DNA from: Hasllibacter sp. MH4015
Lineage (GTDB): Bacteria; Pseudomonadota; Alphaproteobacteria; Rhodobacterales; Rhodobacteraceae
Length of the DNA stretch: 64,000 nt
Direction: 5' to 3'
Assembly (NCBI RefSeq): GCF_020177575.1
Contig: NZ_JAHTBK010000001.1
Location: forward strand, 3,488,001 to 3,552,000
This document shows, piece after piece, positions 1 to 64,000 of the stretch. Every line of letters starts with the position of its first letter. The stretch's first letter is position 1. A model generated the notes under the pieces. The model was not told the DNA's origin, made no database searches, and saw only the letters and a list, made by a program, of their open reading frames with translations. Made by a program: the position numbers and the translations under genes.

Positions 1-351
1 AATGACACGCTACAGGCCGATGGCGCCTTCGTGGAGATGACGGGGGGCGACGGCGTTGACGTCTTCAACCTCACACGCTCCGCCGCGGATATGGATGACG
101 GATCGGGCGCGGGCTTCCCCCTGAACACGATCACCGACTTCGATCCGGCGACCGAACAGGTGAACATCAACTACATCAACGGCGATGCGACCGCCGCATC
201 GGTGCCCTACGTCCTGTCGAATGCCAGTGACGGGTCCGGCGTCGAGGTCAGGATCGACGGCGATGTCTATGTCCTGCTTGAGGGTCTGACCGTGGCGCAG
301 GTTCTGGCCACCACGCCCACGCCGATCAACGTGACCGGCGCGGTTGCCTGA
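1..351 (+). CDS. C-terminal end of an RTX/type I-secreted protein (5' truncated)
   Basis: The reading frame is open from the first base, so only the last 116 residues are visible. They contain GGDGVDVF followed by a segment with ITDFDPATEQ, the usual end of RTX (haemolysin-type calcium-binding) proteins: a last glycine/aspartate repeat, then a beta-rich C-terminal secretion region. Such proteins leave the cell through a type I (TolC-type) exporter. The catalytic or adhesive part lies upstream of the window, so the specific function is unknown. The next gene probably starts inside its last codons. Confidence 0.75.
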   Translation, partial: NDTLQADGAFVEMTGGDGVDVFNLTRSAADMDDGSGAGFPLNTITDFDPATEQVNINYINGDATAASVPYVLSNASDGSGVEVRIDGDVYVLLEGLTVAQVLATTPTPINVTGAVA

Positions 352-808
352 TCGCGGCTTCCGTATACGGGGATTGGGTGAAATCGCCATCCGCTGCGAC
401 GATGTCGGGCGGATGGCGGACTTCTACGAAAACACGCTCGGGTTGGAGCGGATGGAGGGCAGTGCCGCAAGCGGCATCGTCTTTTTCCGCATTGCCGAAG
501 GCTTCGGCGGCCATACCCAGATCTTGGCCCTGTTCGACAAGGCGATGACGGGCCGCCCCGGCCTGCACCCGACCGGCCCCGACGCGCCAGAGACCGGCGC
601 GAAATCCTCGCTCCACCATATCGCGCTTAGCCTGCCTTACGCCGAACAGGACGCCGTGATGGCGTGGTACAACGCGCGGGGCCTGCCCTACCGGGTGGAA
701 CATTTCGGCTGGGTCGGCTGGCGCGGCGTATTCACCGAAGACCCCGAAGGCAACACGGTGGAGCTGGTCGCCTACCACCCGGATCTGCTCCAGCCTTCGG
801 GCGCATAA
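344..808 (+). CDS. VOC (glyoxalase/bleomycin-resistance) family protein
   Basis: A 154-residue protein with the vicinal-oxygen-chelate fold. The N-terminal module begins at GLGEIAIRCDDVGRMADFY and the second at SSLHHIALSL, ending with the typical NTVELVAYH, which supplies a metal-binding Glu. Members bind a divalent metal and act as glyoxalases, dioxygenases, epimerases or resistance proteins; the substrate here cannot be told. The start is uncertain. The earliest in-frame start is a TTG that overlaps the preceding stop by 8 bases, and another TTG lies at 374. No ATG precedes the conserved domain. Confidence 0.75.
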   Translation: MPDRGFRIRGLGEIAIRCDDVGRMADFYENTLGLERMEGSAASGIVFFRIAEGFGGHTQILALFDKAMTGRPGLHPTGPDAPETGAKSSLHHIALSLPYAEQDAVMAWYNARGLPYRVEHFGWVGWRGVFTEDPEGNTVELVAYHPDLLQPSGA

Positions 809-821
809 TGGGCCAATCGTG

Positions 822-884
822 CCCTCTTTGCTTTGAAAATACCTCGGTGGGGGGTCTGGGGGGGAGGCAGCGCCTCTCCCCAGG
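822..884 (+). repeat. Dispersed intergenic repeat / terminator-like element, copy 1
   Basis: The 26 bases 822-847 recur at 56098-56123 with a single mismatch (T834 versus C56110). In both copies a G-run follows and then a GC-rich inverted repeat; here GAGGC/GCCTC lies around 864-876. Both copies sit between convergent genes, here the VOC gene and the D-amino-acid aminotransferase. The placement suggests a two-way transcription stop or a REP-like element. Confidence 0.6.
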
Positions 885-913
885 CGGTCGACCGCGTCAG
901 CGGGCGAAACCTC

Positions 914-1771
914 TCAGATCGCAGCCTTCCGCATCTCGTCGAGGTAAATCTCCCGCAGCCGGGCGGTCACATTGCCCGGTGCGCCATTGCCCACGGCCTC
1001 CCCGTCGATCTCCACCACCGGCATCACGAAGGTCGATGCGCTGGTGATGAATGCCTCATCCGCCGCCTTCGCCTCTTCCATCGTGAAGGGACGTTCCTCC
1101 ACCTTCATCTGCGCCTCCTGCGCCATGCGCAGGACGGCGGCGCGGGTGATCCCGTGCAGGATTTCGTGGCCCAAATGCCGGGTGATGATCGTGTTGCCCT
1201 TGACGATATAGGCGTTGTTGGACGTGCCTTCGGTCACGACACCGTCCTCCACCATCCATGCATCATGGGCGCCCGCGGCCTTCGCCGCCATCTTGCCCAT
1301 CGACGGGTAAAGCAGCTGCACCGTCTTGATGTCGCGCCGCCCCCAGCGTTCGTCGGGGATGGAGATCACCTTCATTCCCGTCTTCGCCATCGGGTTTTCC
1401 GCCAGCCCCGCCTTGGCCTGAGTGAACAGCACGATGGTCGGGTCTGTCTCCTCGGACGGGTAGGCGAAATCCCGATCCGCCGCCCCGCGCGTGACTTGCA
1501 GGTAGATCAGGCCCTCGGTCAGGTCATTGGCGCGCACCAATTCGCGGTGGATCTCCAGCAGCTCGTCCTCGGTGACGGGGTTTCGCATCTCCAACTCATC
1601 CAGCGACCGCTGCAACCGCTTCGCATGGCCCGCAAAGTCGATCAGCTTGCCGTCCAGAACGCTCGTCACCTCATAGACGCCATCGGCGAACAGGAACCCA
1701 CGGTCGAAGATCGACACTGTGGCGTCGTGTTCGGGCAGGTATTCTCCGTTGACGTAGACGGTGCGGGTCAT
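914..1771 (-). CDS. dat: D-amino-acid aminotransferase (class IV, PLP-dependent)
   Basis: A 285-residue fold-type IV aminotransferase, the usual length for D-alanine/D-amino-acid transaminases, which interconvert D-amino acids and 2-oxo acids. Visible features are FDRGFLFADGVYEV near residues 22-36, the PLP lysine in RRDIKTVQLL (Lys149) and the cofactor-binding VTEGTSNNAYIV near 180-190. The DIKTVQLL context fits D-amino-acid transaminases better than IlvE, although branched-chain activity cannot be excluded. It is the last gene of a minus-strand group with dgcN and dgcA, which suggests a shared role in D-amino-acid turnover. ATG start at 1771. Confidence 0.85.
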   Translation of the reverse strand: MTRTVYVNGEYLPEHDATVSIFDRGFLFADGVYEVTSVLDGKLIDFAGHAKRLQRSLDELEMRNPVTEDELLEIHRELVRANDLTEGLIYLQVTRGAADRDFAYPSEETDPTIVLFTQAKAGLAENPMAKTGMKVISIPDERWGRRDIKTVQLLYPSMGKMAAKAAGAHDAWMVEDGVVTEGTSNNAYIVKGNTIITRHLGHEILHGITRAAVLRMAQEAQMKVEERPFTMEEAKAADEAFITSASTFVMPVVEIDGEAVGNGAPGNVTARLREIYLDEMRKAAI

Positions 1772-1804
1772 GGTCGGTGCTCCTGTATTCGTGTGGCGCT
1801 TGGT

Positions 1805-2605
1805 CTAGAGAGTGCCAAGGATCTGTTCAATCGCCCATTCGACCCGGTCCACGGAATAGCTGTGGCCGCCCTCGAACAGGCAGAGGGTCAGACCGATACC
1901 ATCGAGGTTGAACCCCGCCGCACAGCTGGTGCCGTATGGGAAATCCAGGGGAACCGGCTGCAGGACCTGCATGTGGCGACCGTACATCTCGATGGCCCGC
2001 ATCACGTCGCCCTGATGGGTCTGGCCGATAGGGCGCCCGGCAAGGGGAACCGTACGATCCTCGGTGCCGTGAATGTGGATGATATGGGCAGGCGGGGCCG
2101 GGCAGCTTTCGGGGACCGGGGCCCAGAACGTGCCAGCGTACGGTACAAACCCGGCGAAGACATCACCGCCCATCCCGCAGGCCAGGGTCCAGGTCATCAT
2201 CCCGCCCGCGCTGAAGCCCGTGGCGATCAGGCGGTCGCGGTCCAGGTCGACCCGCCCCGCCACATCCTCGATCACCGCATTGACGTAATCGTATTCCGCC
2301 GCCTCGCTCTGGCCCGGGTTCCTTGGCCTGTGGGCGAGGTTCCAATCGTCCGCGTCGGCATTGATCGCGACGAAGACCATCCCCAGCCGATCCGCCATTG
2401 CCCGCAGGCTGGCATTGCGCATCGCACCGTTCGCGCTGCCGCGATAGCCATGGGCGTGGAAGAACGCGCCGACGGGCCCGTCGACCCCTTCGGGCATGTA
2501 GTAACGATAGGTCCGGTCGCCGAGGACGGAGCAGTCGGTCTCCGGCCCACATGCCAGCGCGGGGGATGCGGTCAGGGCAAGGAAGGCGGCAAGGATCAGG
2601 CGCAT
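1805..2605 (-). CDS. Secreted alpha/beta-hydrolase, PHB-depolymerase/feruloyl-esterase-like
   Basis: The start is placed at the ATG at 2605, giving 266 residues beginning MRLILAAFLALTASPALA, a clear Sec signal peptide. A longer frame opens at a GTG at 2662. The mature part has an HGYRGS oxyanion region, the nucleophile elbow GFSAGG, an Asp in HGTEDRTVP and a late His in EGGHSYS, which together make a Ser-Asp-His triad. It resembles LpqC/poly(3-hydroxybutyrate) depolymerase-type esterases, acting in the periplasm or outside the cell. Its natural ester is not evident. It lies between dgcA and the aminotransferase on the same strand. Confidence 0.78.
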   Translation of the reverse strand: MRLILAAFLALTASPALACGPETDCSVLGDRTYRYYMPEGVDGPVGAFFHAHGYRGSANGAMRNASLRAMADRLGMVFVAINADADDWNLAHRPRNPGQSEAAEYDYVNAVIEDVAGRVDLDRDRLIATGFSAGGMMTWTLACGMGGDVFAGFVPYAGTFWAPVPESCPAPPAHIIHIHGTEDRTVPLAGRPIGQTHQGDVMRAIEMYGRHMQVLQPVPLDFPYGTSCAAGFNLDGIGLTLCLFEGGHSYSVDRVEWAIEQILGTL

Positions 2606-2677
2606 GGGGGACTCCATCAAAGCGTGAGCCGTGAGGGTGGAAGATCGCGCGCCGGGATGCACATCACACCCAAGTGA

Positions 2678-3628
2678 TCACCCCCACAATTCTGCGTCGG
2701 GTGGATAGACAACGGACCCGTCGAACCGCAGCGGCGGCACGCGGTCTTCGGCCAGCAGCAGCGGACCGTCGAGGTCCACGATCTCCGCGCCCTGCGCCAC
2801 GATCATCGCGGGCGCCATGGCGAGGGATGAGCCGACCATGCACCCGACCATGATCTTGTAGCCGTCCGCCCGCGCCGCGTCGCGCAGGGCCAGCGCCTCG
2901 GTCAGGCCACCGGTCTTGTCGAGCTTGATGTTCACCATATCGTATTTGCCCGCCAGCGCCGGAAGCGATTTGCGGTCATGGCACGATTCGTCGGCGCAGA
3001 CGGGCAGGGGCCGCGCGATCTCCGCCAGCATGTCGTCGTCGCCCGCCGGCAGGGGCTGTTCCACCATCCGCACGCCCAACCGTACCAGGTGCGGGGCCAG
3101 CTCGGTGTAGATGTCCGCCGTCCAGCCCTCGTTCGCATCCACGATGATGGCCGCATCGGGCGCGCCCGCGCGCACGGCCTCCAGCCGCGCCATGTCGTCC
3201 GGCGTGCCGAGCTTGATTTTCAGAAGCGGGCGATGGGCGTGTTTCGCGGCGGCTTCGCGCATCCGCTCCGGCGTGTCGAGCGACAGGGTATAGGCCGATG
3301 TCACCGGGCCCGGCGCGGGCTCGTCGGCAATCTCCCAAACCCGCTGACCGGCGCGCTTGGCCTGCAAATCCCATAGCGCGCAATCGACCGCGTTGCGCGC
3401 CGCACCGGCTGGCATATCGTCAAGCGGCTGGCCGTCGCGAAAGGCCGCGATCTGCGCCTCAACACTGTCTAGCGTTTCGCCGTAGCGGGCATAGGGCACG
3501 CATTCGCCGCGCCCCGTCACGCCGTCTTCCTCCACCGTCACGGTCAGAACCTGCGCCTCGCTCCGTGATCCGCGCGAGATCGTGAAAACCTCGGCCAGCG
3601 GGAAGCTGTCGCGCGTGACGGTCAGCAT
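2678..3628 (-). CDS. dgcA: N-acetyl-D-glutamate racemase DgcA (enolase superfamily)
   Basis: A 316-residue member of the MLE/dipeptide-epimerase branch of the enolase superfamily. It has the KxK catalytic pair (Lys137 and Lys139 in LLKIKLG), metal ligands Asp164 (VDANEGW), Glu190 (VEQPL) and Asp213 (CADES), and the second-face lysine Lys235 in NIKLDK. By sequence alone it could be an L-Ala-D/L-Glu epimerase. Its one-base TGATG overlap with dgcN makes the DgcN-DgcA D-glutamate route more likely. There DgcN acetylates D-Glu and DgcA racemises N-acetyl-D-Glu to the L form. Confidence 0.85.
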   Translation of the reverse strand: MLTVTRDSFPLAEVFTISRGSRSEAQVLTVTVEEDGVTGRGECVPYARYGETLDSVEAQIAAFRDGQPLDDMPAGAARNAVDCALWDLQAKRAGQRVWEIADEPAPGPVTSAYTLSLDTPERMREAAAKHAHRPLLKIKLGTPDDMARLEAVRAGAPDAAIIVDANEGWTADIYTELAPHLVRLGVRMVEQPLPAGDDDMLAEIARPLPVCADESCHDRKSLPALAGKYDMVNIKLDKTGGLTEALALRDAARADGYKIMVGCMVGSSLAMAPAMIVAQGAEIVDLDGPLLLAEDRVPPLRFDGSVVYPPDAELWG

Positions 3629-4629
3629 CAGATCGCCTCCAGCGCATTGCAGAGCTTCGCCGCACCCTGCCGGAACGGATCGCAGGTCGGCAGGCCCATG
3701 CGCTTTTCCACGCCTTCCAGGTAGGACAGCGCCTCATCCTCGCCCATCGCGGCGGTGTTGACCGATACGCCCACGACCTGCGCCTTGGGATTGGCCACGC
3801 GGGCCAGCGGCAGGGCGGTATCGCGCAACGTCTCCAGCGTCGGCAGGCCATATCCGGGCAGGCCGCGCATGTGGGTTCGGGTGGGCTCGTGGCTCAGGAT
3901 CAGCGCGTCGGGCTGACCGCCATGGACCAGCGCCATCGTCACCCCGGAATAGGAGACGTGGAACAGGCTGCCCTGCCCCTCGATCATGTCCCAATGGTCG
4001 TCGTCATTGTCGGGCGTCAGATACTCGACGGCCCCGGCCATGAAATCCGCGATCACCGCATCCAGCGGCACACCATCCCCGGTGATCAGGATGCCGGTCT
4101 GTCCCGTGGCGCGGAACGAGGATTTCAGGCCGCGCCCCTTCATTTCCTTGTCCATCGCCAGCGCCGTATACATCTTGCCCGCCGAACAATCGGTGCCCAC
4201 GGCCAGGCACCGCTTGCCTGACCGCTTTTCACCATTGGCGATGGGATATTGCACCGACGGGATGCGCACGTCGTGCAGCTGGCGACCATATTCATGGGCG
4301 ACGGCCACAAGGTCGGGCTCGTCCCGCAACAGATTATGCAGGCCCGAGGCGATGTCGAACCCCTGCGCCAGCGCCTCGATCAAGACCCGTTTCCAGGAGG
4401 AGGAGATGACGCCCCCCCGGTTCGCCACTCCGATCACCAGCGTCTTCGCGCCCGCCTTCTTGGCCGCGGCAAGGTCCATGTCGGGCACGCGCACATCGGC
4501 TTTGCAATCCTCCATCCGGAATTGGCCGACCACGTTGTCGGGCCGCCAGTCGCGAATGCCCTGGGCGACCTTCGCGCCAAGCTGGTCGGGCGCATCGCCC
4601 AAAAACAGAAGATATGGTGTCTGGATCAT
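3628..4629 (-). CDS. dgcN: D-glutamate N-acetyltransferase DgcN (DUF1611 family)
   Basis: A 333-residue DUF1611-family protein. The C-terminal half carries a P-loop-like segment, CLAVGTDCSAGKMYTALAMD, and the N-terminal part a Rossmann-like region with VIGVANRGG. The family includes DgcN, which N-acetylates D-glutamate as the first step of D-Glu use in marine bacteria. Direct coupling to dgcA supports this over an uncharacterised ATPase role. It is the first gene of a minus-strand unit running dgcN, dgcA, esterase, aminotransferase. Start is the ATG at 4629. Confidence 0.85.
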   Translation of the reverse strand: MIQTPYLLFLGDAPDQLGAKVAQGIRDWRPDNVVGQFRMEDCKADVRVPDMDLAAAKKAGAKTLVIGVANRGGVISSSWKRVLIEALAQGFDIASGLHNLLRDEPDLVAVAHEYGRQLHDVRIPSVQYPIANGEKRSGKRCLAVGTDCSAGKMYTALAMDKEMKGRGLKSSFRATGQTGILITGDGVPLDAVIADFMAGAVEYLTPDNDDDHWDMIEGQGSLFHVSYSGVTMALVHGGQPDALILSHEPTRTHMRGLPGYGLPTLETLRDTALPLARVANPKAQVVGVSVNTAAMGEDEALSYLEGVEKRMGLPTCDPFRQGAAKLCNALEAI

Positions 4630-4776
4630 GGCTTGCCCCTCCGCCGTGCGTGTTCATTGCGCGGCACGTTAACCGCGATCGGGCGCAATTACTTGGGAAA
4701 GACGCCCGCTGATATCGCCAATCGAAGAAGATGACCGCGCCAATTCCGCCCCTTGCGAGGAAATCGTGCGCGACGC

Positions 4777-5124
4777 CTAGGTCTTGGTCAGAAGGGCGAT
4801 GGGGCGGTTGTCTGGCTGTTCGAAATCCACCGGCGCGGTGTCGGAGGCGGCGGTGTTGCGCTTGAAATCGTAGCGCATCAATTCGCCATCCCGCGCGGCG
4901 GCCACGATCAGCGCCTGATAAAGGTGGCGCGGCCCCTCGAAAATGTCGACCAGCCCGCGCAGATGCGGGGTGGTGGTGTCGTCGACGGCGAATCCCTCAT
5001 CGGACATGTCGAGGATCGCGAACGCCTCCTCCCCGATCTGGACGGACCGGGACGCGCGCTTGCGCCGCCCCTGCATCTGGGCCGCGGCAAGTTCATCGCG
5101 GATGCCTTCGGGAAGGAATTCCAA
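4777..5124 (-). CDS. Conserved hypothetical protein, 115 residues
   Basis: A small soluble protein without a signal peptide or membrane segment. It starts MEFLPEGIRDELAAAQ and has a compact mixed alpha/beta composition (IGEEAFAILDMSDEGFAVD, then a helical stretch HLYQALIVAAARDGELMRYDFKRN). No catalytic motif or named family was recognised. The minus-strand reading is preferred over the opposite frame because its composition is that of a folded acidic protein. It is divergent from the CGNR regulator, with palindromic sites between them. Confidence 0.6.
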   Translation of the reverse strand: MEFLPEGIRDELAAAQMQGRRKRASRSVQIGEEAFAILDMSDEGFAVDDTTTPHLRGLVDIFEGPRHLYQALIVAAARDGELMRYDFKRNTAASDTAPVDFEQPDNRPIALLTKT

Positions 5125-5177
5125 TGTCTGACCCTCTGGGAATAGTTCCTGTTCGCAAGGCTATAGGTGAACCTGGT

Positions 5178-5262
5178 TAATGTCAGGTCAATGACAGAAG
5201 TTCGCCGATCCGGCGGCACTTGCGGGTCCAATATGGACATCACCCTAAAAACCCTGACATTA
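5178..5262. promoter_or_regulatory. Palindromic TGTCA/TGACA operator-like sites in a divergent intergenic region
   Basis: TGTCA at 5181-5185 and TGACA at 5192-5196 form a dyad with a six-base spacer. A longer inverted pair, TAATGTCAGG at 5178-5187 and CCTGACATTA at 5253-5262, spans the same region. The sites lie between the 115-residue minus-strand gene and the plus-strand CGNR zinc-finger gene, so either gene, or autoregulation by the CGNR protein, could be the target. No binding protein is known. Confidence 0.45.
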
Positions 5263-5317
5263 CCGGTTGTTAGAAGTTGCGGCGCAACATCGTTGCATCT
5301 GAAGCTACGGGTAGAAG

Positions 5318-5893
5318 ATGACAAAGGATCAGGGCACCGGATCGCATGTTGCAGGCGGGGATCACCCGTTTCTGGAATTCGTGAACACCGTGTCGGACGA
5401 TGGCAAGACCCGGGCGGAGAACACGTTTCAGTCGCCGGCGGAACTCGCGGCGCGGCTGACCGAGCTTGGGATGCTGCGACAGGGCGCCCGGATCGGGGTC
5501 GAGGATATGGCCGCGCTCGTTGATTTCAGGGAAGCCGCGTATCGCGTCCTCTCCGCCCAGGCCGCCCGCAAGCCGCCCCCGGCGGAGGCTGCGGCAACGG
5601 TGGAGGACGCCCTGAAATCCGCCGTGACCCATGGCCAGTTCGTCTTTCGCACCAAGGGCTTGCGGATCACCTCTGCGCCAAGGGGGACCAGCCTTGATCG
5701 GCTCGCTCTCGCCATGCTCGACCTGTTGCAATCGGACGATGCCGCGCGCCTGTCGGAATGCCGCCGCTGCACGCGGTTATTCATCGACCGGGGTCGCGGA
5801 CGCGGGCGGCGCTGGTGCGACATGGCCCGCTGCGGCAACCGCGCCAAGGCAGAGAGTTTTCGCGCGCGCAGGCGGGCTGCCAGAAGCGGCTGA
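5318..5893 (+). CDS. ABATE/CGNR zinc-finger domain protein, putative regulator
   Basis: A 191-residue two-domain protein. The N-terminal ABATE-like region starts around HPFLEFVNTVSDDGKTRAEN and is followed by a helical middle. The C-terminal CGNR zinc finger has Cys ligands in SECRRCTRLFID and RWCDMARCGNRAKAE, with the diagnostic CGNR tetrapeptide near residue 172. CGNR proteins are treated as putative DNA-binding transcription factors that may sense a small ligand. An arginine-rich stretch lies between the Cys pairs (RGRGRGRR) and another at the C-terminus. The target is unknown, but palindromes upstream suggest autoregulation. Confidence 0.85.
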   Translation: MTKDQGTGSHVAGGDHPFLEFVNTVSDDGKTRAENTFQSPAELAARLTELGMLRQGARIGVEDMAALVDFREAAYRVLSAQAARKPPPAEAAATVEDALKSAVTHGQFVFRTKGLRITSAPRGTSLDRLALAMLDLLQSDDAARLSECRRCTRLFIDRGRGRGRRWCDMARCGNRAKAESFRARRRAARSG

Positions 5894-6001
5894 TCCGCCG
5901 ATCCTGTGCGCTGATGCAAGGCCGCCCCTGCGCCGGTCCGCGTTTTCCGTCCACGCCCACCGCCCTATCTGTGTGCCGACACGAGATGAAGGAGTGAAGT
6001 G

Positions 6002-6991
6002 ATGGGCCTTTTGGTGGACGGAAAGTGGCAGGACAAATGGTATGACACCAAGTCCTCCGGTGGCGCGTTCAAGCGTCAGGAATCGCAGTTCCGCAACTGG
6101 ATCACCGCCGACGGCTCCGCCGGGCCAAGCGGGGAGGGCGGGTTCAAGGCCGAATCCGGCCGCTATCACCTCTACGTCTCCCACGCCTGCCCGTGGGCCA
6201 ATCGCACGATGATCTTCCGCGCGCTCAAGGGGCTTCAGGATCACATCGACATCTCCGTCGTGCATCCCGACATGCTGGGTGACGGCTGGACGTTTGACAC
6301 CGATTTCCCCGGTGCCACCGGCGACACGCTCTATGGCCTGCCGTTCGCCCGCGACCTCTACACCAAGGCGCAGCCCGATGTGACCACCCGCGTCACCGTC
6401 CCGATCCTTTGGGACAAGCAGCGGGAGACCATCGTGTCCAACGAATCCGCCGAGATCATTCGAATGTTCAACAGCGCGTTCAACGGGATCACCGGCAACA
6501 CGGACGACTACTATCCCGAACCCCTCCACGACCGGATCGAGGAGGTCAACGCCCGCGTCTATTCCGACATCAACAACGGCGTCTACAAATCCGGCTTCGC
6601 CACCACGCAGGAGGCCTACGACAAGGCCGTCACGGCGCTGTTCGACGGGTTGGATTGGGTCGAGGGCCTTCTGGCGCAGTCCCGCTACCTGACCGGCGAC
6701 CGCCTGACGGAAGCTGACTGGCGCCTCTTCACCACGCTTGTCCGTTTCGATCTGGTTTATCACCTGCACTTCAAGTGCAACCGCGCGCGGATCGTGGATT
6801 ACCCGAACCTCTGGGCCTACACGCGCGAGCTGTACCAGCGTCCCGGCATCGCCGACACGATCAACTTCGACCACATCGTGCGCCACTACCATTACAGTCA
6901 TGAGAGCATCAATCCGCACCGCATCATCCCGATCAATCCGGTGATCGACTGGCACGAGCCCCATGGTCGCGCGTCCTCGCGCGCTGCTTGA
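6002..6991 (+). CDS. Glutathionyl-hydroquinone reductase (Xi-class GST)
   Basis: A 329-residue Xi-class glutathione transferase, the usual size for YqjG/PcpF-type glutathionyl-hydroquinone reductases. These use GSH to reduce GS-hydroquinones. Visible features are FKRQESQFRNWI near the N-terminus, the catalytic Cys63 in SHACPWANR, and the C-terminal helical domain with GDRLTEADWRLFTTLVRFD and YQRPGIADTINFDHI. A GTG immediately precedes the ATG; the ATG at 6002 follows GAAGGAGTGAAGTG, a good ribosome-binding site. It acts in the cytosol, probably in quinone or xenobiotic detoxification. Confidence 0.9.
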   Translation: MGLLVDGKWQDKWYDTKSSGGAFKRQESQFRNWITADGSAGPSGEGGFKAESGRYHLYVSHACPWANRTMIFRALKGLQDHIDISVVHPDMLGDGWTFDTDFPGATGDTLYGLPFARDLYTKAQPDVTTRVTVPILWDKQRETIVSNESAEIIRMFNSAFNGITGNTDDYYPEPLHDRIEEVNARVYSDINNGVYKSGFATTQEAYDKAVTALFDGLDWVEGLLAQSRYLTGDRLTEADWRLFTTLVRFDLVYHLHFKCNRARIVDYPNLWAYTRELYQRPGIADTINFDHIVRHYHYSHESINPHRIIPINPVIDWHEPHGRASSRAA

Positions 6992-7043
6992 GGCGGATCG
7001 CGAGGGCTTGCGGGCCGCCTGAATTCAGGCTTCAACCGGGACC

Positions 7044-8069
7044 ATGACCGGCCCCGGTAACACACGCGACCACGGTGGCGGCCTCGACGCCGCCATGGCC
7101 CGCTACGGCGGGTCGCGCGACCAATGGCTCGACCTGTCCACCGGCATCAACCCGGTGCCATATCCGATCGGTGACATCCCGCCCGATGCGTGGCACCGCC
7201 TGCCCGATGAAGGTGCAATGGACGCGCTCCTGCAAGCGGCCCGCCGCTTCTGGAACGTCCCCGACAGCGCCCAGATCATCGCCGCCCCGGGCGCGTCTGC
7301 CCTGATCGCGCGAATGCCTCTGCTGACCGGTTCCACCACCGGCGGGGTCCATATCCCGCGGCCCACCTACAACGAACATGCCGCCGCGTTTGAGGCCACT
7401 GGCGATCATTGGCTCTCCGATGACCCGAACGATGCCTTCACCCACGTCTATGTGCACCCCAACAATCCCGATGGCCGGCTGTGGAGCGCCGATCATATGG
7501 GTGGCCGGACGCTCACGGTGATTGATGAAAGTTTCTGTGACACCGATCCCGGGGAAAGTCACATCGCGCTGGCCCCCGACAAGGGGATCGTGGTGCTGAA
7601 GAGTTTCGGCAAATTCTGGGGTCTCGCCGGTCTGCGCCTCGGGTTTCTCATTGGCACGCCGGAAACACTCGCTCCGGTGGATCGCGCCAAACGCTATGGC
7701 ATCTTGGGGGCCGAGCATGAGATGCGGCTGCAATCCATGGCCGATGCGCTCGGCCCCTGGCCCGTCTCCGGCCCGGCCCTCGAAATCGGGACCAGAGCGC
7801 TCGGTGACACCGCATGGGCCGAAGCCACCCGCGCCCGCCTCGCCCAAGATGCGGCGCGGCTGGACGATCTGATCTTGCGTACACGCGCCGAACTGGTCGG
7901 CGGTACAGGCCTGTTCCGCACCTATGCCGTACCGGACGCCGCCGCGCTCCACGACCGCCTCGCGCGCGCCCGTATCCTCACCCGCATCTTCCCCTATTCC
8001 GAACGCTGGATGCGCTTCGGCCTGCCGGGAACCGAGGCCCATTGGGCGCAACTCGAAGCCGCTCTATGA
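7044..8069 (+). CDS. cobD: Threonine-phosphate decarboxylase-type aminotransferase of cobalamin synthesis (CobC/CobD)
   Basis: A 341-residue fold-type I PLP enzyme. DLSTGINPVPYP near residue 30 and HPNNPDGR near 138 are typical of L-threonine-O-3-phosphate decarboxylases. The PLP lysine is Lys190 in LKSFGKFWGLAGLRLGF. The product, aminopropanol phosphate, supplies the linker of the cobalamin nucleotide loop. It is called cobC in the Pseudomonas denitrificans scheme and cobD in the Salmonella scheme. The following gene overlaps its stop by four bases (ATGA), so the two are translationally coupled. Confidence 0.9.
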   Translation: MTGPGNTRDHGGGLDAAMARYGGSRDQWLDLSTGINPVPYPIGDIPPDAWHRLPDEGAMDALLQAARRFWNVPDSAQIIAAPGASALIARMPLLTGSTTGGVHIPRPTYNEHAAAFEATGDHWLSDDPNDAFTHVYVHPNNPDGRLWSADHMGGRTLTVIDESFCDTDPGESHIALAPDKGIVVLKSFGKFWGLAGLRLGFLIGTPETLAPVDRAKRYGILGAEHEMRLQSMADALGPWPVSGPALEIGTRALGDTAWAEATRARLAQDAARLDDLILRTRAELVGGTGLFRTYAVPDAAALHDRLARARILTRIFPYSERWMRFGLPGTEAHWAQLEAAL

Positions 8070-8974
8070 GCGCCGCGATTCTTGCCGCCGCCATGGCCCT
8101 TGACGCCCTGCTCGGTGAACCCAAATGGCTCTGGTCCCGCGCGCCGCATCCCGCCGTGCTCATGGGCCGCCTCGTGGATTGGTTTGACCGGCGGTTCAAT
8201 CTCGGTGCGGCCCGAACCCTCAAAGGCATCGCCGCCACCGCCGCCCTCTCCGCCCTCGCCATAGCCCTCGGCCTACTGATCCAGGCCCTCCCCCTCGGCT
8301 GGCTCTGGTCGCTCCTGCTCACCGCCATCCTGCTGGCCCAACGCAGCCTCGCAGACCACGTTACCGCCGTCGCCGACGCCCTCCGCCGATCCCTGCCTGA
8401 AGGCCGCAAAGCCGTTTCCATGATCGTCGGCCGCGACCCCGACCAACTGGATGAACCCGCCATCGCCCGTGCCGCCATCGAATCCGCGGCCGAGAACCTG
8501 TCGGACGGCGTCGTCGCCCCCGTCTTCTGGTTCGCGGTCGCGGGCCTGCCCGGTATTCTCTTCTGCAAGATCATCAACACCGCGGATTCCATGATCGGCC
8601 ACCGAACGACGCGCCACGCCGAATTCGGATGGGCCGCCGCTCGCCTCGACGATGTCCTCAACTACATCCCCGCCCGCCTCACCGCGCTTCTGATCGCGAT
8701 CACCACCAAGCCAAGCGCCCTCAAGATCGCCGCCCGGGACGGCCCCAAACACCGCTCCATCAATGCCGGCTGGCCCGAGGCTGCCATGGCCGCCGCCCTC
8801 GGCCTGTCCCTCTCCGGCCCCCGCGCCTATGGCGGCGAGATGACCGACGACCCCCCCATGAACGCGACCGGCACGCGCGAGGCCACACCGGGCGACATCG
8901 CGGCTGCGGTCGGCGTGCTGTGGCGGGTATGGGTGGTTCTGCTCATCATCGTGGCCGCCTTCACGCTGGTCTAA
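8066..8974 (+). CDS. cbiB: Adenosylcobinamide-phosphate synthase (CbiB/CobD), membrane protein
   Basis: A 302-residue inner-membrane protein of the CbiB family, which joins aminopropanol (phosphate) to adenosylcobyric acid. Family marks are MALDALLGEPKWLW near the start, HPAVLMGRLVDW, AIESAAENLSDGVVAPVFWF, NTADSMIGHRTTRHAEFGWAAARLDDVLNYIPARLTA (in part) and RDGPKHRSINAGWPEAAMAAAL. Several hydrophobic helices are evident, the last at the C-terminus. It starts at the ATG inside the stop of the preceding decarboxylase gene. Its end lies only four bases from the convergent DUF2189 gene. Confidence 0.92.
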   Translation: MSAAILAAAMALDALLGEPKWLWSRAPHPAVLMGRLVDWFDRRFNLGAARTLKGIAATAALSALAIALGLLIQALPLGWLWSLLLTAILLAQRSLADHVTAVADALRRSLPEGRKAVSMIVGRDPDQLDEPAIARAAIESAAENLSDGVVAPVFWFAVAGLPGILFCKIINTADSMIGHRTTRHAEFGWAAARLDDVLNYIPARLTALLIAITTKPSALKIAARDGPKHRSINAGWPEAAMAAALGLSLSGPRAYGGEMTDDPPMNATGTREATPGDIAAAVGVLWRVWVVLLIIVAAFTLV

Positions 8975-8978
8975 AGTC

Positions 8979-9797
8979 TCACTCCTCCACCGGCGGCACG
9001 GCGCGCCGGTACAAGTGCCATGTCGTGTGCCCAAGGATCGGCAGCGTAAAGATCAGGCCCAGAAAGGCCGGCACAAGCGACAGCACCATCGTGACCGAGA
9101 TGATCGCCGCCCATCCCAGCATCACCACCGGGTTCTCCGCGACGACCCGCACCGATGTGACCATGGCGGTCACGAAGTTGGTCTCCCGATCCAACAGCAT
9201 CGGCATGGCCACGACCGTCACCGCAAACAAAACGGCGGATAAGCCCGCGCCAACCAATGTCCCCACGGCAAGGAACGTCCAGCCCTCCGGTGTGAAGAAG
9301 ACAACGTTCAGGAACCCGCCCATGTCCGAGAACGACGAATTCTGCAGGATCAATGCCAGCCAAAGCCGGATCTGGTAAACCCACACCCAGAATACGAACA
9401 GCGTCACGAAGGCCATCCACCCCATCTCGCGGTTCCTCTGGTCCGCCATGACCGTCAGGATATCCGACCAGCCGAAGGGCTCGCCCCGCTCCATCCGGCG
9501 CGACATCTCGTACAGGCCCGCTGCCGCGAACGGGGCCACCAAGGGAAAGCCGACAAGTGCGGGAAGGATCATCCACAACATCTCGAGCCAGACGAGGCTC
9601 CAGACGATGAAAATTCCGAAAAGCGCGTAGAACAGGCCGAAAAAGCCGCTCATCACCGGGCGCGCCAGAAAGTCGGAAAACCCGGCTTTCAGGGCCGCGC
9701 GAATGTCGTCTGCGGTGATCTTGTTGATCTCCGGCATTTCTTTTCGGCGCGGCGCAAGATCATTTTGGGGTGCGGAGCCTGATGAACCGGACGCCAT
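8979..9797 (-). CDS. DUF2189 integral membrane protein
   Basis: A 272-residue protein with a charged N-terminal tail and about six hydrophobic helices (for example GFFGLFYALFGIFIVWSLVW, FVTLFVFWVWVYQIRLWLAL, TLVGAGLSAVLFAVTVVAM, VMLGWAAIISVTMVLSLVPA). The pattern matches the DUF2189 family, whose function is unknown. The ATG at 9797 is chosen because a GGAAGG ribosome-binding site lies seven bases upstream. A TTG five codons earlier would put that site inside the gene. Convergent with cbiB. Confidence 0.82.
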   Translation of the reverse strand: MASGSSGSAPQNDLAPRRKEMPEINKITADDIRAALKAGFSDFLARPVMSGFFGLFYALFGIFIVWSLVWLEMLWMILPALVGFPLVAPFAAAGLYEMSRRMERGEPFGWSDILTVMADQRNREMGWMAFVTLFVFWVWVYQIRLWLALILQNSSFSDMGGFLNVVFFTPEGWTFLAVGTLVGAGLSAVLFAVTVVAMPMLLDRETNFVTAMVTSVRVVAENPVVMLGWAAIISVTMVLSLVPAFLGLIFTLPILGHTTWHLYRRAVPPVEE

Positions 9798-10152
9798 GTC
9801 ATATCCTTCCAAAGCATGGCACCGCCCCGGTCACGTGCCACACGGCCCGGCGGTGATCCTGACATCGCGCTTCCAAACCAGATGCTGCCTCAGATGCGCC
9901 CTCGGAACAAGGTTTGGCTGACGACCTTTGCATCTGAATGGCGCATCTCGCCCCGCGTGCTGTCCGCCGCTCGTGACAGGGTCTGACGTCCTCAGACCGC
10001 TGAATTCCTAGCCTGAAATCCAAGCATCGACGATCTGCCCACCGTATCGGATCAGCCAATTCCAAGCGCGCAGCATTCTTTTTCGACACCCCTTGCAACG
10101 GCACGAAACGCACCGATTTCCTGTGGGCAAACCTGCCCCATGGACCACCGCG
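9798..10152. other. Structured divergent intergenic region upstream of the antiporter gene
   Basis: About 355 bases without a convincing gene, holding several perfect inverted repeats. CACCGCC 9820-9826 pairs with GGCGGTG 9849-9855. CCAAACC 9873-9879 pairs with GGTTTGG 9911-9917. AGATGCGCC 9892-9900 pairs with GGCGCATCT 9940-9948. GGTCTGA 9980-9986 pairs with TCAGACC 9992-9998. The second and third pairs interleave, so they would be either alternatives or a pseudoknot. It could be a leader RNA of the plus-strand antiporter gene or a small RNA. No known riboswitch consensus was recognised. Confidence 0.45.
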
Positions 10153-11109
10153 ATGGCCGCTTCCCTCCTTGTCATTCTTGGCCTCGCCGGGCTGATCGTC
10201 GGCGGCGAATTGCTGGTGCGGGGCGCGGTCTCGGCGGCAAAATCCTTCGGCCTTTCACCCATGGTGATCGGCTTGACCCTCGTGGGTTTTGGCACATCCA
10301 GCCCCGAACTCGTCACGAGCCTTCAGGCGGTTTTGTCCGGGTCGCCCGGCATTGCCATCGGTAACGTGGTCGGAAGCAATATCGGGAACGTTTTGCTCAT
10401 TCTCGGTGTCGCAGCCTGTCTTGCGCCTGTCGCCGTCGATCCAAGGGCATTCGGGCGCGACGGCGGCATGATGATCGCCGCAACGCTCCTCTGCCTCGGT
10501 GCGGTGCTGATCGGCGATATCAACCGCATCACCGGCGCGGGCTTCGTAGCCGTTCTGCTCGCCTATCTCAGCTACACGATCTGGTCCGAACGGCGCGCGG
10601 GCGGAACCGCCGCGGCGGAGGTCTATGTGGGCGAAGCGGAAATCGTGCCGGGCACCGATTATTCCCTTGGCCTGGCCATCCTCATCGCCGTCACAGGTCT
10701 CATCATCACGATTTTCGGGGCCCGGTTCCTCGTCTCCGGCGCGGTCTCCATCGCCGAGGCGGCGGGCTTGTCGGAAACCGTGATCGGTTTGACCATCGTG
10801 GCGATCGGCACCTCGATGCCCGAGCTTGTGACGTCGATCATCGCGGTGCGGAAAGGGCAGGGCGATGTGGCGCTTGGCAACGTCATCGGCAGCAACATTT
10901 TCAACATCCTCGGCATTCTGGGCATCACCGCCCTCGTTCAGCCCTTGGCGGTCCCGGCAGAGATCCTGCGCCTCGACATCTGGGTCATGTGCGCCGCCGC
11001 CGTTCTGCTGGTGCTCTTCGCTAGAACCGGCTGGCGCGTCAGCCGCCGCGAAGGTGCGATCCTTCTGCTGGCCTATGCAGTCTACCTCGGCGTTCTCCTC
11101 ACCCGGTGA
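10153..11109 (+). CDS. Calcium/sodium antiporter of the CaCA family (YrbG-like)
   Basis: A 318-residue inner-membrane exchanger with the two internally duplicated alpha repeats of the Ca2+:cation antiporter superfamily. The first carries [16 protein letters not shown] and [16 protein letters not shown]; the second carries [16 protein letters not shown] and [16 protein letters not shown]. The paired PELVTS glutamates bind the cation. About ten hydrophobic helices are evident. The start is placed at the ATG at 10153 ([14 protein letters not shown]), just before the first helix; a longer frame would add a polar, poorly hydrophobic N-terminus. The actual ion is not certain. Confidence 0.88.
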
Positions 11110-11209
11110 TTTCGGGATCATCCGCCGGGGGTGCCAACCCACCCCCTTGCCTCACATTCCCCACCCTGTATCTTCCGGCGCAAACGCTTCTCCAACAGGG
11201 TCTTTTCAC

Positions 11210-12388
11210 ATGCGCCGTTTCCTCGCTCCGCTGCTCCTTTCCCTCACCCTTGGGACCACCGCCAATGCCCAGCAATGCGGCGGGGATTTCGGGCAATTCG
11301 TTCAAGGCCTCCGCGCGGAAGCGGCTGAGCGCGGCCATTCGCAGGAGAATATCGACGCCTTCTTCCGCCATGCCTCCTACTACCAGCGCGCGCTCGATGC
11401 GGACCGGCGGCAGGGCATCTTCACTGTCCCATTCACCGATTTCGCCCGCCGCCTCATCAGCCAGGGCCGCATGGACAATGGCCGCCGCAATGCCGACCGC
11501 TACGCCTCCGTCTTCAACGAGATCGAGCGTCGCTTCGGCGTCTCCCGCGGTATCCTGCTCTCCTTCTGGGCGTTCGAGACCGATTACGGCGCGTTCCAGG
11601 GCGATTACAACACGCTCGACAGCCTTGTGACGCTCGCCCACGATTGCCGCCGGCCTGAGCTTTTCCGCCCCGAGGTCTTCGGCGCGCTGGAACTCTTCGA
11701 GAACGGTGATTTTGACCCCGTGAACACCCAGGGCGCATGGGCCGGGGAAATCGGCATGGTCCAGATGCTCCCCGAAGACATCGTGAATTTCGGCATCGAC
11801 GGCGATGGCGACGGCCATGTCTACCTGCAAACCTCCGCCCCCGACGCGCTCATGTCCGGCGCCAATATCCTGTCGTCTCTCGGCTGGCGGCCCAATGAGC
11901 CCTGGCTCGTCGAAGTCACGCTCCCCGATAATCTCGACTGGTACCAGACCGGCGTCCACACCACCCGCTCCGTCGCCGAGTGGGAGGCTGACGGCGTCCG
12001 CGCCCGCGCCGGTGGCAACCTGCCCATGCGCAACGCCCAGGCCTCCATCGTCATCCCCCAGGGCCGCAACGGCCCCGCCTTCATCGCCTACCCGAACTTC
12101 TCCGTGCTGTTTGAGTGGAACCAGTCCTTCACCTACGTTCTGACCGCCGCCTATTTCGCCACCCGGCTTGAGGGCGCGCCCGTCTTCGACGCCGGCAACC
12201 CCGAGCCCGGCCTCGACGGCAACCAGATGCGCCGCCTGCAAGAGATCCTCTCCGCCCGCGGCTATGACGTGGGCCGCATCGACGGCATCCTCGGCGCCGG
12301 CACCCGCGCCGCCGTGCGGGAGGAGCAACGCCGCCTCGGCCTGCCCGCCGACGCCTGGCCCACCCGCGCGCTCCTGAACGCGCTCTAG
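11210..12388 (+). CDS. Lytic murein transglycosylase, MltB family
   Basis: A 392-residue periplasmic protein beginning with a Sec signal peptide (MRRFLAPLLLSLTLGTTANA). The transglycosylase domain has the catalytic glutamate Glu123 in LSFWAFETDYGAF, and GEIGMVQMLPEDIVNFGIDG and TLPDNLDW downstream, all typical of MltB (family GH103). The last 60 residues form a peptidoglycan-binding domain (MRRLQEILSARGYDVGRIDGI). It cleaves glycan strands to 1,6-anhydromuramic ends. No lipobox is present, so it is soluble rather than lipid-anchored. The ATG at 11210 is chosen because it begins the signal peptide. Confidence 0.88.
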   Translation: MRRFLAPLLLSLTLGTTANAQQCGGDFGQFVQGLRAEAAERGHSQENIDAFFRHASYYQRALDADRRQGIFTVPFTDFARRLISQGRMDNGRRNADRYASVFNEIERRFGVSRGILLSFWAFETDYGAFQGDYNTLDSLVTLAHDCRRPELFRPEVFGALELFENGDFDPVNTQGAWAGEIGMVQMLPEDIVNFGIDGDGDGHVYLQTSAPDALMSGANILSSLGWRPNEPWLVEVTLPDNLDWYQTGVHTTRSVAEWEADGVRARAGGNLPMRNAQASIVIPQGRNGPAFIAYPNFSVLFEWNQSFTYVLTAAYFATRLEGAPVFDAGNPEPGLDGNQMRRLQEILSARGYDVGRIDGILGAGTRAAVREEQRRLGLPADAWPTRALLNAL

Positions 12389-12414
12389 GTTAACCGAAAC
12401 CTAACCCAACCGGT

Positions 12415-12448
12415 CGATCCTGCTTGCCCTCCAAGGCTTGCAGGATCG
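12415..12448 (+). promoter_or_regulatory. Hairpin immediately upstream of the ParB-like gene
   Basis: CGATCCTGC at 12415-12423 and GCAGGATCG at 12440-12448 form a perfect nine-base inverted repeat. An inner GCC/GGC pair lies in the 16-base loop, and the ATG of the ParB-like gene starts six bases later. No U-run follows, so it is not a classic terminator. As RNA it would occupy the ribosome-binding region of the downstream gene. As DNA it could be a binding site. Confidence 0.45.
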
Positions 12449-12454
12449 CCAAAC

Positions 12455-13288
12455 ATGCCCGACATCCATCACATCCCCCTCACCGACATCGACGAACACG
12501 CGCTGCCTCGCGACCGCGACGCCCTCGACGCGACCTCCCTCTCCGACCTCACCCTCTCCATCGCCGCCCACGGCCTCCGCATGCCGATTGAGGTCTTTCC
12601 CGCCACCGGCCCCAAACCCTACGGCCTCATCTCCGGCTTCCGCCGCCTCAAAGCCCACCGCGAACTGACCCTCGACACCATCCCCGCCTTCATCCGCCAA
12701 CCCGCCGACATTCCCTCAGCCCTCGCCGCCATGATTGAGGAGAATGAGATCCGCGCCGACATCACCCCGTGGGAGCGCGCCAAAATCGTCCTCACCGCCA
12801 TCGACCACGGCCATTTCGACACCATCGACCAGGCCCTGCCCCGCCTCTACCCCACCTACGACCGCAACCGCATCTCCCGCCTCCGCGCCATCGCAGAAGT
12901 CGTACAACACTTCGGTGACCACGCCCTCACCGACCCACGCAGCCTCTCCCAACAAAAACTCACCCGCATCGCCACCGCTTTGCGCGCGGGGGTGGGAGAC
13001 ACCATGCTAGTCGCCCTGCAAGAGTGCTCCGACAAATCCCCGGCAACCCAATGGAGCCTGCTGCAAGCCATCATCGAAGACGCCGAGGCCGAGGCCAAAG
13101 CCCCCAAACTCCACTACAAACCCGGCCGGCCCCGTTATCACCGCCGCGTGCAAGACGACCTCACCGTCCGCCGAGAGCGCACGAAAGACGGCTGGACACT
13201 CCGGTTTACGGGGAGAACAGCGAAAGGCCCGCTGATGGAGGACATCATGGATTATGTGGAGGATATGTTTGGACGGCGGCAGCGGTAG
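12455..13288 (+). CDS. ParB N-terminal-domain protein (solitary, non-canonical)
   Basis: A 277-residue protein with a ParB/sulfiredoxin-type N-terminal domain (SLSDLTLSIAAHGLRMPIEV, then YGLISGFRRLKAHREL, equivalent to the ParB GERRxRA box). A helix-turn-helix region follows (DITPWERAKIVLTAID and YDRNRISRLRAIAEVV). The C-terminus is basic (RPRYHRRV) and does not match the dimerisation domain of chromosomal ParB. There is no parA next to it. It may be a plasmid-RepB-derived or regulatory ParB relative. It is flanked by a hairpin at its start and tandem hairpins at its end. Its function is open. Confidence 0.75.
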   Translation: MPDIHHIPLTDIDEHALPRDRDALDATSLSDLTLSIAAHGLRMPIEVFPATGPKPYGLISGFRRLKAHRELTLDTIPAFIRQPADIPSALAAMIEENEIRADITPWERAKIVLTAIDHGHFDTIDQALPRLYPTYDRNRISRLRAIAEVVQHFGDHALTDPRSLSQQKLTRIATALRAGVGDTMLVALQECSDKSPATQWSLLQAIIEDAEAEAKAPKLHYKPGRPRYHRRVQDDLTVRRERTKDGWTLRFTGRTAKGPLMEDIMDYVEDMFGRRQR

Positions 13289-13289
13289 A

Positions 13290-13338
13290 CCGGGCCTTGG
13301 CCCGGCTGCACAACCCGTAGGGCGGGACTTGTCCCGCC
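13290..13338 (+). terminator. Two tandem GC-rich hairpins after the ParB-like gene
   Basis: CCGGGCC 13290-13296, loop TT, GGCCCGG 13299-13305 is followed by GGCGGGAC 13321-13328, loop TT, GTCCCGCC 13331-13338. The first begins two bases after the stop codon. No U-tract follows, so they may act as a processing/stability element or REP-like repeat rather than a simple Rho-independent terminator. They mark the left border of the reverse-transcriptase island. Confidence 0.5.
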
Positions 13339-13581
13339 GCTCCGTCACCCGGAACTCCCAACCCACATTCAACGCACCCGGGCAGAATCAAGCGCGCAAG
13401 CGCGCTGCCCATCGCCGGGCCGCCCCCCGGCACGGCGATTTGTCTGATCTTGGCTCGCCGATCGTTCTGTGGGACGTGCTTGGCCACCATAAAGCGCGTT
13501 AGAACGACGGCTGGATCGCCGCACCGCGACCCGTCGAATAGCGCAAAATTTTGAGCCGGGTGATAATAAGAAACCTGTGGA

Positions 13582-15135
13582 CTATCCCAATGGCTTGGTT
13601 TCTTGGACAGTAGCGCACCAATTGATGAAATCATTGGACATAGGAAACTGAAGTCTGCTCTTGATGCTTCTAAGCCAATGAGAATACTCGTCTTTTGGCA
13701 AACAGCTCGCTCCAAAAATGAAGCTAGGCTGTGCCCATGAATGGATTTCGTTTACTTTTGTTTTTCGAGATCTAAAATAGTTGAGATCGTTAGCGCGCCA
13801 TCGGAGAAGATGGATCTGCCTTTGGTCGATCGTGCCTGTGAGGGCGTCAAGTTTACGGATTTGTGACGAGTTGAAAGATATACGCTCGCGCACACCTAAT
13901 TCGAGAAACCAAGAGCGAGCAAATTCAAGTGGCTGCATCCGCGATGAGAGTAACAGCTCCGTTACTTCGTCTCCCATGTTCTCAAATCCGCTGACATCAG
14001 AGGTAACAAACTCCTCAATGAGCAAGCAAACGTCCTTTGCAAATGGTACCAGCTGAGACAAATTTGACCGAATGTACGCAGCTACGTCGGAGTTCTTAAC
14101 CAGCCGCATTGCATGCAATACTATCCGAATTTGGCCCATGTCCCAGAATGGCTCTTTTAGAAGGTCTTCTAATTCTTGCCTTAGGTCCTTGAGCATGAGC
14201 GCTTCTAGCGCATCTTCATCGATCTCCTCTTGGCCATATGCAGCCCAAAAGAGTTTCTCGGTTGCGAACTCCTCTTTTGCGTCGTCGTCCTCGCCACCCG
14301 ACAAACCACTCGACTCCACGAATTCTTGCCAAGCCATAATTTTTGTTTTCTGAACATTGAGGCTAAGGCCCTCATTTTCAGAAAGGTGTTTCGCAAGGTA
14401 GCCTAGAGCTGCGTAGGGGTCCTGATCCTGCCTGATGAATATTATCATATCATCGACGTATCGCGTATGATCGTAGTCCTCAGATATTAATGCCATGTCG
14501 GTGTCATGTAATGCTGCTTCCGCCAGAAGACGTGATGCATTGGTTCCGACTGGAAGCCCAAATGATTGGCGCCCTCTCCAATCCGAAATGAAGGCCTCCA
14601 GCTTCTTGACGATCTTTGATTCTCCAGAAAGGCTTTCAAGGATATTCTCCAACCTATGCCTATAGATGCGAGAATAGAAATCAGATATATCAGTTCGAAT
14701 GACGTACCTGTATTCGCCGAAAAGAACTTTTGCTTGAATTGTGTTCAGCCAATGTCGATAAGAATGGTCTTCTTCAAAAAAATTTGGATCAAGTCCCTTT
14801 TTCTTTCGATACGAAAAGGCACGATGAAGTTCGATAGGGTCGCGCTGGGATTCGACTAAATCGAAGATTTTGAGGACAAGCGCTGTATAGATAATGGTGT
14901 CGATTGGAAACGGCTGATGAGCGTTTCGAAATCCAAAGCGAGACTTTGGAACTAAGGCTTCCACCAAACTCATGGGGTGGTATTGACCTAGGTCAATATT
15001 GCTTAACTTGCTAACTAAGACGTCCCTACTATCCTTCAGAAAACTAAGTTCAAACGGGTAAGGGAAGATATCTGTATCGCCAAATTGAAGAATATGGTCG
15101 AGCGCACAGGAATAGTAGCTTTCCTCAAGTCTCAT
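13582..15135 (-). CDS. Stand-alone reverse transcriptase, unknown-group/defence-type
   Basis: A 517-residue RNA-directed DNA polymerase. RT motif A is RTDISDFY (Asp149), motif B is FGLPVGTNASRLLAEA (193-206), motif C is YVDD (226-229) and LNVQKTKIM (259-267) fits motif D. About 145 residues precede motif A. About 245 mostly helical residues follow the RT core, rich in acidic and Leu residues, in the manner of Abi/unknown-group RTs. No maturase, endonuclease, integrase or protease domain is seen. The gene is much more AT-rich than its surroundings (21 of 60 bases G+C in 14641-14700, against 42 of 60 in 15361-15420), which points to recent acquisition. An anti-phage role is likely by analogy with DRT/Abi systems. 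The exact group is undetermined. Confidence 0.85.
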   Translation of the reverse strand: MRLEESYYSCALDHILQFGDTDIFPYPFELSFLKDSRDVLVSKLSNIDLGQYHPMSLVEALVPKSRFGFRNAHQPFPIDTIIYTALVLKIFDLVESQRDPIELHRAFSYRKKKGLDPNFFEEDHSYRHWLNTIQAKVLFGEYRYVIRTDISDFYSRIYRHRLENILESLSGESKIVKKLEAFISDWRGRQSFGLPVGTNASRLLAEAALHDTDMALISEDYDHTRYVDDMIIFIRQDQDPYAALGYLAKHLSENEGLSLNVQKTKIMAWQEFVESSGLSGGEDDDAKEEFATEKLFWAAYGQEEIDEDALEALMLKDLRQELEDLLKEPFWDMGQIRIVLHAMRLVKNSDVAAYIRSNLSQLVPFAKDVCLLIEEFVTSDVSGFENMGDEVTELLLSSRMQPLEFARSWFLELGVRERISFNSSQIRKLDALTGTIDQRQIHLLRWRANDLNYFRSRKTKVNEIHSWAQPSFIFGASCLPKDEYSHWLRSIKSRLQFPMSNDFINWCATVQETKPLG

Positions 15136-15310
15136 GAAGAGGCCTTTTTATATGGGTCGTGTATGCCCTAGATTACCGCGAATTCTGCTTGTTGCGCGAT
15201 GTAAGTCCACCGTGAACCCAAATGAGGGTATTCCAGCCAAACGTCTCAAACCCCCTAACAAATCCTTAACGCCAAACCCAAAACCCAACAATACCAATCA
15301 CTTAACCCCT

Positions 15311-15328
15311 CTGCTCAACCTTGAGCAG
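15311..15328 (-). terminator. Hairpin just after smc
   Basis: CTGCTCAA at 15311-15318 and TTGAGCAG at 15321-15328 form a perfect eight-base inverted repeat with a two-base centre, starting six bases beyond the smc stop codon. No clear U-run follows on the minus strand, so termination would be weak. It lies at the junction of core DNA with the AT-rich reverse-transcriptase island. Confidence 0.45.
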
Positions 15329-15333
15329 CCCCC

Positions 15334-18300
15334 TCACGCCACCAGGGCCTCGGCCTTTTTCAGGTCCACCGACACCAGCTGGCTCACCCCCTGCTCGCCC
15401 ATCGTCACGCCGAACAGGCGGTCCATGCGGGCCATCGTGACCGCGTGGTGGGTGATCGTCAGGAACCGTGTATCCGTCTGGCGGGTCATCTCGTCGAGCA
15501 TGTCGCAGAACCGGTTCACGTTCGCATCGTCCAGCGGCGCGTCGACCTCGTCCAGCACACAGATCGGCGCCGGGTTCGCAAGGAACACCCCGAAGATCAG
15601 CGCCAGCGCCGTCAGGGTCTGCTCGCCCCCGGAAAGCAGCGATAGCGTCGAGAGTTTCTTGCCCGGCGGCTGACACAGGATCTCCAGCCCCGCCTCCAGC
15701 GGATCGTCCGATTCCACCAGCACCAGCCGCGCTTCCCCGCCGCCAAAGAGGTGTGTGAACAGTTTCGAGAAGTTCGCGTTCACCTCGTCAAACGCTTTCA
15801 ACAACCGCTCCCGCCCTTCCTTGTTGAGCGAGGCAATCCCGGTGCGCAGCTTGGCGATGGCGCCTTCCAGGTCGGTCTTTTCGGAGGCGAGCGTGTCATG
15901 CTCCTCCCGCACCTCCCGCGCGTCTTCCTCGGCCCGCAGGTTGACGGCTCCCAAGGCGTCGCGCTGACGGCGCAGGCGCATGACGTCCGCCTCGATCCGA
16001 TCGACGGAGGGCATCGGGTCCGGCAGGTCGCCCAGGCTTTCGCGCAGGGCATCGGGGGTCAGTTCGGTGTCCTCGAAGATGCGCTCCGCGGCGGCCTGCA
16101 CAGCCTCCATCGCGGCATCGCGTCGGGCCTCGGCCGCGGCGCGGGCCTCCCGGGCCTCGGACGCTTTGCGCTCGGTGTCCCGCTCAGCCCCGCTTGCCGC
16201 GCGCAGGTTCGTCTCCCCCACGGACAGCGCATCGGCGGCGGCGGCCTTGCGCGCCTCGGCGGCCTGGATCTGCTCGGCCAGGGCTTCGCGGCGTCGGGCG
16301 ATTTCGTCGGGCTTCTGGCGCGCGTCGGCAAGGGCGATCTCGGCCTCCCCCTTGCGCTTCTCCAGCTCCGCAAGGCGCGCCGCGGCGTTGGTCAGGCGCG
16401 ATTGCCAGGTGGTGATTTCCGTCCCGATTTTCGCGATCCGGGAGACGCGATCCTCGCCGTCGCGTTTCACTTCGTCGAAAGTGGCGCGCTTGGCCAGCAT
16501 CGTCATGCGCGCGGCCTCGACCGTTGTCTTGACGTCGTCTAGCCGCCCGCGCACGGCGTCCAGATCGTCTAGCTCCGCCAAGGCATCCTGCGCGCGGACC
16601 AGCTCGGCGCGGGCGCTGTCGGCCTCCTCGGCATGGCGCGAGGCGGTCAGGCGAAGGGTTTCCAGTTTTCCGTCGAGGACGCTTTGATCGGCCTCGGCCC
16701 GGGCGGCGGCGCGGCTGGCCTGGCTCAATTGGGTCTCTGCGTCCCGGCGGGCGGTGCGGGCGGCCTTGTCGGCCTCCGTCAGGTCCGCAAGCCGGGTGGC
16801 GAGGGCGTCGTGGGCGGCCTTCGCCTCATCCGCAACGGCGCGGGCCTTGCTGCGTTCGCTTTCAAGCTCGGTCAGCCGGTTGGCCTGTTCGAGGCGTCGG
16901 GCGGCGGTGGACACGGCATCGGCGGCGGCCACGGCAAACCCATCCCACCGCCAGAGATCCCCGTCGCGGCTGACAAGGCGCTGACCGGGGCGCAGGTCGA
17001 TTTGAAGGCGGGGCCCGTCAGAGGCGTCGATGATCCCGATCTGGGAAAGGCGGCGACCCAGCATCGCGGGGGCCTCGGCCACGTCGGTGGCGGGTTGTGA
17101 GCCGGATGGAAGGGGGGCGCAGTCATCGTAGCCCGGCAAATCGGTCCAACCGGTCGCGCCGGGCGTTTCGGCGCGCGCGGCCTTCAGATCGTCGGAAAGC
17201 GCCGCGCCGATTGCGGCCTCAAAGCCCGGGGCGACGCTGATTTCGTCAAGGATCTGGGCGCCATCGCCCCGGTCCCGTTCCAGCACGCGGGCCAGTGCGG
17301 TGACTTCGGCGTCAAGCGTGCCGGCGCGGCCTTCGGCTTCGGACCGTGCGGCGCGGGCCTCCGCCTCGGTGGTCTGCAGTTCGGCGCGGGCCGCCTCGGT
17401 TTCCAAAAGCGTGTCTTCGGCGCGGGCGGCAAGGTCGGTGGCGCGTGCGAGGGCATCTTGCGCCTCCTCCGCCTCTCGTTTGAGATTGGTGAGGCGATCG
17501 GCGGCGTCGAAGGCGGCCGTTTCCGCGGCCTGCGCCTCCGCACTGTTGCGGGCGACGGCTTTCTCGGCCTCGCCCATGCGGCGTTCGATGGCCTGGTGAC
17601 GCGCGGCAAGGGCGGCGGATTGTTCCGTCAGATCAGATAGTTCCGCCTCCTGACCGGCAAGAACGCTGCGTGCGTCGGTGACGGCATTGCGCGCATCGTC
17701 AAGTCGTTCGTCCTGCCCGTCCTGGGCAGCCTGAAGCTCCGCCCGTTCGGTGCGCAGACGCTCCACCGTTTCGCCCGCATCGGCGTTCAGGGCGTCCTCC
17801 CGCTCCCGATCCCGGTCGATCTGGGCAATGCGGTTGGTGAGGGTGTCGATGGAGGCGGCGGCGCGGTCCGCCTCTGCCTGGAGAGAGTCGCGTTCGACCA
17901 AAAAACGTTGGAGAATTGCGGCGGAAACGGCGTCTTCCTCGCGCAGGGGCGGCAGGGCGTCTTCAGCGGCTTCGCGGGCCTTCACGGCCTCCCGCGCGGC
18001 GGCTTCGGCCTGTGCCGCGGCGGTCAGTCCGTTGCGCAGCGCCTCTTCCGCGCGAAGGCGGGCGGCATCGGCGTCGCGCCAGCGCAGGAACAGGAACAGG
18101 CCCTCGGCAAGGCGAAGCTCGGACCCGATCTCCCGATAGCGGGCGGCTTGTTTTGCCTGTCTTGCAAGGGCGTTGAGCTGGCTGGCGAGTTGTTCGAGGA
18201 CGTCGTCGATCCGCGCCAGATTGGCCTCCGCCCCCTTTAATTTCAGCTCCGCCTCGTGCCGGCGCTGGTAGAGGCCGGAGATTCCGGCGGCTTCCTCCAG

Positions 18301-18789
18301 TACGCGGCGGCGGGCTTTGGGGCGCGCGTTGATGAGCTCCGAAATCTGGCCCTGACGCACCAGGGCGGGGCTGTGCGCACCGGTGGAGGCGTCGGCAAAC
18401 AGCATGGAGACATCGCGGGCGCGGACGTCTTTTCCGTTTAGTTTATAAGCACTTCCGGCGTCCCGCGTGATGCGGCGAACGATGTCGATCTGGTCTTCTT
18501 CGTTGAACCCGGCGGGGGCGAGACGGTCCTGATTGTCGATCTGCAAGGACACTTCGGCGAAGTTGCGGGCGGGCCGGGTGGCGGCACCGCCGAAAATCAC
18601 ATCCTCCATCCCTGCGCCGCGCATGGCGGTGGGACGATTTTCGCCCATCACCCAGCGTAACGCCTCAAGAAGATTGGATTTTCCGCAACCGTTGGGGCCG
18701 ACAACACCGGTCAGGCCATCGGCGATCACAAGGTCAGTGGGATCGACGAAGGACTTGAATCCATTGAGCCTGAGCTTGGTAAACCGCAC
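15334..18789 (-). CDS. smc: Chromosome segregation protein SMC
   Basis: A 1151-residue SMC ATPase. The N-terminal Walker A is GPNGCGKSN (31-39) after MRFTKLRLNGFKSF. Two long Ala/Glu/Arg-rich coiled coils flank a hinge near the middle (around DEISVAPGFEAAIGAALSDDL to GQRLVSRDGDLWRWDG). The C-terminal head has the ABC signature LSLLSGGEQTLTALAL and Walker B ICVLDEVDAPLDD. It forms the condensin that organises and segregates the chromosome with ScpA/ScpB. The GTG at 18789 is chosen because it precedes the conserved MRFTKLRL and gives the expected length; an earlier in-frame start at 18873 would add 28 non-conserved residues. Confidence 0.95.
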   Translation of the reverse strand: MRFTKLRLNGFKSFVDPTDLVIADGLTGVVGPNGCGKSNLLEALRWVMGENRPTAMRGAGMEDVIFGGAATRPARNFAEVSLQIDNQDRLAPAGFNEEDQIDIVRRITRDAGSAYKLNGKDVRARDVSMLFADASTGAHSPALVRQGQISELINARPKARRRVLEEAAGISGLYQRRHEAELKLKGAEANLARIDDVLEQLASQLNALARQAKQAARYREIGSELRLAEGLFLFLRWRDADAARLRAEEALRNGLTAAAQAEAAAREAVKAREAAEDALPPLREEDAVSAAILQRFLVERDSLQAEADRAAASIDTLTNRIAQIDRDREREDALNADAGETVERLRTERAELQAAQDGQDERLDDARNAVTDARSVLAGQEAELSDLTEQSAALAARHQAIERRMGEAEKAVARNSAEAQAAETAAFDAADRLTNLKREAEEAQDALARATDLAARAEDTLLETEAARAELQTTEAEARAARSEAEGRAGTLDAEVTALARVLERDRGDGAQILDEISVAPGFEAAIGAALSDDLKAARAETPGATGWTDLPGYDDCAPLPSGSQPATDVAEAPAMLGRRLSQIGIIDASDGPRLQIDLRPGQRLVSRDGDLWRWDGFAVAAADAVSTAARRLEQANRLTELESERSKARAVADEAKAAHDALATRLADLTEADKAARTARRDAETQLSQASRAAARAEADQSVLDGKLETLRLTASRHAEEADSARAELVRAQDALAELDDLDAVRGRLDDVKTTVEAARMTMLAKRATFDEVKRDGEDRVSRIAKIGTEITTWQSRLTNAAARLAELEKRKGEAEIALADARQKPDEIARRREALAEQIQAAEARKAAAADALSVGETNLRAASGAERDTERKASEAREARAAAEARRDAAMEAVQAAAERIFEDTELTPDALRESLGDLPDPMPSVDRIEADVMRLRRQRDALGAVNLRAEEDAREVREEHDTLASEKTDLEGAIAKLRTGIASLNKEGRERLLKAFDEVNANFSKLFTHLFGGGEARLVLVESDDPLEAGLEILCQPPGKKLSTLSLLSGGEQTLTALALIFGVFLANPAPICVLDEVDAPLDDANVNRFCDMLDEMTRQTDTRFLTITHHAVTMARMDRLFGVTMGEQGVSQLVSVDLKKAEALVA

Positions 18790-18969
18790 GTTGCCTGCCT
18801 TGTTCTGTCGCGATTCTGGTGTCGCAGGAGTTTCGGGACGGGATGGGGTCGAGTCAACATCGACCCGCTGCATATCGGTGCGATGGGCGGGTTATCCCCA
18901 AGATATGTGACGTTTCACGAAATCTATGTTAAGCCATTCCGCCGCCCACAAGGGTAGATCAATGCTATA

Positions 18970-19191
18970 TCAATCTTTCGGCTTCGACGACGGGACCGCT
19001 TCCAGAATATCGCCCGGCTGACAGTCGAGGGCAGCGCAGATGCGCGCCAGCGTCTCGAACCGAATCCCCTTCACCTTGCCGCTTTTCAGCAAGCTGAGAT
19101 TTTGTTCGGAAATGCCGATCTGGGCCGAAAGCTCCCGTCCCTTCATTTTGCGCAGGGCCATCATGACGTCGAGGCGGACGATGATGTCCAT
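18970..19191 (-). CDS. Small Cro/C1-type HTH regulator (YozG-like)
   Basis: A 73-residue XRE-family protein: MDIIVRLDVMMALRKMKGREL, then the HTH core LSAQIGISEQNLSLLKSGKVKGIRF and LARICAALDCQPGDILE. It is nearly all DNA-binding domain, like YozG-type proteins that are paired with DUF2975 membrane proteins. The start codon overlaps the DUF2975 stop by one base (TGATG), so the two are translated together. It probably controls its own operon or the neighbouring exported protein. Confidence 0.9.
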   Translation of the reverse strand: MDIIVRLDVMMALRKMKGRELSAQIGISEQNLSLLKSGKVKGIRFETLARICAALDCQPGDILEAVPSSKPKD

Positions 19192-19733
19192 CACACGAAC
19201 GCCCTGTTTTCGTCGGCGATCCGCACCGCCTCTCCCATGACCCAGCCGATTACGACGATCAGGCCACCGCCGAGGAAAAACCCGGCATTCCCGCCTGAGA
19301 GTTGTACCGCCAACGTCCGGTCCCCGGTCTCGTTCGCAAGGGTCAGCAGAAGTACGATCACGGTGTTCGAGAGCACGCCGAAGATGCCGATGGTCACAAG
19401 CGCCTGACCGCAGCGCAGGATGACCGCGGCGCAGCGGGTGCTCAGGATCTCTCCGCTTTTGTAGAGGCCGAACAGAACGCGCATCTGCCACAGGATGTAG
19501 AGCGTGATTGCGAAGCCGATCACCTGGATCGCGCGCACGGTAAGAACGATGGCGGGAGGGATCACGTCGGGCAGGGCGTAGTCGGCATAGCTGCGCCGCA
19601 ACGCAGCCTCCCCGGCATCGCCGATTGCGATCATGTAGATCAGGAGGGCGGGCATCACGATCAGCGAAAGGGTGCAGGCCCAATGGAGTATCCGCGCCAG
19701 CCGTTGCACACGGGAAATCTGAGAATCATTCAT
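19191..19733 (-). CDS. DUF2975 integral membrane protein
   Basis: A 180-residue protein with four hydrophobic segments: HWACTLSLIVMPALLIYMIA, IPPAIVLTVRAIQVIGFAIT, VTIGIFGVLSNTVIVLLLTL and FFLGGGLIVVIGWVMGEAV. This matches DUF2975, a family regularly encoded with a small YozG-like HTH regulator. Its function is unknown; a membrane sensor or antagonist of the partner is an inference. The ATG at 19733 (MNDSQISRVQRLARILHWA) is chosen; in-frame sequence upstream lacks protein-like character. Confidence 0.88.
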   Translation of the reverse strand: MNDSQISRVQRLARILHWACTLSLIVMPALLIYMIAIGDAGEAALRRSYADYALPDVIPPAIVLTVRAIQVIGFAITLYILWQMRVLFGLYKSGEILSTRCAAVILRCGQALVTIGIFGVLSNTVIVLLLTLANETGDRTLAVQLSGGNAGFFLGGGLIVVIGWVMGEAVRIADENRAFV

Positions 19734-19803
19734 TTTTGGACTCCAAACATTATCTTTTTCATGTTTTACGATAAATAATGGCGACATGAAAAGAGGAATC
19801 ACC

Positions 19804-20322
19804 ATGGAACAGCGAAAAACCTTTGCGGCCGTCACCCTTGTGACGGTGTTGTCCGTTCTGCCCGGCGCGGTCCGGGCGCAGGACCCCGATCCGGTCACGG
19901 CCGATCCCGACCAGATCGCCGCGCGGATCACTCTGCCGGAGGGGCTTGCGATGCAGGACGGCGGCGTCGTCATGACAATGGGTGCGATCAACGAGGTCAC
20001 GGGCGCGCAAACCCTTGAGGTCTATGCCCTGGTCCCATCGCGCACCGAGCCGCATATGGTGCTGAGCGGCCCGGATCGGGCACGGCTGGCGGCGCAGCAG
20101 GCGCTGATCGTTGGATGGATGGACGCAGGACACGAGGTCGACGGCAGCTTTGCCGTAACGCTTGCACCTTGTCGGACGGGGGTGGAGGTGCCGGGGCGCG
20201 CGCGGGCGTCCATGGCGTTGCGCGCCGATGCCGAAAGCGGGTTCCAGGTGGTTGTCGAGGACATGCGTGTGCGCCGCCTGATCGGGCAGCCGATCCGCGA
20301 TCTTCCGCCCTGCGAAGGATAG
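19804..20322 (+). CDS. Secreted protein of unknown function
   Basis: A 172-residue protein with a Sec signal peptide (MEQRKTFAAVTLVTVLSVLPGAVRAQ). The mature part holds two cysteines (LAPCRTG and PPCEG) that could form one disulfide. No family was recognised. The ATG at 19804 is preferred over one six codons earlier because AAGAGG sits at a good distance before it. It is divergent from the DUF2975/HTH pair, so the HTH protein may regulate it from the 70-base shared intergenic region. Confidence 0.65.
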   Translation: MEQRKTFAAVTLVTVLSVLPGAVRAQDPDPVTADPDQIAARITLPEGLAMQDGGVVMTMGAINEVTGAQTLEVYALVPSRTEPHMVLSGPDRARLAAQQALIVGWMDAGHEVDGSFAVTLAPCRTGVEVPGRARASMALRADAESGFQVVVEDMRVRRLIGQPIRDLPPCEG

Positions 20323-20472
20323 GGCCGGGATCGGATTTCGCGGCACGCGGGTTCGGGGAACCATATTGTTGCTGCAACACTTCGCCTATTCCCCGCCGTT
20401 ACAGTTGAGATGGTGGGGGGGCGATGCTATCTTGAGAATATCCCGGCGCCGGGGCTTGTCAGGCGCGTTGCG

Positions 20473-20901
20473 ATGGAGGACAGAGTCCTGACCGGACTTA
20501 ATCAAGTGGTGGCTGAGACCACCGCCGCACCGGGGGCCAAGGCCCCGACCCAGACCGCCTATACCAGCGAAGAGCTGCTGGAGGCCGTCATCCACTCTCT
20601 CGAAAGCGACAAGGCCGAAGAGCTTGTGCAGATTGACCTGCGCGGCAAATCCTCGATCGGGGATTACATGGTCATCGCATCGGGCCGCTCCACCCGTCAG
20701 GTGGCGGCGCTGTCCGAAAAGCTGGTCGAGCGGCTGAAGGCCGATTTCGGACTGGTCTCGAAGATCGAGGGCAAGGATGCGGGCGATTGGGTGTTGATCG
20801 ACACGGGCGATATCATCGTCCACGTGTTCCGGCCCGAGGTGCGGGAGTTCTACCAGCTCGAGAAGATGTGGCAGCCCCCGGCGGAAGCGGCGTCCAACTG
20901 A
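20473..20901 (+). CDS. rsfS: Ribosome silencing factor RsfS
   Basis: A 142-residue RsfS/Iojap protein. The conserved core runs from LLEAVIHSLESDKAEELVQIDL through GDYMVIASGRSTRQVAALSEKL to DAGDWVLIDTGDIIVHVFRPEVREFYQLEKMW (in part). It binds ribosomal protein uL14 and blocks subunit joining in starvation. The start is uncertain: an ATG at 20410 would add 21 residues, while the ATG at 20473 (MEDRVLTGLNQ) is closer to the conserved part. It is followed after 16 bases by rlmH, the usual partner. Confidence 0.92.
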   Translation: MEDRVLTGLNQVVAETTAAPGAKAPTQTAYTSEELLEAVIHSLESDKAEELVQIDLRGKSSIGDYMVIASGRSTRQVAALSEKLVERLKADFGLVSKIEGKDAGDWVLIDTGDIIVHVFRPEVREFYQLEKMWQPPAEAASN

Positions 20902-20917
20902 CGCCGGCCCGGTTCCG

Positions 20918-21385
20918 GTGAAGGTCCATCTTTGCGTTGTCGGCCGCCTGCGCGGTGGGCCGGAGAAGGCGCTGATTGACGATTATCTAGACCGTTTCGA
21001 CAAGACGGGCCGTGGCCTTGGGCTGTCCCTTGGGCAGGTGCTGGAGGTCGAGGACCGCAAGGGCGGCGGGATGGCGGCGGAGGCGGCCCTGTTGCGCAAG
21101 GCGTTGCCCGGGCCGGTGTTCTGGGTCCTGGACGAGCGTGGTCGCACCCAGACCTCCCCCGAATTTGCGCAAAGCCTTGGGCGGCAAAGGGATGCGGGGC
21201 AGGGGGATCTTGCGCTGGTGATCGGCGGCGCGGACGGGATCGACCCGGCGCTGCGCGCCGATGCGGCGATGACCCTGTCGTTCGGCAAGATGGTTTGGCC
21301 GCACATGCTGGCCCGCGTGATGCTGGCCGAACAGCTTTACCGTGCGGCGTCCATCCTGGCGGGAAGCCCTTATCACCGCGTGTGA
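20918..21385 (+). CDS. rlmH: 23S rRNA (pseudouridine-1915-N3)-methyltransferase RlmH
   Basis: A 155-residue SPOUT methyltransferase at the family length, starting with GTG. The knotted SAM-binding region is FWVLDERGRTQTSPEFAQSL, then LVIGGADGIDPALRADA, and the C-terminal FGKMVWPHMLARVMLAEQLYRA with the closing SPYHRV. It methylates pseudouridine 1915 in helix 69 of 23S rRNA using SAM. It forms an operon with rsfS and is convergent with the polysaccharide-export permease, with only 11 bases between the two genes. Confidence 0.95.
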   Translation: MKVHLCVVGRLRGGPEKALIDDYLDRFDKTGRGLGLSLGQVLEVEDRKGGGMAAEAALLRKALPGPVFWVLDERGRTQTSPEFAQSLGRQRDAGQGDLALVIGGADGIDPALRADAAMTLSFGKMVWPHMLARVMLAEQLYRAASILAGSPYHRV

Positions 21386-21396
21386 AGCCACCGCTT

Positions 21397-22224
21397 TCAG
21401 CGCATCAGAATGTCCTGACGGTAGCGGCGCAAAAGCAGCAGCCCGAAAAAGAGCGGCACCAGCCCCCAGATCAGCACCAGCGGGATGGAGATGAAATCCG
21501 GCGCATAGGTCGGAAACACGCCTTGCCGGAAAAGTGCCGTGAAGTGGATCCAAGGGGTCCAGTCGAGGATGGATTGGATCATCGGCGACAGATCCTCGTA
21601 CAGAAAGAAGATGCCTGACGCGATCAGAAGCGGGCGCGTGGCGATGTTCCACACCGATCCGTAGACAGGGAAAAGGCCGACCAGCGCGCAGTTGAACGTG
21701 CCGTGGGCAAGGCCCAGAAGGCCCGCCAGCGCCATCGAAAGGATCATGTACCGAAACTCCAACACCGCGGTGGCATCGGTGAATTCCAACACCCCGAACA
21801 ACACGATGCAGCTGACCGCGATGGAGGTGAGCGCGTTCAGGGCGAAGCGCGCAAGGATCGCGTCTAGCCAGTTGACGGCGGGATATTGCAGCAGGGGTTT
21901 GGAGAAGTTCAGCGCGTTCATCACCGTGGTCAGCGTGAGCGAATAGAGCAGGTAGGGCAGGTAACCGGTCGTGTAGAACAGCAAGAAGGAATTGCCGAGC
22001 GACGGGCTGCGCAAGAGCGCCGCGAAGACGAAGGACATCAGGAGGAGCGCGCCGAGGGGTTCCACGATTGCCCAGATATAGCCGCCGGGCGATTTGCCGT
22101 AGCGCGTCGACATCTCTCGCAAGATGAGGGCCACGATGGCGCGGCCACTGGCGAAGCTGCGCGCGCGGGGGCGGGCGCGGCCCGCAGGCGGATGGGGGAC
22201 GTTCGCGGCGACCGGATGATCCAT
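21397..22224 (-). CDS. Polysaccharide ABC exporter permease, KpsM/ABC-2 type
   Basis: A 275-residue inner-membrane protein with a basic N-terminus, then about six hydrophobic helices. Motifs include ALILREMSTRYGKSPGGYIWAIVEPLGALLLM (in part), typical of KpsM/CtrC/BexB permeases, and the late SPMIQSILDWTPWIHFTALFRQG. It would form the channel for capsule or surface polysaccharide export with the KpsT-like ATPase encoded 1.3 kb away. The ATG at 22224 is chosen over a GTG one codon earlier because of an AAGGA upstream. It is divergent from the KpsE-like gene across 76 bases. Confidence 0.88.
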   Translation of the reverse strand: MDHPVAANVPHPPAGRARPRARSFASGRAIVALILREMSTRYGKSPGGYIWAIVEPLGALLLMSFVFAALLRSPSLGNSFLLFYTTGYLPYLLYSLTLTTVMNALNFSKPLLQYPAVNWLDAILARFALNALTSIAVSCIVLFGVLEFTDATAVLEFRYMILSMALAGLLGLAHGTFNCALVGLFPVYGSVWNIATRPLLIASGIFFLYEDLSPMIQSILDWTPWIHFTALFRQGVFPTYAPDFISIPLVLIWGLVPLFFGLLLLRRYRQDILMR

Positions 22225-22300
22225 CACATTTCCTTAAGTTTTGGCACGTATCCAATTCGAGATCACCGCATCTAACGAAACATGGATTGCGAAAGTATTG

Positions 22301-23521
22301 ATGGAACCTGTCAAAGCGATCACGCCGCCAGAAGGCGGACCGAAGGGAAGCACCGCCGCGGGTGGCGGGCGGCGCATCCGGGTCAATACCGTGGCGGCGG
22401 GACCCGCGCGGATGGGACGGCGGCATTGGGGCCTGTTCGGGTCGTTCATCTTGCTGGTTCTGGGGCCGTTCATCGCCGTGGCGATCTACCTCTATACCGT
22501 GGCGGTGGACCAATATGCGTCGACCACCGGCTTCACCGTCCGCCAGAACGAGGCGGGGGCGGCCACCGATGTGTTGGGGGGGCTGGCGCAATTCGCGGGC
22601 AATCCGGCGCAGGTCGATGCCGATATCCTGTTCGAGTTCATCGTGAGCCAGGAATTGGTGCAGCGCCTGAACGCGCGCATGGATTTGTTGAGCCATTACA
22701 GCGCGCCCTACGACGAGGACCCGATCTTCGCCCTGTCGCCCGACGCCTCCATCGAGGCGTTGCTGGACCAGTGGCAGCGGATCGTGCGGGTGAGCTATAG
22801 CCAGTCCACCGGCCTGATCGAGTTGCGGGTGCTGGCCTTCGATCCCGACACGGCGCAGGCGATTGCGCTTGCGATCATCGAGGAAAGCCAGACGCTGGTG
22901 AACGAGTTGAACGCCAATGCCCGCGCCGACGCGATGCAATTCGCCCAGGCCGATCTGGAAAGCGCGGTGGAGCGCCTGCGCAATGCACGAGAGGCGCTGA
23001 CGCGGTTTCGCACCCGCACGCAGATCGTGGACCCGGACCGGGATCTGCAGGGGCGCATGGGGGTGCTGAACAACCTTCAGCAGCAACTGGCCGAGGCGTT
23101 GATCGAAAACGATCTGCTGTCGGAGAATACCGGCAATCCCAATGATCCCAGGTTGCGCCAATCCTCCCAACGGATCGAGGTGATCCGCGCCCGCATCGCA
23201 CAGGAGCGGGAGAATTTCACCCTCGCCGAGGCGCAGGTGGGCGGGGAAGATTACCCGACCCTGATCGCGCAATTCGAGGGGCTGATGGTGGACCGTCAGT
23301 TTTCCGAGGAGAGCTATCGCGCGGCGCTGACGGCGCTGGACCTTGCGCGCACCAATGCCAGCCGCCAGAGCCGGTACCTGGCCGTGTTCATCCCGCCGAC
23401 CACACCGGAGATGGCGGAATTCCCGCGGCGGGAGGTGATCCTTGGACTGGTCGGCCTGTTCCTGATCCTCGGCTGGTCAATCCTGGCGCTGATCTTCTAC
23501 GCGATCCGCGACCGGCAATAG
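22301..23521 (+). CDS. Capsule export inner-membrane protein, KpsE/Wzz (PCP) type
   Basis: A 406-residue polysaccharide co-polymerase-like protein. A helix at about 45-68 (WGLFGSFILLVLGPFIAVAIYLYTV, in part) is followed by a long periplasmic region with coiled-coil stretches (ADLESAVERLRNAREALTRF, then RIEVIRARIAQERENFTLAE). A second helix lies near 381-402 (VILGLVGLFLILGWSILALI), preceded by the Pro-rich IPPTTPEMAEFPRR that is usual before the second helix in KpsE/CtrB. It links the ABC exporter to the outer-membrane channel. The ATG start at 22301 has only a weak ribosome-binding site. Confidence 0.88.
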   Translation: MEPVKAITPPEGGPKGSTAAGGGRRIRVNTVAAGPARMGRRHWGLFGSFILLVLGPFIAVAIYLYTVAVDQYASTTGFTVRQNEAGAATDVLGGLAQFAGNPAQVDADILFEFIVSQELVQRLNARMDLLSHYSAPYDEDPIFALSPDASIEALLDQWQRIVRVSYSQSTGLIELRVLAFDPDTAQAIALAIIEESQTLVNELNANARADAMQFAQADLESAVERLRNAREALTRFRTRTQIVDPDRDLQGRMGVLNNLQQQLAEALIENDLLSENTGNPNDPRLRQSSQRIEVIRARIAQERENFTLAEAQVGGEDYPTLIAQFEGLMVDRQFSEESYRAALTALDLARTNASRQSRYLAVFIPPTTPEMAEFPRREVILGLVGLFLILGWSILALIFYAIRDRQ

Positions 23522-23531
23522 GCGCGCCCAG

Positions 23532-24191
23532 ATGATCCGGTTCGAGAACCTGACGAAATCCTTCCGCGTGGCAGGGCATCGCCGGGTCGTGATCGACAAC
23601 CTGACCCTGTCGCTGCCCGCCGGACGGTCGCTGGCGTTGCTGGGGCGCAACGGGGCGGGCAAGTCCACGCTGATGCAGATCATCGCGGGCAACATGCGCC
23701 CCGATCATGGGCGCGTTGTATCGGATGGCACGATCAGTTGGCCCGTGGGTTTCGCAGGATCGTTCCATCCGGAGCTGACCGGAGCACAGAACACGCGCTT
23801 CATCGCGCGGGTCTACGGCGTCGATACCGGGGAGCTTCAGGACTTCGTGCGCGACTTCGCGGAGCTGGGGCACCATTTCCACATGCCGGTGCGCACCTAT
23901 TCCTCGGGGATGCGGTCGCGCCTGACCTTCGGCCTGTCGATGGGAATCGAGTTCGACACCTACCTGGTGGACGAGGTGACATCGGCGGGTGACGCGGCGT
24001 TCCGGGCCAAGTCCAAGGCCCTGTTTGCGTCACGCATGGAACAGGCGGGCGCCCTAATGGTGAACCACAACCTCGACGAACTGCGCCGGTATTGCGACGC
24101 GGCGCTGGTTCTGGAGCACGGAAAACTCGAATATTTCGAGGACCTTGATGAGGCGATTGCGCTACACGAGCGCAACATGGGAACGGCGTGA
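23532..24191 (+). CDS. Polysaccharide ABC exporter ATP-binding protein, KpsT type
   Basis: A 219-residue ATPase with Walker A LLGRNGAGKST (36-46), signature YSSGMRSRLTFGLSMG, Walker B YLVDEVTSAGD and the switch histidine in MVNHNLDEL. The SSGM signature and short length are typical of capsule exporters (KpsT, CtrD, BexA). It powers the KpsM-like permease encoded on the other strand. It starts ten bases after the KpsE-like gene and is probably in the same operon. Confidence 0.92.
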   Translation: MIRFENLTKSFRVAGHRRVVIDNLTLSLPAGRSLALLGRNGAGKSTLMQIIAGNMRPDHGRVVSDGTISWPVGFAGSFHPELTGAQNTRFIARVYGVDTGELQDFVRDFAELGHHFHMPVRTYSSGMRSRLTFGLSMGIEFDTYLVDEVTSAGDAAFRAKSKALFASRMEQAGALMVNHNLDELRRYCDAALVLEHGKLEYFEDLDEAIALHERNMGTA

Positions 24192-24316
24192 AACGCGGTT
24201 AACAATCCGTTCCATATTTGATTCCTTTCGCCCGCGCGCCGCCACAAAGGGGCGCGATCTTCGCACCACATGACCCCCAGATTGTCCTTCGTTCACAAAC
24301 GGAGGAACGCGGGAAG

Positions 24317-26614
24317 ATGGTTGCATTGGTGGTTCAAGGACAGGTTCAGACGGGGCAGACCGCTCTGGACTTCGGGATCACCGATTTGATGGTGATCGAA
24401 CGCAACGGGCAATCGGTGCTCTATGCAAGCTCGGGCCAGACCGGGGGGCTGACGGCCTTCACGCTTGGCCCGTCGGGCACGGCCAATTTTCTTGATGCCG
24501 AGCTCTACAATTCCGCGTGGTCCGATGGTGCCCTGCGCGACATGGCCCTGATCGAGGTGAACGGCGCGCCCTGCCTTGTCGTGGCCGGGTCGGGCGAGGA
24601 CCAGCTGCGCCTGTTCGATGTGAACCCCGACGGCACCATCGGCGCGGCGCAGCAACTCAGCGGCATGTCGCCCGCGTTGAACCGTCTTCTGGATGTCGAC
24701 CAGGCCGGGACCGGCACGATCTACATGGCCGATACCGGAACCGGCACGATCCGCGGGTTCGAGCTTGGCACCGGCGGCAGCATGTCGGAGGCCTTGTCGG
24801 TCACCGACACGGCGCAGACCTACGCGGCGGAGGTCATGGCGATCAATTCCGTCCATGTGGGCGGGCGCGATTACATCATCAGCGCCAGCCAGACCGAACG
24901 CGGCGTGTCCGCCTATTGGATCGACGGCAACACCTTGTCGAATACCGGCAATGCGGGCGTGTCCGAAGGGCTGGGGATCATGACGCCGACCGCCATGGAA
25001 GTGGTGGAGATCAACGGAAGAAGTTTCATCATCCTCGCCTCCGCCCCCAATGACGGGCAGGGGCAATCGGGCGCGATCACCGTGATCGAGGTGGCCGTGG
25101 ATGGCAGTCTTGTGGACACCGACCACGTGATGGATACCACCACCACGCATTTCGGGCAGGTCCAGTCGCTTGAGGTGATCGAGGCCGATGGCCGGACCTA
25201 CGTGATCGCGGGGGGCGGAGACGATGGCCTGACGCTGTTCGTCCTGCTGCCCCACGGACGACTGCAATTCCTGAGCACCATTGCCGACACGCCGGGCGCG
25301 GGGCTGGAGAACGTTTCGGCCATGGCCGCCCACCACGAGAACGGGCAGTTGCACATGTATGTCTCCTCCGAAATCGCGGGCGGGGTGACGCAGATCACGG
25401 CGGATGTGTCGGGCCACGGGATGATGATCCAGGGCGACCACAATGGCGGTACGATCACGGGCGGTGCGCTGGACGACATCCTGATCGGCGGAGCGCAGAA
25501 CGACAATATTCTGGGCGGCGCGGGTGATGATCTGATCGAGGACGGCCTTGGCGTGGACACGCTTCACGGGGGAAGCGGCGCGGACATTTTCATCCTGCGG
25601 TCCGATTTCACCCATGACGTGATTGCCGATTTCGAGGTGGGTAGCGACCGGATCGACCTGTCGTCCTGGCCGATGCTCTATGACCTTTCGGCCATCGGCT
25701 ACACGGCCACGGCCACCGGCGCGATCCTGGATTGGCGGGGTGAAACGTTGGAGATCATCACCGAGAACGCCACCACACTCAGCTTTTCCGACGTGCTGAA
25801 CGCGATCCTTGAAGCACCGGACCGGGTGCCGGATTTCTCCAGCTTCGGGGGCAATGACGGCGATCAGTTGATCGAGGGGACGGCGATTGACGACGCCGTG
25901 GCCGCCGGTGCGGGGGCCGATACGGTCCTGACCGGGGCGGGCGCGGATTTCGTGAGCGGCGGGGCCGGCAATGACCTGATCGAAGGCGGCGGCCAGAATG
26001 ACACGATCTACGGCGATGACGGCCATGACATCATCCGCGGCAACCTCGGCAATGACCTGCTTTACGGCGGTGAGGGGCGCGACACGATCCTGGGCGACAA
26101 TCGCAACGACACGATCTTCGGAGAGAACGGTAACGACGTTCTGCGCGGCGGCAATGGCGATGACGTGGTCGATGGCGGCGCGGGAGAGGATCGGCTGTTC
26201 GGGGCGGATAACGAGGACACGATTTTCGGCGGTGACGGCAATGACCTGATCCGGGCGGGCGCACAAAGTGACGTGGCCTACGGCGGCGCGGGCGACGATT
26301 TCATCGTCGGTGGCGGCGGGTTCGACACGCTTCAGGGCGGGGAAGGCAACGACACGTTGCAGGGCAATTTCAATGCCGACCAATTCGTCTTCGAGGACGG
26401 CCACGGGCAGGACGTGATCCTTGATTTCGAGGCCCTGTCGCGCCCCGAGAAGCTGGTCTTCGAGAACCTGTCGACGCTCAATTCGCTGGACGACGTGTTC
26501 AATGCCGCCACCCAGCAAGGCGCGGACGTCTATATCGACACGGGTGGCGGCAACGGCATCCTGTTGCACAATGTCCTGCTAAGCGACCTGGATGTGCACG
26601 ACTTCATTTTCTGA
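24317..26614 (+). CDS. Large RTX-repeat calcium-binding protein with beta-propeller-like N-terminus
   Basis: A 765-residue protein. Residues 1-370 have regularly spaced blade-like repeats (ITDLMVIERNGQSVLYASSG, MALIEVNGAPCLVVAGSG, MEVVEINGRSFIILASAP, LEVIEADGRTYVIAGGGDD), suggesting a beta-propeller. RTX nonapeptides of the GGxGxDxL type form two blocks at about 380-430 and 530-690 (for example GGAGNDLIEGGGQNDTIYG). The last 80 residues look like a type I secretion signal. There is no N-terminal signal peptide, as expected for type I export. It follows the KpsT-like gene, so a capsule-associated surface role is plausible. The ATG at 24317 follows GGAGG and fits the protein start. Confidence 0.85.
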   Translation: MVALVVQGQVQTGQTALDFGITDLMVIERNGQSVLYASSGQTGGLTAFTLGPSGTANFLDAELYNSAWSDGALRDMALIEVNGAPCLVVAGSGEDQLRLFDVNPDGTIGAAQQLSGMSPALNRLLDVDQAGTGTIYMADTGTGTIRGFELGTGGSMSEALSVTDTAQTYAAEVMAINSVHVGGRDYIISASQTERGVSAYWIDGNTLSNTGNAGVSEGLGIMTPTAMEVVEINGRSFIILASAPNDGQGQSGAITVIEVAVDGSLVDTDHVMDTTTTHFGQVQSLEVIEADGRTYVIAGGGDDGLTLFVLLPHGRLQFLSTIADTPGAGLENVSAMAAHHENGQLHMYVSSEIAGGVTQITADVSGHGMMIQGDHNGGTITGGALDDILIGGAQNDNILGGAGDDLIEDGLGVDTLHGGSGADIFILRSDFTHDVIADFEVGSDRIDLSSWPMLYDLSAIGYTATATGAILDWRGETLEIITENATTLSFSDVLNAILEAPDRVPDFSSFGGNDGDQLIEGTAIDDAVAAGAGADTVLTGAGADFVSGGAGNDLIEGGGQNDTIYGDDGHDIIRGNLGNDLLYGGEGRDTILGDNRNDTIFGENGNDVLRGGNGDDVVDGGAGEDRLFGADNEDTIFGGDGNDLIRAGAQSDVAYGGAGDDFIVGGGGFDTLQGGEGNDTLQGNFNADQFVFEDGHGQDVILDFEALSRPEKLVFENLSTLNSLDDVFNAATQQGADVYIDTGGGNGILLHNVLLSDLDVHDFIF

Positions 26615-29600
26615 GGTGCCGCGCCCGAGGATGCGGCGGTAGAGGGCGACCAGATCCTCCGCTTGATCCGCGCTGGAGCGCAGGGCCGGGATGATGGCGG
26701 GCGGCTGGGCATACCGCTCCGGCGCGGCGTCGATCCGGGCGAGGATATTTGCAAGCGCCCGGTGATCGTCCACGGGAACCACGTGTCCGTTCGCCCCTTC
26801 GGTGATGTCCGCGCCGATTGCGCCGCGATCCGACGCGACGACCCAAAGGCCCATCGCCAACGCCTCTCGCGCCACAAGGCCATAGCTTTCGGGCCAGACA
26901 GACGGTGCCAGCAGGACGTCGAAGCTGCCGTAAAGCGCGCCGATCTCCGATTGCGGGCGGCGGGGGATGCGGGTGACGGGGGTGGTGTTCCAGACCTCCT
27001 GCACCTGGGTGCCGGGGGGCAAGGCGTGATCCACGATGACGAGGTCGATATTGTCAAAGCTGCGCGCGCAGATGGCGGCGCGCAGGATGTCATGGCCCTT
27101 GTGCCGGGCCGCGCCGCCGATCAGGCCAAGCCGCACCCGACCCGGCGCAGGGGGCGTGCGTTTGCGGGCGGGCAGGGGTGAGACGCCGTTTTCGATCACG
27201 GTGATATCGCGAAGGCCGACGGCGCGGTGCAGATCTGCAAAGGGGTCGGACACGGAGACAAGGGCGGAGGCATCGCGCAGGCACCGATGGGCGATCTTTG
27301 CGCGTTCCGATTGCGGATCGGTGAAATCGTAAAGCGCGGGCGTACCGTCCGGCCCGACAATGAATTGGTGCGGGGAGGTCCACCAGCCGTCATGGAGGGT
27401 CAGGACATAGGGCACACCCCGCCTGCGGCAGATGTCGATCAGGCCCACGCCCATGCGCTGCATGCAATGGATATGGACGATCTGCGGATCGACCCGGTCG
27501 AAGATCGCCTCCAGCCGCGCGTCCATGACGGGGTCGCGCATCGCCCCCTCATCGACGCCATTGGCGGCGGTGACGGCCCAGACCTGCGTTTCGTCGCGCG
27601 TGGTGCGCGTGATGCCGTGGGCCGATGTCCCCCCCTCCAACGTCGTGATGACGTCGATCTGGAACGCGTCGCCGTAATGGTCCTGGATGTGGTCGATATT
27701 GTCCGCCACGACGCGGGTCGCGCCGCCGATATCCTGCGGCGGGAAGAAGACGTTGGCGACCAACAGGCGGATCTTGTCGGGCTGTGGCGGAGGTGCCATG
27801 GCGCGGGCAAGCGCGGGGCCGAGGGTCTCACAGCCGTACTTGTGCAGGACGTCGGCCTGCGCCGCGCGACCCACCCGGCGGCGCAGGGGCGCGTCTTCGA
27901 TGAGGCGGGAGAGGAAGTCCGTAAAGGCCTTTGTGTCCGCCGCGAGAAACCCGGTTTCGCCATCCACGATCGCGTGTTGCATCGTGCGCGTGGGGCTGAC
28001 GACGGAGGGGATGGCAAACATGGCCGGTTCCATCCACTTGATCTCCGACTTGGCGTCGGACGCTTTGGACGGGGCGAGGACGGAGAGGGCGATGTCAGCC
28101 TTTGAGAGGTGCTGGGCATAGACCTCAAAATCCCAGACGGGCGCGATGATATGGACGTCCGGATGCGCGGGGTCGAGGTGGACGAGGTCCGGGAAATCCC
28201 CCATCAGGTGCAGGGCGACCTGACCGGGATAGGTGGCGAGGATCTGCGCGAGGGCAGGTTCCAGGATCTCCCGGAACTCCCCCTTATGGGCCTTGGTGCC
28301 GGAGCCGTAGAAGAGGATCAGCTTGCCGTCCGCATCGCGCGGCGCGCAATGGGCCATTGCGGCGTTGTGCAGGCCGCCGAGCCCGTTGGGATGGTGGATC
28401 GCGGTGCCGGACACGGTCAGCGGCGCAAGGGCCGCGCGGATGGTTTCGGTGGAGGCGATGCCGGTGGTACAAAGGGCGGCGGCGGCAGCGAAAAGCGGCA
28501 CGCCACAGGCGATGCGCGCGTGGTCCGTGGCCGTGATCTGGCCCGCGTAATCGGCAAGGGGCGGCGGGAATTGCGCGGCGTCGAAGATCAGGTCGTCGAT
28601 GTCGTAGAAGGTCGGAAGGCCGCGAGTTGCGGTCTCAAGCATCACGTCGGCGATCTGGGGGAAGGCGGGATTACGCTGAAAGATCACCGCATCGAATTGA
28701 TCGAGATCGGCGTGAAGCGCGGCCACGTCGCGGCTTTGCAGATAGATGCGCGCGGAGATGCCCGCCGCGCGCAATTGATCCACCTTCTGATCGGCGCGGT
28801 AGAGCTTGCATTGGTAGAGGTCGTCATTGGCAAGTATCGCGACATTGCGCAGGGGCCGAGGGCGCGGTGCCGCGGTGGGCGGCGGGGCATAGGCGGTGAT
28901 CGCGAGGGTGAGCAGGCGCTGAACCGCGGGGACACTTTCGATTGCGATGTGGTGGTCGAGGTTGGACCAGACGTGATCGAAGGCCCCGCGTGCCACCTGT
29001 CGCGCGCGGGAATGCAGGGCAACGTCGCCGCGATGAGCATCGGGGAGCGCGTCGAGAAGGTCGAGCGCATTGGCCACGCGGCCCTTCGACAGGTGCAGCT
29101 CGGCCAAGGTGATGGCATTCGCGCCGCTGTCGAAATCGACGGGCGGGATCTGGCGCAGGGTGACTTCGCGATCAATGTCGTCCTGGCCGTGGATCAGGTC
29201 CGCAAGGTCGAGCGCCGCACGGGGATCATCGGGGCAAGCGCACAGGATGTGCGCCAACAGCGCCTCCGCCCGCCGCCGATGGCCGGATTGGCGCGCATGG
29301 CGCGCGAGGTCGAGGAGGAAACGGCGCAGGTCGGGATGCGTGGGATCAAGGAGGGGCAAGTGCGGCTCGGGCCGCGAGATGAGCCGCGCAATCGCGCCTG
29401 CCGAGCGGGTCTGGGCCGGAAGGCGCTTGGGCAACTCGGCCGGAAGGTGGAGGCCGTGGGCGTGGCGCAGGCAAGCCGCCGCATTGGCATGGGCCCCGGC
29501 GCGCAGGCCGATACTGGCCCAGTGGCGGTGCAGCGACCCCGGCGGGCAGGGTAACGACAGATCGGCCAAGCTGGCCCGGTAGAAGGCCGGGTCGAGCCGG

Positions 29601-30262
29601 TCATCGGGGTGCGGCGGAAGCCCATGGTCGAGCCCGACGCCCACGAAATGCCTGATGCAGGACAGGCGGTCGGGTGCGGGCAAGGGCAGGCTGGCCGCGT
29701 CGATCGCGGCGAAATACGTCTCATGATGAAAGATGTCGGCCAGGGTATGGTGCAGGCCGTGGAGGCACCAGAAATCCCGCTCCTCTAGGGCAATTTCGGT
29801 GATCGCGATGCCGGCCTTTTGCAGGGCGAATACGGCGTCGGTGGGGGACAGATGATCGGGCAGGACATGGCCGTGGTAGCGGGCGATGAAGCCATTATCG
29901 ACGTGTGTGGGGCGGGCCAAGCGCCCCTCCGCCACACCGAATTCGAGGTAGTGAAACGTAGCCTCCACCGGGGATTGGGCGGTGTCCGCAACGTCCGGGT
30001 TCAGGCGGAGATAGGTGCCGAACGTGATCCCATCGGCAAGTTTGCGCGCGTTAGAGTGGGTGGCGAGGATCCGGGACGCGGATCGGGTGCGAAGCGCGCG
30101 GGAGAGCCAGCCCTGCCAGTCGTCGCGATCCCGCCGGGAGGTCAGCAGGCATGGGCGGTGATCGGGAAGGGGTAGTGTCGGTTCGGATGTTCGGGAAACG
30201 CGCCGGAAGACGCGCCGCGATACCCGTTCCACCACCTTGTTTTGCGCCATTCTGGCAAACAT
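26579..30262 (-). CDS. Very large two-domain GT4-type glycosyltransferase
   Basis: A 1227-residue protein. Residues 70-300 hold degenerate repeats of the type YLRLNPDVAD...HYLEFGVAEGR that recur in surface-polysaccharide proteins. A helical TPR-like part follows (about 310-460). A first GT-B/GT4 domain (about 470-825; AILANDDLYQCKLYRADQK, FYGSGTKAHKGE, LSVLAPSKASDAKSEIKWME) precedes a second (about 840-1210; VFFPPQDIGGATRVVADNI, LIGGAARHKGHD, APSVWPESYGLVAREALAMG). It probably builds the polysaccharide exported by the neighbouring Kps-like system. Its 3' end overlaps the convergent RTX gene by 36 bases. The ATG at 30262 has GGAAGAG upstream. Confidence 0.85.
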   Translation of the reverse strand: MFARMAQNKVVERVSRRVFRRVSRTSEPTLPLPDHRPCLLTSRRDRDDWQGWLSRALRTRSASRILATHSNARKLADGITFGTYLRLNPDVADTAQSPVEATFHYLEFGVAEGRLARPTHVDNGFIARYHGHVLPDHLSPTDAVFALQKAGIAITEIALEERDFWCLHGLHHTLADIFHHETYFAAIDAASLPLPAPDRLSCIRHFVGVGLDHGLPPHPDDRLDPAFYRASLADLSLPCPPGSLHRHWASIGLRAGAHANAAACLRHAHGLHLPAELPKRLPAQTRSAGAIARLISRPEPHLPLLDPTHPDLRRFLLDLARHARQSGHRRRAEALLAHILCACPDDPRAALDLADLIHGQDDIDREVTLRQIPPVDFDSGANAITLAELHLSKGRVANALDLLDALPDAHRGDVALHSRARQVARGAFDHVWSNLDHHIAIESVPAVQRLLTLAITAYAPPPTAAPRPRPLRNVAILANDDLYQCKLYRADQKVDQLRAAGISARIYLQSRDVAALHADLDQFDAVIFQRNPAFPQIADVMLETATRGLPTFYDIDDLIFDAAQFPPPLADYAGQITATDHARIACGVPLFAAAAALCTTGIASTETIRAALAPLTVSGTAIHHPNGLGGLHNAAMAHCAPRDADGKLILFYGSGTKAHKGEFREILEPALAQILATYPGQVALHLMGDFPDLVHLDPAHPDVHIIAPVWDFEVYAQHLSKADIALSVLAPSKASDAKSEIKWMEPAMFAIPSVVSPTRTMQHAIVDGETGFLAADTKAFTDFLSRLIEDAPLRRRVGRAAQADVLHKYGCETLGPALARAMAPPPQPDKIRLLVANVFFPPQDIGGATRVVADNIDHIQDHYGDAFQIDVITTLEGGTSAHGITRTTRDETQVWAVTAANGVDEGAMRDPVMDARLEAIFDRVDPQIVHIHCMQRMGVGLIDICRRRGVPYVLTLHDGWWTSPHQFIVGPDGTPALYDFTDPQSERAKIAHRCLRDASALVSVSDPFADLHRAVGLRDITVIENGVSPLPARKRTPPAPGRVRLGLIGGAARHKGHDILRAAICARSFDNIDLVIVDHALPPGTQVQEVWNTTPVTRIPRRPQSEIGALYGSFDVLLAPSVWPESYGLVAREALAMGLWVVASDRGAIGADITEGANGHVVPVDDHRALANILARIDAAPERYAQPPAIIPALRSSADQAEDLVALYRRILGRGTSENEVVHIQVA

Positions 30263-30383
30263 TGTCGTTTCTCTTCCCACCCAGGCGACCGGACATGATC
30301 GGCGATGGGCTGCGATGGCGTCTTGCGCGCTTGCAGGCCCTCGATCCCCTGCCTAGAACAACTTGGTAAAGGAGTTCTGAACG

Positions 30384-31904
30384 ATGCCCGGTCCCCCCCG
30401 CCCCGTTGTCTTGTGCATTCTGGACGGCTGGGGCATTGGACAGACCCGCGATGACAACGCGCCCTTGCTTGCCGACACCTCCAATTTCGACGCCCTGATG
30501 GCGGAATGTCCGAACGCGACCCTGCGCACCCACGGGCGCGATGTGGGTCTGCCGGACGGACAGATGGGCAATTCGGAGGTCGGGCACACGAATATCGGCG
30601 CGGGCCGGGTCGTGAAGATGGACCTGGTGGAGATCAATGACGCGATTGCCGAAGGCTCATTCGCCAGCCGCCCCGCGCTGGAAGATTTCATCGCAACGTT
30701 GAAGGACAACGGCGGGACCGCGCATCTGATGGGGCTGGTCAGCGACGGCGGCGTACATTCGCAACTGGCGCATCTGGAGGCGGCGGTGAAGGTGATTGCG
30801 GGCGCCGGTGTTCCCGTGGCGATCCATGCAATCACCGATGGGCGCGACGTTGCTCCGAAATCGGCGGCGGAGTTCATCGAGGGCCTGATGGCGCGGCTGC
30901 CGGAGGGCGCCGTGATCGCCACTGTTCTGGGCCGCTATTTCGCCATGGACCGCGATAATCGCTGGGACCGGGTGGAGCGGGCCTACGACGCCATGGTGCG
31001 CGGTGAGGGGACGGAGGCGGACACGCCGCTGCATGCCGTGACGGCCGCCTATGACGCGGAGAAGACCGATGAATTCATCCCGCCCTCGGTGATCGACGGG
31101 TATGGCGGGATGAGGGATGGCGACGGGATCTTCATGCTCAATTACCGCGCCGACCGCGCGCGGGAAATCCTCGCCGCCCAGGGCGATCCGGGGTTTGACA
31201 GCTTCGACGTGGGCGGGCGTCCGGACTTTGCCGCCAAGCTGGGCATGGTCGATTATTCCAAGGCCCACGATGCCTATATGACGACCGTGTTCCCCAAGCA
31301 GCAGATCAAGAACACGCTGGGGGAATGGGTGGCAAAGAAGGGTCTGCGCCAGTTCCGCTTGGCGGAGACGGAGAAATACCCCCACGTGACGTTCTTCCTG
31401 AATGGCGGTGTGGAAGTGCCTGAGAAGGGTGAGGATCGGGAGATGCCGAAATCCCCGGACGTCGCCACGTATGATCTGCAACCGGAGATGAGCGCGGGGC
31501 AGGTGACGGACCTGTTCGTCAACGCAATCCGGGAGCAATACGACCTGATCGTGGTGAATTACGCGAACCCGGACATGGTGGGCCATACTGGCGATCTGGC
31601 CGCGACGATGGCGGCTTGTGAGGCGGTGGATGAGGGGCTTGGGAAGGCCGTTGCGGCCCTGCGGGAGGTGGGTGGTGCGATGATCATCTGCGCCGATCAC
31701 GGAAATTGCGAAACCATGGTGGACCCGGAGACCGGGGGGCCGCACACGGCCCATACCACGAACCTGGTCCCGGTGATCCTGGTGAACGGCCCGGAGGATA
31801 CGGGCCTGCGCGACGGGCGGCTGGCCGATCTGGCGCCGAGCCTGTTGCAGCTGATGGGGTTGGAGCAGCCCGAGGAGATGACCGGTGAAAGTCTGCTGAC
31901 GTGA
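30384..31904 (+). CDS. gpmI: 2,3-bisphosphoglycerate-independent phosphoglycerate mutase
   Basis: A 506-residue iPGM at the family length, converting 3-phosphoglycerate to 2-phosphoglycerate. The N-terminal VVLCILDGWGIG holds a metal-binding Asp, and the phosphoserine nucleophile is Ser64 in MGNSEVGHTNIGAGR. HAITDGRDV and YRADRAREI support substrate binding, and the C-terminal ADHGNCETM and GPHTAHTTNLVP carry the manganese ligands. AAAGGAG precedes the ATG. It is the first gene of a gpmI-envC-ctpA-rppH run and overlaps envC by four bases. Confidence 0.96.
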   Translation: MPGPPRPVVLCILDGWGIGQTRDDNAPLLADTSNFDALMAECPNATLRTHGRDVGLPDGQMGNSEVGHTNIGAGRVVKMDLVEINDAIAEGSFASRPALEDFIATLKDNGGTAHLMGLVSDGGVHSQLAHLEAAVKVIAGAGVPVAIHAITDGRDVAPKSAAEFIEGLMARLPEGAVIATVLGRYFAMDRDNRWDRVERAYDAMVRGEGTEADTPLHAVTAAYDAEKTDEFIPPSVIDGYGGMRDGDGIFMLNYRADRAREILAAQGDPGFDSFDVGGRPDFAAKLGMVDYSKAHDAYMTTVFPKQQIKNTLGEWVAKKGLRQFRLAETEKYPHVTFFLNGGVEVPEKGEDREMPKSPDVATYDLQPEMSAGQVTDLFVNAIREQYDLIVVNYANPDMVGHTGDLAATMAACEAVDEGLGKAVAALREVGGAMIICADHGNCETMVDPETGGPHTAHTTNLVPVILVNGPEDTGLRDGRLADLAPSLLQLMGLEQPEEMTGESLLT

Positions 31905-33031
31905 TCCTGCGCGCGCTCCTCCTGGGCCTTGCGGGGCTTGTCGCGGCGGCACCGGTCGCGGCCCAAAGCGATCCGGCGATGACCGCGCGGGAAGCAAGCC
32001 GGATGCTGGAGGATGCGGCCGAGGCGCTGGCCGATGCCGACAGCGCGCGGGACCGGGTGGAGGCGCTGACCGAAACCGTGCGCGCCTATGAACACGGGCT
32101 CGATGCCCTGCGCGCCGGGATCCGCGACGCGGCCCTGCGTGAACGCACGATCCTTTTGGTCTTTGAGGCCGAGCGGGAACGGTTGGCCCGGCTTCTGGGT
32201 GTGTTGCAGCGGATCGAGGAAGCCCCTGCGCCCGCCACCCTGCTGCATCCCGAAGGGCCGTTGGGGACCGCGCGGCTGGGAATGATCGTGGCCGAAGTCA
32301 CGCCCGCCGTCGCGCGACAGGCCACCGCTTTGCGGGGCCAGCTGGAAGAACTGGCGGTTCTGCGCGCGTTGCAGGACGGTGCGGTAGGGCAGCTTGAGGC
32401 GGGATTGACCGGCGTGCAGGAGGCGCGCACGGCCCTGAGCCAGGCGATTGCCGACCGCGTGGACTTGCCGGAGCGATTCTCCCTCGACACGGATGCGATG
32501 CGGCAATTGCTGGAAAGCGTCGACAATCTGGGCAGCTTCGCATCACTGCTGGGGGAAAGCCCGGCCTCCACCACCGCGGACCTGCCCGATTTCACGGCGG
32601 CGCGCGGCAGATTAGAGCTTCCGGTGCTGGGCGCGCTTTTGCGGCGGTTCAACGAGGCCGACGCCGCGGGTATTTCGCGTCCGGGTGTGCTATACGCGGT
32701 GCCGCCCCGCGCGCTTCTTACAGCGCCCTGGCCCGCGTCGATCCGTTATGCCGGACCGCTGCTGGATTACGGAAATGTCATTATCCTGGAGCCCGATGCG
32801 GATTATCTACTTATCTTGGCCGGTGCGGGCGATCTGTTCGTCACCGCCGGGGAATTGGTACCGGCGGACGCGCCGCTGGGCCTGATGCCGGGGGGATCAG
32901 ACATCCCCGGAGAGGAATTGATCGTTTCCGATGCGCAAGGTGGTGGTGCCGGGCTGACGGAAACGCTTTATATGGAACTGAGACAGGGCGGGAGCCCGGT
33001 GAACCCGCTGGACTGGTTCGCCGCCGAATAG
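31901..33031 (+). CDS. envC: Murein hydrolase activator EnvC family protein
   Basis: A 376-residue periplasmic protein with a signal peptide (MILRALLLGLAGLVAAAPVAAQ), a long coiled-coil region (about 25-190, rich in Ala/Glu/Arg/Leu) and a C-terminal LytM-like domain (about 255-365; GVLYAVPPRALLTAPW, LLDYGNVIILEPDADYLLILAG). The HxH and Asp/His zinc ligands of active M23 peptidases are not seen where expected (YLLILAG). It is therefore a degenerate LytM activator of amidases, like EnvC. The GTG start overlaps the gpmI stop (GTGA), coupling the two. Confidence 0.88.
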   Translation: MILRALLLGLAGLVAAAPVAAQSDPAMTAREASRMLEDAAEALADADSARDRVEALTETVRAYEHGLDALRAGIRDAALRERTILLVFEAERERLARLLGVLQRIEEAPAPATLLHPEGPLGTARLGMIVAEVTPAVARQATALRGQLEELAVLRALQDGAVGQLEAGLTGVQEARTALSQAIADRVDLPERFSLDTDAMRQLLESVDNLGSFASLLGESPASTTADLPDFTAARGRLELPVLGALLRRFNEADAAGISRPGVLYAVPPRALLTAPWPASIRYAGPLLDYGNVIILEPDADYLLILAGAGDLFVTAGELVPADAPLGLMPGGSDIPGEELIVSDAQGGGAGLTETLYMELRQGGSPVNPLDWFAAE

Positions 33032-33066
33032 GCCCCGCGATGGCACGACAAGAAGGACGACGATCC

Positions 33067-34392
33067 ATGAAGAGACTGATGTTTGCAGCGATTGGCGGGA
33101 TTGCCGGTGGCGTGTTGCTGAGCACGCAGGTGGCCGGGCCGCTTCTGGCGCAGGAAGAGGCGCGAAACTCCTCCGTCTACGAGCAGCTGGACCTGTTCGG
33201 CGACATCTTCGAGCGCATCCGTCAGAATTACGTGGAAGAGGTGGATGAAGCCGAACTGATCGAGGCGGCGATCAACGGGATGTTGATCTCGCTCGATCCC
33301 CATTCCTCCTATATCTCGGCCAGCGATTTCGAGGATATGCAGGTCCAGACCCGCGGCGAATTCGGCGGCCTTGGCATCGAGGTGACGCAAGAGGACGGTT
33401 TCGTGCGCGTCATCACGCCGATGGACGGCACGCCCGCGATGGAAGCCGGGGTCGAGGCCGGGGATTTCATCACCGGCGTGGACGGAGAGGCGCTTCTGGG
33501 TCTGACGCTGGAAGAGGCCGTGGACCTGATGCGCGGCCCCGTCGGCAGCGACATCGTCATCACCATCGTGCGGGAAGGCGAAGAAGAGCCGTTCGACCTC
33601 ACCATCACCCGCGACCGTATTCAGCTGACCGCCGTGCGCGCGCGGCTGGAGGGGAACACCGCGATCCTGCGCGTGTCGACATTCAGTGACCAGACCTATC
33701 CGAACCTCCGCGACGGGCTGGAAGGCCTGATCGAGGAAGTGGGCGGGCTGGAGAACCTCAACGGCGTGGTGCTGGATTTGCGCAACAATCCCGGCGGTCT
33801 CCTGACCCAGGCGATCCGCGTGTCCGACGCGTTCCTTGAGCAGGGGGAAATCGTGTCCACCCGCGGTCGGGAGCCGCAGGACGGCGAACGCTACAACGCC
33901 ACGCCCGGCGACATGATCGAGGGCCTGCCGATGGTGGTGCTGATCAACGGCGGCTCTGCCTCCGCCTCCGAGATCGTGGCGGGTGCCTTGCAGGACCATC
34001 GCCGCGCGGTTGTCGTGGGCACCAATTCCTTCGGCAAGGGCTCCGTCCAGTCCGTCATGCCGTTGGCCGGTGACGGTGCGATGCGGTTGACCACGTCGCT
34101 TTACTACACGCCGTCGGGACGGTCGATCCAGGCCCTTGGCGTTGCGCCCGACATCATCGTGGAACAGCGCGATCCGATCGAGGTGGAGGAGGATGAAGAT
34201 GGCCGCCCCGCCCGGACGGAAGCGTCCCTGCGCGGGTCGATCGAAAACGAATCCCTCTCCGAAGACGAAATCCGCCAGCTGGAGGAAGAGCGGGCGGAGG
34301 CCGAAGCCACCGCGGCCTTGCGCAACGAGGATTATCAGCTGGCCTATGCCATCGACATCCTGACCGGCCTGAACGCGCTTGGCCCGAACTGA
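33067..34392 (+). CDS. ctpA: C-terminal processing peptidase, S41 family (CtpA)
   Basis: A 441-residue carboxyl-terminal protease. It has a signal peptide (MKRLMFAAIGGIAGGVLLST), an N-terminal cap (YEQLDLFGDIFERIRQNYVE), a PDZ domain at about 95-180 (FGGLGIEVTQEDGFVRVITP) and the S41 catalytic core with Ser in INGGSASASEIVAGAL and Lys in NSFGKGSVQSVM. It trims periplasmic proteins, often cell-wall enzymes, consistent with envC just upstream. The ATG at 33067 begins the signal peptide; an ATG nine codons earlier would put charged residues before it. A Glu-rich tail follows the core. Confidence 0.93.
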   Translation: MKRLMFAAIGGIAGGVLLSTQVAGPLLAQEEARNSSVYEQLDLFGDIFERIRQNYVEEVDEAELIEAAINGMLISLDPHSSYISASDFEDMQVQTRGEFGGLGIEVTQEDGFVRVITPMDGTPAMEAGVEAGDFITGVDGEALLGLTLEEAVDLMRGPVGSDIVITIVREGEEEPFDLTITRDRIQLTAVRARLEGNTAILRVSTFSDQTYPNLRDGLEGLIEEVGGLENLNGVVLDLRNNPGGLLTQAIRVSDAFLEQGEIVSTRGREPQDGERYNATPGDMIEGLPMVVLINGGSASASEIVAGALQDHRRAVVVGTNSFGKGSVQSVMPLAGDGAMRLTTSLYYTPSGRSIQALGVAPDIIVEQRDPIEVEEDEDGRPARTEASLRGSIENESLSEDEIRQLEEERAEAEATAALRNEDYQLAYAIDILTGLNALGPN

Positions 34393-34395
34393 GGC

Positions 34396-34881
34396 TTGGC
34401 GGCGCTGACGCCAGAGGAGGCCGCAAAGCTTCCCTATCGCCCGTGCGTGGGGGTCGTTCTGACCAATGCGGACGGGCGCGTATTTGCCGGGCAACGGGCG
34501 GATATGGACACGCCCGCGTGGCAGATGCCGCAAGGCGGTGTGGACAAGGGGGAGGCCCCGCTTGACGCCGCCTACAGGGAGCTGGAGGAGGAGACGGGCG
34601 TGGGGCGGCACAACGTCTCGTTGATCCGGGAGAGTGCTGATTGGCTGCATTACGACCTGCCGCTGGACGTGATCCCGACCCGTTGGAAGGGCAAGTATCG
34701 CGGACAGAAGCAGATGTGGGTCCAGTTCCGGCTGGAGGCGCCCGACGACGTGATCGACCTGACCCACATGGATGTGGAATTCCGGGACTGGACATGGATG
34801 ACCGCCGACGAGATCCTTGCCGCCATCGTGCCGTTCAAGCGGGATATCTATGCCGCCGTGATCCGCGAATTCGGTCTGTGA
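34396..34881 (+). CDS. rppH: RNA pyrophosphohydrolase RppH (Nudix)
   Basis: A 161-residue Nudix hydrolase. The Nudix box is GGVDKGEAPLDAAYRELEEE, with TGV completing it. YRPCVGVVLTNADGRVFAGQR is the N-terminal strand, and WKGKYRGQKQMWVQFRL plus EFRDWTWM are RppH marks. It removes pyrophosphate from the 5' triphosphate of mRNAs and so starts their decay. It begins with TTG three bases after the ctpA stop and is the last gene of the gpmI run. Confidence 0.94.
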   Translation: MAALTPEEAAKLPYRPCVGVVLTNADGRVFAGQRADMDTPAWQMPQGGVDKGEAPLDAAYRELEEETGVGRHNVSLIRESADWLHYDLPLDVIPTRWKGKYRGQKQMWVQFRLEAPDDVIDLTHMDVEFRDWTWMTADEILAAIVPFKRDIYAAVIREFGL

Positions 34882-34928
34882 TCGCGGCTTGGGCCGGTGC
34901 GGCATGACCATGAGCAGGAGAGATTGAG

Positions 34929-35408
34929 ATGATCCGAACCCTGACCTACGCCATCATGGTCATCGCCGCTGGCCCGGCCTTCGCGCTGAGCTGCGTGCGG
35001 CCATCGGTCGAGCAGAGCTATCGCAACGCCGATGCCAGCCCCCATGACCATTCCATCGCGGTGGGGCAGTTGCATCTTCTGGCGGCGCCGGGGCCGGTGA
35101 CGGAGGGGCGGCCGAGGGGCCAGGGCTTCCAGGTGCCGACAGGTTACACCGTTCCGGCACGGTTCGACGGGGAGTTTTTCGACGGCAACGGCTTTACCCT
35201 GTCACGGGACGTGTCCGTGACCGTCAACGTGACCTGCGTGTCGATGTGGTGCGGCGCGGCGCAGGATGTGGATTACGGGCTGTTCTTCTTCCGCATCCAG
35301 AACGGGAATTACGTGCTCGATGCCAATGCCTGCCCGGGGACGGTTTTCGACGACGCGCATCCAGGGATGCTTTCGGCGGTCGCGCGGTGCCACCACGGCG
35401 GATGCTGA
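34929..35408 (+). CDS. Secreted cysteine-containing protein of unknown function
   Basis: A 159-residue protein with a signal peptide (MIRTLTYAIMVIAAGPAFA) and a mature part with six cysteines (SCVRPS, VTCVSMWCG, ANACPG, ARCHHGGC), an even number fitting three disulfides. The ending is HHGGC. A predicted beta-rich middle (VPARFDGEFFDGNGFTLSRD) is seen. No family was recognised. A GGAGAGATTGAG sequence before the ATG gives a good ribosome-binding site. It is convergent with the JmjC-domain gene. Confidence 0.7.
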   Translation: MIRTLTYAIMVIAAGPAFALSCVRPSVEQSYRNADASPHDHSIAVGQLHLLAAPGPVTEGRPRGQGFQVPTGYTVPARFDGEFFDGNGFTLSRDVSVTVNVTCVSMWCGAAQDVDYGLFFFRIQNGNYVLDANACPGTVFDDAHPGMLSAVARCHHGGC

Positions 35409-35414
35409 TCGCCC

Positions 35415-35434
35415 GGGCGCGGTAGGACGCGCCC
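35415..35434. terminator. Hairpin between convergent genes
   Basis: GGGCGCG (35415-35421), loop GTAGGA, CGCGCCC (35428-35434) is a perfect seven-base inverted repeat. It begins six bases after the stop of the secreted-protein gene and about 27 bases before the convergent JmjC gene ends. There is no U-tract on either strand, so efficiency is uncertain. Confidence 0.45.
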
Positions 35435-35461
35435 GACGGCACATTTCGCGGTTGAGGCGCG

Positions 35462-36640
35462 TCAGAGGACCTGAACCAAACCTTCACGCGCCATGCGACG
35501 GGCAAGCACCAGTTTACCGTCATCGTCCAGATCGCCGCCCATGTCGCGCACGGCGAAATCGGGGGTTGTCAGGCAGAACTCCATCGCCGAGCGCGCGAAG
35601 TCCGGCAGCACGATTTCCGCCCCCTGACAGACCAGGCAGACCTGATCCTCATCCGGCACATCGTGGAGTGCGAATATCAGATGCGGGCGACCGCCCACGC
35701 GACTGTCGAGGGTCAGATCCTCCAGCGCCGCGAGTTGCGCCATCTGCCCTTCCACGCGCGGCACACGGCCAGTCAGGAATTCCTCCCGAAAGCCGGACAA
35801 CAGCTTTCCGGCGGGCGCATCGCCCACCAATGCCACAAGCTCCGCGAAGGTCGCGTCATGGGCGTCGAGATCGGCGCCGTGATTGGCGTATCCCGGAGGC
35901 AGGGCGCGGCGCATGGCCGGTTCGCGATGCGCCTTTGCGATCACCGCTTCGGCCAGCACGTCGGCCCAGGTGCGGAACATCAGGCCGGTGGTGATATGCA
36001 GCGATGTCTCATCCGTGGCGACGGCGTCGTGGGCCATGCCGCGCGGCAGGTAGAGCGTGTCACCGGGTTCCAGCATGAAGCGCATCTGTTCTTCGCCCAC
36101 ATCCATGCCCCGCTCGAACCCCTGATCGTTGAGGGGCAATTCGACGGGGGTGCCGTAGACGCGCCATTCCTTGGATCCGGCGATTTGCAGGACCAGCACA
36201 TCGTGACTGTCGTAATGGGGGTTGAAGCCCTGGTTGCCCGGCGGTGTCATGTAGATGTTGGTCTGCACGCGGGCCGACATCACGGCCTCCATCGCGCGGC
36301 AATAGCGGGCGAGTTGCGGCAGGCGTTCGTGCAGGCCCGACAGGATGACGGTCGCGCCATCGGCGAAAAGCTGGCTTACACGGACCGGGTCGATCTGCCC
36401 CGTCTCATAGGCGAAATCGGCGGGCGTGATGTTGCCGTCGGACTTGGTGACGTTGACCTCCGGATGGCTCAAACCCATCGTGGAGACGACACGGTCGATG
36501 TCATCGTAGCCAAGCAGGTCGGCGAAGTAATCGCTTTGCCCGCGCTTGATGACGAGGGGCTTCTTCTCAAAATAATCCGCGAAAAATGTCTCGGGCGTTT
36601 CGGGCGCGATGGCCCAGTCAAAACTGAAATCGTTGGTCAT
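35462..36640 (-). CDS. JmjC/cupin-4 domain oxygenase (RoxA-like)
   Basis: A 392-residue protein related to the 2-oxoglutarate/Fe(II) ribosomal oxygenases. The metal motif HxD is in GFNPHYDSHDVLVLQIAG, and the third ligand is probably the His in PRGMAHDAVATD. An N-terminal FFADYFEKKPLVIKRG is typical of cupin-4/JmjC proteins. The C-terminal part contains a winged-helix-like region. The family hydroxylates ribosomal proteins (uL16 for RoxA/YcfD), but this substrate is unknown. It is divergent from two small Tat-signal peptide genes. The ATG at 36640 is chosen over an upstream GTG. Confidence 0.8.
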   Translation of the reverse strand: MTNDFSFDWAIAPETPETFFADYFEKKPLVIKRGQSDYFADLLGYDDIDRVVSTMGLSHPEVNVTKSDGNITPADFAYETGQIDPVRVSQLFADGATVILSGLHERLPQLARYCRAMEAVMSARVQTNIYMTPPGNQGFNPHYDSHDVLVLQIAGSKEWRVYGTPVELPLNDQGFERGMDVGEEQMRFMLEPGDTLYLPRGMAHDAVATDETSLHITTGLMFRTWADVLAEAVIAKAHREPAMRRALPPGYANHGADLDAHDATFAELVALVGDAPAGKLLSGFREEFLTGRVPRVEGQMAQLAALEDLTLDSRVGGRPHLIFALHDVPDEDQVCLVCQGAEIVLPDFARSAMEFCLTTPDFAVRDMGGDLDDDGKLVLARRMAREGLVQVL

Positions 36641-36736
36641 TCCTGGCTCATCCGCTTGAAAACCGATCCGTGACACTCTGACCACGGGTCCGGGTATTGT
36701 TCAACAAGCCAGGCCACATATTCCAAGTGGATTATT

Positions 36737-36758
36737 GACCGGATGATGTTCATCGGTC
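36737..36758 (+). promoter_or_regulatory. Small dyad upstream of the first Tat-peptide gene
   Basis: GACCG(G)ATGA and TCATCGGTC form a stem of nine pairs with one bulged G and a TGT loop. It lies 48 bases upstream of the ATG of the first Tat-signal peptide gene, in the intergenic region shared with the JmjC gene. It may be an operator or an RNA leader hairpin. No equivalent was found upstream of the second peptide gene. Confidence 0.3.
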
Positions 36759-36805
36759 AGGGTCCGGGAAAATTCGAGCCAGACACTGAAAGGAGGCTTC
36801 GGCCC

Positions 36806-37114
36806 ATGTCCAGCGATCACAAGAAGAAGACCCTGACCGACACCGATATTTCGACGGATCGTGCCAAGGCCCAGACCTCCGGCCGCCGTGGCTTCATGGG
36901 TCTGATGGCCGCAGGTGGTGTTGCCGGTGCAGCCGCCACGCTTACCCCGCGCGAAGCAAGCGCACAGGGTACCGACAGCGACAACGGCGCGTGGACCGAT
37001 GCCGGTGGCTGCGGCCGTGGCAGCGGCGGTGTGTCCACCGGGTTGGTGGATGCCGACAACGGCTCCGGCGGGACCGATGCGCCGGGTTTTGGCCGGGGCG
37101 CGCCCTACTGCTGA
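36806..37114 (+). CDS. Small Tat-exported Gly/Asp repeat peptide, copy 1
   Basis: A 102-residue protein with a polar N-terminal region, then a twin-arginine signal (SGRRGFMGLMAAGGVAGAAA) ending near ASAQG. The mature part of about 48 residues has two repeats of the form DxDNG...TDxxGxGRG (TDSDNGAWTDAGGCGRG and VDADNGSGGTDAPGFGRG) and ends with APYC. It has two cysteines. The repeats resemble calcium-binding DxDNG loops or RiPP core repeats, but no family is recognised. A paralogue follows 170 bases downstream. The ATG at 36806 gives the protein most like copy 2. Confidence 0.72.
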   Translation: MSSDHKKKTLTDTDISTDRAKAQTSGRRGFMGLMAAGGVAGAAATLTPREASAQGTDSDNGAWTDAGGCGRGSGGVSTGLVDADNGSGGTDAPGFGRGAPYC

Positions 37115-37141
37115 GCTGACGCTTCGCGATGAGATGTCAGG

Positions 37142-37169
37142 CCGCCGTCCCCATGGGGCGGCGGTTTTT
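37142..37169 (+). terminator. Rho-independent terminator after Tat peptide 1
   Basis: CCGCCG (37142-37147), a T, then CCCC pair with GGGG and CGGCGG (37155-37164) around an AT loop, and TTTTT follows at 37165-37169. A strong GC stem with a U-run 27 bases after the stop codon separates transcription of the two paralogous peptide genes. Confidence 0.85.
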
Positions 37170-37284
37170 CGTGACGGGGCCGCTCGCCTGGAATGCGGGT
37201 TTGCCTGCGTTGACCGTGCGGGGTGCATTTGGCAGACTCGGCCCGTAATGCATCCGCCCAGACCGCGAAAAGGCGCATTTGCCC

Positions 37285-37578
37285 ATGTCCGACGATACCA
37301 AGAAGCACAAGCTGACCGATGCCGATATCACGACGGAGCCCCGTTCCGGTCGCCGCCGGTTCATGGGGCTTATGGCGGCAGGCGGTGTCGTTGGTGCCGC
37401 CAGTGCCATCACGCCCCGCCCCGCCAGCGCGCAGGCCACGGATGCCGATAACGGCGCGTGGACCGATAGCGGCGGATGCGGGCGCGGACCGGGCGGCGTG
37501 GCCACCGGCGCGACCGATGCCGACAGCGGCAACATCACCGACGCGGCTGGCTGGGGCCGTGGCGCCCCGCGCTGCTGA
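37285..37578 (+). CDS. Small Tat-exported Gly/Asp repeat peptide, copy 2
   Basis: A 97-residue paralogue of the preceding peptide with the same plan: a polar start (MSDDTKKHKLTDADITTEP), a twin-arginine signal SGRRRFMGLMAAGGVVGAAS, cleavage near ASAQA, then repeats TDADNGAWTDSGGCGRG and TDADSGNITDAAGWGRG and the ending APRC. Two cysteines are kept at the same places. The leader and the repeats are both conserved between copies, which argues for a real protein. The ATG at 37285 is chosen over a TTG two codons before; AAAAGG is upstream. Confidence 0.75.
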   Translation: MSDDTKKHKLTDADITTEPRSGRRRFMGLMAAGGVVGAASAITPRPASAQATDADNGAWTDSGGCGRGPGGVATGATDADSGNITDAAGWGRGAPRC

Positions 37579-37639
37579 TCGACCGAGTTTTTTGAATGTT
37601 TGACAAGCGGGTTGGCGTTAGGCCGGCCCGTTTCGCGTG

Positions 37640-38572
37640 TCAGAGCCGCGCCCTGATCGCATCGAGTGCTGCCTGAAACGCGGCTTGCGCGGCCGGGGCA
37701 GAGTGGCGGAAGCGGAGCAGGCCGTGGATCAACCCCTCGGCCCGGATGTAGTCGAGCGGCACATGGGCGTCACGCAACAGGCGCGCGAGGTCATCGCCTT
37801 CGTCGATAAGCGGATCGAGCGTGGCGTTCAGCATGATCGTTTGCGGCAGGCCCGCCATGTCAGCGCGGGCGGGGGCGGCGTAGATGTCGGGCTCCTGACC
37901 GCCCAGATATTCGCGCCAGAACCGGTGCATCAGTGCCGTCGACAGGAATGGCGCGTCGGCCTGTGCCTCGTAGGACGGAAACGCGCAGGCGGGATCGGTA
38001 CAGGGATAGACCAGGAAGAGGCCCGCCGGGACGGGCCCATTGTGGTCGCGCAAGCGCAACGCCGTGCCAAGCGCCAGGTTGCCCCCGGCGCTGTCGCCGC
38101 CAAGCCACGTGTTCCGCACGGGTCCAAGCGGGCTTTGACCCCCTGCGATCACCTCAAAGGCTGCGATGCATTCATCGAGGGCGACGGGATAGCGATGCTC
38201 CGGCGACAGGGCGTAGTCGATGGACACGACGCGAAGCCCCGTTCCATGGGCGAGATCGGCACAGACCTGATCGTGCCCTTTGATGGAGCCGAGCATCCAG
38301 CCGCCGCCATGCATGTAGAGCAGTGCGTCGGAACCGGCATTGTCGGGCAGGTAGGCGCGCAGGCGGACGTCCCGGCCAGCGATCGTAAGGTGCCAATCGC
38401 GCGTGGTCAGGCCCGGGGGCGGGACCATCGGGGATTTCGCCGCCATCTCCTCCAACCGTTTGCGGAATGTGGCGACGGGCAAAGTGTCCTGCGGTTCGGG
38501 AAAGGCGTCCTCGATACCGCGCACGATGTCCCACAGATCGGGGTGCAATCCGGGATAGGGCGCGCGCGCCAT
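37640..38572 (-). CDS. Alpha/beta hydrolase, hormone-sensitive-lipase (family IV) type
   Basis: A 310-residue cytosolic esterase. HGGGWMLGS is the oxyanion-hole HGGG motif, GGDSAGGN the nucleophile elbow (Ser in GDSAGG), and the C-terminal LDPLIDEGDDLARLL and EGLIHGLLRF carry the Asp and His of the triad. Family IV enzymes hydrolyse short-chain esters. It is on the minus strand, three bases after the membrane winged-helix gene, and may share its transcript. ATG start at 38572. Confidence 0.9.
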   Translation of the reverse strand: MARAPYPGLHPDLWDIVRGIEDAFPEPQDTLPVATFRKRLEEMAAKSPMVPPPGLTTRDWHLTIAGRDVRLRAYLPDNAGSDALLYMHGGGWMLGSIKGHDQVCADLAHGTGLRVVSIDYALSPEHRYPVALDECIAAFEVIAGGQSPLGPVRNTWLGGDSAGGNLALGTALRLRDHNGPVPAGLFLVYPCTDPACAFPSYEAQADAPFLSTALMHRFWREYLGGQEPDIYAAPARADMAGLPQTIMLNATLDPLIDEGDDLARLLRDAHVPLDYIRAEGLIHGLLRFRHSAPAAQAAFQAALDAIRARL

Positions 38573-38575
38573 CGG

Positions 38576-39277
38576 TCAGACCATCTTGATGACGTCTTTG
38601 TCGATGGCGAGGATATAGCCCCGCCGCGCGATGTTCTTGATCAGGAGTTCCGACACCATCTGGTTGCCGAGCGTATCGCGCAGGCGTTTGATGCGGGTCG
38701 CGCCCGCGGCCTCATCGACATCCGATTCCAGCTTGCCGGAGACCATCGCCTCGATCTGCGCGCCGCTGAGCACGTCATCGTCCAGGCGCGCCTCGGCAAG
38801 GACGGAAAGTGTTTCCATCGCGGCATCGGTCAGCTTGAATTCGAGGTTGTTGATCAGGACCACCCGTTCCTCCCGCGACAGAATGAGGGAGGAGACCTGG
38901 ATGCCCTGGCGCTCGATCTCTCCGATCCGGCGGTTGAGCGTGATGATGGTGACGAGGAAAACGAGGCAGGCGACCAGAAGGGCAGTTGCGAAGATCATCA
39001 GCACGAAGATCACAGCCCGGTAGCTGGCCAGCACCTTTGAGAAGGTGGTGCCGGATTGGGCCAGAACCTCCAGCATCCGAATGGCATCGGGGTCGCGGAC
39101 ATCGTTGGCCTCGAACACTTGAACGACCGCCTCGTTGAAGGCATCCGCATCGGGCAGGTTCACAAAAAGCAGAACGGCGGAGGTCACGAGAACAGCGACC
39201 ACCGCCAGAATGCCAAGTTGTACGACGCGCGTCGACGCGATGCGCGTGTCAGAAACGGAGGTAGTATTCTCCGGCAT
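38576..39277 (-). CDS. Membrane-anchored winged-helix regulator with C-terminal DNA-binding domain
   Basis: A 233-residue protein with two membrane helices (about 18-39 and 88-114) enclosing a periplasmic loop of about 48 residues. A cytosolic C-terminal part at about 145-225 looks like an OmpR-type winged helix (FKLTDAAMETLSVLAEARL, TRIKRLRDTLGNQ, LIKNIARRGYILAI). This is the reverse domain order of ToxR/CadC regulators. It would sense a periplasmic signal and bind DNA without a kinase. The ATG at 39277 overlaps the preceding small secreted-protein gene by 29 bases, suggesting translational coupling. Confidence 0.72.
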   Translation of the reverse strand: MPENTTSVSDTRIASTRVVQLGILAVVAVLVTSAVLLFVNLPDADAFNEAVVQVFEANDVRDPDAIRMLEVLAQSGTTFSKVLASYRAVIFVLMIFATALLVACLVFLVTIITLNRRIGEIERQGIQVSSLILSREERVVLINNLEFKLTDAAMETLSVLAEARLDDDVLSGAQIEAMVSGKLESDVDEAAGATRIKRLRDTLGNQMVSELLIKNIARRGYILAIDKDVIKMV

Positions 39278-39542
39278 CCGCTCTCCTCGACGCGAGGCCG
39301 GAATCGTCAAAGACCGAGCTCACGTTCACCAACGTCCAGCCTTGGGCGGCAAGACGGCTGGAGACGACGGAAGACGCGGCACCGACCGAACATGCGCTTT
39401 GGGGCACTTCGATCACACCGTAATGCAGACGCAGGGGGTTATCCATCCTTGCGCGATAATCGGCGTAACACGCCGCGTGGAGGGGGCCAGCCAGAACCGC
39501 AAGGGCGGCGGCGGCGAGAAGGGGTTTGAAGAATCGTTTCAT
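39249..39542 (-). CDS. Small secreted cysteine protein, unknown function
   Basis: A 97-residue protein with a signal peptide (MKRFFKPLLAAAALAVLAGPLHA) and a mature part starting ACYADYRARMDNPLRLHYGV, with two cysteines and a C-terminal half with FDDSGLASRRADAGEYYLRF. It looks like a conserved Rhodobacterales hypothetical protein. Its reading frame overlaps the downstream membrane regulator by 29 bases, so it may be a periplasmic partner or ligand sensor for it. No enzymatic motif. Confidence 0.75.
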   Translation of the reverse strand: MKRFFKPLLAAAALAVLAGPLHAACYADYRARMDNPLRLHYGVIEVPQSACSVGAASSVVSSRLAAQGWTLVNVSSVFDDSGLASRRADAGEYYLRF

Positions 39543-39643
39543 CGTGAGTGCTCATGTATAATTGCCAGAAGGGGGCAGCTTCACGAATGAAGATGGGTCA
39601 TTCGGGACCTGTCATTCAATTACGAGACCCCGTTCACAGCCCT

Positions 39644-39659
39644 GTTATCGGATAGCAAA
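39644..39659 (+). repeat. 16-bp motif, copy 1, upstream of a secreted-protein gene
   Basis: GTTATCGGATAGCAAA occurs here and again, identically, at 40255-40270. This copy lies 128 bases upstream of the start of the 152-residue secreted-protein gene. Exact duplication within 0.6 kb in non-coding DNA suggests a regulator-binding site. Confidence 0.5.
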
Positions 39660-39787
39660 TGCACGCTTTTGCCTTGCGATGCGGGGTTTGAGACATCTGA
39701 CGCGACGGCAATTACCGCCGGTCAGAATATTATTTTTCCAAGCGGGCGTTTTTTGGCCCGCACCTGATTTCAAGAAAGAGATTTGTC

Positions 39788-40246
39788 ATGATGAAACCGA
39801 TTTGCACCCTTGTGGCGGCGCTTCTTTGCGCTGGCCTTCCGCAGACATCCGCGGCCCAGGATTTGGGCGCGTTTACTTACGAGTCCCGCATCACGGGCGG
39901 CGTGCAGGCGGGCGGCGTGTTGACGCTTCCCCCCGCACCGTCCGGGGCGACGCCCTTCATCGTCTACAATGATCCCTTCACGGACGGGCAGGTCGCAGCG
40001 CTTGACCGGTTGCAGCATCTTCTGTCCCAGGTTCCCGGCCATGGACCGGACCGGATACGACCCTATCAGGTCGCGGTACCGGGACCGAGCTATGTCGGGC
40101 TGATCCCCGGCCCGATCCCCGAAGGTTGGGCGCGCACACAGGAATGCCTTGGCTGGGACGCGACCTATGTCAGCGCCGATGCGCCACTGGGCGATTGCTA
40201 CATCTATGCGATCCGCCCCGTTGCCGACATCCTGCACCTGCGCTGA
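39788..40246 (+). CDS. Secreted protein of unknown function, 152 residues
   Basis: It has a signal peptide (MMKPICTLVAALLCAGLPQTSAAQ) and a mature part of about 128 residues with two cysteines (QECLGW and GDCYIY). Notable segments are FTYESRITGGVQAGG and PFIVYNDPFTDGQVAALDRL. No family was recognised. Two adjacent ATG codons exist at 39788 and 39791; AAGAGA lies upstream. It is flanked on both sides by the 16-bp motif at 39644 and 40255, which suggests a specific control. Confidence 0.65.
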   Translation: MMKPICTLVAALLCAGLPQTSAAQDLGAFTYESRITGGVQAGGVLTLPPAPSGATPFIVYNDPFTDGQVAALDRLQHLLSQVPGHGPDRIRPYQVAVPGPSYVGLIPGPIPEGWARTQECLGWDATYVSADAPLGDCYIYAIRPVADILHLR

Positions 40247-40254
40247 TCGCTGCC

Positions 40255-40287
40255 GTTATCGGATAGCAAAGCGCCCGGTATCCGATA
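40255..40287 (+). promoter_or_regulatory. 16-bp motif, copy 2, with an inverted partner
   Basis: GTTATCGGATAGCAAA at 40255-40270 repeats the site at 39644-39659. Its core TATCGGATA (40257-40265) is matched by the inverted TATCCGATA at 40279-40287, leaving a 13-base spacer. The pair lies just after the preceding stop codon and about 140 bases upstream of the next start. This is the layout of an operator bound by a dimeric regulator. Confidence 0.5.
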
Positions 40288-40428
40288 GCGCGACCGCGTA
40301 ATTGCATGGCGGAATGGTCAGGGGGGATGGTGATCCCACAAGCGCCGAATGAGTGCGCCCCCTCCTCCAAGACCCCGGGCCCAAGACCCGGGGACATGAC
40401 CACGCAAGCAACGAAAGGGAACAAGACG

Positions 40429-40872
40429 ATGCTGCGCACCATGACCAAGACACTGACCGCCGGGGCATTGGCCGTGACCCTCGCCCTTACCGGCCTGACA
40501 ACCACCGCCACGCCCGCTGCCGCCAATGGCCACCGCAACAATAACGGGGCAGAGGCCGCCGCGATCTTCGGTGGGCTTCTCCTGCTGTACGGGTTGAGTC
40601 AGGCGAACCGGCACGGCAACCGCCACAATCCGCCGGTCATCCATAACCCCCGCCCGCAGCCGCAACACCGCGTGGCGCCCGCGCGCTGTCACATTCAGGG
40701 CCATGGCTATTACGGCAATTACAGCGGCTACCTGCGCCGGTGCATGCAGAACCACGCCCAACAGGCGCATCTTCTGCCCCATGCCTGCCTGCGCCAGGTT
40801 CAGACCCAACGCGGTCAGCGCCAGATCTACGGGGCCCGCTGCCTCGCCAACCACGGCTGGTCGCACGGTTAA
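40429..40872 (+). CDS. Secreted His/Asn/Gln-rich protein with four cysteines
   Basis: A 147-residue protein with a signal peptide (MLRTMTKTLTAGALAVTLAL, then AANG). A short hydrophobic stretch at about 37-52 (AEAAAIFGGLLLLYGLSQ) is followed by a basic region rich in His, Asn, Gln and Pro. The C-terminal part has four cysteines (ARCHIQG, RRCMQN, HACLRQ, ARCLANHG) that could form two disulfides. No family was recognised. The ATG at 40429 is chosen because GAAAGGGAAC precedes it and the signal peptide begins there. Confidence 0.65.
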   Translation: MLRTMTKTLTAGALAVTLALTGLTTTATPAAANGHRNNNGAEAAAIFGGLLLLYGLSQANRHGNRHNPPVIHNPRPQPQHRVAPARCHIQGHGYYGNYSGYLRRCMQNHAQQAHLLPHACLRQVQTQRGQRQIYGARCLANHGWSHG

Positions 40873-40960
40873 GTCATTTCAGGCAGTTATTTCGAGCAGC
40901 AAAGACGGGCGGCGCGGCCAGATGGTTGCGCCGCCCATTTCTTTGGCCCATCACCGATCC

Positions 40961-41560
40961 ATGGGACCAGATTATCAGTTGGAAGCCGCCCTTGATGGCC
41001 GCGTGGCGGGGGTGGACGAGGTGGGCCGTGGCCCCTGGGCCGGTCCCGTAACGGCCTGCGCCGTGGTGCTGGACCCGGCCCGCATCCCCGAGGGCCTGAA
41101 CGATTCCAAGAAGCTGAGCGAGGCGAGGCGGGAGGCGCTTGCGTTGAAGATCGAGGCGGTCGCCGATGTCTCCCTCGGGTGGGCCAGTGTGGAGGAGATT
41201 GATGCCCTCAACATCCGGGCCGCGACCTTCCTTGCCATGACCCGCGCCATCGCGGGCCTCACCCACGCCCCGACCCACGCGCTGATCGACGGAAACGCCA
41301 TCCCCCCCGGCCTGCCCTGTCCGGCCACCTGCGTCGTGAAGGGCGACGGGCGGTCGGTGTCCATCGCGGCGGCGTCAATTGTGGCCAAAGTGCGGCGCGA
41401 CACCTTGATGAAGGAGCTTGCCGTGATGCATCCGGGTTACGGTTGGGAGACGAACATGGGCTACGGCACGGCAAAACATCAAAGCGGCCTACACGATCTA
41501 GGGGTGACGCAACATCACCGGCGCAGCTTTGCCCCCATCCACAAGATGTTGTGTGGATAA
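40961..41560 (+). CDS. rnhB: Ribonuclease HII
   Basis: A 199-residue RNase HII that removes RNA, including single misincorporated ribonucleotides, from DNA-RNA hybrids. VAGVDEVGRGPWAGPV carries the first acidic pair, LNDSKKLSEARR and ALIDGNAIPPGL the other acidic positions, and SVSIAAASIVAKVRRD and HPGYGWETNMGYGTAKH are family marks. An in-frame ATG at 40922 would add 13 residues. It is next to ccrM on the same strand, an arrangement common in Rhodobacterales. Confidence 0.94.
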   Translation: MGPDYQLEAALDGRVAGVDEVGRGPWAGPVTACAVVLDPARIPEGLNDSKKLSEARREALALKIEAVADVSLGWASVEEIDALNIRAATFLAMTRAIAGLTHAPTHALIDGNAIPPGLPCPATCVVKGDGRSVSIAAASIVAKVRRDTLMKELAVMHPGYGWETNMGYGTAKHQSGLHDLGVTQHHRRSFAPIHKMLCG

Positions 41561-42772
<1,212 letters not shown>

Positions 42773-42858
42773 GGAATATCCGGGGCCCTCCAAGACCCCG
42801 GATTGCCGAACCTTGCCGCCCGCGTACAAATTATCAGGTGTGGCGCGGGCCACCTTTA

Positions 42859-42886
42859 CCCGCCGGTTCGTTCCGGCGGGCTTTTT
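42859..42886 (+). terminator. Rho-independent terminator after ccrM
   Basis: CCCGCCGG (42859-42866), loop TTCGTT, CCGGCGGG (42873-42880) and a CTTTTT tail form a textbook intrinsic terminator 86 bases beyond the ccrM stop. It separates ccrM from the following NAD(P)-binding protein gene. Confidence 0.9.
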
Positions 42887-42952
42887 CGTGCCGGTTTTCC
42901 CCGTTGGAACCGCGCCCGACCCTCCTATCTATCACAGCAGGAGGTATCGCCC

Positions 42953-43582
42953 ATGAAACTCGCCATTATCGGAGCCAGCCGCGGGATCGGCCGCAGGACC
43001 GTCGAAGAAGCCCTGGAACGCGGCCATAAAGTGCGCGCCATGTCGCGCAGTGGAATGGATCTGGAGGCCGAAGGACTGGAAGTCATGGAAGGCGACGCCA
43101 CCAACGACGTCGATGTCTTCAACGCCATTGATGGCTGTGACGCCGTGATCCTGACCCTCGGCGTGCCCAAGGATTTGCGCGTCCTGAAGCAAACGACGCT
43201 TTTTTCCGATGCGACACGGGTGGTGATCGCCCAGATGAAAAAGGCGGGGATCAAGCGGTTCCTGACGGTCACGGGCTTCGGGGCGGGCGACAGCGCCGAA
43301 AAGCTCTCCACCCCCGAACGGCTGACGCAAAAGGCCTTTCTCGGCCGCGCCTATGCCGACAAGGATGTGCAGGAGCAATTGATCCGCGACAGCGACCTCG
43401 ACTGGACCATCGCGCGGCCCGGTATTCTCAGCGACAACCGCAAGAGCGGGAAGTACAAGGTGCTGACCGAAAAGGCGGAATGGCGCAACGGGTTGATCAG
43501 TCGCGCCGATGTGGCGGATTTTCTGGTGACGGCGGCGGAAGGCCCGGCAATGGTGGGAAAAACCCCCGCATTGCAGCGTTGA
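42953..43582 (+). CDS. NAD(P)-binding Rossmann-fold protein (atypical SDR, NmrA-like)
   Basis: A 209-residue atypical short-chain dehydrogenase-like protein. KLAIIGASRGIGRRTVEEAL is the dinucleotide-binding motif, and the rest matches NAD(P)H-binding epimerase-like proteins (DAVILTLGVPKD, FLTVTGFGAGDS, LDWTIARPGILSDN). The classical YxxxK pair is not evident, so it may be a sensor or reductase-like protein rather than a standard SDR. A strong AGGAGGT ribosome-binding site lies before the ATG. Confidence 0.85.
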   Translation: MKLAIIGASRGIGRRTVEEALERGHKVRAMSRSGMDLEAEGLEVMEGDATNDVDVFNAIDGCDAVILTLGVPKDLRVLKQTTLFSDATRVVIAQMKKAGIKRFLTVTGFGAGDSAEKLSTPERLTQKAFLGRAYADKDVQEQLIRDSDLDWTIARPGILSDNRKSGKYKVLTEKAEWRNGLISRADVADFLVTAAEGPAMVGKTPALQR

Positions 43583-43615
43583 GAACCTAGGCCGAACGTC
43601 GGAGATTGTGTTTCC

Positions 43616-43852
43616 ATGAAGGAATACGCCTTTATTCTTCTGACCTATGCAGTTGTATTCATTGCTTGGTTCGGCTCGCTTTGGCTATTCACCTATCCTC
43701 CGGAAGGTTGGGACGAGAGCATATTCTACCGAAATTTGGGTTGGGTCGTCTTGGGAGGGCCATTTGTCATTGTATGGGGCCTAGCTCGGGATTTGTCGCG
43801 CGCTTACCGGGCCAGCAAATCGTCAAACGAAGACTTCGATGATCAAAGCTAG
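43616..43852 (+). CDS. Small two-helix membrane protein
   Basis: A 78-residue protein with two hydrophobic segments (AFILLTYAVVFIAWFGSLWLF and NLGWVVLGGPFVIVWGLA, the first in part) and an acidic tail ending NEDFDDQS. An alternative overlapping frame exists but lacks this topology. The gene looks more AT-rich than its neighbours and has a weak ribosome-binding site. The function is unknown. Confidence 0.55.
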   Translation: MKEYAFILLTYAVVFIAWFGSLWLFTYPPEGWDESIFYRNLGWVVLGGPFVIVWGLARDLSRAYRASKSSNEDFDDQS

Positions 43853-43873
43853 ATGGAGTTCGTTGCGGTTGGG

Positions 43874-45007
43874 TCACCTCGGAAGCGGATGCAGGCCCTT
43901 GTTATAGGCATGCCATTCCGTGATCTCCGGGTAATACATCGCCCGCCATCGCTTCACGCGCTTGTTCATGATCCGTTTCCAAAGCGGCGGCACCATTGCA
44001 GCCACAGTCATCACGGGATAACCGAAAGGTAATTGTGGCGCGTCAGCCTCGGTGTAGTTTTGCAAAAGCGGGAAGCGCCGGTCGGGTTTGTAGTGATGGT
44101 CGGAATGGCGCTGCAGGTTGATCAGTAGCCAGTTTGACGCCTTGTGCGCCGCGTTCCACGAATGGCGCGGTTGGACGTGTTCGTATTTGCCATTGCCTAG
44201 GTGCTTCCGCGTCAGGCCATAATGCTCGATGTAGTTGGTCAGCTCCAACTGCCAGATCGCCACGAAGGCCTGGTTGAGGAACATCGCCAGGCCGACCCAG
44301 CCCCCGACGAGAAGCGCAAGCGCGAGGAACCCGGCCTGCAAGGCGAGGTAGCGCCAGAACGGGTTCGATCCGTCCCAGGCAGGCAGGCCCTTGCGCGCCA
44401 GCATTGCCTTTTCCGCGTTCCACGCCGAGGCGAAGCATTCCCGCAGCACCCGCGGGAAAAAGCGGTGAAAGCCTTCATTGTAGCGCGCCGTGACCGGATC
44501 GCGGCGCGTCCCGACGTAGCGATGATGGACCAGAAGATGTTCGGACCGGAAATGGGAATAGAGCACCATGCCAAGCAGCAGATCCCCCAGCCACCGTTCC
44601 AGCTTTGATTTCTGGTGCATCAATTCGTGGGAATAATTGATGCCGATGGTTCCGCTGGCCACGCCCAAGCCAAAGGACAGCGCCCAAAGCTCCACCCCGC
44701 CCAGGTGGGAGGCGCGCGTGGCGTACCAGATGACCCCGAAGATCAGCCCGGATTGCACGAAGGGCCAGATCAGCGTGATGAGGCGATACCAGAACAGCTG
44801 ATCCTCGCCGGTGTCCAGATCGGCATTTTCCAGTTCCAGCCCCGCGAAGTGGTCGAGGATGGCGAACAGCCACCAGGTGCTGAGCGGCGCGAGGATCAGG
44901 AACCACCCACCCTGCACGGCGCCGAGCACGATCACGGGGACGAGCAGAAGGCACGCCCAGAAAGGCAGCGCGCGATGAAGTTTCGCCATGGTGCTTGGTG
45001 CGATCAT
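43874..45007 (-). CDS. alkB: Alkane 1-monooxygenase (AlkB-type membrane di-iron enzyme)
   Basis: A 377-residue integral membrane fatty-acid-desaturase-superfamily protein. The histidine boxes are HELMHQ, EHLLVHHRYVG and LQRHSDHHYKP, with NYIEHYGL as the AlkB signature. Several helices surround them. It inserts oxygen at the terminal carbon of medium-chain alkanes, using a rubredoxin and reductase that are not encoded here. The ATG at 45007 is chosen because the longer frame would run into mutY; an ATG at 44989 is also possible. Activity on other hydrocarbons is possible. Confidence 0.9.
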   Translation of the reverse strand: MIAPSTMAKLHRALPFWACLLLVPVIVLGAVQGGWFLILAPLSTWWLFAILDHFAGLELENADLDTGEDQLFWYRLITLIWPFVQSGLIFGVIWYATRASHLGGVELWALSFGLGVASGTIGINYSHELMHQKSKLERWLGDLLLGMVLYSHFRSEHLLVHHRYVGTRRDPVTARYNEGFHRFFPRVLRECFASAWNAEKAMLARKGLPAWDGSNPFWRYLALQAGFLALALLVGGWVGLAMFLNQAFVAIWQLELTNYIEHYGLTRKHLGNGKYEHVQPRHSWNAAHKASNWLLINLQRHSDHHYKPDRRFPLLQNYTEADAPQLPFGYPVMTVAAMVPPLWKRIMNKRVKRWRAMYYPEITEWHAYNKGLHPLPR

Positions 45008-45038
45008 TGCGTCAGGGTCCCTGGTCACCGGTACAGGT

Positions 45039-46103
45039 TCAACCGTTCCGGCGCGCGCCGTCAACACTGACGCCACGGCTCAAATCGAAGGCTTTCCGAA
45101 ACACCGTAGGCAATGTCTTGGGCGAGAATTGGGCGAGGGGCACGAATGCGCCCCGCGTCGGTGTCGCATCTTGTGCCACGCTGGCCACGCGCAGGGCCAT
45201 GCGCAGGTGGAAATGGGTGAATGTATGGCGGACCTCCAAATCGGGGTCGTGCCATTGCGTGTCCACCGGGGGGTCTTCGGCGGGCGCGTCGGACCAATCG
45301 GAGGTCGGGATCGCCAACATGCCGCCCAGAAGGCCCCTGTCGGGCCGGGTTTCCAACAGGATCGCACCGTCGGGCTTCCGGGCGATATAGGCATATCCGA
45401 ACCGCACCGGCTTGGCCTTTTTCGGGGATTTGCGGGGCAGTTCCGCCGCGATCCCGGCCGCCCGCGCCGCGCAATGCTCAATCACCGGGCAGATGCCGCA
45501 GGCTGGCGATTTGGGTGTGCAGATCGTGGCGCCGAGATCCATCAGCGCCTGCGCGTGATCGCCGGGGCGCGATTGCGGTGTCAGACGGGTCGCGTGGTCT
45601 TTAAGCACTGGTTTGCTGCCCGGAAGGGGTGCCTCCACCGCGAAGAGCCGTGCCATGACCCGTTCGATATTGCCGTCCATCACCGGAGCCGGTTCGTCGA
45701 ACGCGATGGAGGCGATGGCTGCGGCGGTGTAGGGCCCAATGCCCGGAAGCGTCAGCAATTCCGCCTCGGTTCTCGGGAAGGTGCCGCCATGATCGGCCAC
45801 GACGACACGGGCGCATTTCAGAAGGTTGCGGGCGCGGGCATAGTAGCCAAGGCCGGCCCATTCGCCCATCACCGCCGCATCATCGGCGGCGGCGAGGTCA
45901 CCTACCGTCGGCCAACGGGTCGTGAACCGCTCGAAATAGGCTTTCACGGCGGCGACGGTGGTCTGCTGCAACATGATCTCGGACATCCAGACGCGGTACG
46001 GGTCCGCGCGTTCTGCCGATCCGGGCGGCACCCGCCATGGCAATTGCCGCGCATGTGCGTCATACCAATCCAGAATTTCCGCACCGATCAGATCTTCACG
46101 CAC
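45039..46103 (-). CDS. mutY: A/G-specific adenine DNA glycosylase MutY
   Basis: A 354-residue base-excision repair enzyme. The N-terminal HhH-GPD domain has WMSEIMLQQTTV with the catalytic Glu, LPGIGPYTAAAI as the helix-hairpin-helix, and VMDGNIERVMARL with the conserved Asp. Four cysteines in CTPKSPACGICPVIEHC hold a [4Fe-4S] cluster. The C-terminal Nudix-like domain (about 235-345) recognises 8-oxoguanine. It removes A paired with 8-oxoG. It is divergent from the DUF721 gene and followed by alkB. Confidence 0.95.
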   Translation of the reverse strand: MREDLIGAEILDWYDAHARQLPWRVPPGSAERADPYRVWMSEIMLQQTTVAAVKAYFERFTTRWPTVGDLAAADDAAVMGEWAGLGYYARARNLLKCARVVVADHGGTFPRTEAELLTLPGIGPYTAAAIASIAFDEPAPVMDGNIERVMARLFAVEAPLPGSKPVLKDHATRLTPQSRPGDHAQALMDLGATICTPKSPACGICPVIEHCAARAAGIAAELPRKSPKKAKPVRFGYAYIARKPDGAILLETRPDRGLLGGMLAIPTSDWSDAPAEDPPVDTQWHDPDLEVRHTFTHFHLRMALRVASVAQDATPTRGAFVPLAQFSPKTLPTVFRKAFDLSRGVSVDGARRNG

Positions 46104-46184
46104 CCGTTATCGCGCCCCGGTCGCTTGTTATTGGTTAGCATCGTTGAAACGCATAGAGTGCGCGGGACAAAAGGATCAACCACA

Positions 46185-46709
46185 ATGCCCCCGAACGCGC
46201 AGAAATCGAGCCCCGACATGCCCCGCCGCAGGCGCGGGTTCGAGCGTGCGGTGACACTTGTGGGGGCGGAATTGCGCAGCCCGGCGGAAAAGCGCGGGTT
46301 TGCAGAGACCAAGCTGCTGACCCATTGGGAAGAGATTGCGGGGCCCGAGATTGCCGATATGGCTGTGCCGGTGCAGATCAGGTACGGGCGCGGCATGGGC
46401 GGAACGCTGATCTTGCTGACCACGGGCGCGAAGGCGCCGATGCTGGAGATGCAAAAAGAGGTGATCATCACCCGCGTTAACGCCTGCTACGGCTATTCCG
46501 CGATCAAGGATGTACATATCACCCAGACCGCGCGCACGGGCTTTGCCGAGGGGCAGGTGGCGTTTGCGCAAAAGGCCAAGAGCCAATCCGCTCCCGATCC
46601 GGCCCGGCTACAGGCCGCGACCCACGATCTGGACAAAATCGAAAGTCCGCTTCTGCGCGATGCCTTGCGCAAGCTGGCGGGACACATAGTTACGAATACG
46701 AAAGTTTAA
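46185..46709 (+). CDS. DUF721 (DciA-like) protein
   Basis: A 174-residue protein with the DUF721/DciA core: GFERAVTLVGAELRSPAEKRGFAETKLLTHWEEIAGPEIAD (in part), then GGTLILLTTGAKAPMLEMQKEVIITRVNACYGYSAIKDV (in part). DciA loads the replicative helicase in many bacteria that lack DnaC; the C-terminal tail here is poorly conserved. It is 13 bases before the DsbA-like gene. The ATG at 46185 follows AAGGA. Confidence 0.85.
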   Translation: MPPNAQKSSPDMPRRRRGFERAVTLVGAELRSPAEKRGFAETKLLTHWEEIAGPEIADMAVPVQIRYGRGMGGTLILLTTGAKAPMLEMQKEVIITRVNACYGYSAIKDVHITQTARTGFAEGQVAFAQKAKSQSAPDPARLQAATHDLDKIESPLLRDALRKLAGHIVTNTKV

Positions 46710-46722
46710 GGAGAACAGACCG

Positions 46723-47412
46723 ATGCATCGCAGGGCCATGATCTTGGGCGGCGCCACCGGCGTCTTGGGCGCGGGCGCGTACCTTTGGTGGGATGGGCGC
46801 AGTGTCCCGACCACGCAGGCGCCCGCGGAACTGACCCCCTTCGGCGCGGCCAACGCGCAGGAAGTCGCGGCAGAGGATCTGCCCGACGTGATCGAGATGT
46901 CCAAGGGCAATCCGGACGCGCCGGTGACGCTGATCGAATATGCGAGCTTCACCTGCCCCCATTGCCGCAACTTTCACGAGAACGTCTATCCGCAACTGAA
47001 CCGCGATTACATCGAACCCGGCCTGATCAACTTCATCTACCGGGAGGTCTATTTCGACCGCTACGGCCTGTGGGCCGGGATGGTGGCGCGGTGCGGCGGC
47101 CCGCTGCGGTATTTCGGGATTGCCGACCTGATCTATGAGCAGCAGGGGGAATGGACCCAAGGCTCCCCCGCTGAAGTGGCTGAAAGCCTCCGTCGGATCG
47201 GGCGTACGGCGGGCCTCAGCAACGAAGAACTGGACGCCTGCATGACCGACGCCGCCATGGCCCAGGCCATGATCGCGACCTACGAGGCGTATATGGAGGT
47301 CCACGAGATCCCCGGCACGCCCGCCTTCGTGATCAACGATACGCTCCACGGCAACATGAACTACGCCGATCTGAGCGCACTTCTGGACGCGGCGGCGGAA
47401 GCCGCGGGCTGA
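46723..47412 (+). CDS. DsbA-family thiol oxidoreductase
   Basis: A 229-residue periplasmic thioredoxin-fold protein. An N-terminal hydrophobic segment (MHRRAMILGGATGVLGAGAY) acts as signal or anchor, and the active site CPHC is in YASFTCPHCRNFHENVYP. A helical insert and the cis-Pro loop GTPAFVIND follow. It is likely to introduce or repair disulfides, useful given the many cysteine-bearing secreted proteins encoded nearby. It sits in the usual mutY-DUF721-dsbA order. It ends before a strong bidirectional terminator. Confidence 0.9.
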   Translation: MHRRAMILGGATGVLGAGAYLWWDGRSVPTTQAPAELTPFGAANAQEVAAEDLPDVIEMSKGNPDAPVTLIEYASFTCPHCRNFHENVYPQLNRDYIEPGLINFIYREVYFDRYGLWAGMVARCGGPLRYFGIADLIYEQQGEWTQGSPAEVAESLRRIGRTAGLSNEELDACMTDAAMAQAMIATYEAYMEVHEIPGTPAFVINDTLHGNMNYADLSALLDAAAEAAG

Positions 47413-47437
47413 TCGCCACCCGCTTTCGAAGAGTTTG

Positions 47438-47469
47438 AACCGGCCCCGCATCGCGCGCGGGCCGGTTTT
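47438..47469. terminator. Bidirectional terminator between dsbA-like and lpxK genes
   Basis: AACCGGCCC (47438-47446) and GGGCCGGTT (47459-47467) form a perfect nine-base stem with a 12-base loop, followed by TT on the plus strand. It lies between two convergent genes, 25 bases after one stop and directly at the other, so it can end both transcripts. Confidence 0.8.
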
Positions 47470-48465
47470 CTATTCCGGGCGTTTGCCGACCAGTTGATCG
47501 AGTGCCGCGTCGAGCGGTTCCCAATCCGTCAACTCCAGCCGCACAGGCAGCGTCATCACCTCGGACCGGAATTCGGGCTTGAGGCGCACCGCGTCCTTTT
47601 CCGTCGTCACGACCTGCGCGCCGCGCATCTTCGCTTCCCGCAACAGGCGGGTCATCAGTGCATCGCTGAGGGGTTGGTGATCGGCGAGCGCGTGGGCCGC
47701 GTGCAGATCCGCGCCAAGGCTGCGCAGGGTCTGGAAGAATTTCTCCGGATGGCCGATCCCCGCGAAGGCCAGAACCGGCAGCCCATCGAGGGGGAGGCCG
47801 GTGGGCAGGGGCGTCAACTCCCCCCTCAGACGCGGCACGTTGATCTTTGCGTCCCATTGAGAGTCGAACCGCTCCTGCGCGGGCTGCGGCCCGATGCTGA
47901 GCACGAAATCCGCGCGGCTCAACCCGACATCGACCGGTTCGCGCAGCGGACCCGCCGGGATGACCTTGCCGTTTCCGAAGCCGCGCCACGCATCCACGAC
48001 GACCAGGGAGAGGTCATGGGCCAGGCCGGGATTCTGGAACCCGTCATCGAGGATCAGGGCTTCCGCACCATGGGCCACTGCCGCCTTGGCCCCGGCAACA
48101 CGGTCCTTCGACACCCAAGTGGGCAGGAACGCGGCCAGCAGCAGCGCCTCATCTCCGGTCACGCCGGCGCTGTGTGTCCGCTCCTCCACCAACAGGGGGC
48201 CATCCGCCGATCCGCCATAGCCGCGCGTCACCGCGTGGGCCACAATTCCGCGCGCCGTCAGCCTCTGGGCGACGGCGATGGCAGTGGGTGTCTTGCCCGT
48301 CCCGCCCGCATTCAGATTGCCGACACAGATCACCGGGACGCCGACGCGCGCCCTGTCGCCCCCAGCCAGACGTCGGGCCGTGCCCCGCGCATAAAGCGCG
48401 CCGAGCGGGGATAACGCTGTGGCGAGCAGCCCCGGCTTTTCGTGCCAGAACCCCGGTGCGCGCAT
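47470..48465 (-). CDS. lpxK: Tetraacyldisaccharide 4'-kinase LpxK
   Basis: A 331-residue lipid A kinase. MRAPGFWHEKPGLLATALSPLG leads into the P-loop NAGGTGKTP near residue 50, then RGYGGS, GDEALLLA and ILDDGFQNPGLAHDLSLVV (in part), all LpxK marks. It phosphorylates the 4' position of the lipid A precursor at the inner membrane. Its ATG overlaps the waaA stop by one base (TGATG), so the two are translated together. Confidence 0.93.
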   Translation of the reverse strand: MRAPGFWHEKPGLLATALSPLGALYARGTARRLAGGDRARVGVPVICVGNLNAGGTGKTPTAIAVAQRLTARGIVAHAVTRGYGGSADGPLLVEERTHSAGVTGDEALLLAAFLPTWVSKDRVAGAKAAVAHGAEALILDDGFQNPGLAHDLSLVVVDAWRGFGNGKVIPAGPLREPVDVGLSRADFVLSIGPQPAQERFDSQWDAKINVPRLRGELTPLPTGLPLDGLPVLAFAGIGHPEKFFQTLRSLGADLHAAHALADHQPLSDALMTRLLREAKMRGAQVVTTEKDAVRLKPEFRSEVMTLPVRLELTDWEPLDAALDQLVGKRPE

Positions 48466-49757
48466 CAGGGCGCCTCCGCCGCGTCCAATGTGTCCATCAC
48501 CAGAGCCAGGGCGCGGTCCGTCACATCGGCTCCGTCTGAAATGACGCTCCACGCGGCGGCGGCCATGCCTGCGGCCTCTTCCGGGCTGAGAAGGGCGGCC
48601 ACCGCGCTTGCGAGCTTCTCGGGGGAGGAGACAAGGCGTGCGGCGCGGGCCTCCGTCAATCGGCGGTAGATGTCGACGAAGTTCGACACGTAAGGCCCGT
48701 GCAGGATGGCCGATCCAAGGGCGGCAGGCTCGAACGGGTTGTGCCCGCCGATCGCCACGAGCGAGCCGCCCACGAAGCTGATCGGCGCAAGGCGGTACCA
48801 AAGCCCCATCTCCCCCATCGTGTCGGCAAGGTAGACATTGGCGTCTTCACTCGGGCCTTCATCAGCGGCGCGGCGGGTGAACCGCCAGCCATCACTTTGC
48901 AGCATTGCCGCAATCTCGTCGCCCCGTTCGGGGTGGCGGGGAACAAGCACCAGCATCAGCCGGGGGGAGGACCGGATCGCGAGGCGATGGGCCTGAAGCA
49001 CCATCTTCTCCTCCCCGTCATGGGTGGAGGCGGCAAGCCAGATGGGCCGCCCGGCCAGTTCATTGGCCAGGGCCGCGCGATCATCCTCGTCGCAGGGCAG
49101 GGCGGCCGCCCCTTCCTTGAGGGTGCCAAGCACGTCCATACGCTCCGCCGGCAATCCGAGGCGTCGCAGGTATCCGGCGGTCAGGTCATCCTGGACCATC
49201 GCCCGATCGAACCGTTCCAGAAGGCTGCGCGCGGCGCCCTTGGCGAAGCGCCACTTGTCGTGGCTTGCCTTGGACATCCGGGCGTTGAGCAGCAGCATCG
49301 GCGTCCCGCGGTCGTGGGTTTCCACGATCAGGGTCGGCCACAGCTCGCTTTCTGTCCAGATCGCCACGTCGGGGCGCCAATGATCGAGGAACGCGGTCAC
49401 GAACGGTTTCGCGTCGAGCGGCGCATATTGATGGAATGCCCTGTCCGGCAAACGCTCGGCCATCACCGCGCCAGAGGTCTTGGTGCCGGTTGTGATCAGA
49501 ACGCTCAGGTCCTCGCGTTCCTCCAACAGGCGGCGGATCAACTCCAGGACCGCAAGGGATTCCCCGACACTGGCGGCGTGAAACCAGATGAGCGGCCCGT
49601 CGGGGCGATGCACGCCTGCAACGCCGCGGCGTTCGTCCAGGCGCGCGGGGTCTTCCTTGCCCGCCTCCTGTCGCTGCCTGAGCTTGCGTTCGGCAAAGGC
49701 ACGGGCGCCCCGGGCGGACCAGGCGAGGTAGAGACCAAGGAACAGCGACCGCGCCAT
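48465..49757 (-). CDS. waaA: 3-deoxy-D-manno-octulosonic acid transferase (Kdo transferase)
   Basis: A 430-residue GT30 enzyme that adds Kdo to lipid IVA. It has a short N-terminal anchor (SLFLGLYLAWSARG), PLIWFHAASVGESLAVLEL, FHQYAPLDAKPFV, WTESELWPTLI, and VGGSLVAIGGHNPFEPAALG with YVSNFVDIY. The number of Kdo residues it adds cannot be read. It is followed directly by lpxK and preceded by the small DUF4170 gene. Confidence 0.94.
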   Translation of the reverse strand: MARSLFLGLYLAWSARGARAFAERKLRQRQEAGKEDPARLDERRGVAGVHRPDGPLIWFHAASVGESLAVLELIRRLLEEREDLSVLITTGTKTSGAVMAERLPDRAFHQYAPLDAKPFVTAFLDHWRPDVAIWTESELWPTLIVETHDRGTPMLLLNARMSKASHDKWRFAKGAARSLLERFDRAMVQDDLTAGYLRRLGLPAERMDVLGTLKEGAAALPCDEDDRAALANELAGRPIWLAASTHDGEEKMVLQAHRLAIRSSPRLMLVLVPRHPERGDEIAAMLQSDGWRFTRRAADEGPSEDANVYLADTMGEMGLWYRLAPISFVGGSLVAIGGHNPFEPAALGSAILHGPYVSNFVDIYRRLTEARAARLVSSPEKLASAVAALLSPEEAAGMAAAAWSVISDGADVTDRALALVMDTLDAAEAP

Positions 49758-49766
49758 GGGAATACC

Positions 49767-50015
49767 CTAGCTGCCGGTGCCGTCGTCGGCCGGATTGTCC
49801 TCCGCCCCGCCTTCGCGCAGGCGGTGAATGTCGGCGATGAAATAGCGCATATGGGCGTTGTCGACGGTGCGTTGAGCTTCCGCCTTCCAGGCGTTGTAGG
49901 CGGTGTCGTAATCCGGGAACAGGCCGACGACGTGGATGTCTTCCACGTTCTCGAACTCGGTTGTCTGGGGATCGGTCAGCTCGCCACCGAAGACGAGGTG
50001 CAGGCGTTGGGCCAT
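49767..50015 (-). CDS. DUF4170 small protein
   Basis: An 82-residue protein (MAQRLHLVFGGELTDPQTTEF, then YDTAYNAWKAEAQRTVDNA and RYFIADIHRL) matching DUF4170, a family common next to waaA in alphaproteobacteria. Its role is unknown. It lies nine bases upstream of waaA on the same strand and is the start of the waaA-lpxK unit. The ATG at 50015 has GGGAAAC-like sequence upstream and fits the family start. Confidence 0.85.
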   Translation of the reverse strand: MAQRLHLVFGGELTDPQTTEFENVEDIHVVGLFPDYDTAYNAWKAEAQRTVDNAHMRYFIADIHRLREGGAEDNPADDGTGS

Positions 50016-50188
50016 GGGAAACTCCGCTCGCTTGAATTGCGCCTGCACCCTTAAAGGGCAGGGCAGGGGCGTCAAGCGCGCAAGGGTCGTTTCAGCGATA
50101 TGACGCGGTTGTGAGGGTCAGGTTTCCCTCCATCGCGGGTCTGGGCGGCACGGTGCATATTCATCCCATCGAAACGAGGGCTTTTCCA

Positions 50189-50395
50189 ATGACCAAGACA
50201 TTTTCCATCCTGATCGCAGCACTGGCAATTACCGCCAGCCTGGCCGCTGCTTCCGCCCCCGCTTCGGCAATTACCGCGTCCGGAAACGTCACACCCGTTT
50301 CCGGGCTCGACCTCGGGTCAAGCCGAATTTCCGGCGGTGACCTTGGCTCTGGCCGTCTTTCCGGCACGGATCTGGGTTCCGGTCGCTTACGCTGA
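50189..50395 (+). CDS. Small secreted repeat peptide
   Basis: A 68-residue peptide with a signal sequence (MTKTFSILIAALAITASLAA) and a mature part of about 40 residues. Three near-identical repeats are visible: DLGSSRISG, DLGSGRLSG and DLGSGRLR. Ribosome-binding sequence GAGGG lies nine bases before the ATG. No cysteine, no family. The coding sequence is followed by a long hairpin with a C/U-rich loop and an intrinsic terminator. This suggests one short transcript, either a peptide mRNA or a dual-function RNA. Confidence 0.6.
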   Translation: MTKTFSILIAALAITASLAAASAPASAITASGNVTPVSGLDLGSSRISGGDLGSGRLSGTDLGSGRLR

Positions 50396-50404
50396 TCAAC
50401 CCTG

Positions 50405-50455
50405 CGAGGCGGCCCCACTCTCTCCCTCCCCTTCTCTCCGCATGGGGCCGCCTCG
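50405..50455 (+). ncRNA. Candidate sRNA/3'-UTR hairpin with a C/U-rich loop
   Basis: A perfect 12-base inverted repeat, CGAGGCGGCCCC at 50405-50416 and GGGGCCGCCTCG at 50444-50455, encloses a 27-base loop that is almost all C and U and contains CTCCCTCCCC and TTCTCTCC. Such loops resemble the anti-Shine-Dalgarno loops of Rhodobacter CcsR-type small RNAs. It follows a small peptide gene by nine bases and is followed 42 bases later by an intrinsic terminator. Confidence 0.5.
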
Positions 50456-50496
50456 CCAAATATCTCACGACGTCCACCGTTCTCCCGCCCCTCGGA

Positions 50497-50532
50497 CCCC
50501 CGCCTGCGATCCCCCGTCGCGGCGGGGGTTTT
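50497..50532 (+). terminator. Rho-independent terminator of the small-peptide/sRNA unit
   Basis: CCCCCGCC (50497-50504) pairs with GGCGGGGG (50521-50528), with an inner GCGA/TCGC stem at 50506-50509 and 50517-50520 and TTTT at 50529-50532. It closes the unit that begins with the 68-residue peptide at 50189. Confidence 0.85.
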
Positions 50533-50669
50533 CCTTACCGGTGCCGCTTCCAAAGGTAAGGTCCGCCTTACTCGCGCGCCTTGCCGGGACGGCGTAGATT
50601 GATCCTGCAAGCAACGATGAGTGAGCGAAGATTTCGGCCCCTCTTTTTCAAACGAAGTTCATAGCTGCC

Positions 50670-50852
50670 ATGACCATTCGCATCTCCCTTTTAGCACTGG
50701 CCACGCTTCTGTTCCTCGTCGTTCTTGCAACAATTTCCTCCCCCGCAGTCGCCCACGCCACCGACCCCGATTTCGAGGATGGGCTGGTGTCGAGCCGGAT
50801 CCTGTCCACCGGTCCGCTGAACGTGGTCGTGTTCGAGGTGTCGCGCCGCTAG
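50670..50852 (+). CDS. Small exported or membrane-anchored peptide
   Basis: A 60-residue peptide starting MTIRISLLALATLLFLVVLATISS, a signal or anchor sequence that may be cleaved after AVAHA. The remaining 30 residues (TDPDFEDGLVSSRILSTG and after) are acidic then hydrophobic. The ribosome-binding site is weak and no family is recognised, so the gene is tentative. It is convergent with cysQ, three bases away. Confidence 0.45.
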   Translation: MTIRISLLALATLLFLVVLATISSPAVAHATDPDFEDGLVSSRILSTGPLNVVVFEVSRR

Positions 50853-50855
50853 GCG

Positions 50856-51635
50856 TCAGGCGCGGCGTCGATCCACAAGGGACCCGTGCACCGATGGCGC
50901 CCCGGCCAGGATGCCCGGGACCTGCGGATGCGGGTTGTTGAGGCGAAGTGGCGCGCCTTGCCCGTCCGTCACAACACCGCCCGCCTCCGAAATGACCAGC
51001 GCGCCCGCCGCGATGTCCCATTCCCAGGTCGGGCGGAGGGTCATCATGGCGTCGAAGCGCCCTTCCCCCACCAATGACATGCGGTAGGCCAGAGACGGGC
51101 GGTAGGATTTCCTGAATTCCGGCACGCCGCGGGGCCAATGCTCCGCCTTCATATTGGCCTTGGTCGTCAGGATCGTCGCATCACCAAGCGCGGCGGGGTT
51201 CGTGACGCGAACCGACTCTCCGTTCAAATGCGCCCCTTGGCCGAGGGCCGCCGTATAGAGCTTGTCGCGCATCGGCAGGAACACCGCCGCGGCCACGGGC
51301 ACGCCATGGCGCACGACGGAAAGGGAATGTGCAAAGCTGCGCCCGCCTTCGATAAAGGCGCGGGTGCCGTCGATCGGATCGCAAATGAAGACATGCTCGG
51401 CCGACAACCTGTCCGGCCCGTCGGCGGTCTCCTCGCTCAACCAGCCGTAATGGGGTCGTGCGCCCAGGAGCGTTTCGTTCAGCATCCGGTCGATGGCCAG
51501 ATCAGCCTCCGTTACCGGGCCTTCGTCGCCCTTGTCGAAGACATCGGGATTCTGGCCGAAGAATTGCCTTGCGATATCGCCCGCGCGCAGGGCCACATGG
51601 GTCAGCAGGTCAAGGTCGTCATCAGGCCCCGGCAA
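50856..51635 (-). CDS. cysQ: 3'(2'),5'-bisphosphate nucleotidase / inositol-monophosphatase family
   Basis: A 259-residue Li+-sensitive phosphatase-fold protein. Metal ligands are Glu-Glu in GWLSEETAD, the DPIDGTRAF motif, and the C-terminal WEWDIAAGALVISEAGG. Proteins in this setting hydrolyse PAP to AMP or act on inositol phosphates; CysQ is the more likely role. The only in-frame start near the beginning is a TTG at 51635, which overlaps the pmbA stop by 14 bases. Confidence 0.85.
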   Translation of the reverse strand: MPGPDDDLDLLTHVALRAGDIARQFFGQNPDVFDKGDEGPVTEADLAIDRMLNETLLGARPHYGWLSEETADGPDRLSAEHVFICDPIDGTRAFIEGGRSFAHSLSVVRHGVPVAAAVFLPMRDKLYTAALGQGAHLNGESVRVTNPAALGDATILTTKANMKAEHWPRGVPEFRKSYRPSLAYRMSLVGEGRFDAMMTLRPTWEWDIAAGALVISEAGGVVTDGQGAPLRLNNPHPQVPGILAGAPSVHGSLVDRRRA

Positions 51636-52971
51636 TCGTCATCCCTTCGACAAGCAAGGATGGAACGACCCGGCTCAGATGCGGGCGGGCATCGTTGGCC
51701 GGTACGATCGAAAGCAACATGTCCCGCAGGTTGCCCGCGACGGTGCATTCGTTGACGGGATAGGCGATCTCTCCATTCTCCACCCAGAAGCCAGAGGCGC
51801 CCCGCGAATAATCGCCCGTGGTGGCGTTGATCGAAGACCCGATCATGGAGGTAATCAGAAGGCCGGTTCCCATCTGCGCGATGAGCGCGTCCCGGTCCAG
51901 ATCACCCGCCGTCAGACGCGCATTCCCCACGGAGGGGGAGGGCGGGCTGCCGGTGCCGCGCGCCGCCGACGCGGTGGACGTCAGGCCCAATTGCCGTGCG
52001 GTCGACAGATCCAGCGTCCAGCCGGTCAGGACGCCGTCCCGCACGATGGCGCGGTCGGCGGTTGGCAGGCCTTCCGCGTCGAAGGGGCGGCTGGCGGATG
52101 TGCGGGGGCGGTGCGGCTCCTCGATCAGGGACAGGTGGGTCGGCAGGACGGCCTCTCCCAACAGATCACGCGCCCAGGACGAGCCCCGCGCAATCGACGT
52201 CCCGTTCGTTGCCGCCAGTAGATGCCCGATCAGCGTGGAGGAAATGCGCTCATCGTAAATTACCGGGAATGCCCCGGTCGGCGGTTTTTTCGCGCCCGCC
52301 CGCGCCACAGTCCGTTCGGCGGCGATCCGCCCGATCTCGGACGGTGACATCAGATCGCTGAGGTGATTGCGCCCGTCGCCGAAATAATCCCGCTCCATCC
52401 CTGTGCCTTCGCCGGTGATCGCCACGCAATGCACGCCGTAATCGGACCGCGCGTACCCGCCCGCGAAGCCGTTTGTGGCCGCCAGATGGATACGCCGACG
52501 CGAAAAGCCCGCCCCGGCATTCGACACCTGGCTGATGCCCGCCACGCCCATGGCGGCGGCCTCCGCCTCCAGCGCCATACGCTCCAACGCCGCCGGGTCA
52601 GGGTCCTGGCCGGGGTCGTTCATATCGAGCGCCGCGCCATCGCGTACATCGCTCAACTGGTCCGGCTCGGCCAGTCCGGCGTTGGGATCTTCGGGGGGCA
52701 GCCGTGCCATGGCGACGGCGCGTTCGGCCATCTCGTCGATCGTCGCGCGCTCCGTGTCGGACGCGGAGACGCAGGCTTGCCGCTGTCCCACCAGAACGCG
52801 CAGGCCCAGTTCGATGCCCTCCGACCGCTCCGCCTGTTCCAAAGCACCGTTGAGCACACCGATGGACATCGACGTTCCATCGACCACGAGCGCATCGGCG
52901 GCGTCGGCACCCGCGGCGCGCGCGGCGTCCAGAAGGGCTTCGGCAAAGGGCGAAAGGGCGGTGTCTGTCAT
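51622..52971 (-). CDS. pmbA: TldD/PmbA family metalloprotease-like protein PmbA
   Basis: A 449-residue protein of the TldD/PmbA family. The C-terminal part has YDERISSTLIGHLLAATNGTSI, SASRPFDAEGLPT and SVGNARLTAGDLDRDALIAQMGTGLLIT (in part), typical of PmbA. It works with TldD to proteolyse leader or small peptides (such as microcin or CcdA). It is the first gene of the run pmbA-cysQ, with DUF4170-waaA-lpxK beyond the small-peptide insertion. Confidence 0.92.
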   Translation of the reverse strand: MTDTALSPFAEALLDAARAAGADAADALVVDGTSMSIGVLNGALEQAERSEGIELGLRVLVGQRQACVSASDTERATIDEMAERAVAMARLPPEDPNAGLAEPDQLSDVRDGAALDMNDPGQDPDPAALERMALEAEAAAMGVAGISQVSNAGAGFSRRRIHLAATNGFAGGYARSDYGVHCVAITGEGTGMERDYFGDGRNHLSDLMSPSEIGRIAAERTVARAGAKKPPTGAFPVIYDERISSTLIGHLLAATNGTSIARGSSWARDLLGEAVLPTHLSLIEEPHRPRTSASRPFDAEGLPTADRAIVRDGVLTGWTLDLSTARQLGLTSTASAARGTGSPPSPSVGNARLTAGDLDRDALIAQMGTGLLITSMIGSSINATTGDYSRGASGFWVENGEIAYPVNECTVAGNLRDMLLSIVPANDARPHLSRVVPSLLVEGMTIAGA

Positions 52972-53086
52972 ATTCTGTCCTTGGACGCTGGGCTGGGGAT
53001 GGAGGTAGGGCCATGGACAGGGCGGTGCAAGCGAAACGGCCCGCGCGGAGGGATCGCGCGGGCCGACAGTTTGCGAAGATCACGGT

Positions 53087-54574
53087 TTACTGGATCGGAA
53101 TGCCGTTGGCGGTGATCGACCCGTCCGCGCCGAATTCCACCGTCGTCTCCAGCGTATCGGGGGCCGCGCCGGGGCGGGCGAAGACATTGGCCATCCCGCG
53201 CACGAAGGCGCCCTGTTCGTTGGGCACCAATCCACCGGCGATCAGCGCATCCAGAAGCGCGTTGCCGCCCGACAATTGCAGCTCCGCCGCGCCTTGGGGC
53301 ACCGGCATGATCTGTCCGGGCGCGAAGGTCAGGTCGGCCGTTCCGGTCAGGGATGCCCCCCCGGCGGAGACGTTCAACTCGTTGACGGTCAGCGCGCGCA
53401 ATTCACCCGGGGGGGCGTCCATTTCGTCCGGCTCAAGGGTCAGGAGATCGACCATGACCTGGACCTGCGCGGTGGCGTCCAGAATGACGGAGATCGGATC
53501 ACGCGGGATCGCCTGGGCCGGGTCAAACATGGCCCACATCGGCTCCGCCATGGTGACACCTTCATAGGCAAGCCGTGCGCTGACATCTTGCGGCGCGTCG
53601 CCCGCGGCAAGGGGCACGGCAAGTTGGAACTGGCTTGCCGCGACAGAGATGTTGATCGGCACCGGCAATTCGCTGCCGCCGATCCGGGTGTTCATGCCGC
53701 GCGCCGCGATGTCATAGCTCACCGCCTCGTTCGACAGGCCGAACCCGATAGAGCCGCCTTGATTGGTCGAGGCCAGCTCGAACATCTCGCCGGGTTCCTC
53801 GAACTGCATCTCGAAGCCGAAGGACTCGTAGGCCGTGGTGCCGGAGATTTCGAGGCCCGGGGGCACCTCCCCCGCAAACTGGTTCATCGTCGCCAGCGAC
53901 AAGAGCGTGCCTTCCGACGTGCCGCTCAACCCGGTTGAGACCAGGCCCACCTTCAGGTGTCCCTCCTGATCGCGGACGTCGACGAAAAGCGACGCGGTGT
54001 CGAGCCGCCCGTCAGAGGAGAAGCGCATGGATTCGGGATCGTCGCCGGTCAGCGTATAGGTCGAGTTCAGGCCGGTGAGCCGCCCGTCGATATCGAACAT
54101 GGGGGGCTCCTCTCCGCCGCCCCAGACGCGCCCTTCGGAAATCGTCAGGACATCGGCGACATAGAGATATTCCCGGGCCGACGCTTCGCCCGAAACCGTG
54201 ACCGACAGGTTCTCGTGCCCGATCAGAACCTCGATATTGCCCGGCGGGTCGCCTTCATCGACCTCGAAGGTGAAGACCATCGAATAGGGTTCGGAGAACG
54301 TGATGCTTACCGTGCCGTCGGCATTTTCCGTCAGCACGACCTCGTCCATCGCCGCACGGATCGACACCTCTTCTTGCTCCATCACGGAGGTGAAGGATGA
54401 CAGCATCAGGCCGCTCTCGGTCTCGGTCACGGTGGCGTTGATCGTTTGGCCGGACAGGGCGCCCTGTGCCTGCCATTCCGCCCAGACCTCGGCGGCGAGC
54501 GTGTCCGACAGCGCCGGACCGGCCCAGGCGGCGACAAGGGCAAGTGTGGAAAGACCATGAGAAAAGCGATGCAT
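53087..54574 (-). CDS. DUF2125 periplasmic protein
   Basis: A 495-residue protein with a signal peptide (MHRFSHGLSTLALVAAWAGPALS) and a long, beta-rich, acidic mature part full of repeated amphipathic strands (for example YSMVFTFEVDEGDPPGNIEV, LTGTADLTFAPGQIMPVPQG). This matches DUF2125, a family frequent in Rhodobacterales; its function is unknown. The ATG at 54574 begins the signal peptide; earlier in-frame sequence has no protein character. Confidence 0.82.
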   Translation of the reverse strand: MHRFSHGLSTLALVAAWAGPALSDTLAAEVWAEWQAQGALSGQTINATVTETESGLMLSSFTSVMEQEEVSIRAAMDEVVLTENADGTVSITFSEPYSMVFTFEVDEGDPPGNIEVLIGHENLSVTVSGEASAREYLYVADVLTISEGRVWGGGEEPPMFDIDGRLTGLNSTYTLTGDDPESMRFSSDGRLDTASLFVDVRDQEGHLKVGLVSTGLSGTSEGTLLSLATMNQFAGEVPPGLEISGTTAYESFGFEMQFEEPGEMFELASTNQGGSIGFGLSNEAVSYDIAARGMNTRIGGSELPVPINISVAASQFQLAVPLAAGDAPQDVSARLAYEGVTMAEPMWAMFDPAQAIPRDPISVILDATAQVQVMVDLLTLEPDEMDAPPGELRALTVNELNVSAGGASLTGTADLTFAPGQIMPVPQGAAELQLSGGNALLDALIAGGLVPNEQGAFVRGMANVFARPGAAPDTLETTVEFGADGSITANGIPIQ

Positions 54575-54720
54575 AGGACTATATGCTCCATCAATTTGTG
54601 AAGTATCGGGGACGATGTTCAAGGGGCGCGTGGCGTCCGTCAAGGGTGGATCCCCGTAGGGGGGTGGCCCCTTGCGCCGTCGGGCGTTACGCCTAGGGCA
54701 ACATATGGGGGACGTGAGCC

Positions 54721-55473
54721 ATGACACATGACGTGAACGGAAAAGTCGTTGCCATCACCGGGGCCAGCCGGGGCATCGGGGCGGCGGCGGCGCGCGAGTT
54801 CGCCGCTTTGGGGGCCAAGGTTGTACTCATGGCCCGCAGCCGCGATGCGATCGCCGATCTGGCCGGTGAGATTGGCGATACCGCGTTGGCCGTACCCTGC
54901 GATGTCGCCAGGTTCTGGGAGGTTAAAGCCGCGTTCAATGCCGCCGTGGATACGTTCGGATCGCTGGATGTCGTGATCAACAATGCGGGCGTCATCGAAC
55001 CCGTCGCCCGGATCGAAGACGCCGATCCAGACGCCTGGGGACAGGCGATCGACATCAATCTCAAGGGCACATTCAACGGCATCCATGCCGCCTTGCCCCA
55101 CATGCGCACGGGCGGGGGCACGATCATCGGCATCTCGTCGGGCGCCGCGACGAGCGCGCTGGAGGGATGGTCCCACTACTGCTCCTCCAAGGCGGCGGCG
55201 CTGATGCTGACCCGGTGCCTCCACAAGGAGATGGGGGCGCAAGGCATTCGCGCGCTTGGCCTGTCGCCGGGAACCGTGGCCACCCAGATGCAGCGGGAGA
55301 TCAAGGCCTCCGGCGTGAACCCGGTGGCGCAGCTGGATTGGGAGGATCACATCCCCCCGGAATGGCCCGCCAAGGCGCTCGCGTGGATGTGCACGCCGGC
55401 AGCCGACGCTTACTTGGGCGGCGATATCTCGCTCCGGGATGAGGCGATCCGGGGCGCGGTCGGGCTGGCATGA
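54721..55473 (+). CDS. Short-chain dehydrogenase/reductase (SDR)
   Basis: A 250-residue classical SDR. TGASRGIGAAAAREF is the NAD(P) motif, VINNAGVIEP the NNAG motif, IIGISSGAATSALEGWSHYCSSKAA carries the catalytic Ser and the YxxxK pair (Tyr in HYCSSK), and GLSPGTVATQM the PG motif. The substrate is unknown. Its stop overlaps the next gene's ATG (ATGA), so it probably acts in the same pathway as the enoyl-CoA hydratase-like protein. Confidence 0.92.
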   Translation: MTHDVNGKVVAITGASRGIGAAAAREFAALGAKVVLMARSRDAIADLAGEIGDTALAVPCDVARFWEVKAAFNAAVDTFGSLDVVINNAGVIEPVARIEDADPDAWGQAIDINLKGTFNGIHAALPHMRTGGGTIIGISSGAATSALEGWSHYCSSKAAALMLTRCLHKEMGAQGIRALGLSPGTVATQMQREIKASGVNPVAQLDWEDHIPPEWPAKALAWMCTPAADAYLGGDISLRDEAIRGAVGLA

Positions 55474-56087
55474 ACGCGCCTGTCGACGTTGCGCGCGATG
55501 ACGGGTTGCTGACCATCCGTCTGAACCGCCCGGACAAGGCCAATTCCCTGACCGCTGCGATGCTGGAAGACCTGGCGCGTGTTCTGGACGGTGCAGGCGA
55601 CGCGCGCGCCGTGATCCTGACGGGCGCGGGTGACAAGGTCTTCTCCGCCGGTGCCGATCTGGAGGAGGCGCGGACGGGCCTTGCCACCTCACCGCTCTGG
55701 GAACAGGTATCCGGCGCGCTGGCGGCTCTGCCCTGCCTGACCATCGCCGCGCTCAACGGAACGCTCGCAGGCGGCGCGTTCGGCATGGCGCTGGCCTGTG
55801 ACCTGCGGTTGTCGGTGCCATCCGCCAGTTTCTTCTACCCGGTGGCCAAGCTCGGGTTCCTGCCGCAACCCTCTGATCCGGGTCGGATGCGCGCCCTGAT
55901 CGGCCCCGCGCGTACCAAACTGATCCTGCTGGGTGGCGCGCGGCTGACCGCGGACGAGGCGCTTCAATTCGGCCTGATCGACCGCATTTGCGCCCGTGAT
56001 ACCCTTCTGGAGGACGCCCGCGCCCTGGCCGCGCCCGCCCTGGAGGGCGATTCCGAAAACCTGCAAGCGATCAAGCGCATGATCTGA
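55470..56087 (+). CDS. Enoyl-CoA hydratase/isomerase family protein
   Basis: A 205-residue crotonase-fold protein, shorter than the usual 250-260 residues. RLNRPDKANSLTAAML, VFSAGADLEEARTG (CoA-binding Ala-Gly-Ala-Asp) and ALNGTLAGGAFGMALACDLRLS are present, and GFLPQPSDPGRM replaces the usual catalytic glutamate region. The missing length is at the C-terminus. It could be a hydratase, isomerase or a non-hydratase family member. It is coupled to the SDR. Confidence 0.88.
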   Translation: MNAPVDVARDDGLLTIRLNRPDKANSLTAAMLEDLARVLDGAGDARAVILTGAGDKVFSAGADLEEARTGLATSPLWEQVSGALAALPCLTIAALNGTLAGGAFGMALACDLRLSVPSASFFYPVAKLGFLPQPSDPGRMRALIGPARTKLILLGGARLTADEALQFGLIDRICARDTLLEDARALAAPALEGDSENLQAIKRMI

Positions 56088-56097
56088 ACGCGCCCGC

Positions 56098-56145
56098 CCC
56101 TCTTTGCTTCGAAAATACCTCGGGGGTTTGGGGGCTGGCCCCCAA
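56098..56145 (+). repeat. Dispersed intergenic repeat / terminator-like element, copy 2
   Basis: The 26 bases at 56098-56123 match 822-847 with one mismatch and are again followed by a G-run and a GC-rich dyad (GGGGGC...GGCCCCC at about 56130-56143). Like copy 1, it lies between convergent genes, the enoyl-CoA hydratase-like gene and the HNH gene, in the same orientation relative to the window. Confidence 0.6.
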
Positions 56146-56146
56146 G

Positions 56147-56452
56147 TTACCGCCGCTTCCACCCGCGCCGCGCCCCGGGCGTTTTGGAATGGAAATCGTC
56201 CGGGCGCTTGGCCACCCAGGCCACGAATTTCGCCAACCTCGGATGGGCGCGCAACGCGTCTGGCGTGTTGTAGACCCGGGCCAGGTCCGCCTCCGATAAT
56301 GTGGCGTGGATCTCGCTATGGCAGATCTGGTGCAGCAAAACGACCGGCCCGCCCTTGCCACCGCGCAGTTTCGGGATCAGGTGATGCAGGCTCTGTTTTG
56401 CGCCCGGCGGGATCGGACGCTGGCAGAGGGGGCAGATTGGGGGCTCTTGCAT
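56147..56452 (-). CDS. HNH-type small nuclease-fold protein
   Basis: A 101-residue protein with a zinc ribbon and HNH fold: CPLCQRPIPPGAKQSLHHLIPKLRGGKG (in part) has the first Cys pair and the HH motif, and LHQICHSEIHATLS the second part with His and Cys. HNH proteins of this size are often nucleases or nuclease-like. Its ATG at 56452 is only a few bases from the start region of the divergent flavoprotein gene. Its substrate is unknown. Confidence 0.82.
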   Translation of the reverse strand: MQEPPICPLCQRPIPPGAKQSLHHLIPKLRGGKGGPVVLLHQICHSEIHATLSEADLARVYNTPDALRAHPRLAKFVAWVAKRPDDFHSKTPGARRGWKRR

Positions 56453-56471
56453 AGCCGTGAAGGATGGCGCT

Positions 56472-57653
56472 TTGAACACGACAGACAAGGTAGAGGTGTT
56501 GGACGCGCTGGTGATCGGCTCCGGCCCCGCCGGATTGATGGCCGCGGAAACGATTGCGCGGGCCGGGCGCGATGTCACGATCGCGGAGGCCAAGCCGTCT
56601 GCCGGGCGCAAGTTCCTGATGGCGGGCAAATCGGGCCTGAACCTGACGAAGGAGGAACCGACCGACCGGTTCATCCGCGCCTATGGCTCCGCCGCGCCGT
56701 GGCTTGGGCCGATGATCGACCAGATGGACCCGGTGGAGGTGATGGCGTTCGCTGAGGATCTGGAGCAGCCGATTTTCACCGGCAGCACCGGACGGGTGTT
56801 TCCCAAGGCGATGAAGGCCTCGCCCCTGTTGCGCGCCTGGCTGAACCGGATTGACGCGCAGATGCGCTTGCGCTGGCGTTGGACCGGGTTTGAGGGGGAG
56901 GCGTTTCGCTTCGACACGCCCGAAGGCCCCCGCCTGATCGCACCGGGCGTCACAATACTGGCGCTTGGCGGGGCAAGCTGGTCGCGGCTCGGATCGGACG
57001 GGGAATGGGCGCCGCATCTGGCTGCGCGCGGCGTGGAGCTTGCGCCGTTCCAGCCGTCCAACATGGGCTTTGTCGTGGATTGGTCGCCCCATATGGAGGC
57101 GCATTTCGGTGCGCCGCTCAAGAATATCGCGCTTTTGGCCGATGGTGTGCCGACCCGGGGGGAGGCGATCATCTCGAACCGCGGGCTGGAAGGCGGCGGG
57201 ATTTATGCCGTGTCCGCCGCGATACGGGACGGGGCAGCCCTCGCGCTGGACCTGATGCCGGACCGGGACGTTGGCGGCATTGCCAGGCGGCTCTCCAAAC
57301 GTCCGCGCAAGCAGACCCTGACCAAGGCGCTGACCAATCTGGGCCTCGACCCCTTGCGCCGCGCGCTGTTGCAGGAATTCGCGCGGCCCCTGCCGGAGGC
57401 CCCTCAAGAACTGGCCGCAACCATCAAGGCGCTTTCCGTCCCCCACAAGGGTCCCCGCCCGATGGATGAGGCGATCTCGACCGCCGGGGGCGTGACCCGG
57501 AAAGCGGTCAATGCGGGGCTGATGCTGAATTCCATCCCCGGTGTTTTCGTCGCCGGAGAGATGCTGGATTGGGAGGCGCCGACGGGCGGCTACCTGATCA
57601 CGGCATGTCTTGCGAGCGGCAAATGGGCGGGCACCCACGCCGCGCGATGGTAG
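56472..57653 (+). CDS. HI0933/YhiN-like FAD-dependent oxidoreductase (TIGR03862 type)
   Basis: A 393-residue flavoprotein. DALVIGSGPAGLMAAETIARAG is the FAD dinucleotide motif, AGRKFLMAGKSGLNLTKEEPTDRF (in part) the family GKSGLNLT motif, and LEGGGIYAVSAAIRDGAA and TAGGVTRKAVNAGLMLNSIPGVFVAGEMLDW (in part) close the FAD site. The reaction is not known. The TTG at 56472 has GAAGGA seven bases upstream; a GTG at 56457 is an alternative that would leave four bases between the two divergent start codons. Conserved sequence begins well after both. Confidence 0.85.
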   Translation: MNTTDKVEVLDALVIGSGPAGLMAAETIARAGRDVTIAEAKPSAGRKFLMAGKSGLNLTKEEPTDRFIRAYGSAAPWLGPMIDQMDPVEVMAFAEDLEQPIFTGSTGRVFPKAMKASPLLRAWLNRIDAQMRLRWRWTGFEGEAFRFDTPEGPRLIAPGVTILALGGASWSRLGSDGEWAPHLAARGVELAPFQPSNMGFVVDWSPHMEAHFGAPLKNIALLADGVPTRGEAIISNRGLEGGGIYAVSAAIRDGAALALDLMPDRDVGGIARRLSKRPRKQTLTKALTNLGLDPLRRALLQEFARPLPEAPQELAATIKALSVPHKGPRPMDEAISTAGGVTRKAVNAGLMLNSIPGVFVAGEMLDWEAPTGGYLITACLASGKWAGTHAARW

Positions 57654-57667
57654 GGCCGGTCCGCTGA

Positions 57668-58270
57668 CTACGATCCCTTCGCCACCGCCGCCTTGAAGGC
57701 GGGCCGCGCCTTCATCATCGCGTCGTGGTCCAGAAGCCGCGCATTCGTTACTTCGAATTTCGCGTTCCGGGCCCATCCGATGCAATGGGATAGCAGGATA
57801 TCGGCAAGCGTGATCTGCTCACCCAATACGAACGGCCCATCGGCATCCATCCGACCCGCCACGGTCTCCTGATTGACGGCGAATTCCCAGCGCAGGCTTT
57901 CCTTGACCGCGGGCACACGCTGGTCTTCCGGCAGGATGAAGGAATGGCGCGCGGCGGTCCAGAGTATGGCGTCGATCTCGTCCACCACCAATTGCGTGAA
58001 GGCATCCTGACGCGCGCGGTTGAGCGTTCCGGGGGCATGGGTCATGGCACCGTGTTTGTCGGCGAGGTAGGTCATGATCGCCACGGAATCCGGGATCGCG
58101 GTGCCGTCATCGACAAGGACCGGAACCTTTCCGGTGGGGTTCAGCGCGCGCACTTCGGGGCTGCGCGGTGCGGCGGCGATCAATTCGTAATCGAGCCCCA
58201 ATTCCTCCATTATCCAGATCACGCGCATCGCGCGGCTGCGGATGCCGCCGAACACCTTGTAATCGCTCAT
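57668..58270 (-). CDS. Glutathione S-transferase family protein
   Basis: A 200-residue cytosolic GST. The N-terminal thioredoxin fold runs from YKVFGGIRSRAMRVIWIMEE to NPTGKVPVLVDDGTAIPDSVAIMTYLADKH (in part), which has the conserved cis-Pro (KVPVL) and the Glu/Ser GSH-binding pair. A helical C-terminal domain follows (GPFVLGEQITLADILLSHCI). A Ser rather than Cys is likely at the active site. Its ATG at 58270 overlaps the holA stop by four bases, so it is the last gene of the leuS-lptE-holA run. Confidence 0.9.
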   Translation of the reverse strand: MSDYKVFGGIRSRAMRVIWIMEELGLDYELIAAAPRSPEVRALNPTGKVPVLVDDGTAIPDSVAIMTYLADKHGAMTHAPGTLNRARQDAFTQLVVDEIDAILWTAARHSFILPEDQRVPAVKESLRWEFAVNQETVAGRMDADGPFVLGEQITLADILLSHCIGWARNAKFEVTNARLLDHDAMMKARPAFKAAVAKGS

Positions 58271-59301
58271 CTGCGTCCCCCTCTGCCCGGCAGCATCGCC
58301 AACCGGATCAATGTGCGTTCCATGATCGCCATTTGCGGTGCCGATCCCCCTGATCGCAGGGTCAGGTCGGTTTCCACCAGCATCGAAAGCGCCGCTTCCA
58401 GCGCATCCCGCCCCCAGCGTCCCGCCTGCCGCGCCATCCGGTCCCGGCGCGGGCCGAAAACGGGCGGACGCATGGCCTGAAGTCCGGCTGCTGCGCCATT
58501 GGGGTGGCTGGCGGCCGCGTGCAGCGCGCGGAAATGGAGAAGCGCGGAGATGCATAAGGTCACGGGTGCCACGCCCTGCTGGCCAAGGCGCAACAGGATC
58601 GGTCCGATCGCACCCGTCTCCGCCTCTGCCGTGGCGTGCAGGATATCGTCCAGCTCCGCGTCGCGGGTCAGGGGGGCCACCGCCTCGATATCCGCGGCGC
58701 TGACCGGCGTCGCGTCGCCGCGTTTGTAGAGGCCGAGTTTCTCCACCATCTGCCGGAAATCCCCAGGGCCGATGGACCGCGCGAGGGCTTCCAGATCGCT
58801 GATCGCGTCGCGGTCCGGGGCGATGATGTCGGCTTCCTTCAGCATATCCTCGATCTCCGCGCGTCCCGGCGGGTCGTCATAGATTGCAGCGGCATAGGCG
58901 CGTTTGTTCCCCTCGAACACCTTGCGCAGGGCGGATTTCGCGGTCAGCCGCCCGGCGGTCGCGATGATCTGGGCATCGCCCTCCGCCCATTCCTCGAACG
59001 CGGTGGCGAAGGTCTTGGCCAAGCCGTCCGTGGCGCTGTCGACCAGCACGGCGCGGGGCCCAGGGAAGAATCCCACCGCCTTGACGGCATCCAGCAAGAG
59101 CGCGCCGTCCGAGCGTAGCTCGGCCCCGGTCAGCCGGGTCAGGCGCATCTCTTCCTCGGCATTATCGCCGAGAAGCGCTGCCATCAGGTCCTGCCGCTTC
59201 AAGGCCACACGCATTGCGTCGTCGCCGAAAATCAGGCACCCGGCGGCGGAGGTGTCGGGGCGTTTGAAATAGGCGTTCGCGTCCCGCGTCGAAAGCTTCA
59301 T
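58267..59301 (-). CDS. holA: DNA polymerase III subunit delta (HolA)
   Basis: A 344-residue clamp-loader subunit at the family length. The start [28 protein letters not shown] (in part) is the wrench-domain beginning, and WAEGDAQIIATAGRLTAKSALRKVFE, ISDLEALARSIGPGDFRQMVEKLGLYK (each in part) are typical. It opens the sliding clamp. It overlaps lptE by four bases upstream and the GST gene by four downstream. Confidence 0.92.
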   Translation of the reverse strand: MKLSTRDANAYFKRPDTSAAGCLIFGDDAMRVALKRQDLMAALLGDNAEEEMRLTRLTGAELRSDGALLLDAVKAVGFFPGPRAVLVDSATDGLAKTFATAFEEWAEGDAQIIATAGRLTAKSALRKVFEGNKRAYAAAIYDDPPGRAEIEDMLKEADIIAPDRDAISDLEALARSIGPGDFRQMVEKLGLYKRGDATPVSAADIEAVAPLTRDAELDDILHATAEAETGAIGPILLRLGQQGVAPVTLCISALLHFRALHAAASHPNGAAAGLQAMRPPVFGPRRDRMARQAGRWGRDALEAALSMLVETDLTLRSGGSAPQMAIMERTLIRLAMLPGRGGRR

Positions 59302-59783
59302 GTCCAGCCGGGGGCGCCCGCGATCAGGCGGCTGACGACTTGGTCGGCCAATGCGACGGCCAGGCGATCCTCCGCATCCCGCCGCGCCGATGCCGTGGCG
59401 ACGGGCGACGCGGTGGTGGCGTAAGCGGTGAAGGTGGAAACCTCACCCGTCTGGACCACGCGGCCCGTTCCGGCCTCGCGCACGGTGAAGGCCAGCGAGC
59501 CGATCACGTTGATCCGGTCGATATTCTCCGCACCGTCGATGGCCACGTTCCGCGTGCTGGTCGTCACGTCGTAGCTCAGCGAATAGGCCCCGCCGACACC
59601 AAGGCGGTCTTCCAGCCGCGCCACCATCTCGAATTCAAGGCGGGTGTCGGGCGCGGCCACGGTGATGCGGTTGCGGATCACATCGCCGGACCCGCCATTG
59701 CCGTAGACCGGCTGGAAGTTGCACGCCCCCAGGGGAAGCGCGCCAAGGCCAAGCAGAAGGTGGCGGCGGTTAAACGACGACAT
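59298..59783 (-). CDS. lptE: LPS-assembly lipoprotein LptE
   Basis: A 161-residue outer-membrane lipoprotein. The lipobox is LPLGAC, with the lipidated Cys at residue 21, after [31 protein letters not shown] is the typical start of mature LptE in this group. It forms the plug of LptD in LPS insertion. It overlaps the leuS stop by 14 bases and the holA start by four, an arrangement shared by many alphaproteobacteria. Confidence 0.9.
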
Positions 59784-62343
59784 TCACGATCCGTCCGGGC
59801 ACGATGATGAGTTTACGCGGCGCATTCCCGGCAAGCGCCTTGACTACAGCGTCGTCTGCAAGGGCGATCTTTTCAACCTCTTCTTGGCTGGCATCCTTGG
59901 CAATGGTGATTTCGGACTTCCGTTTGCCGTTGATCTGGATCGGCATCGTCACCGTGTCTTCGACCAACATAGCCTCGTCCGCGACGGGCCAGGGCGCGTT
60001 GGCGATCAGGCCGTCACCGCCCTGATGGGCCCAGATGTCCTCGGCCAGATGCGGCGTCATGGGTGACATCAATTGCGCAAGGACCATCACCGCCTGCCGC
60101 TGTGCGGCATGGGAGGCCTTGGATTTCTGGAGGGTGTTGGTGAAGGCGTAAAGCTTGGCGATCGCCGCATTGAAGCCGAAGGATTCGACACCGTTGGTGA
60201 CGTCGAAGATCGTCTTGTGCATGGCGCGCAGCAGATCCTCATCCCCTTCACCTGGGGCGTCGCGGTCCATGTCGGCGATCCGATCACACAAGGTCCAGAC
60301 GCGGCCCAGATGCTTGAACGCCGCCTCCGCCCCGCTTGCGGTCCATTCCACGTCCCGCTCGGGGGGCGAATCGCTCAGCACGAACCACCGCGCCGTGTCC
60401 GCGCCGTATTGCGCGATGATCGCCATCGGATCGACGACGTTGTTCTTTGACTTGGACATCTTGGCGGAGGGGACGACCTCCACTTCCGTGCCGTCGGATA
60501 GGTAAGCACCGCCATCGCGGATCTCGACCGTTTCGGGATAATGGTAGATCGGCCGCCCGCCCGCATCCTTGGTCTTGTAGATCGCGTGCGTGACCATGCC
60601 TTGGGTAAACAGAGCGTCAAACGGCTCGATCGCCTTGCGCGGCAGATGGCCCGTGGCGTGCATCGCGCGGGCGAAGAAGCGGGAATAGAGCAGGTGCAGG
60701 ATCGCGTGTTCGATGCCGCCGATATATTGATCGACATTCATCCAATACTCCGCTTCCGCGCGGGAGGTCGGGGTCGGCGCATGGGGCGCGGTGAAGCGCG
60801 CGAAATACCAGCTGGAATCAACGAACGTATCCATCGTGTCCGTCTCCCGCTTGGCCGGTTTGCCGCAAGCGGGGCAGGGCACGTCGCGCCACGTCGGGTG
60901 GCGGTCCAGCGGGTTGCCGGGAATGTCGAAGGTGACATCGTAGGGCAATTCGACCGGCAGGTTTTCCTTCTTCTCCGGTACCACGCCGCAGGTGTCGCAA
61001 TGGACCACCGGGATCGGACAACCCCAATACCGCTGGCGGCTGAGGCCCCAGTCGCGCAGACGGAACTTGGTGACGCCCTGTCCCACGCCCTGCGCCTCGC
61101 AAAATGCGATGGCGGCGTCGATAGCGTCATTGCCGGTCTGAACCTCGTCTCCGGCGAACCCGGCCACGTAGCGCACCGGCTCCGTCTTGGGCGGAACATA
61201 GGCGTCCCCGCCATCCTCGGGGCGGGTGAAATCATCCTCCCCCGCTTCAGGGACGTAAGTGGAGATCACCGGCAATTCGTATTTGCGAGCAAACTCCAGG
61301 TCACGCGCATCATGGGCCGGGCAGCCGAAAATCGCGCCGGTGCCGTAATCCATCAAGATGAAATTGGCGATGTAGACGGGCAGTTGCGCCGCCGTGTCGA
61401 ACGGATGACGGACCTTGAGGCCGGTGTCGAAACCCAGCTTCTCGGCCTTTTCCAGCGCCTCGGCGGTCGTGCCGCCCCTCCGGCATTGCGCGCAGAACGC
61501 GGCGATGGCCTCGTCAGACGCTTCCAGTTCCTTGGCCAGCGGATGGTCGGGCGAGATGCCGACGAAACTCGCGCCCAACAACGTGTCGGGCCGCGTCGTG
61601 TAAACCTCCACTCGGTCATGACCGCCCACAGCCTCCACTAGGCCGAAGGCAAATTGCAGGCCGCGCGACTTGCCGATCCAGTTGGCCTGCATCAGCTTTA
61701 CCTTGGCGGGCCAGTCATCAAGGGTGTCCAGCGCACTGAGCAGCTCTTCGGAATAGTCCGAGATCTTGAAGAACCATTGCGTCAGTTCTTTGCGCTCCAC
61801 CTCCGCGCCGGACCGCCAGCCTTTGCCGTCCTCCACCTGCTCATTGGCCAGAACGGTCATATCGACCGGATCCCAGTTCACCACGGCATTCTTGCGGTCG
61901 ATCAGGCCCGCTTCCATCATGTCGATGAACAGCGCCTGCTGGTGGCCATAATATTCGGGATCACAGGTCGCCAGATCGCGGGACCAGTCGATGGAAAATC
62001 CCAGCGGTCGCATCTGGTCGCGCATGTCGTCCATGTTCTTGTAGGTCCAGTCCTTGGGGTGAATGCCCCGATCCATGGCTGCGTTTTCTGCCGCCAGACC
62101 AAACGCATCGAAGCCCATGGGATGCAGCACGTTATGCCCGGTCGCCAGCTTGTAGCGCGCGATCACGTCGCCCATCGTGTAGTTGCGCACATGCCCGATA
62201 TGGATGCGCCCGGACGGGTAGGGGAACATCTCCAGGACGTAGTATTTCGGCTTGTCGGCGGACATTGTGGCAAGGAACGTCCCGGCCTCATCCCAGGCTT
62301 TCTGCCACTTCGGCTCGATCTTGGATGGGTCGTAGGCGGACAT
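59770..62343 (-). CDS. leuS: Leucyl-tRNA synthetase
   Basis: An 857-residue class I synthetase. The HIGH motif is [15 protein letters not shown] near residue 48, the CP1 editing domain lies at about 220-420, and the KMSKS loop is [11 protein letters not shown] near 620. A zinc-finger-like pair ([10 protein letters not shown] and [11 protein letters not shown]) is present. It charges tRNA-Leu and hydrolyses mischarged products. The ATG at 62343 follows AAGGA eight bases upstream; an ATG at 62361 would add six residues. Confidence 0.97.
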
Positions 62344-62427
62344 CGTGAGGTTCCTTGGCATCGGTTGGACATGAAAACGCCGGGCGAATGGCCCGGCGGT
62401 GTGTTTAAGCGGACAGGTCCGGCTGGT

Positions 62428-62910
62428 CTACAGCCGACCGTCCGCAACGCGTAGCTGACGCGCGCGGGTCAGGATCGCATCTTCCACCTGGCGCGCGGTT
62501 TCCCGGCTGACGGCACTGCCGTTGCGGCCTTGCAGCGCGACGCGCAGGGAGCGCGCCTCCAATGCCGGGTCGGTGACATAGACGGTCGCCCGATAGGCCC
62601 GGTTGCCGCCCGGCGGGGTGGCATATCCGAACGCGATGATCCCGGTGAAGGGGTCAGCGGCTTCCAGAGGCATGAAGTCCAGGATCTCGAGCGACGCGCG
62701 CCAGAGGTAACGGTTGACCTCCACCGTGACGGACGGATCGTCGCTGTTGCCGAAGAGGTCCCAGATCGTCTCCCGCTCGCTATCGGCAAGGATGCCGCGT
62801 TCGCGCAGCGGCGCCTCGGTCGCTTCACGGTCATTCGCGAAGCCGTTGCAGGCCGCCAATGTCAGGACCAGCAGGCCCAGGCCGAGTGTGTTTGCACGTC
62901 GTTTCAACAT
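62428..62910 (-). CDS. DUF3576 outer-membrane lipoprotein
   Basis: A 160-residue lipoprotein with lipobox LTLAAC after MLKRRANTLGLGLLV, and a mature domain with LFGNSDDPSVTVEVNRYLW, LEILDFMPLEAADPFTGIIAFGYATPPG (in part) and AVSRETARQVEDAILTRARQLR (in part). This matches DUF3576, common in alphaproteobacteria next to leuS. Its function is unknown; an envelope assembly role is suggested by its neighbours. The ATG at 62910 begins the signal peptide. Confidence 0.88.
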   Translation of the reverse strand: MLKRRANTLGLGLLVLTLAACNGFANDREATEAPLRERGILADSERETIWDLFGNSDDPSVTVEVNRYLWRASLEILDFMPLEAADPFTGIIAFGYATPPGGNRAYRATVYVTDPALEARSLRVALQGRNGSAVSRETARQVEDAILTRARQLRVADGRL

Positions 62911-63430
62911 ATTCGCCGGTCCTGCCCCAGAATTCTTGCGCAAGTTTTATAGAAGCCCCCCCGAACCGGCAAGGGGCGCAATCACGGCAGGCTTTTGCGG
63001 ATCCGTTCGAGATGCCTGACGCGATCCCCCGGCCCCGGTGGCACCCCCCGTCGTCGCGTGCCTGATATATTCAGACCACCGCACGACGGCATTCCGCGCG
63101 ATGCCGACCTGCTTCGTTCGTAGCCGTGTCTGACCGACATGCGATTCCATCGGCGTGGTACGAATCGTTTTCGCATGCGCGGGCGTGCGCTTGCACAAAA
63201 GGCACAGGATGGCTGGTGAGGGCTCATCCCCTTTGATGCAAAGAAAAACAGGGGTTTCGCTGCCTTGTACGGGGCGAAACTGTGGCATGTCTGCACCATC
63301 CGTACGGCAACCGCACATCGGCTTTGTGGGCTTCCTTGCATTCAACGCGGCGTCGGGCGAGACAGACGCATACTCAATTCGGGCGTTCCGTCTTGGGGTG
63401 CACCTTCTAAGTGAACACGAGGGATAAACC
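62911..63430. other. Long non-coding region upstream of the porin gene
   Basis: About 520 bases with no convincing gene on either strand. It has two small dyads: CGGCAT/ATGCCG around 63090-63110, and GTTTCGC 63254-63260 with GCGAAAC 63274-63280. It probably holds the promoter and upstream control sites, and perhaps a leader RNA, of the porin gene. No clear promoter or known riboswitch could be placed. Confidence 0.4.
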
Positions 63431-64000
63431 ATGAAAAAGGTTCTCTTTGCGACCACCGCGCTTGTTGCGACGGCAGGTATCGCATCGGCCGATGTCGCCC
63501 TGACGGGCTCGGCTGAAATGGGTGTTGTCGGCGGATCCGGCAGCACGATTACTCAATTCCACCAGGACATCGACGTGACCTTCACGCTGTCCGGTGAAAC
63601 CGGCAACGGCATCACCTTCGGCGCAGCCGTTGATCTCGACGAGATCGCAGGCGGTGCTGGCGGCGCGACCAACGATGACTTCGGCTACTCCGTCTTCATC
63701 TCCGGCGACTTCGGCACGCTCACCCTGGGTGACACCGATGGCGGCTTCGACGCTGGTATGCTGGAAGTGCCCGCGGGCCCCGGCTCCATCGACGACGCGC
63801 ACACCGGCCACTCCGGCTGGAACGGCTTCAACCAGCTTGACGGCGTCTATGACGGCCAGATCCTGAGCTACGCCTATTCCGTGTCCGGCTTCACTGTCAC
63901 GGCATCCGTCGAAATGGATGACGACCGTGAGCGTGCCGCGCCCGTTGCCCCGGCAACCAGCAACGCACCCTTCGGTGAACTGGCAACGCAGCCGGCGACC
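63431..64000 (+). CDS. Outer-membrane porin, Rhodobacter type (3' end outside the window)
   Basis: The first 190 residues of a general porin. It has a signal peptide (MKKVLFATTALVATAGIASA) then DVALTGSAEMGVVGGSG, alternating amphipathic strands (ITQFHQDIDVTFTLSGETGN, FGYSVFISGDFGTLTLGDTD) and the loop region with NGFNQLDGVYDGQILSYAYS. This matches Rhodobacter capsulatus-type trimeric porins. It forms a channel for small solutes. GAGGG precedes the ATG. The frame is open to the end of the window. Confidence 0.92.
   Translation, partial: MKKVLFATTALVATAGIASADVALTGSAEMGVVGGSGSTITQFHQDIDVTFTLSGETGNGITFGAAVDLDEIAGGAGGATNDDFGYSVFISGDFGTLTLGDTDGGFDAGMLEVPAGPGSIDDAHTGHSGWNGFNQLDGVYDGQILSYAYSVSGFTVTASVEMDDDRERAAPVAPATSNAPFGELATQPAT

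Follow-up and report, generated by a model that had tools for sequence, protein, structure and literature searches.

The locus described here lies in a 64,000-nucleotide stretch of DNA from Hasllibacter sp. MH4015, analysed as a whole and called the window below, and consists of a solitary reverse transcriptase (RT) gene between an orphan parB-like gene and smc (Table 1). The RT ORF is intact, and its motifs RTDISDFY, GLPVG and YVDD were all confirmed, as were the local G+C counts of 21/60 and 42/60 given in the initial annotation, which are exact. Its placement of the gene between smc and a ParB-like gene agrees with the ORFs and the Pfam ParB_N match, smc being named by its own sequence and matches without a family scan. 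The DNA around the cassette has 64% G+C against 45.5% inside, and the 700-bp steps below 52% G+C in the window (31 of 1266) all fall at the RT, so that the AT-rich island claimed earlier is real and the only such stretch. Its proposed extent (13540-15300) has to be trimmed slightly, comparison with congeners placing the foreign stretch at about 13538-15254. Inspection of the ORFs in this stretch, of which the RT ORF alone was scanned, revealed no recombinase ORF, in line with the reported lack of integrase and transposase. Neither a tRNA at 8000-22000 of the window nor direct repeats flanking the cassette (12400-15700) were found.

Table 1. Features of the RT locus in window coordinates
Feature	Position	Strand	Remarks
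Orphan ParB-like protein	12455-13288	+	277 aa; Pfam ParB_N; constant slot anchor
Dispersed GC-rich repeat	13370-13537	+	Between parB-like gene and cargo; in 5 of 9 congeners compared
Exchangeable cassette	13538-15254		AT-rich, 45.5% G+C; common to 0 of 10 slot-bearing congeners
Drt8-type (UG/Abi) RT	13582-15135	-	517-aa ORF; PADLOC Drt8, Pfam RVT_1; present slot cargo
Box A	15255-15270	+	CTAACAAATCCTTAAC; at far slot end in smc, clpB, hisS and dinB contexts
Palindrome	15311-15328	.	CTGCTCAACCTTGAGCAG; 56 bp after box A start; arms vary between loci
smc	15334-18873	-	Core gene bounding the slot in Roseicyclus

Family of the reverse transcriptase

The RT matches the PADLOC Drt8 model from end to end (484 bits; RT residues 3-508 of 517, model positions 2-490 of 493), while the next-best PADLOC family reaches 134 bits and the best Drt4 and Drt6 models 70.5 and 66.2 bits. 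Pfam RVT_1 was matched at 1.9e-12, the C-terminal 242 residues gave no Pfam match, and NCBIfam returned for the RT no Drt8 match, only cross-matches far under cut-off. A new RT type is ruled out by the end-to-end Drt8 match. Thus, of the earlier suggestion that the RT fits no named group and may be new or poorly described, only the last part survives, and that for the mechanism: DRT8 defends in a manner called unresolved in a table of PMC13213688 and in part of PMC13314766, and for this class the locus supplies a solitary member.

Two further candidates were rejected. A group II intron RT would be expected neither from the group_II_RT_mat score (57.5 bits against a cut-off of 300) nor from Rfam, which gave no intron; a retron or ncRNA-dependent DRT found no support in Rfam, where no family passed the threshold and two sub-threshold matches (E 0.26 and 0.27) both fell outside the cassette, or in the 118 nt upstream of the RT, which showed no structure excess (z +0.65). 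No direct repeat pair longer than 26 nt, as for a DGR-type TR/VR, was present in the region searched (12400-15700). The initial reading of a stand-alone defence-group (UG/Abi) RT that looks acquired, and is neither an intron nor a retron RT, stands. Across 12 Drt8-type RTs, D149, D228 and D229 are invariant. Judged by model matches, DRT8, for which UG7 is presumably another name, is sparse among the genomes scanned, with 10 of 292 genomes of the order at 1e-30 (at least one of the ten being UG20) and, at 1e-60, 6 of 385 genomes of the class and 3 of 398 of the phylum, own genome included each time.

DRT8 is described in part of PMC12596737 as having a PD-(D/E)XK domain. The RTasPDDEXK model matches directly 3' of Drt8 in L133 and L134 (219.6 and 180.1 bits), an ORF of about 240 aa lies directly behind Drt8 in at least four whole-genome loci (L006, L007, L133, L134), and, by eye, viral loci L233-L236 have a partner-like ORF behind the RT. 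By eye again, no such ORF lies directly behind the RT in L135, L136, L138, L139, L008, L010, L232, L237 and L238. For all its likeness to DRT8, the window locus differs in having no such partner: the ORF list holds none in the cassette, and RTasPDDEXK has 0 matches in the own genome. As far as these models tell, the RT is a solitary relative of DRT8 and not a two-part system.

A slot with changing cargo in Roseicyclus

Among 12 congeners examined (G003 and G008 among them), ten have a parB-like gene beside smc, each with a different AT-rich gene or gene pair, and G002 and G008 have neither the parB-like gene nor AT-rich cargo at smc. The smc genes are 77-87% identical between the window and the congeners. 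A match to the window cassette was found in 0 of the ten, nine being judged by sliding identity and G003 by blastn plus a tblastn search with the RT as query; the comparison of the smc-parB locus proposed in the initial annotation thus found the gene, with core-like composition, in none of these relatives. Homology with the congeners sets in again at 15245-15280, at box A (15255) or a short way from it. The congener cargoes include an OLD/AriA-like ATPase, retron II-A (two genes), HEC-07, Drt2, DUF6119 and AIPR/AbiU, and three are without a convincing family. G003 has the parB-like gene, another AT-rich cargo and the right-end element described below; its cargo ORF in the slot (L288) encodes 683 aa at 3392-5443 of the reverse strand and is AT-rich. 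Constant neighbours with non-homologous defence cargo between them are the mark of a compact defence hotspot, and this is the arrangement seen here. The ParB-like neighbour had been noticed before, but not its role as the constant partner of a slot that swaps its cargo.

The dispersed repeat between the parB-like gene and the cargo has 7 matches in the own genome and, judging from its distribution, is not needed for the slot. A mobile cassette marked by this repeat was considered and rejected, as the repeat occurs at many other sites, where AT-rich DNA is often lacking nearby, and several slots do not have it. Copies are found at L027, L033, L097, L102, L105 and L111, among others; several of those elsewhere border AT-rich DNA, and copies also adjoin the Drt8 RT of L230.

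Slot and cargo across Rhodobacterales

The alignment scan with the ParB-like protein was followed through the top 80 of 157 loci, for which records are named; these divide into 59 with at least 40% ParB-like identity and 21 more distant ParB loci. An AT-rich stretch lies within 500 bp of the parB-like gene in 48 of the 59, always on its 3' side, against 27 of 626 control anchors and 0 of the 21 more distant loci; seven of the 11 misses are true, with 3' sequence present, and four have no 3' sequence. Outside the 59, L129 (G193) has an AT-rich AAA ATPase gene 5' of parB-like, an exception to the 3' rule. Besides smc in Roseicyclus, the contexts of the parB-like gene include clpB, hisS-hisZ-hisG and the stomatin-like/dinB interval, besides some left unassigned (gene names by eye), and the ParB-like tree groups these contexts, with 12 changes against a shuffled mean of 42.9.

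The cargo is small. In 64 loci, a few of them cut by contig ends, the last cargo ORF ends 398-3381 bp past the parB-like gene (median 1818), and the number of cargo genes is one in 37, two in 18, three in eight and four in one; 51 cargo ORFs point one way and 50 the other. It is also highly diverse: 100 cargo ORFs in 63 loci form 96 families, though a few of the ORFs perhaps belong to the flanks, as a DprA and a transglycosylase domain each appear once. No common cargo was detected by blastp in 83 locus pairs with cargo on both sides and ParB-like proteins at least 80% identical, one pair of equal ORF length being rechecked. A PADLOC match at 1e-8 or better was obtained for 18 of 28 hand-chosen slots, a raw share with no random-gene baseline (one or two proteins scanned per slot, L129 left out), and ten gave none. 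Pfam matches among 75 cargo ORFs, partly the same ones, include AAA_15, RVT_1, DUF3800, C5 methylase, EcoRII-C and HerA, and further GmrSD, SocA, TIR, Schlafen and others, mostly once each (among 25 of 41 families). With that of the window included, RTs of six defence classes are found among the cargo, namely Drt2, Drt6, Drt8, Drt9, UG20 and retron II-A. Large cargo proteins with no PADLOC match at 1e-3 and no convincing Pfam match are found in L140/L050, L142/L052, L058, L117, L170 and L185, and are candidates for new defence genes.

The edges of the cassette were analysed in seven close pairs, picked by hand. Homology on the left ends at +5, -6, 0, -3, +15, -7 and 0 bp from the parB-like stop of the first partner, hence within 15 bp in all seven; for the second partner six of seven lie within 15 bp and one at -71. 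One pair, L177/L179, has an extra 161-bp piece in common inside the slot. On the right, homology with L177 starts within 7 bp of box A in 8 of 15 hisS loci; two others start far to the left, at the common inner piece, and five further to the right. To the resolution of these alignments, the edges of the cassette are sharp.

Compact hotspots of defence genes flanked by two conserved genes have precedents, as set out in parts of PMC9122126 (P2/P4) and PMC10250203 (cDHS), and it is quite possible, if somewhat short of an even chance, that the slot is an ordinary integration hotspot, in which insertions are tolerated in the gap next to some core genes and the ParB-like gene plays no part beyond lying alongside. 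However, the cargo tracks the parB-like gene over several core-gene contexts. The 3' flank of smc is AT-rich in 0 of 20 family genomes that have the parB-like gene elsewhere, and that of clpB in 4 of 5 with parB-like there against 0 of 22 without. In addition, all 48 positive loci have their cargo 3' of parB-like, and the right-end element goes along in about half of the loci. On this comparative evidence, the cargo goes with the parB-like gene rather than with the core gene. As described in part of PMC9122126, the anti-phage hotspots of P2 and P4 are likewise loci of about 1-5 kb between two conserved genes with a high turnover of defence genes, but they lie in phages and satellites, whereas the slot of the window is chromosomal, anchored by an orphan ParB and without relatives in viral contigs. 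The Pseudomonas hotspots cDHS1 and cDHS2 share with it a chromosomal position between core genes; they differ in having, according to part of PMC10250203, median lengths of 26 and 6 kb, flanking tRNA/tmRNA genes and varied mobile elements, while slots of the window type hold 1-4 ORFs and extend, to the end of the last one, no more than 3.4 kb beyond parB-like.

We favour the reading, to which we assign a probability of roughly 0.7, that the island represents a single cargo cassette occupying a fixed, ParB-anchored slot, with the solitary Drt8-type RT as its cargo. It builds on sequence comparison, which established the family of the RT, the absence of its partner, the different cargo in each relative with the slot, the tracking of the parB-like gene, the sharp edges and the element at the far end. 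The fixed parts would be the orphan parB-like gene plus, in about half of the loci, the right-end element; the one to four genes that they enclose, for the most part of defence type, would be replaced as a unit. The exchange may proceed by homologous recombination in the conserved flanks, possibly with gene transfer agents as carriers; the latter idea comes from GTA_TIM, matched in all 13 genus genomes, and from the small size of the cassette. The GTA_TIM match is partial in G000, G005 and G007, whose frames measure 835-845 aa; those of the remaining genus genomes reach 1450-1663 aa. No published description of the slot was found by title and abstract start, in a search whose coverage lay outside most subscription journals and preprints, and a ParB-anchored slot for one cassette is apparently undescribed. 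The RT, being of Drt8 type, is the known part of the locus, and the slot it occupies apparently the new one.

The right-end element

The element at the far end of the slot consists of a YTAACAA box followed 42-74 bp later (51-58 bp in 30 of 39) by a palindrome with arms of 6-14 bp, palindrome positions being read relative to slot ends. It is complete in 39 of 76 loci and escapes the pattern in 37, among them 8 of the 12 dinB-context loci; in 7 of the 76, less than 600 bp lies beyond the slot end. The box lies within 400 bp of the slot end, or just beyond it, in 44 of 76 loci, and the palindrome is present in 38 of these 44, compared with 72 of 909 background windows. Since the alignment rows were picked by YTAACAA, the invariance of its letters is built in, and the evidence lies in its rarity and position: it occurs 12 times in 1.14 Mb of control DNA (both strands), 5' of parB-like in 3 of 68 loci, and the whole pattern once in the window. 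Flanks without parB-like have no element (0 of 20 at smc, 0 of 22 at clpB), and 3 of 5 clpB flanks with parB-like carry it. The same pattern, with other flanking letters, appears in 4 of 21 more distant ParB loci and in 2 of 11 unrelated Drt8 loci. A copy at the left end was not found. Box A looks similar to CtrA sites, which have the form TTAA-N7-TTAA.

The palindrome arms differ between L140, L144 and the window despite ParB-like proteins 87-88% identical, which argues against simple sequence-specific binding by ParB. When the right-end elements were folded as an alignment, no pairs emerged, since the alignment does not keep the palindromes in register. When arm pairs were tabulated from the palindrome centre, with palindromes alone entered, the table displayed varied sequence, which is distinct from independent covariation.

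The element might be an attachment-type site. A possible, somewhat doubtful alternative is a mere transcription terminator that shields the neighbouring core gene. In the window, a C-rich run with hardly any G precedes the palindrome (27 C and 2 G of 66), rut sites being C-rich and G-poor; palindromes persist though their arms differ, and at least four T follow on the reverse strand in L119, L176, L181, L189 and L210. However, the T run is missing from 34 of the 39 palindromes, the box is rare elsewhere but frequent at slot ends, and the clpB loci L113, L117 and L193 carry a separate terminator-like hairpin beside the palindrome.

The ParB-like anchor

The model of the ParB-like protein (pLDDT 84.9) has Noc, ParB and KorB as nearest Foldseek matches, and the GxRR and EN..R boxes typical of CTP-binding ParBs are retained. 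Four pairs gave dN/dS of 0.18-0.30 (from NG86 values). In a motif search, ParA turned up within 3 kb at none of 78 slot loci, compared with 19 of the 21 more distant ParB loci; on this ground a ParABS partition system was rejected. The protein is like plasmid ParB, Noc and KorB in predicted fold, but has no such ParA nearby. Its plasmid matches number 319 records, all below 60% identity, with a maximum of 38.9% among the 25 listed, and in one plasmid relative the gene immediately upstream codes for an AAA ATPase; no relatives were found in viral contigs. The ParB-like protein probably derives from a plasmid partition ParB, and the data fit a former partition protein, retained for another task after the loss of its partner.

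That task may be to act at the slot, as a CTP-switched DNA clamp, on the expression or exchange of the cargo, a suggestion that we make tentatively. In the same tentative spirit, the slot may be seen as a platform for immune genes, in which a ParB clamp, domesticated, devoid of ParA and provided with an end site of its own, would hold one chromosomal slot, control the resident cassette and allow swaps without a dedicated recombinase. If this were true, each cargo of unknown type would be a candidate new defence gene. Whether a partition-type clamp can manage exchangeable immunity is a question that lends itself to testing. The slot can serve as a lure for immune genes that needs nothing but sequence, as one locates an orphan parB-like gene and reads its 3' side, and is a possible pointer to new immune systems.

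Predicted fold and activity of the reverse transcriptase

The AF2 model of the RT, built from 7 sequences and of middling quality (pLDDT 75.8), comprises an RT domain and an all-helical C-terminal half; the large helical C-terminal region described earlier corresponds to residues ~307-513, which are predicted to be entirely helical. Foldseek placed UG15/DRT4 first, followed by AbiP2, DRT6, AbiA and AbiK over most of the length, with group II RTs and DRT9 ranked lower. An RT plus helical domain, with no ncRNA found nearby, is a single-protein architecture like that of DRT4, DRT6 and AbiK. The RT resembles DRT4/UG15, DRT6, AbiK and AbiP2 in being a single gene with a helical C-terminal domain and in having them as nearest solved folds, but differs in sequence family, given the low scores of the Drt4 and Drt6 models.

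From the nearest folds, the little non-coding DNA and the lack of an ncRNA signal, we infer a single-protein DNA polymerase. By analogy, the RT would make DNA without a dedicated ncRNA, probably self-primed by protein as in DRT4 or AbiK, a scheme to which we give nearly even odds. Tyr300 is near-invariant across 12 RTs and, in another set of 7, fully invariant; in the model it sits in a poorly modelled linker, and it is a candidate primer at most. An anti-phage role of the RT is likely, and it would block phage through abortive infection.

As several DRT classes require an ncRNA, according to part of PMC13213688, the RT might need a template encoded nearby, in the style of DRT2, DRT9 or retrons. 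This is improbable: only 118 nt upstream and 44 nt downstream of the RT are non-coding in the cassette, the Rfam and folding searches given above argue against it, and the DNA around the ORF is unlike that of the RT in L010 (genome G254), a 73% identical relative, except for a copy of the dispersed repeat. Equally improbable is a decaying remnant of a two-component DRT8 that has lost its PD-(D/E)XK partner, which is indeed missing from the window locus and genome and present or seemingly present in the loci listed above (scanned in L133 and L134, by eye in the others), for the ORF is intact with every catalytic residue kept, partnerless RTs occur elsewhere too, and that of L010 lies in another genus and gene context, between aconitase-like and ybaB-like genes.

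Three of the viral contigs (L233, L235 and L236) have, by eye, the Drt8-type RT and partner-like ORF behind an integrase-like ORF, as in P4-like satellites. An Aminobacter plasmid (L231) carries a relative of the RT (37.8% identity). A second RT-family gene comes next after it, and upstream lie a DUF87 gene and, farther out, an AbiEii gene.
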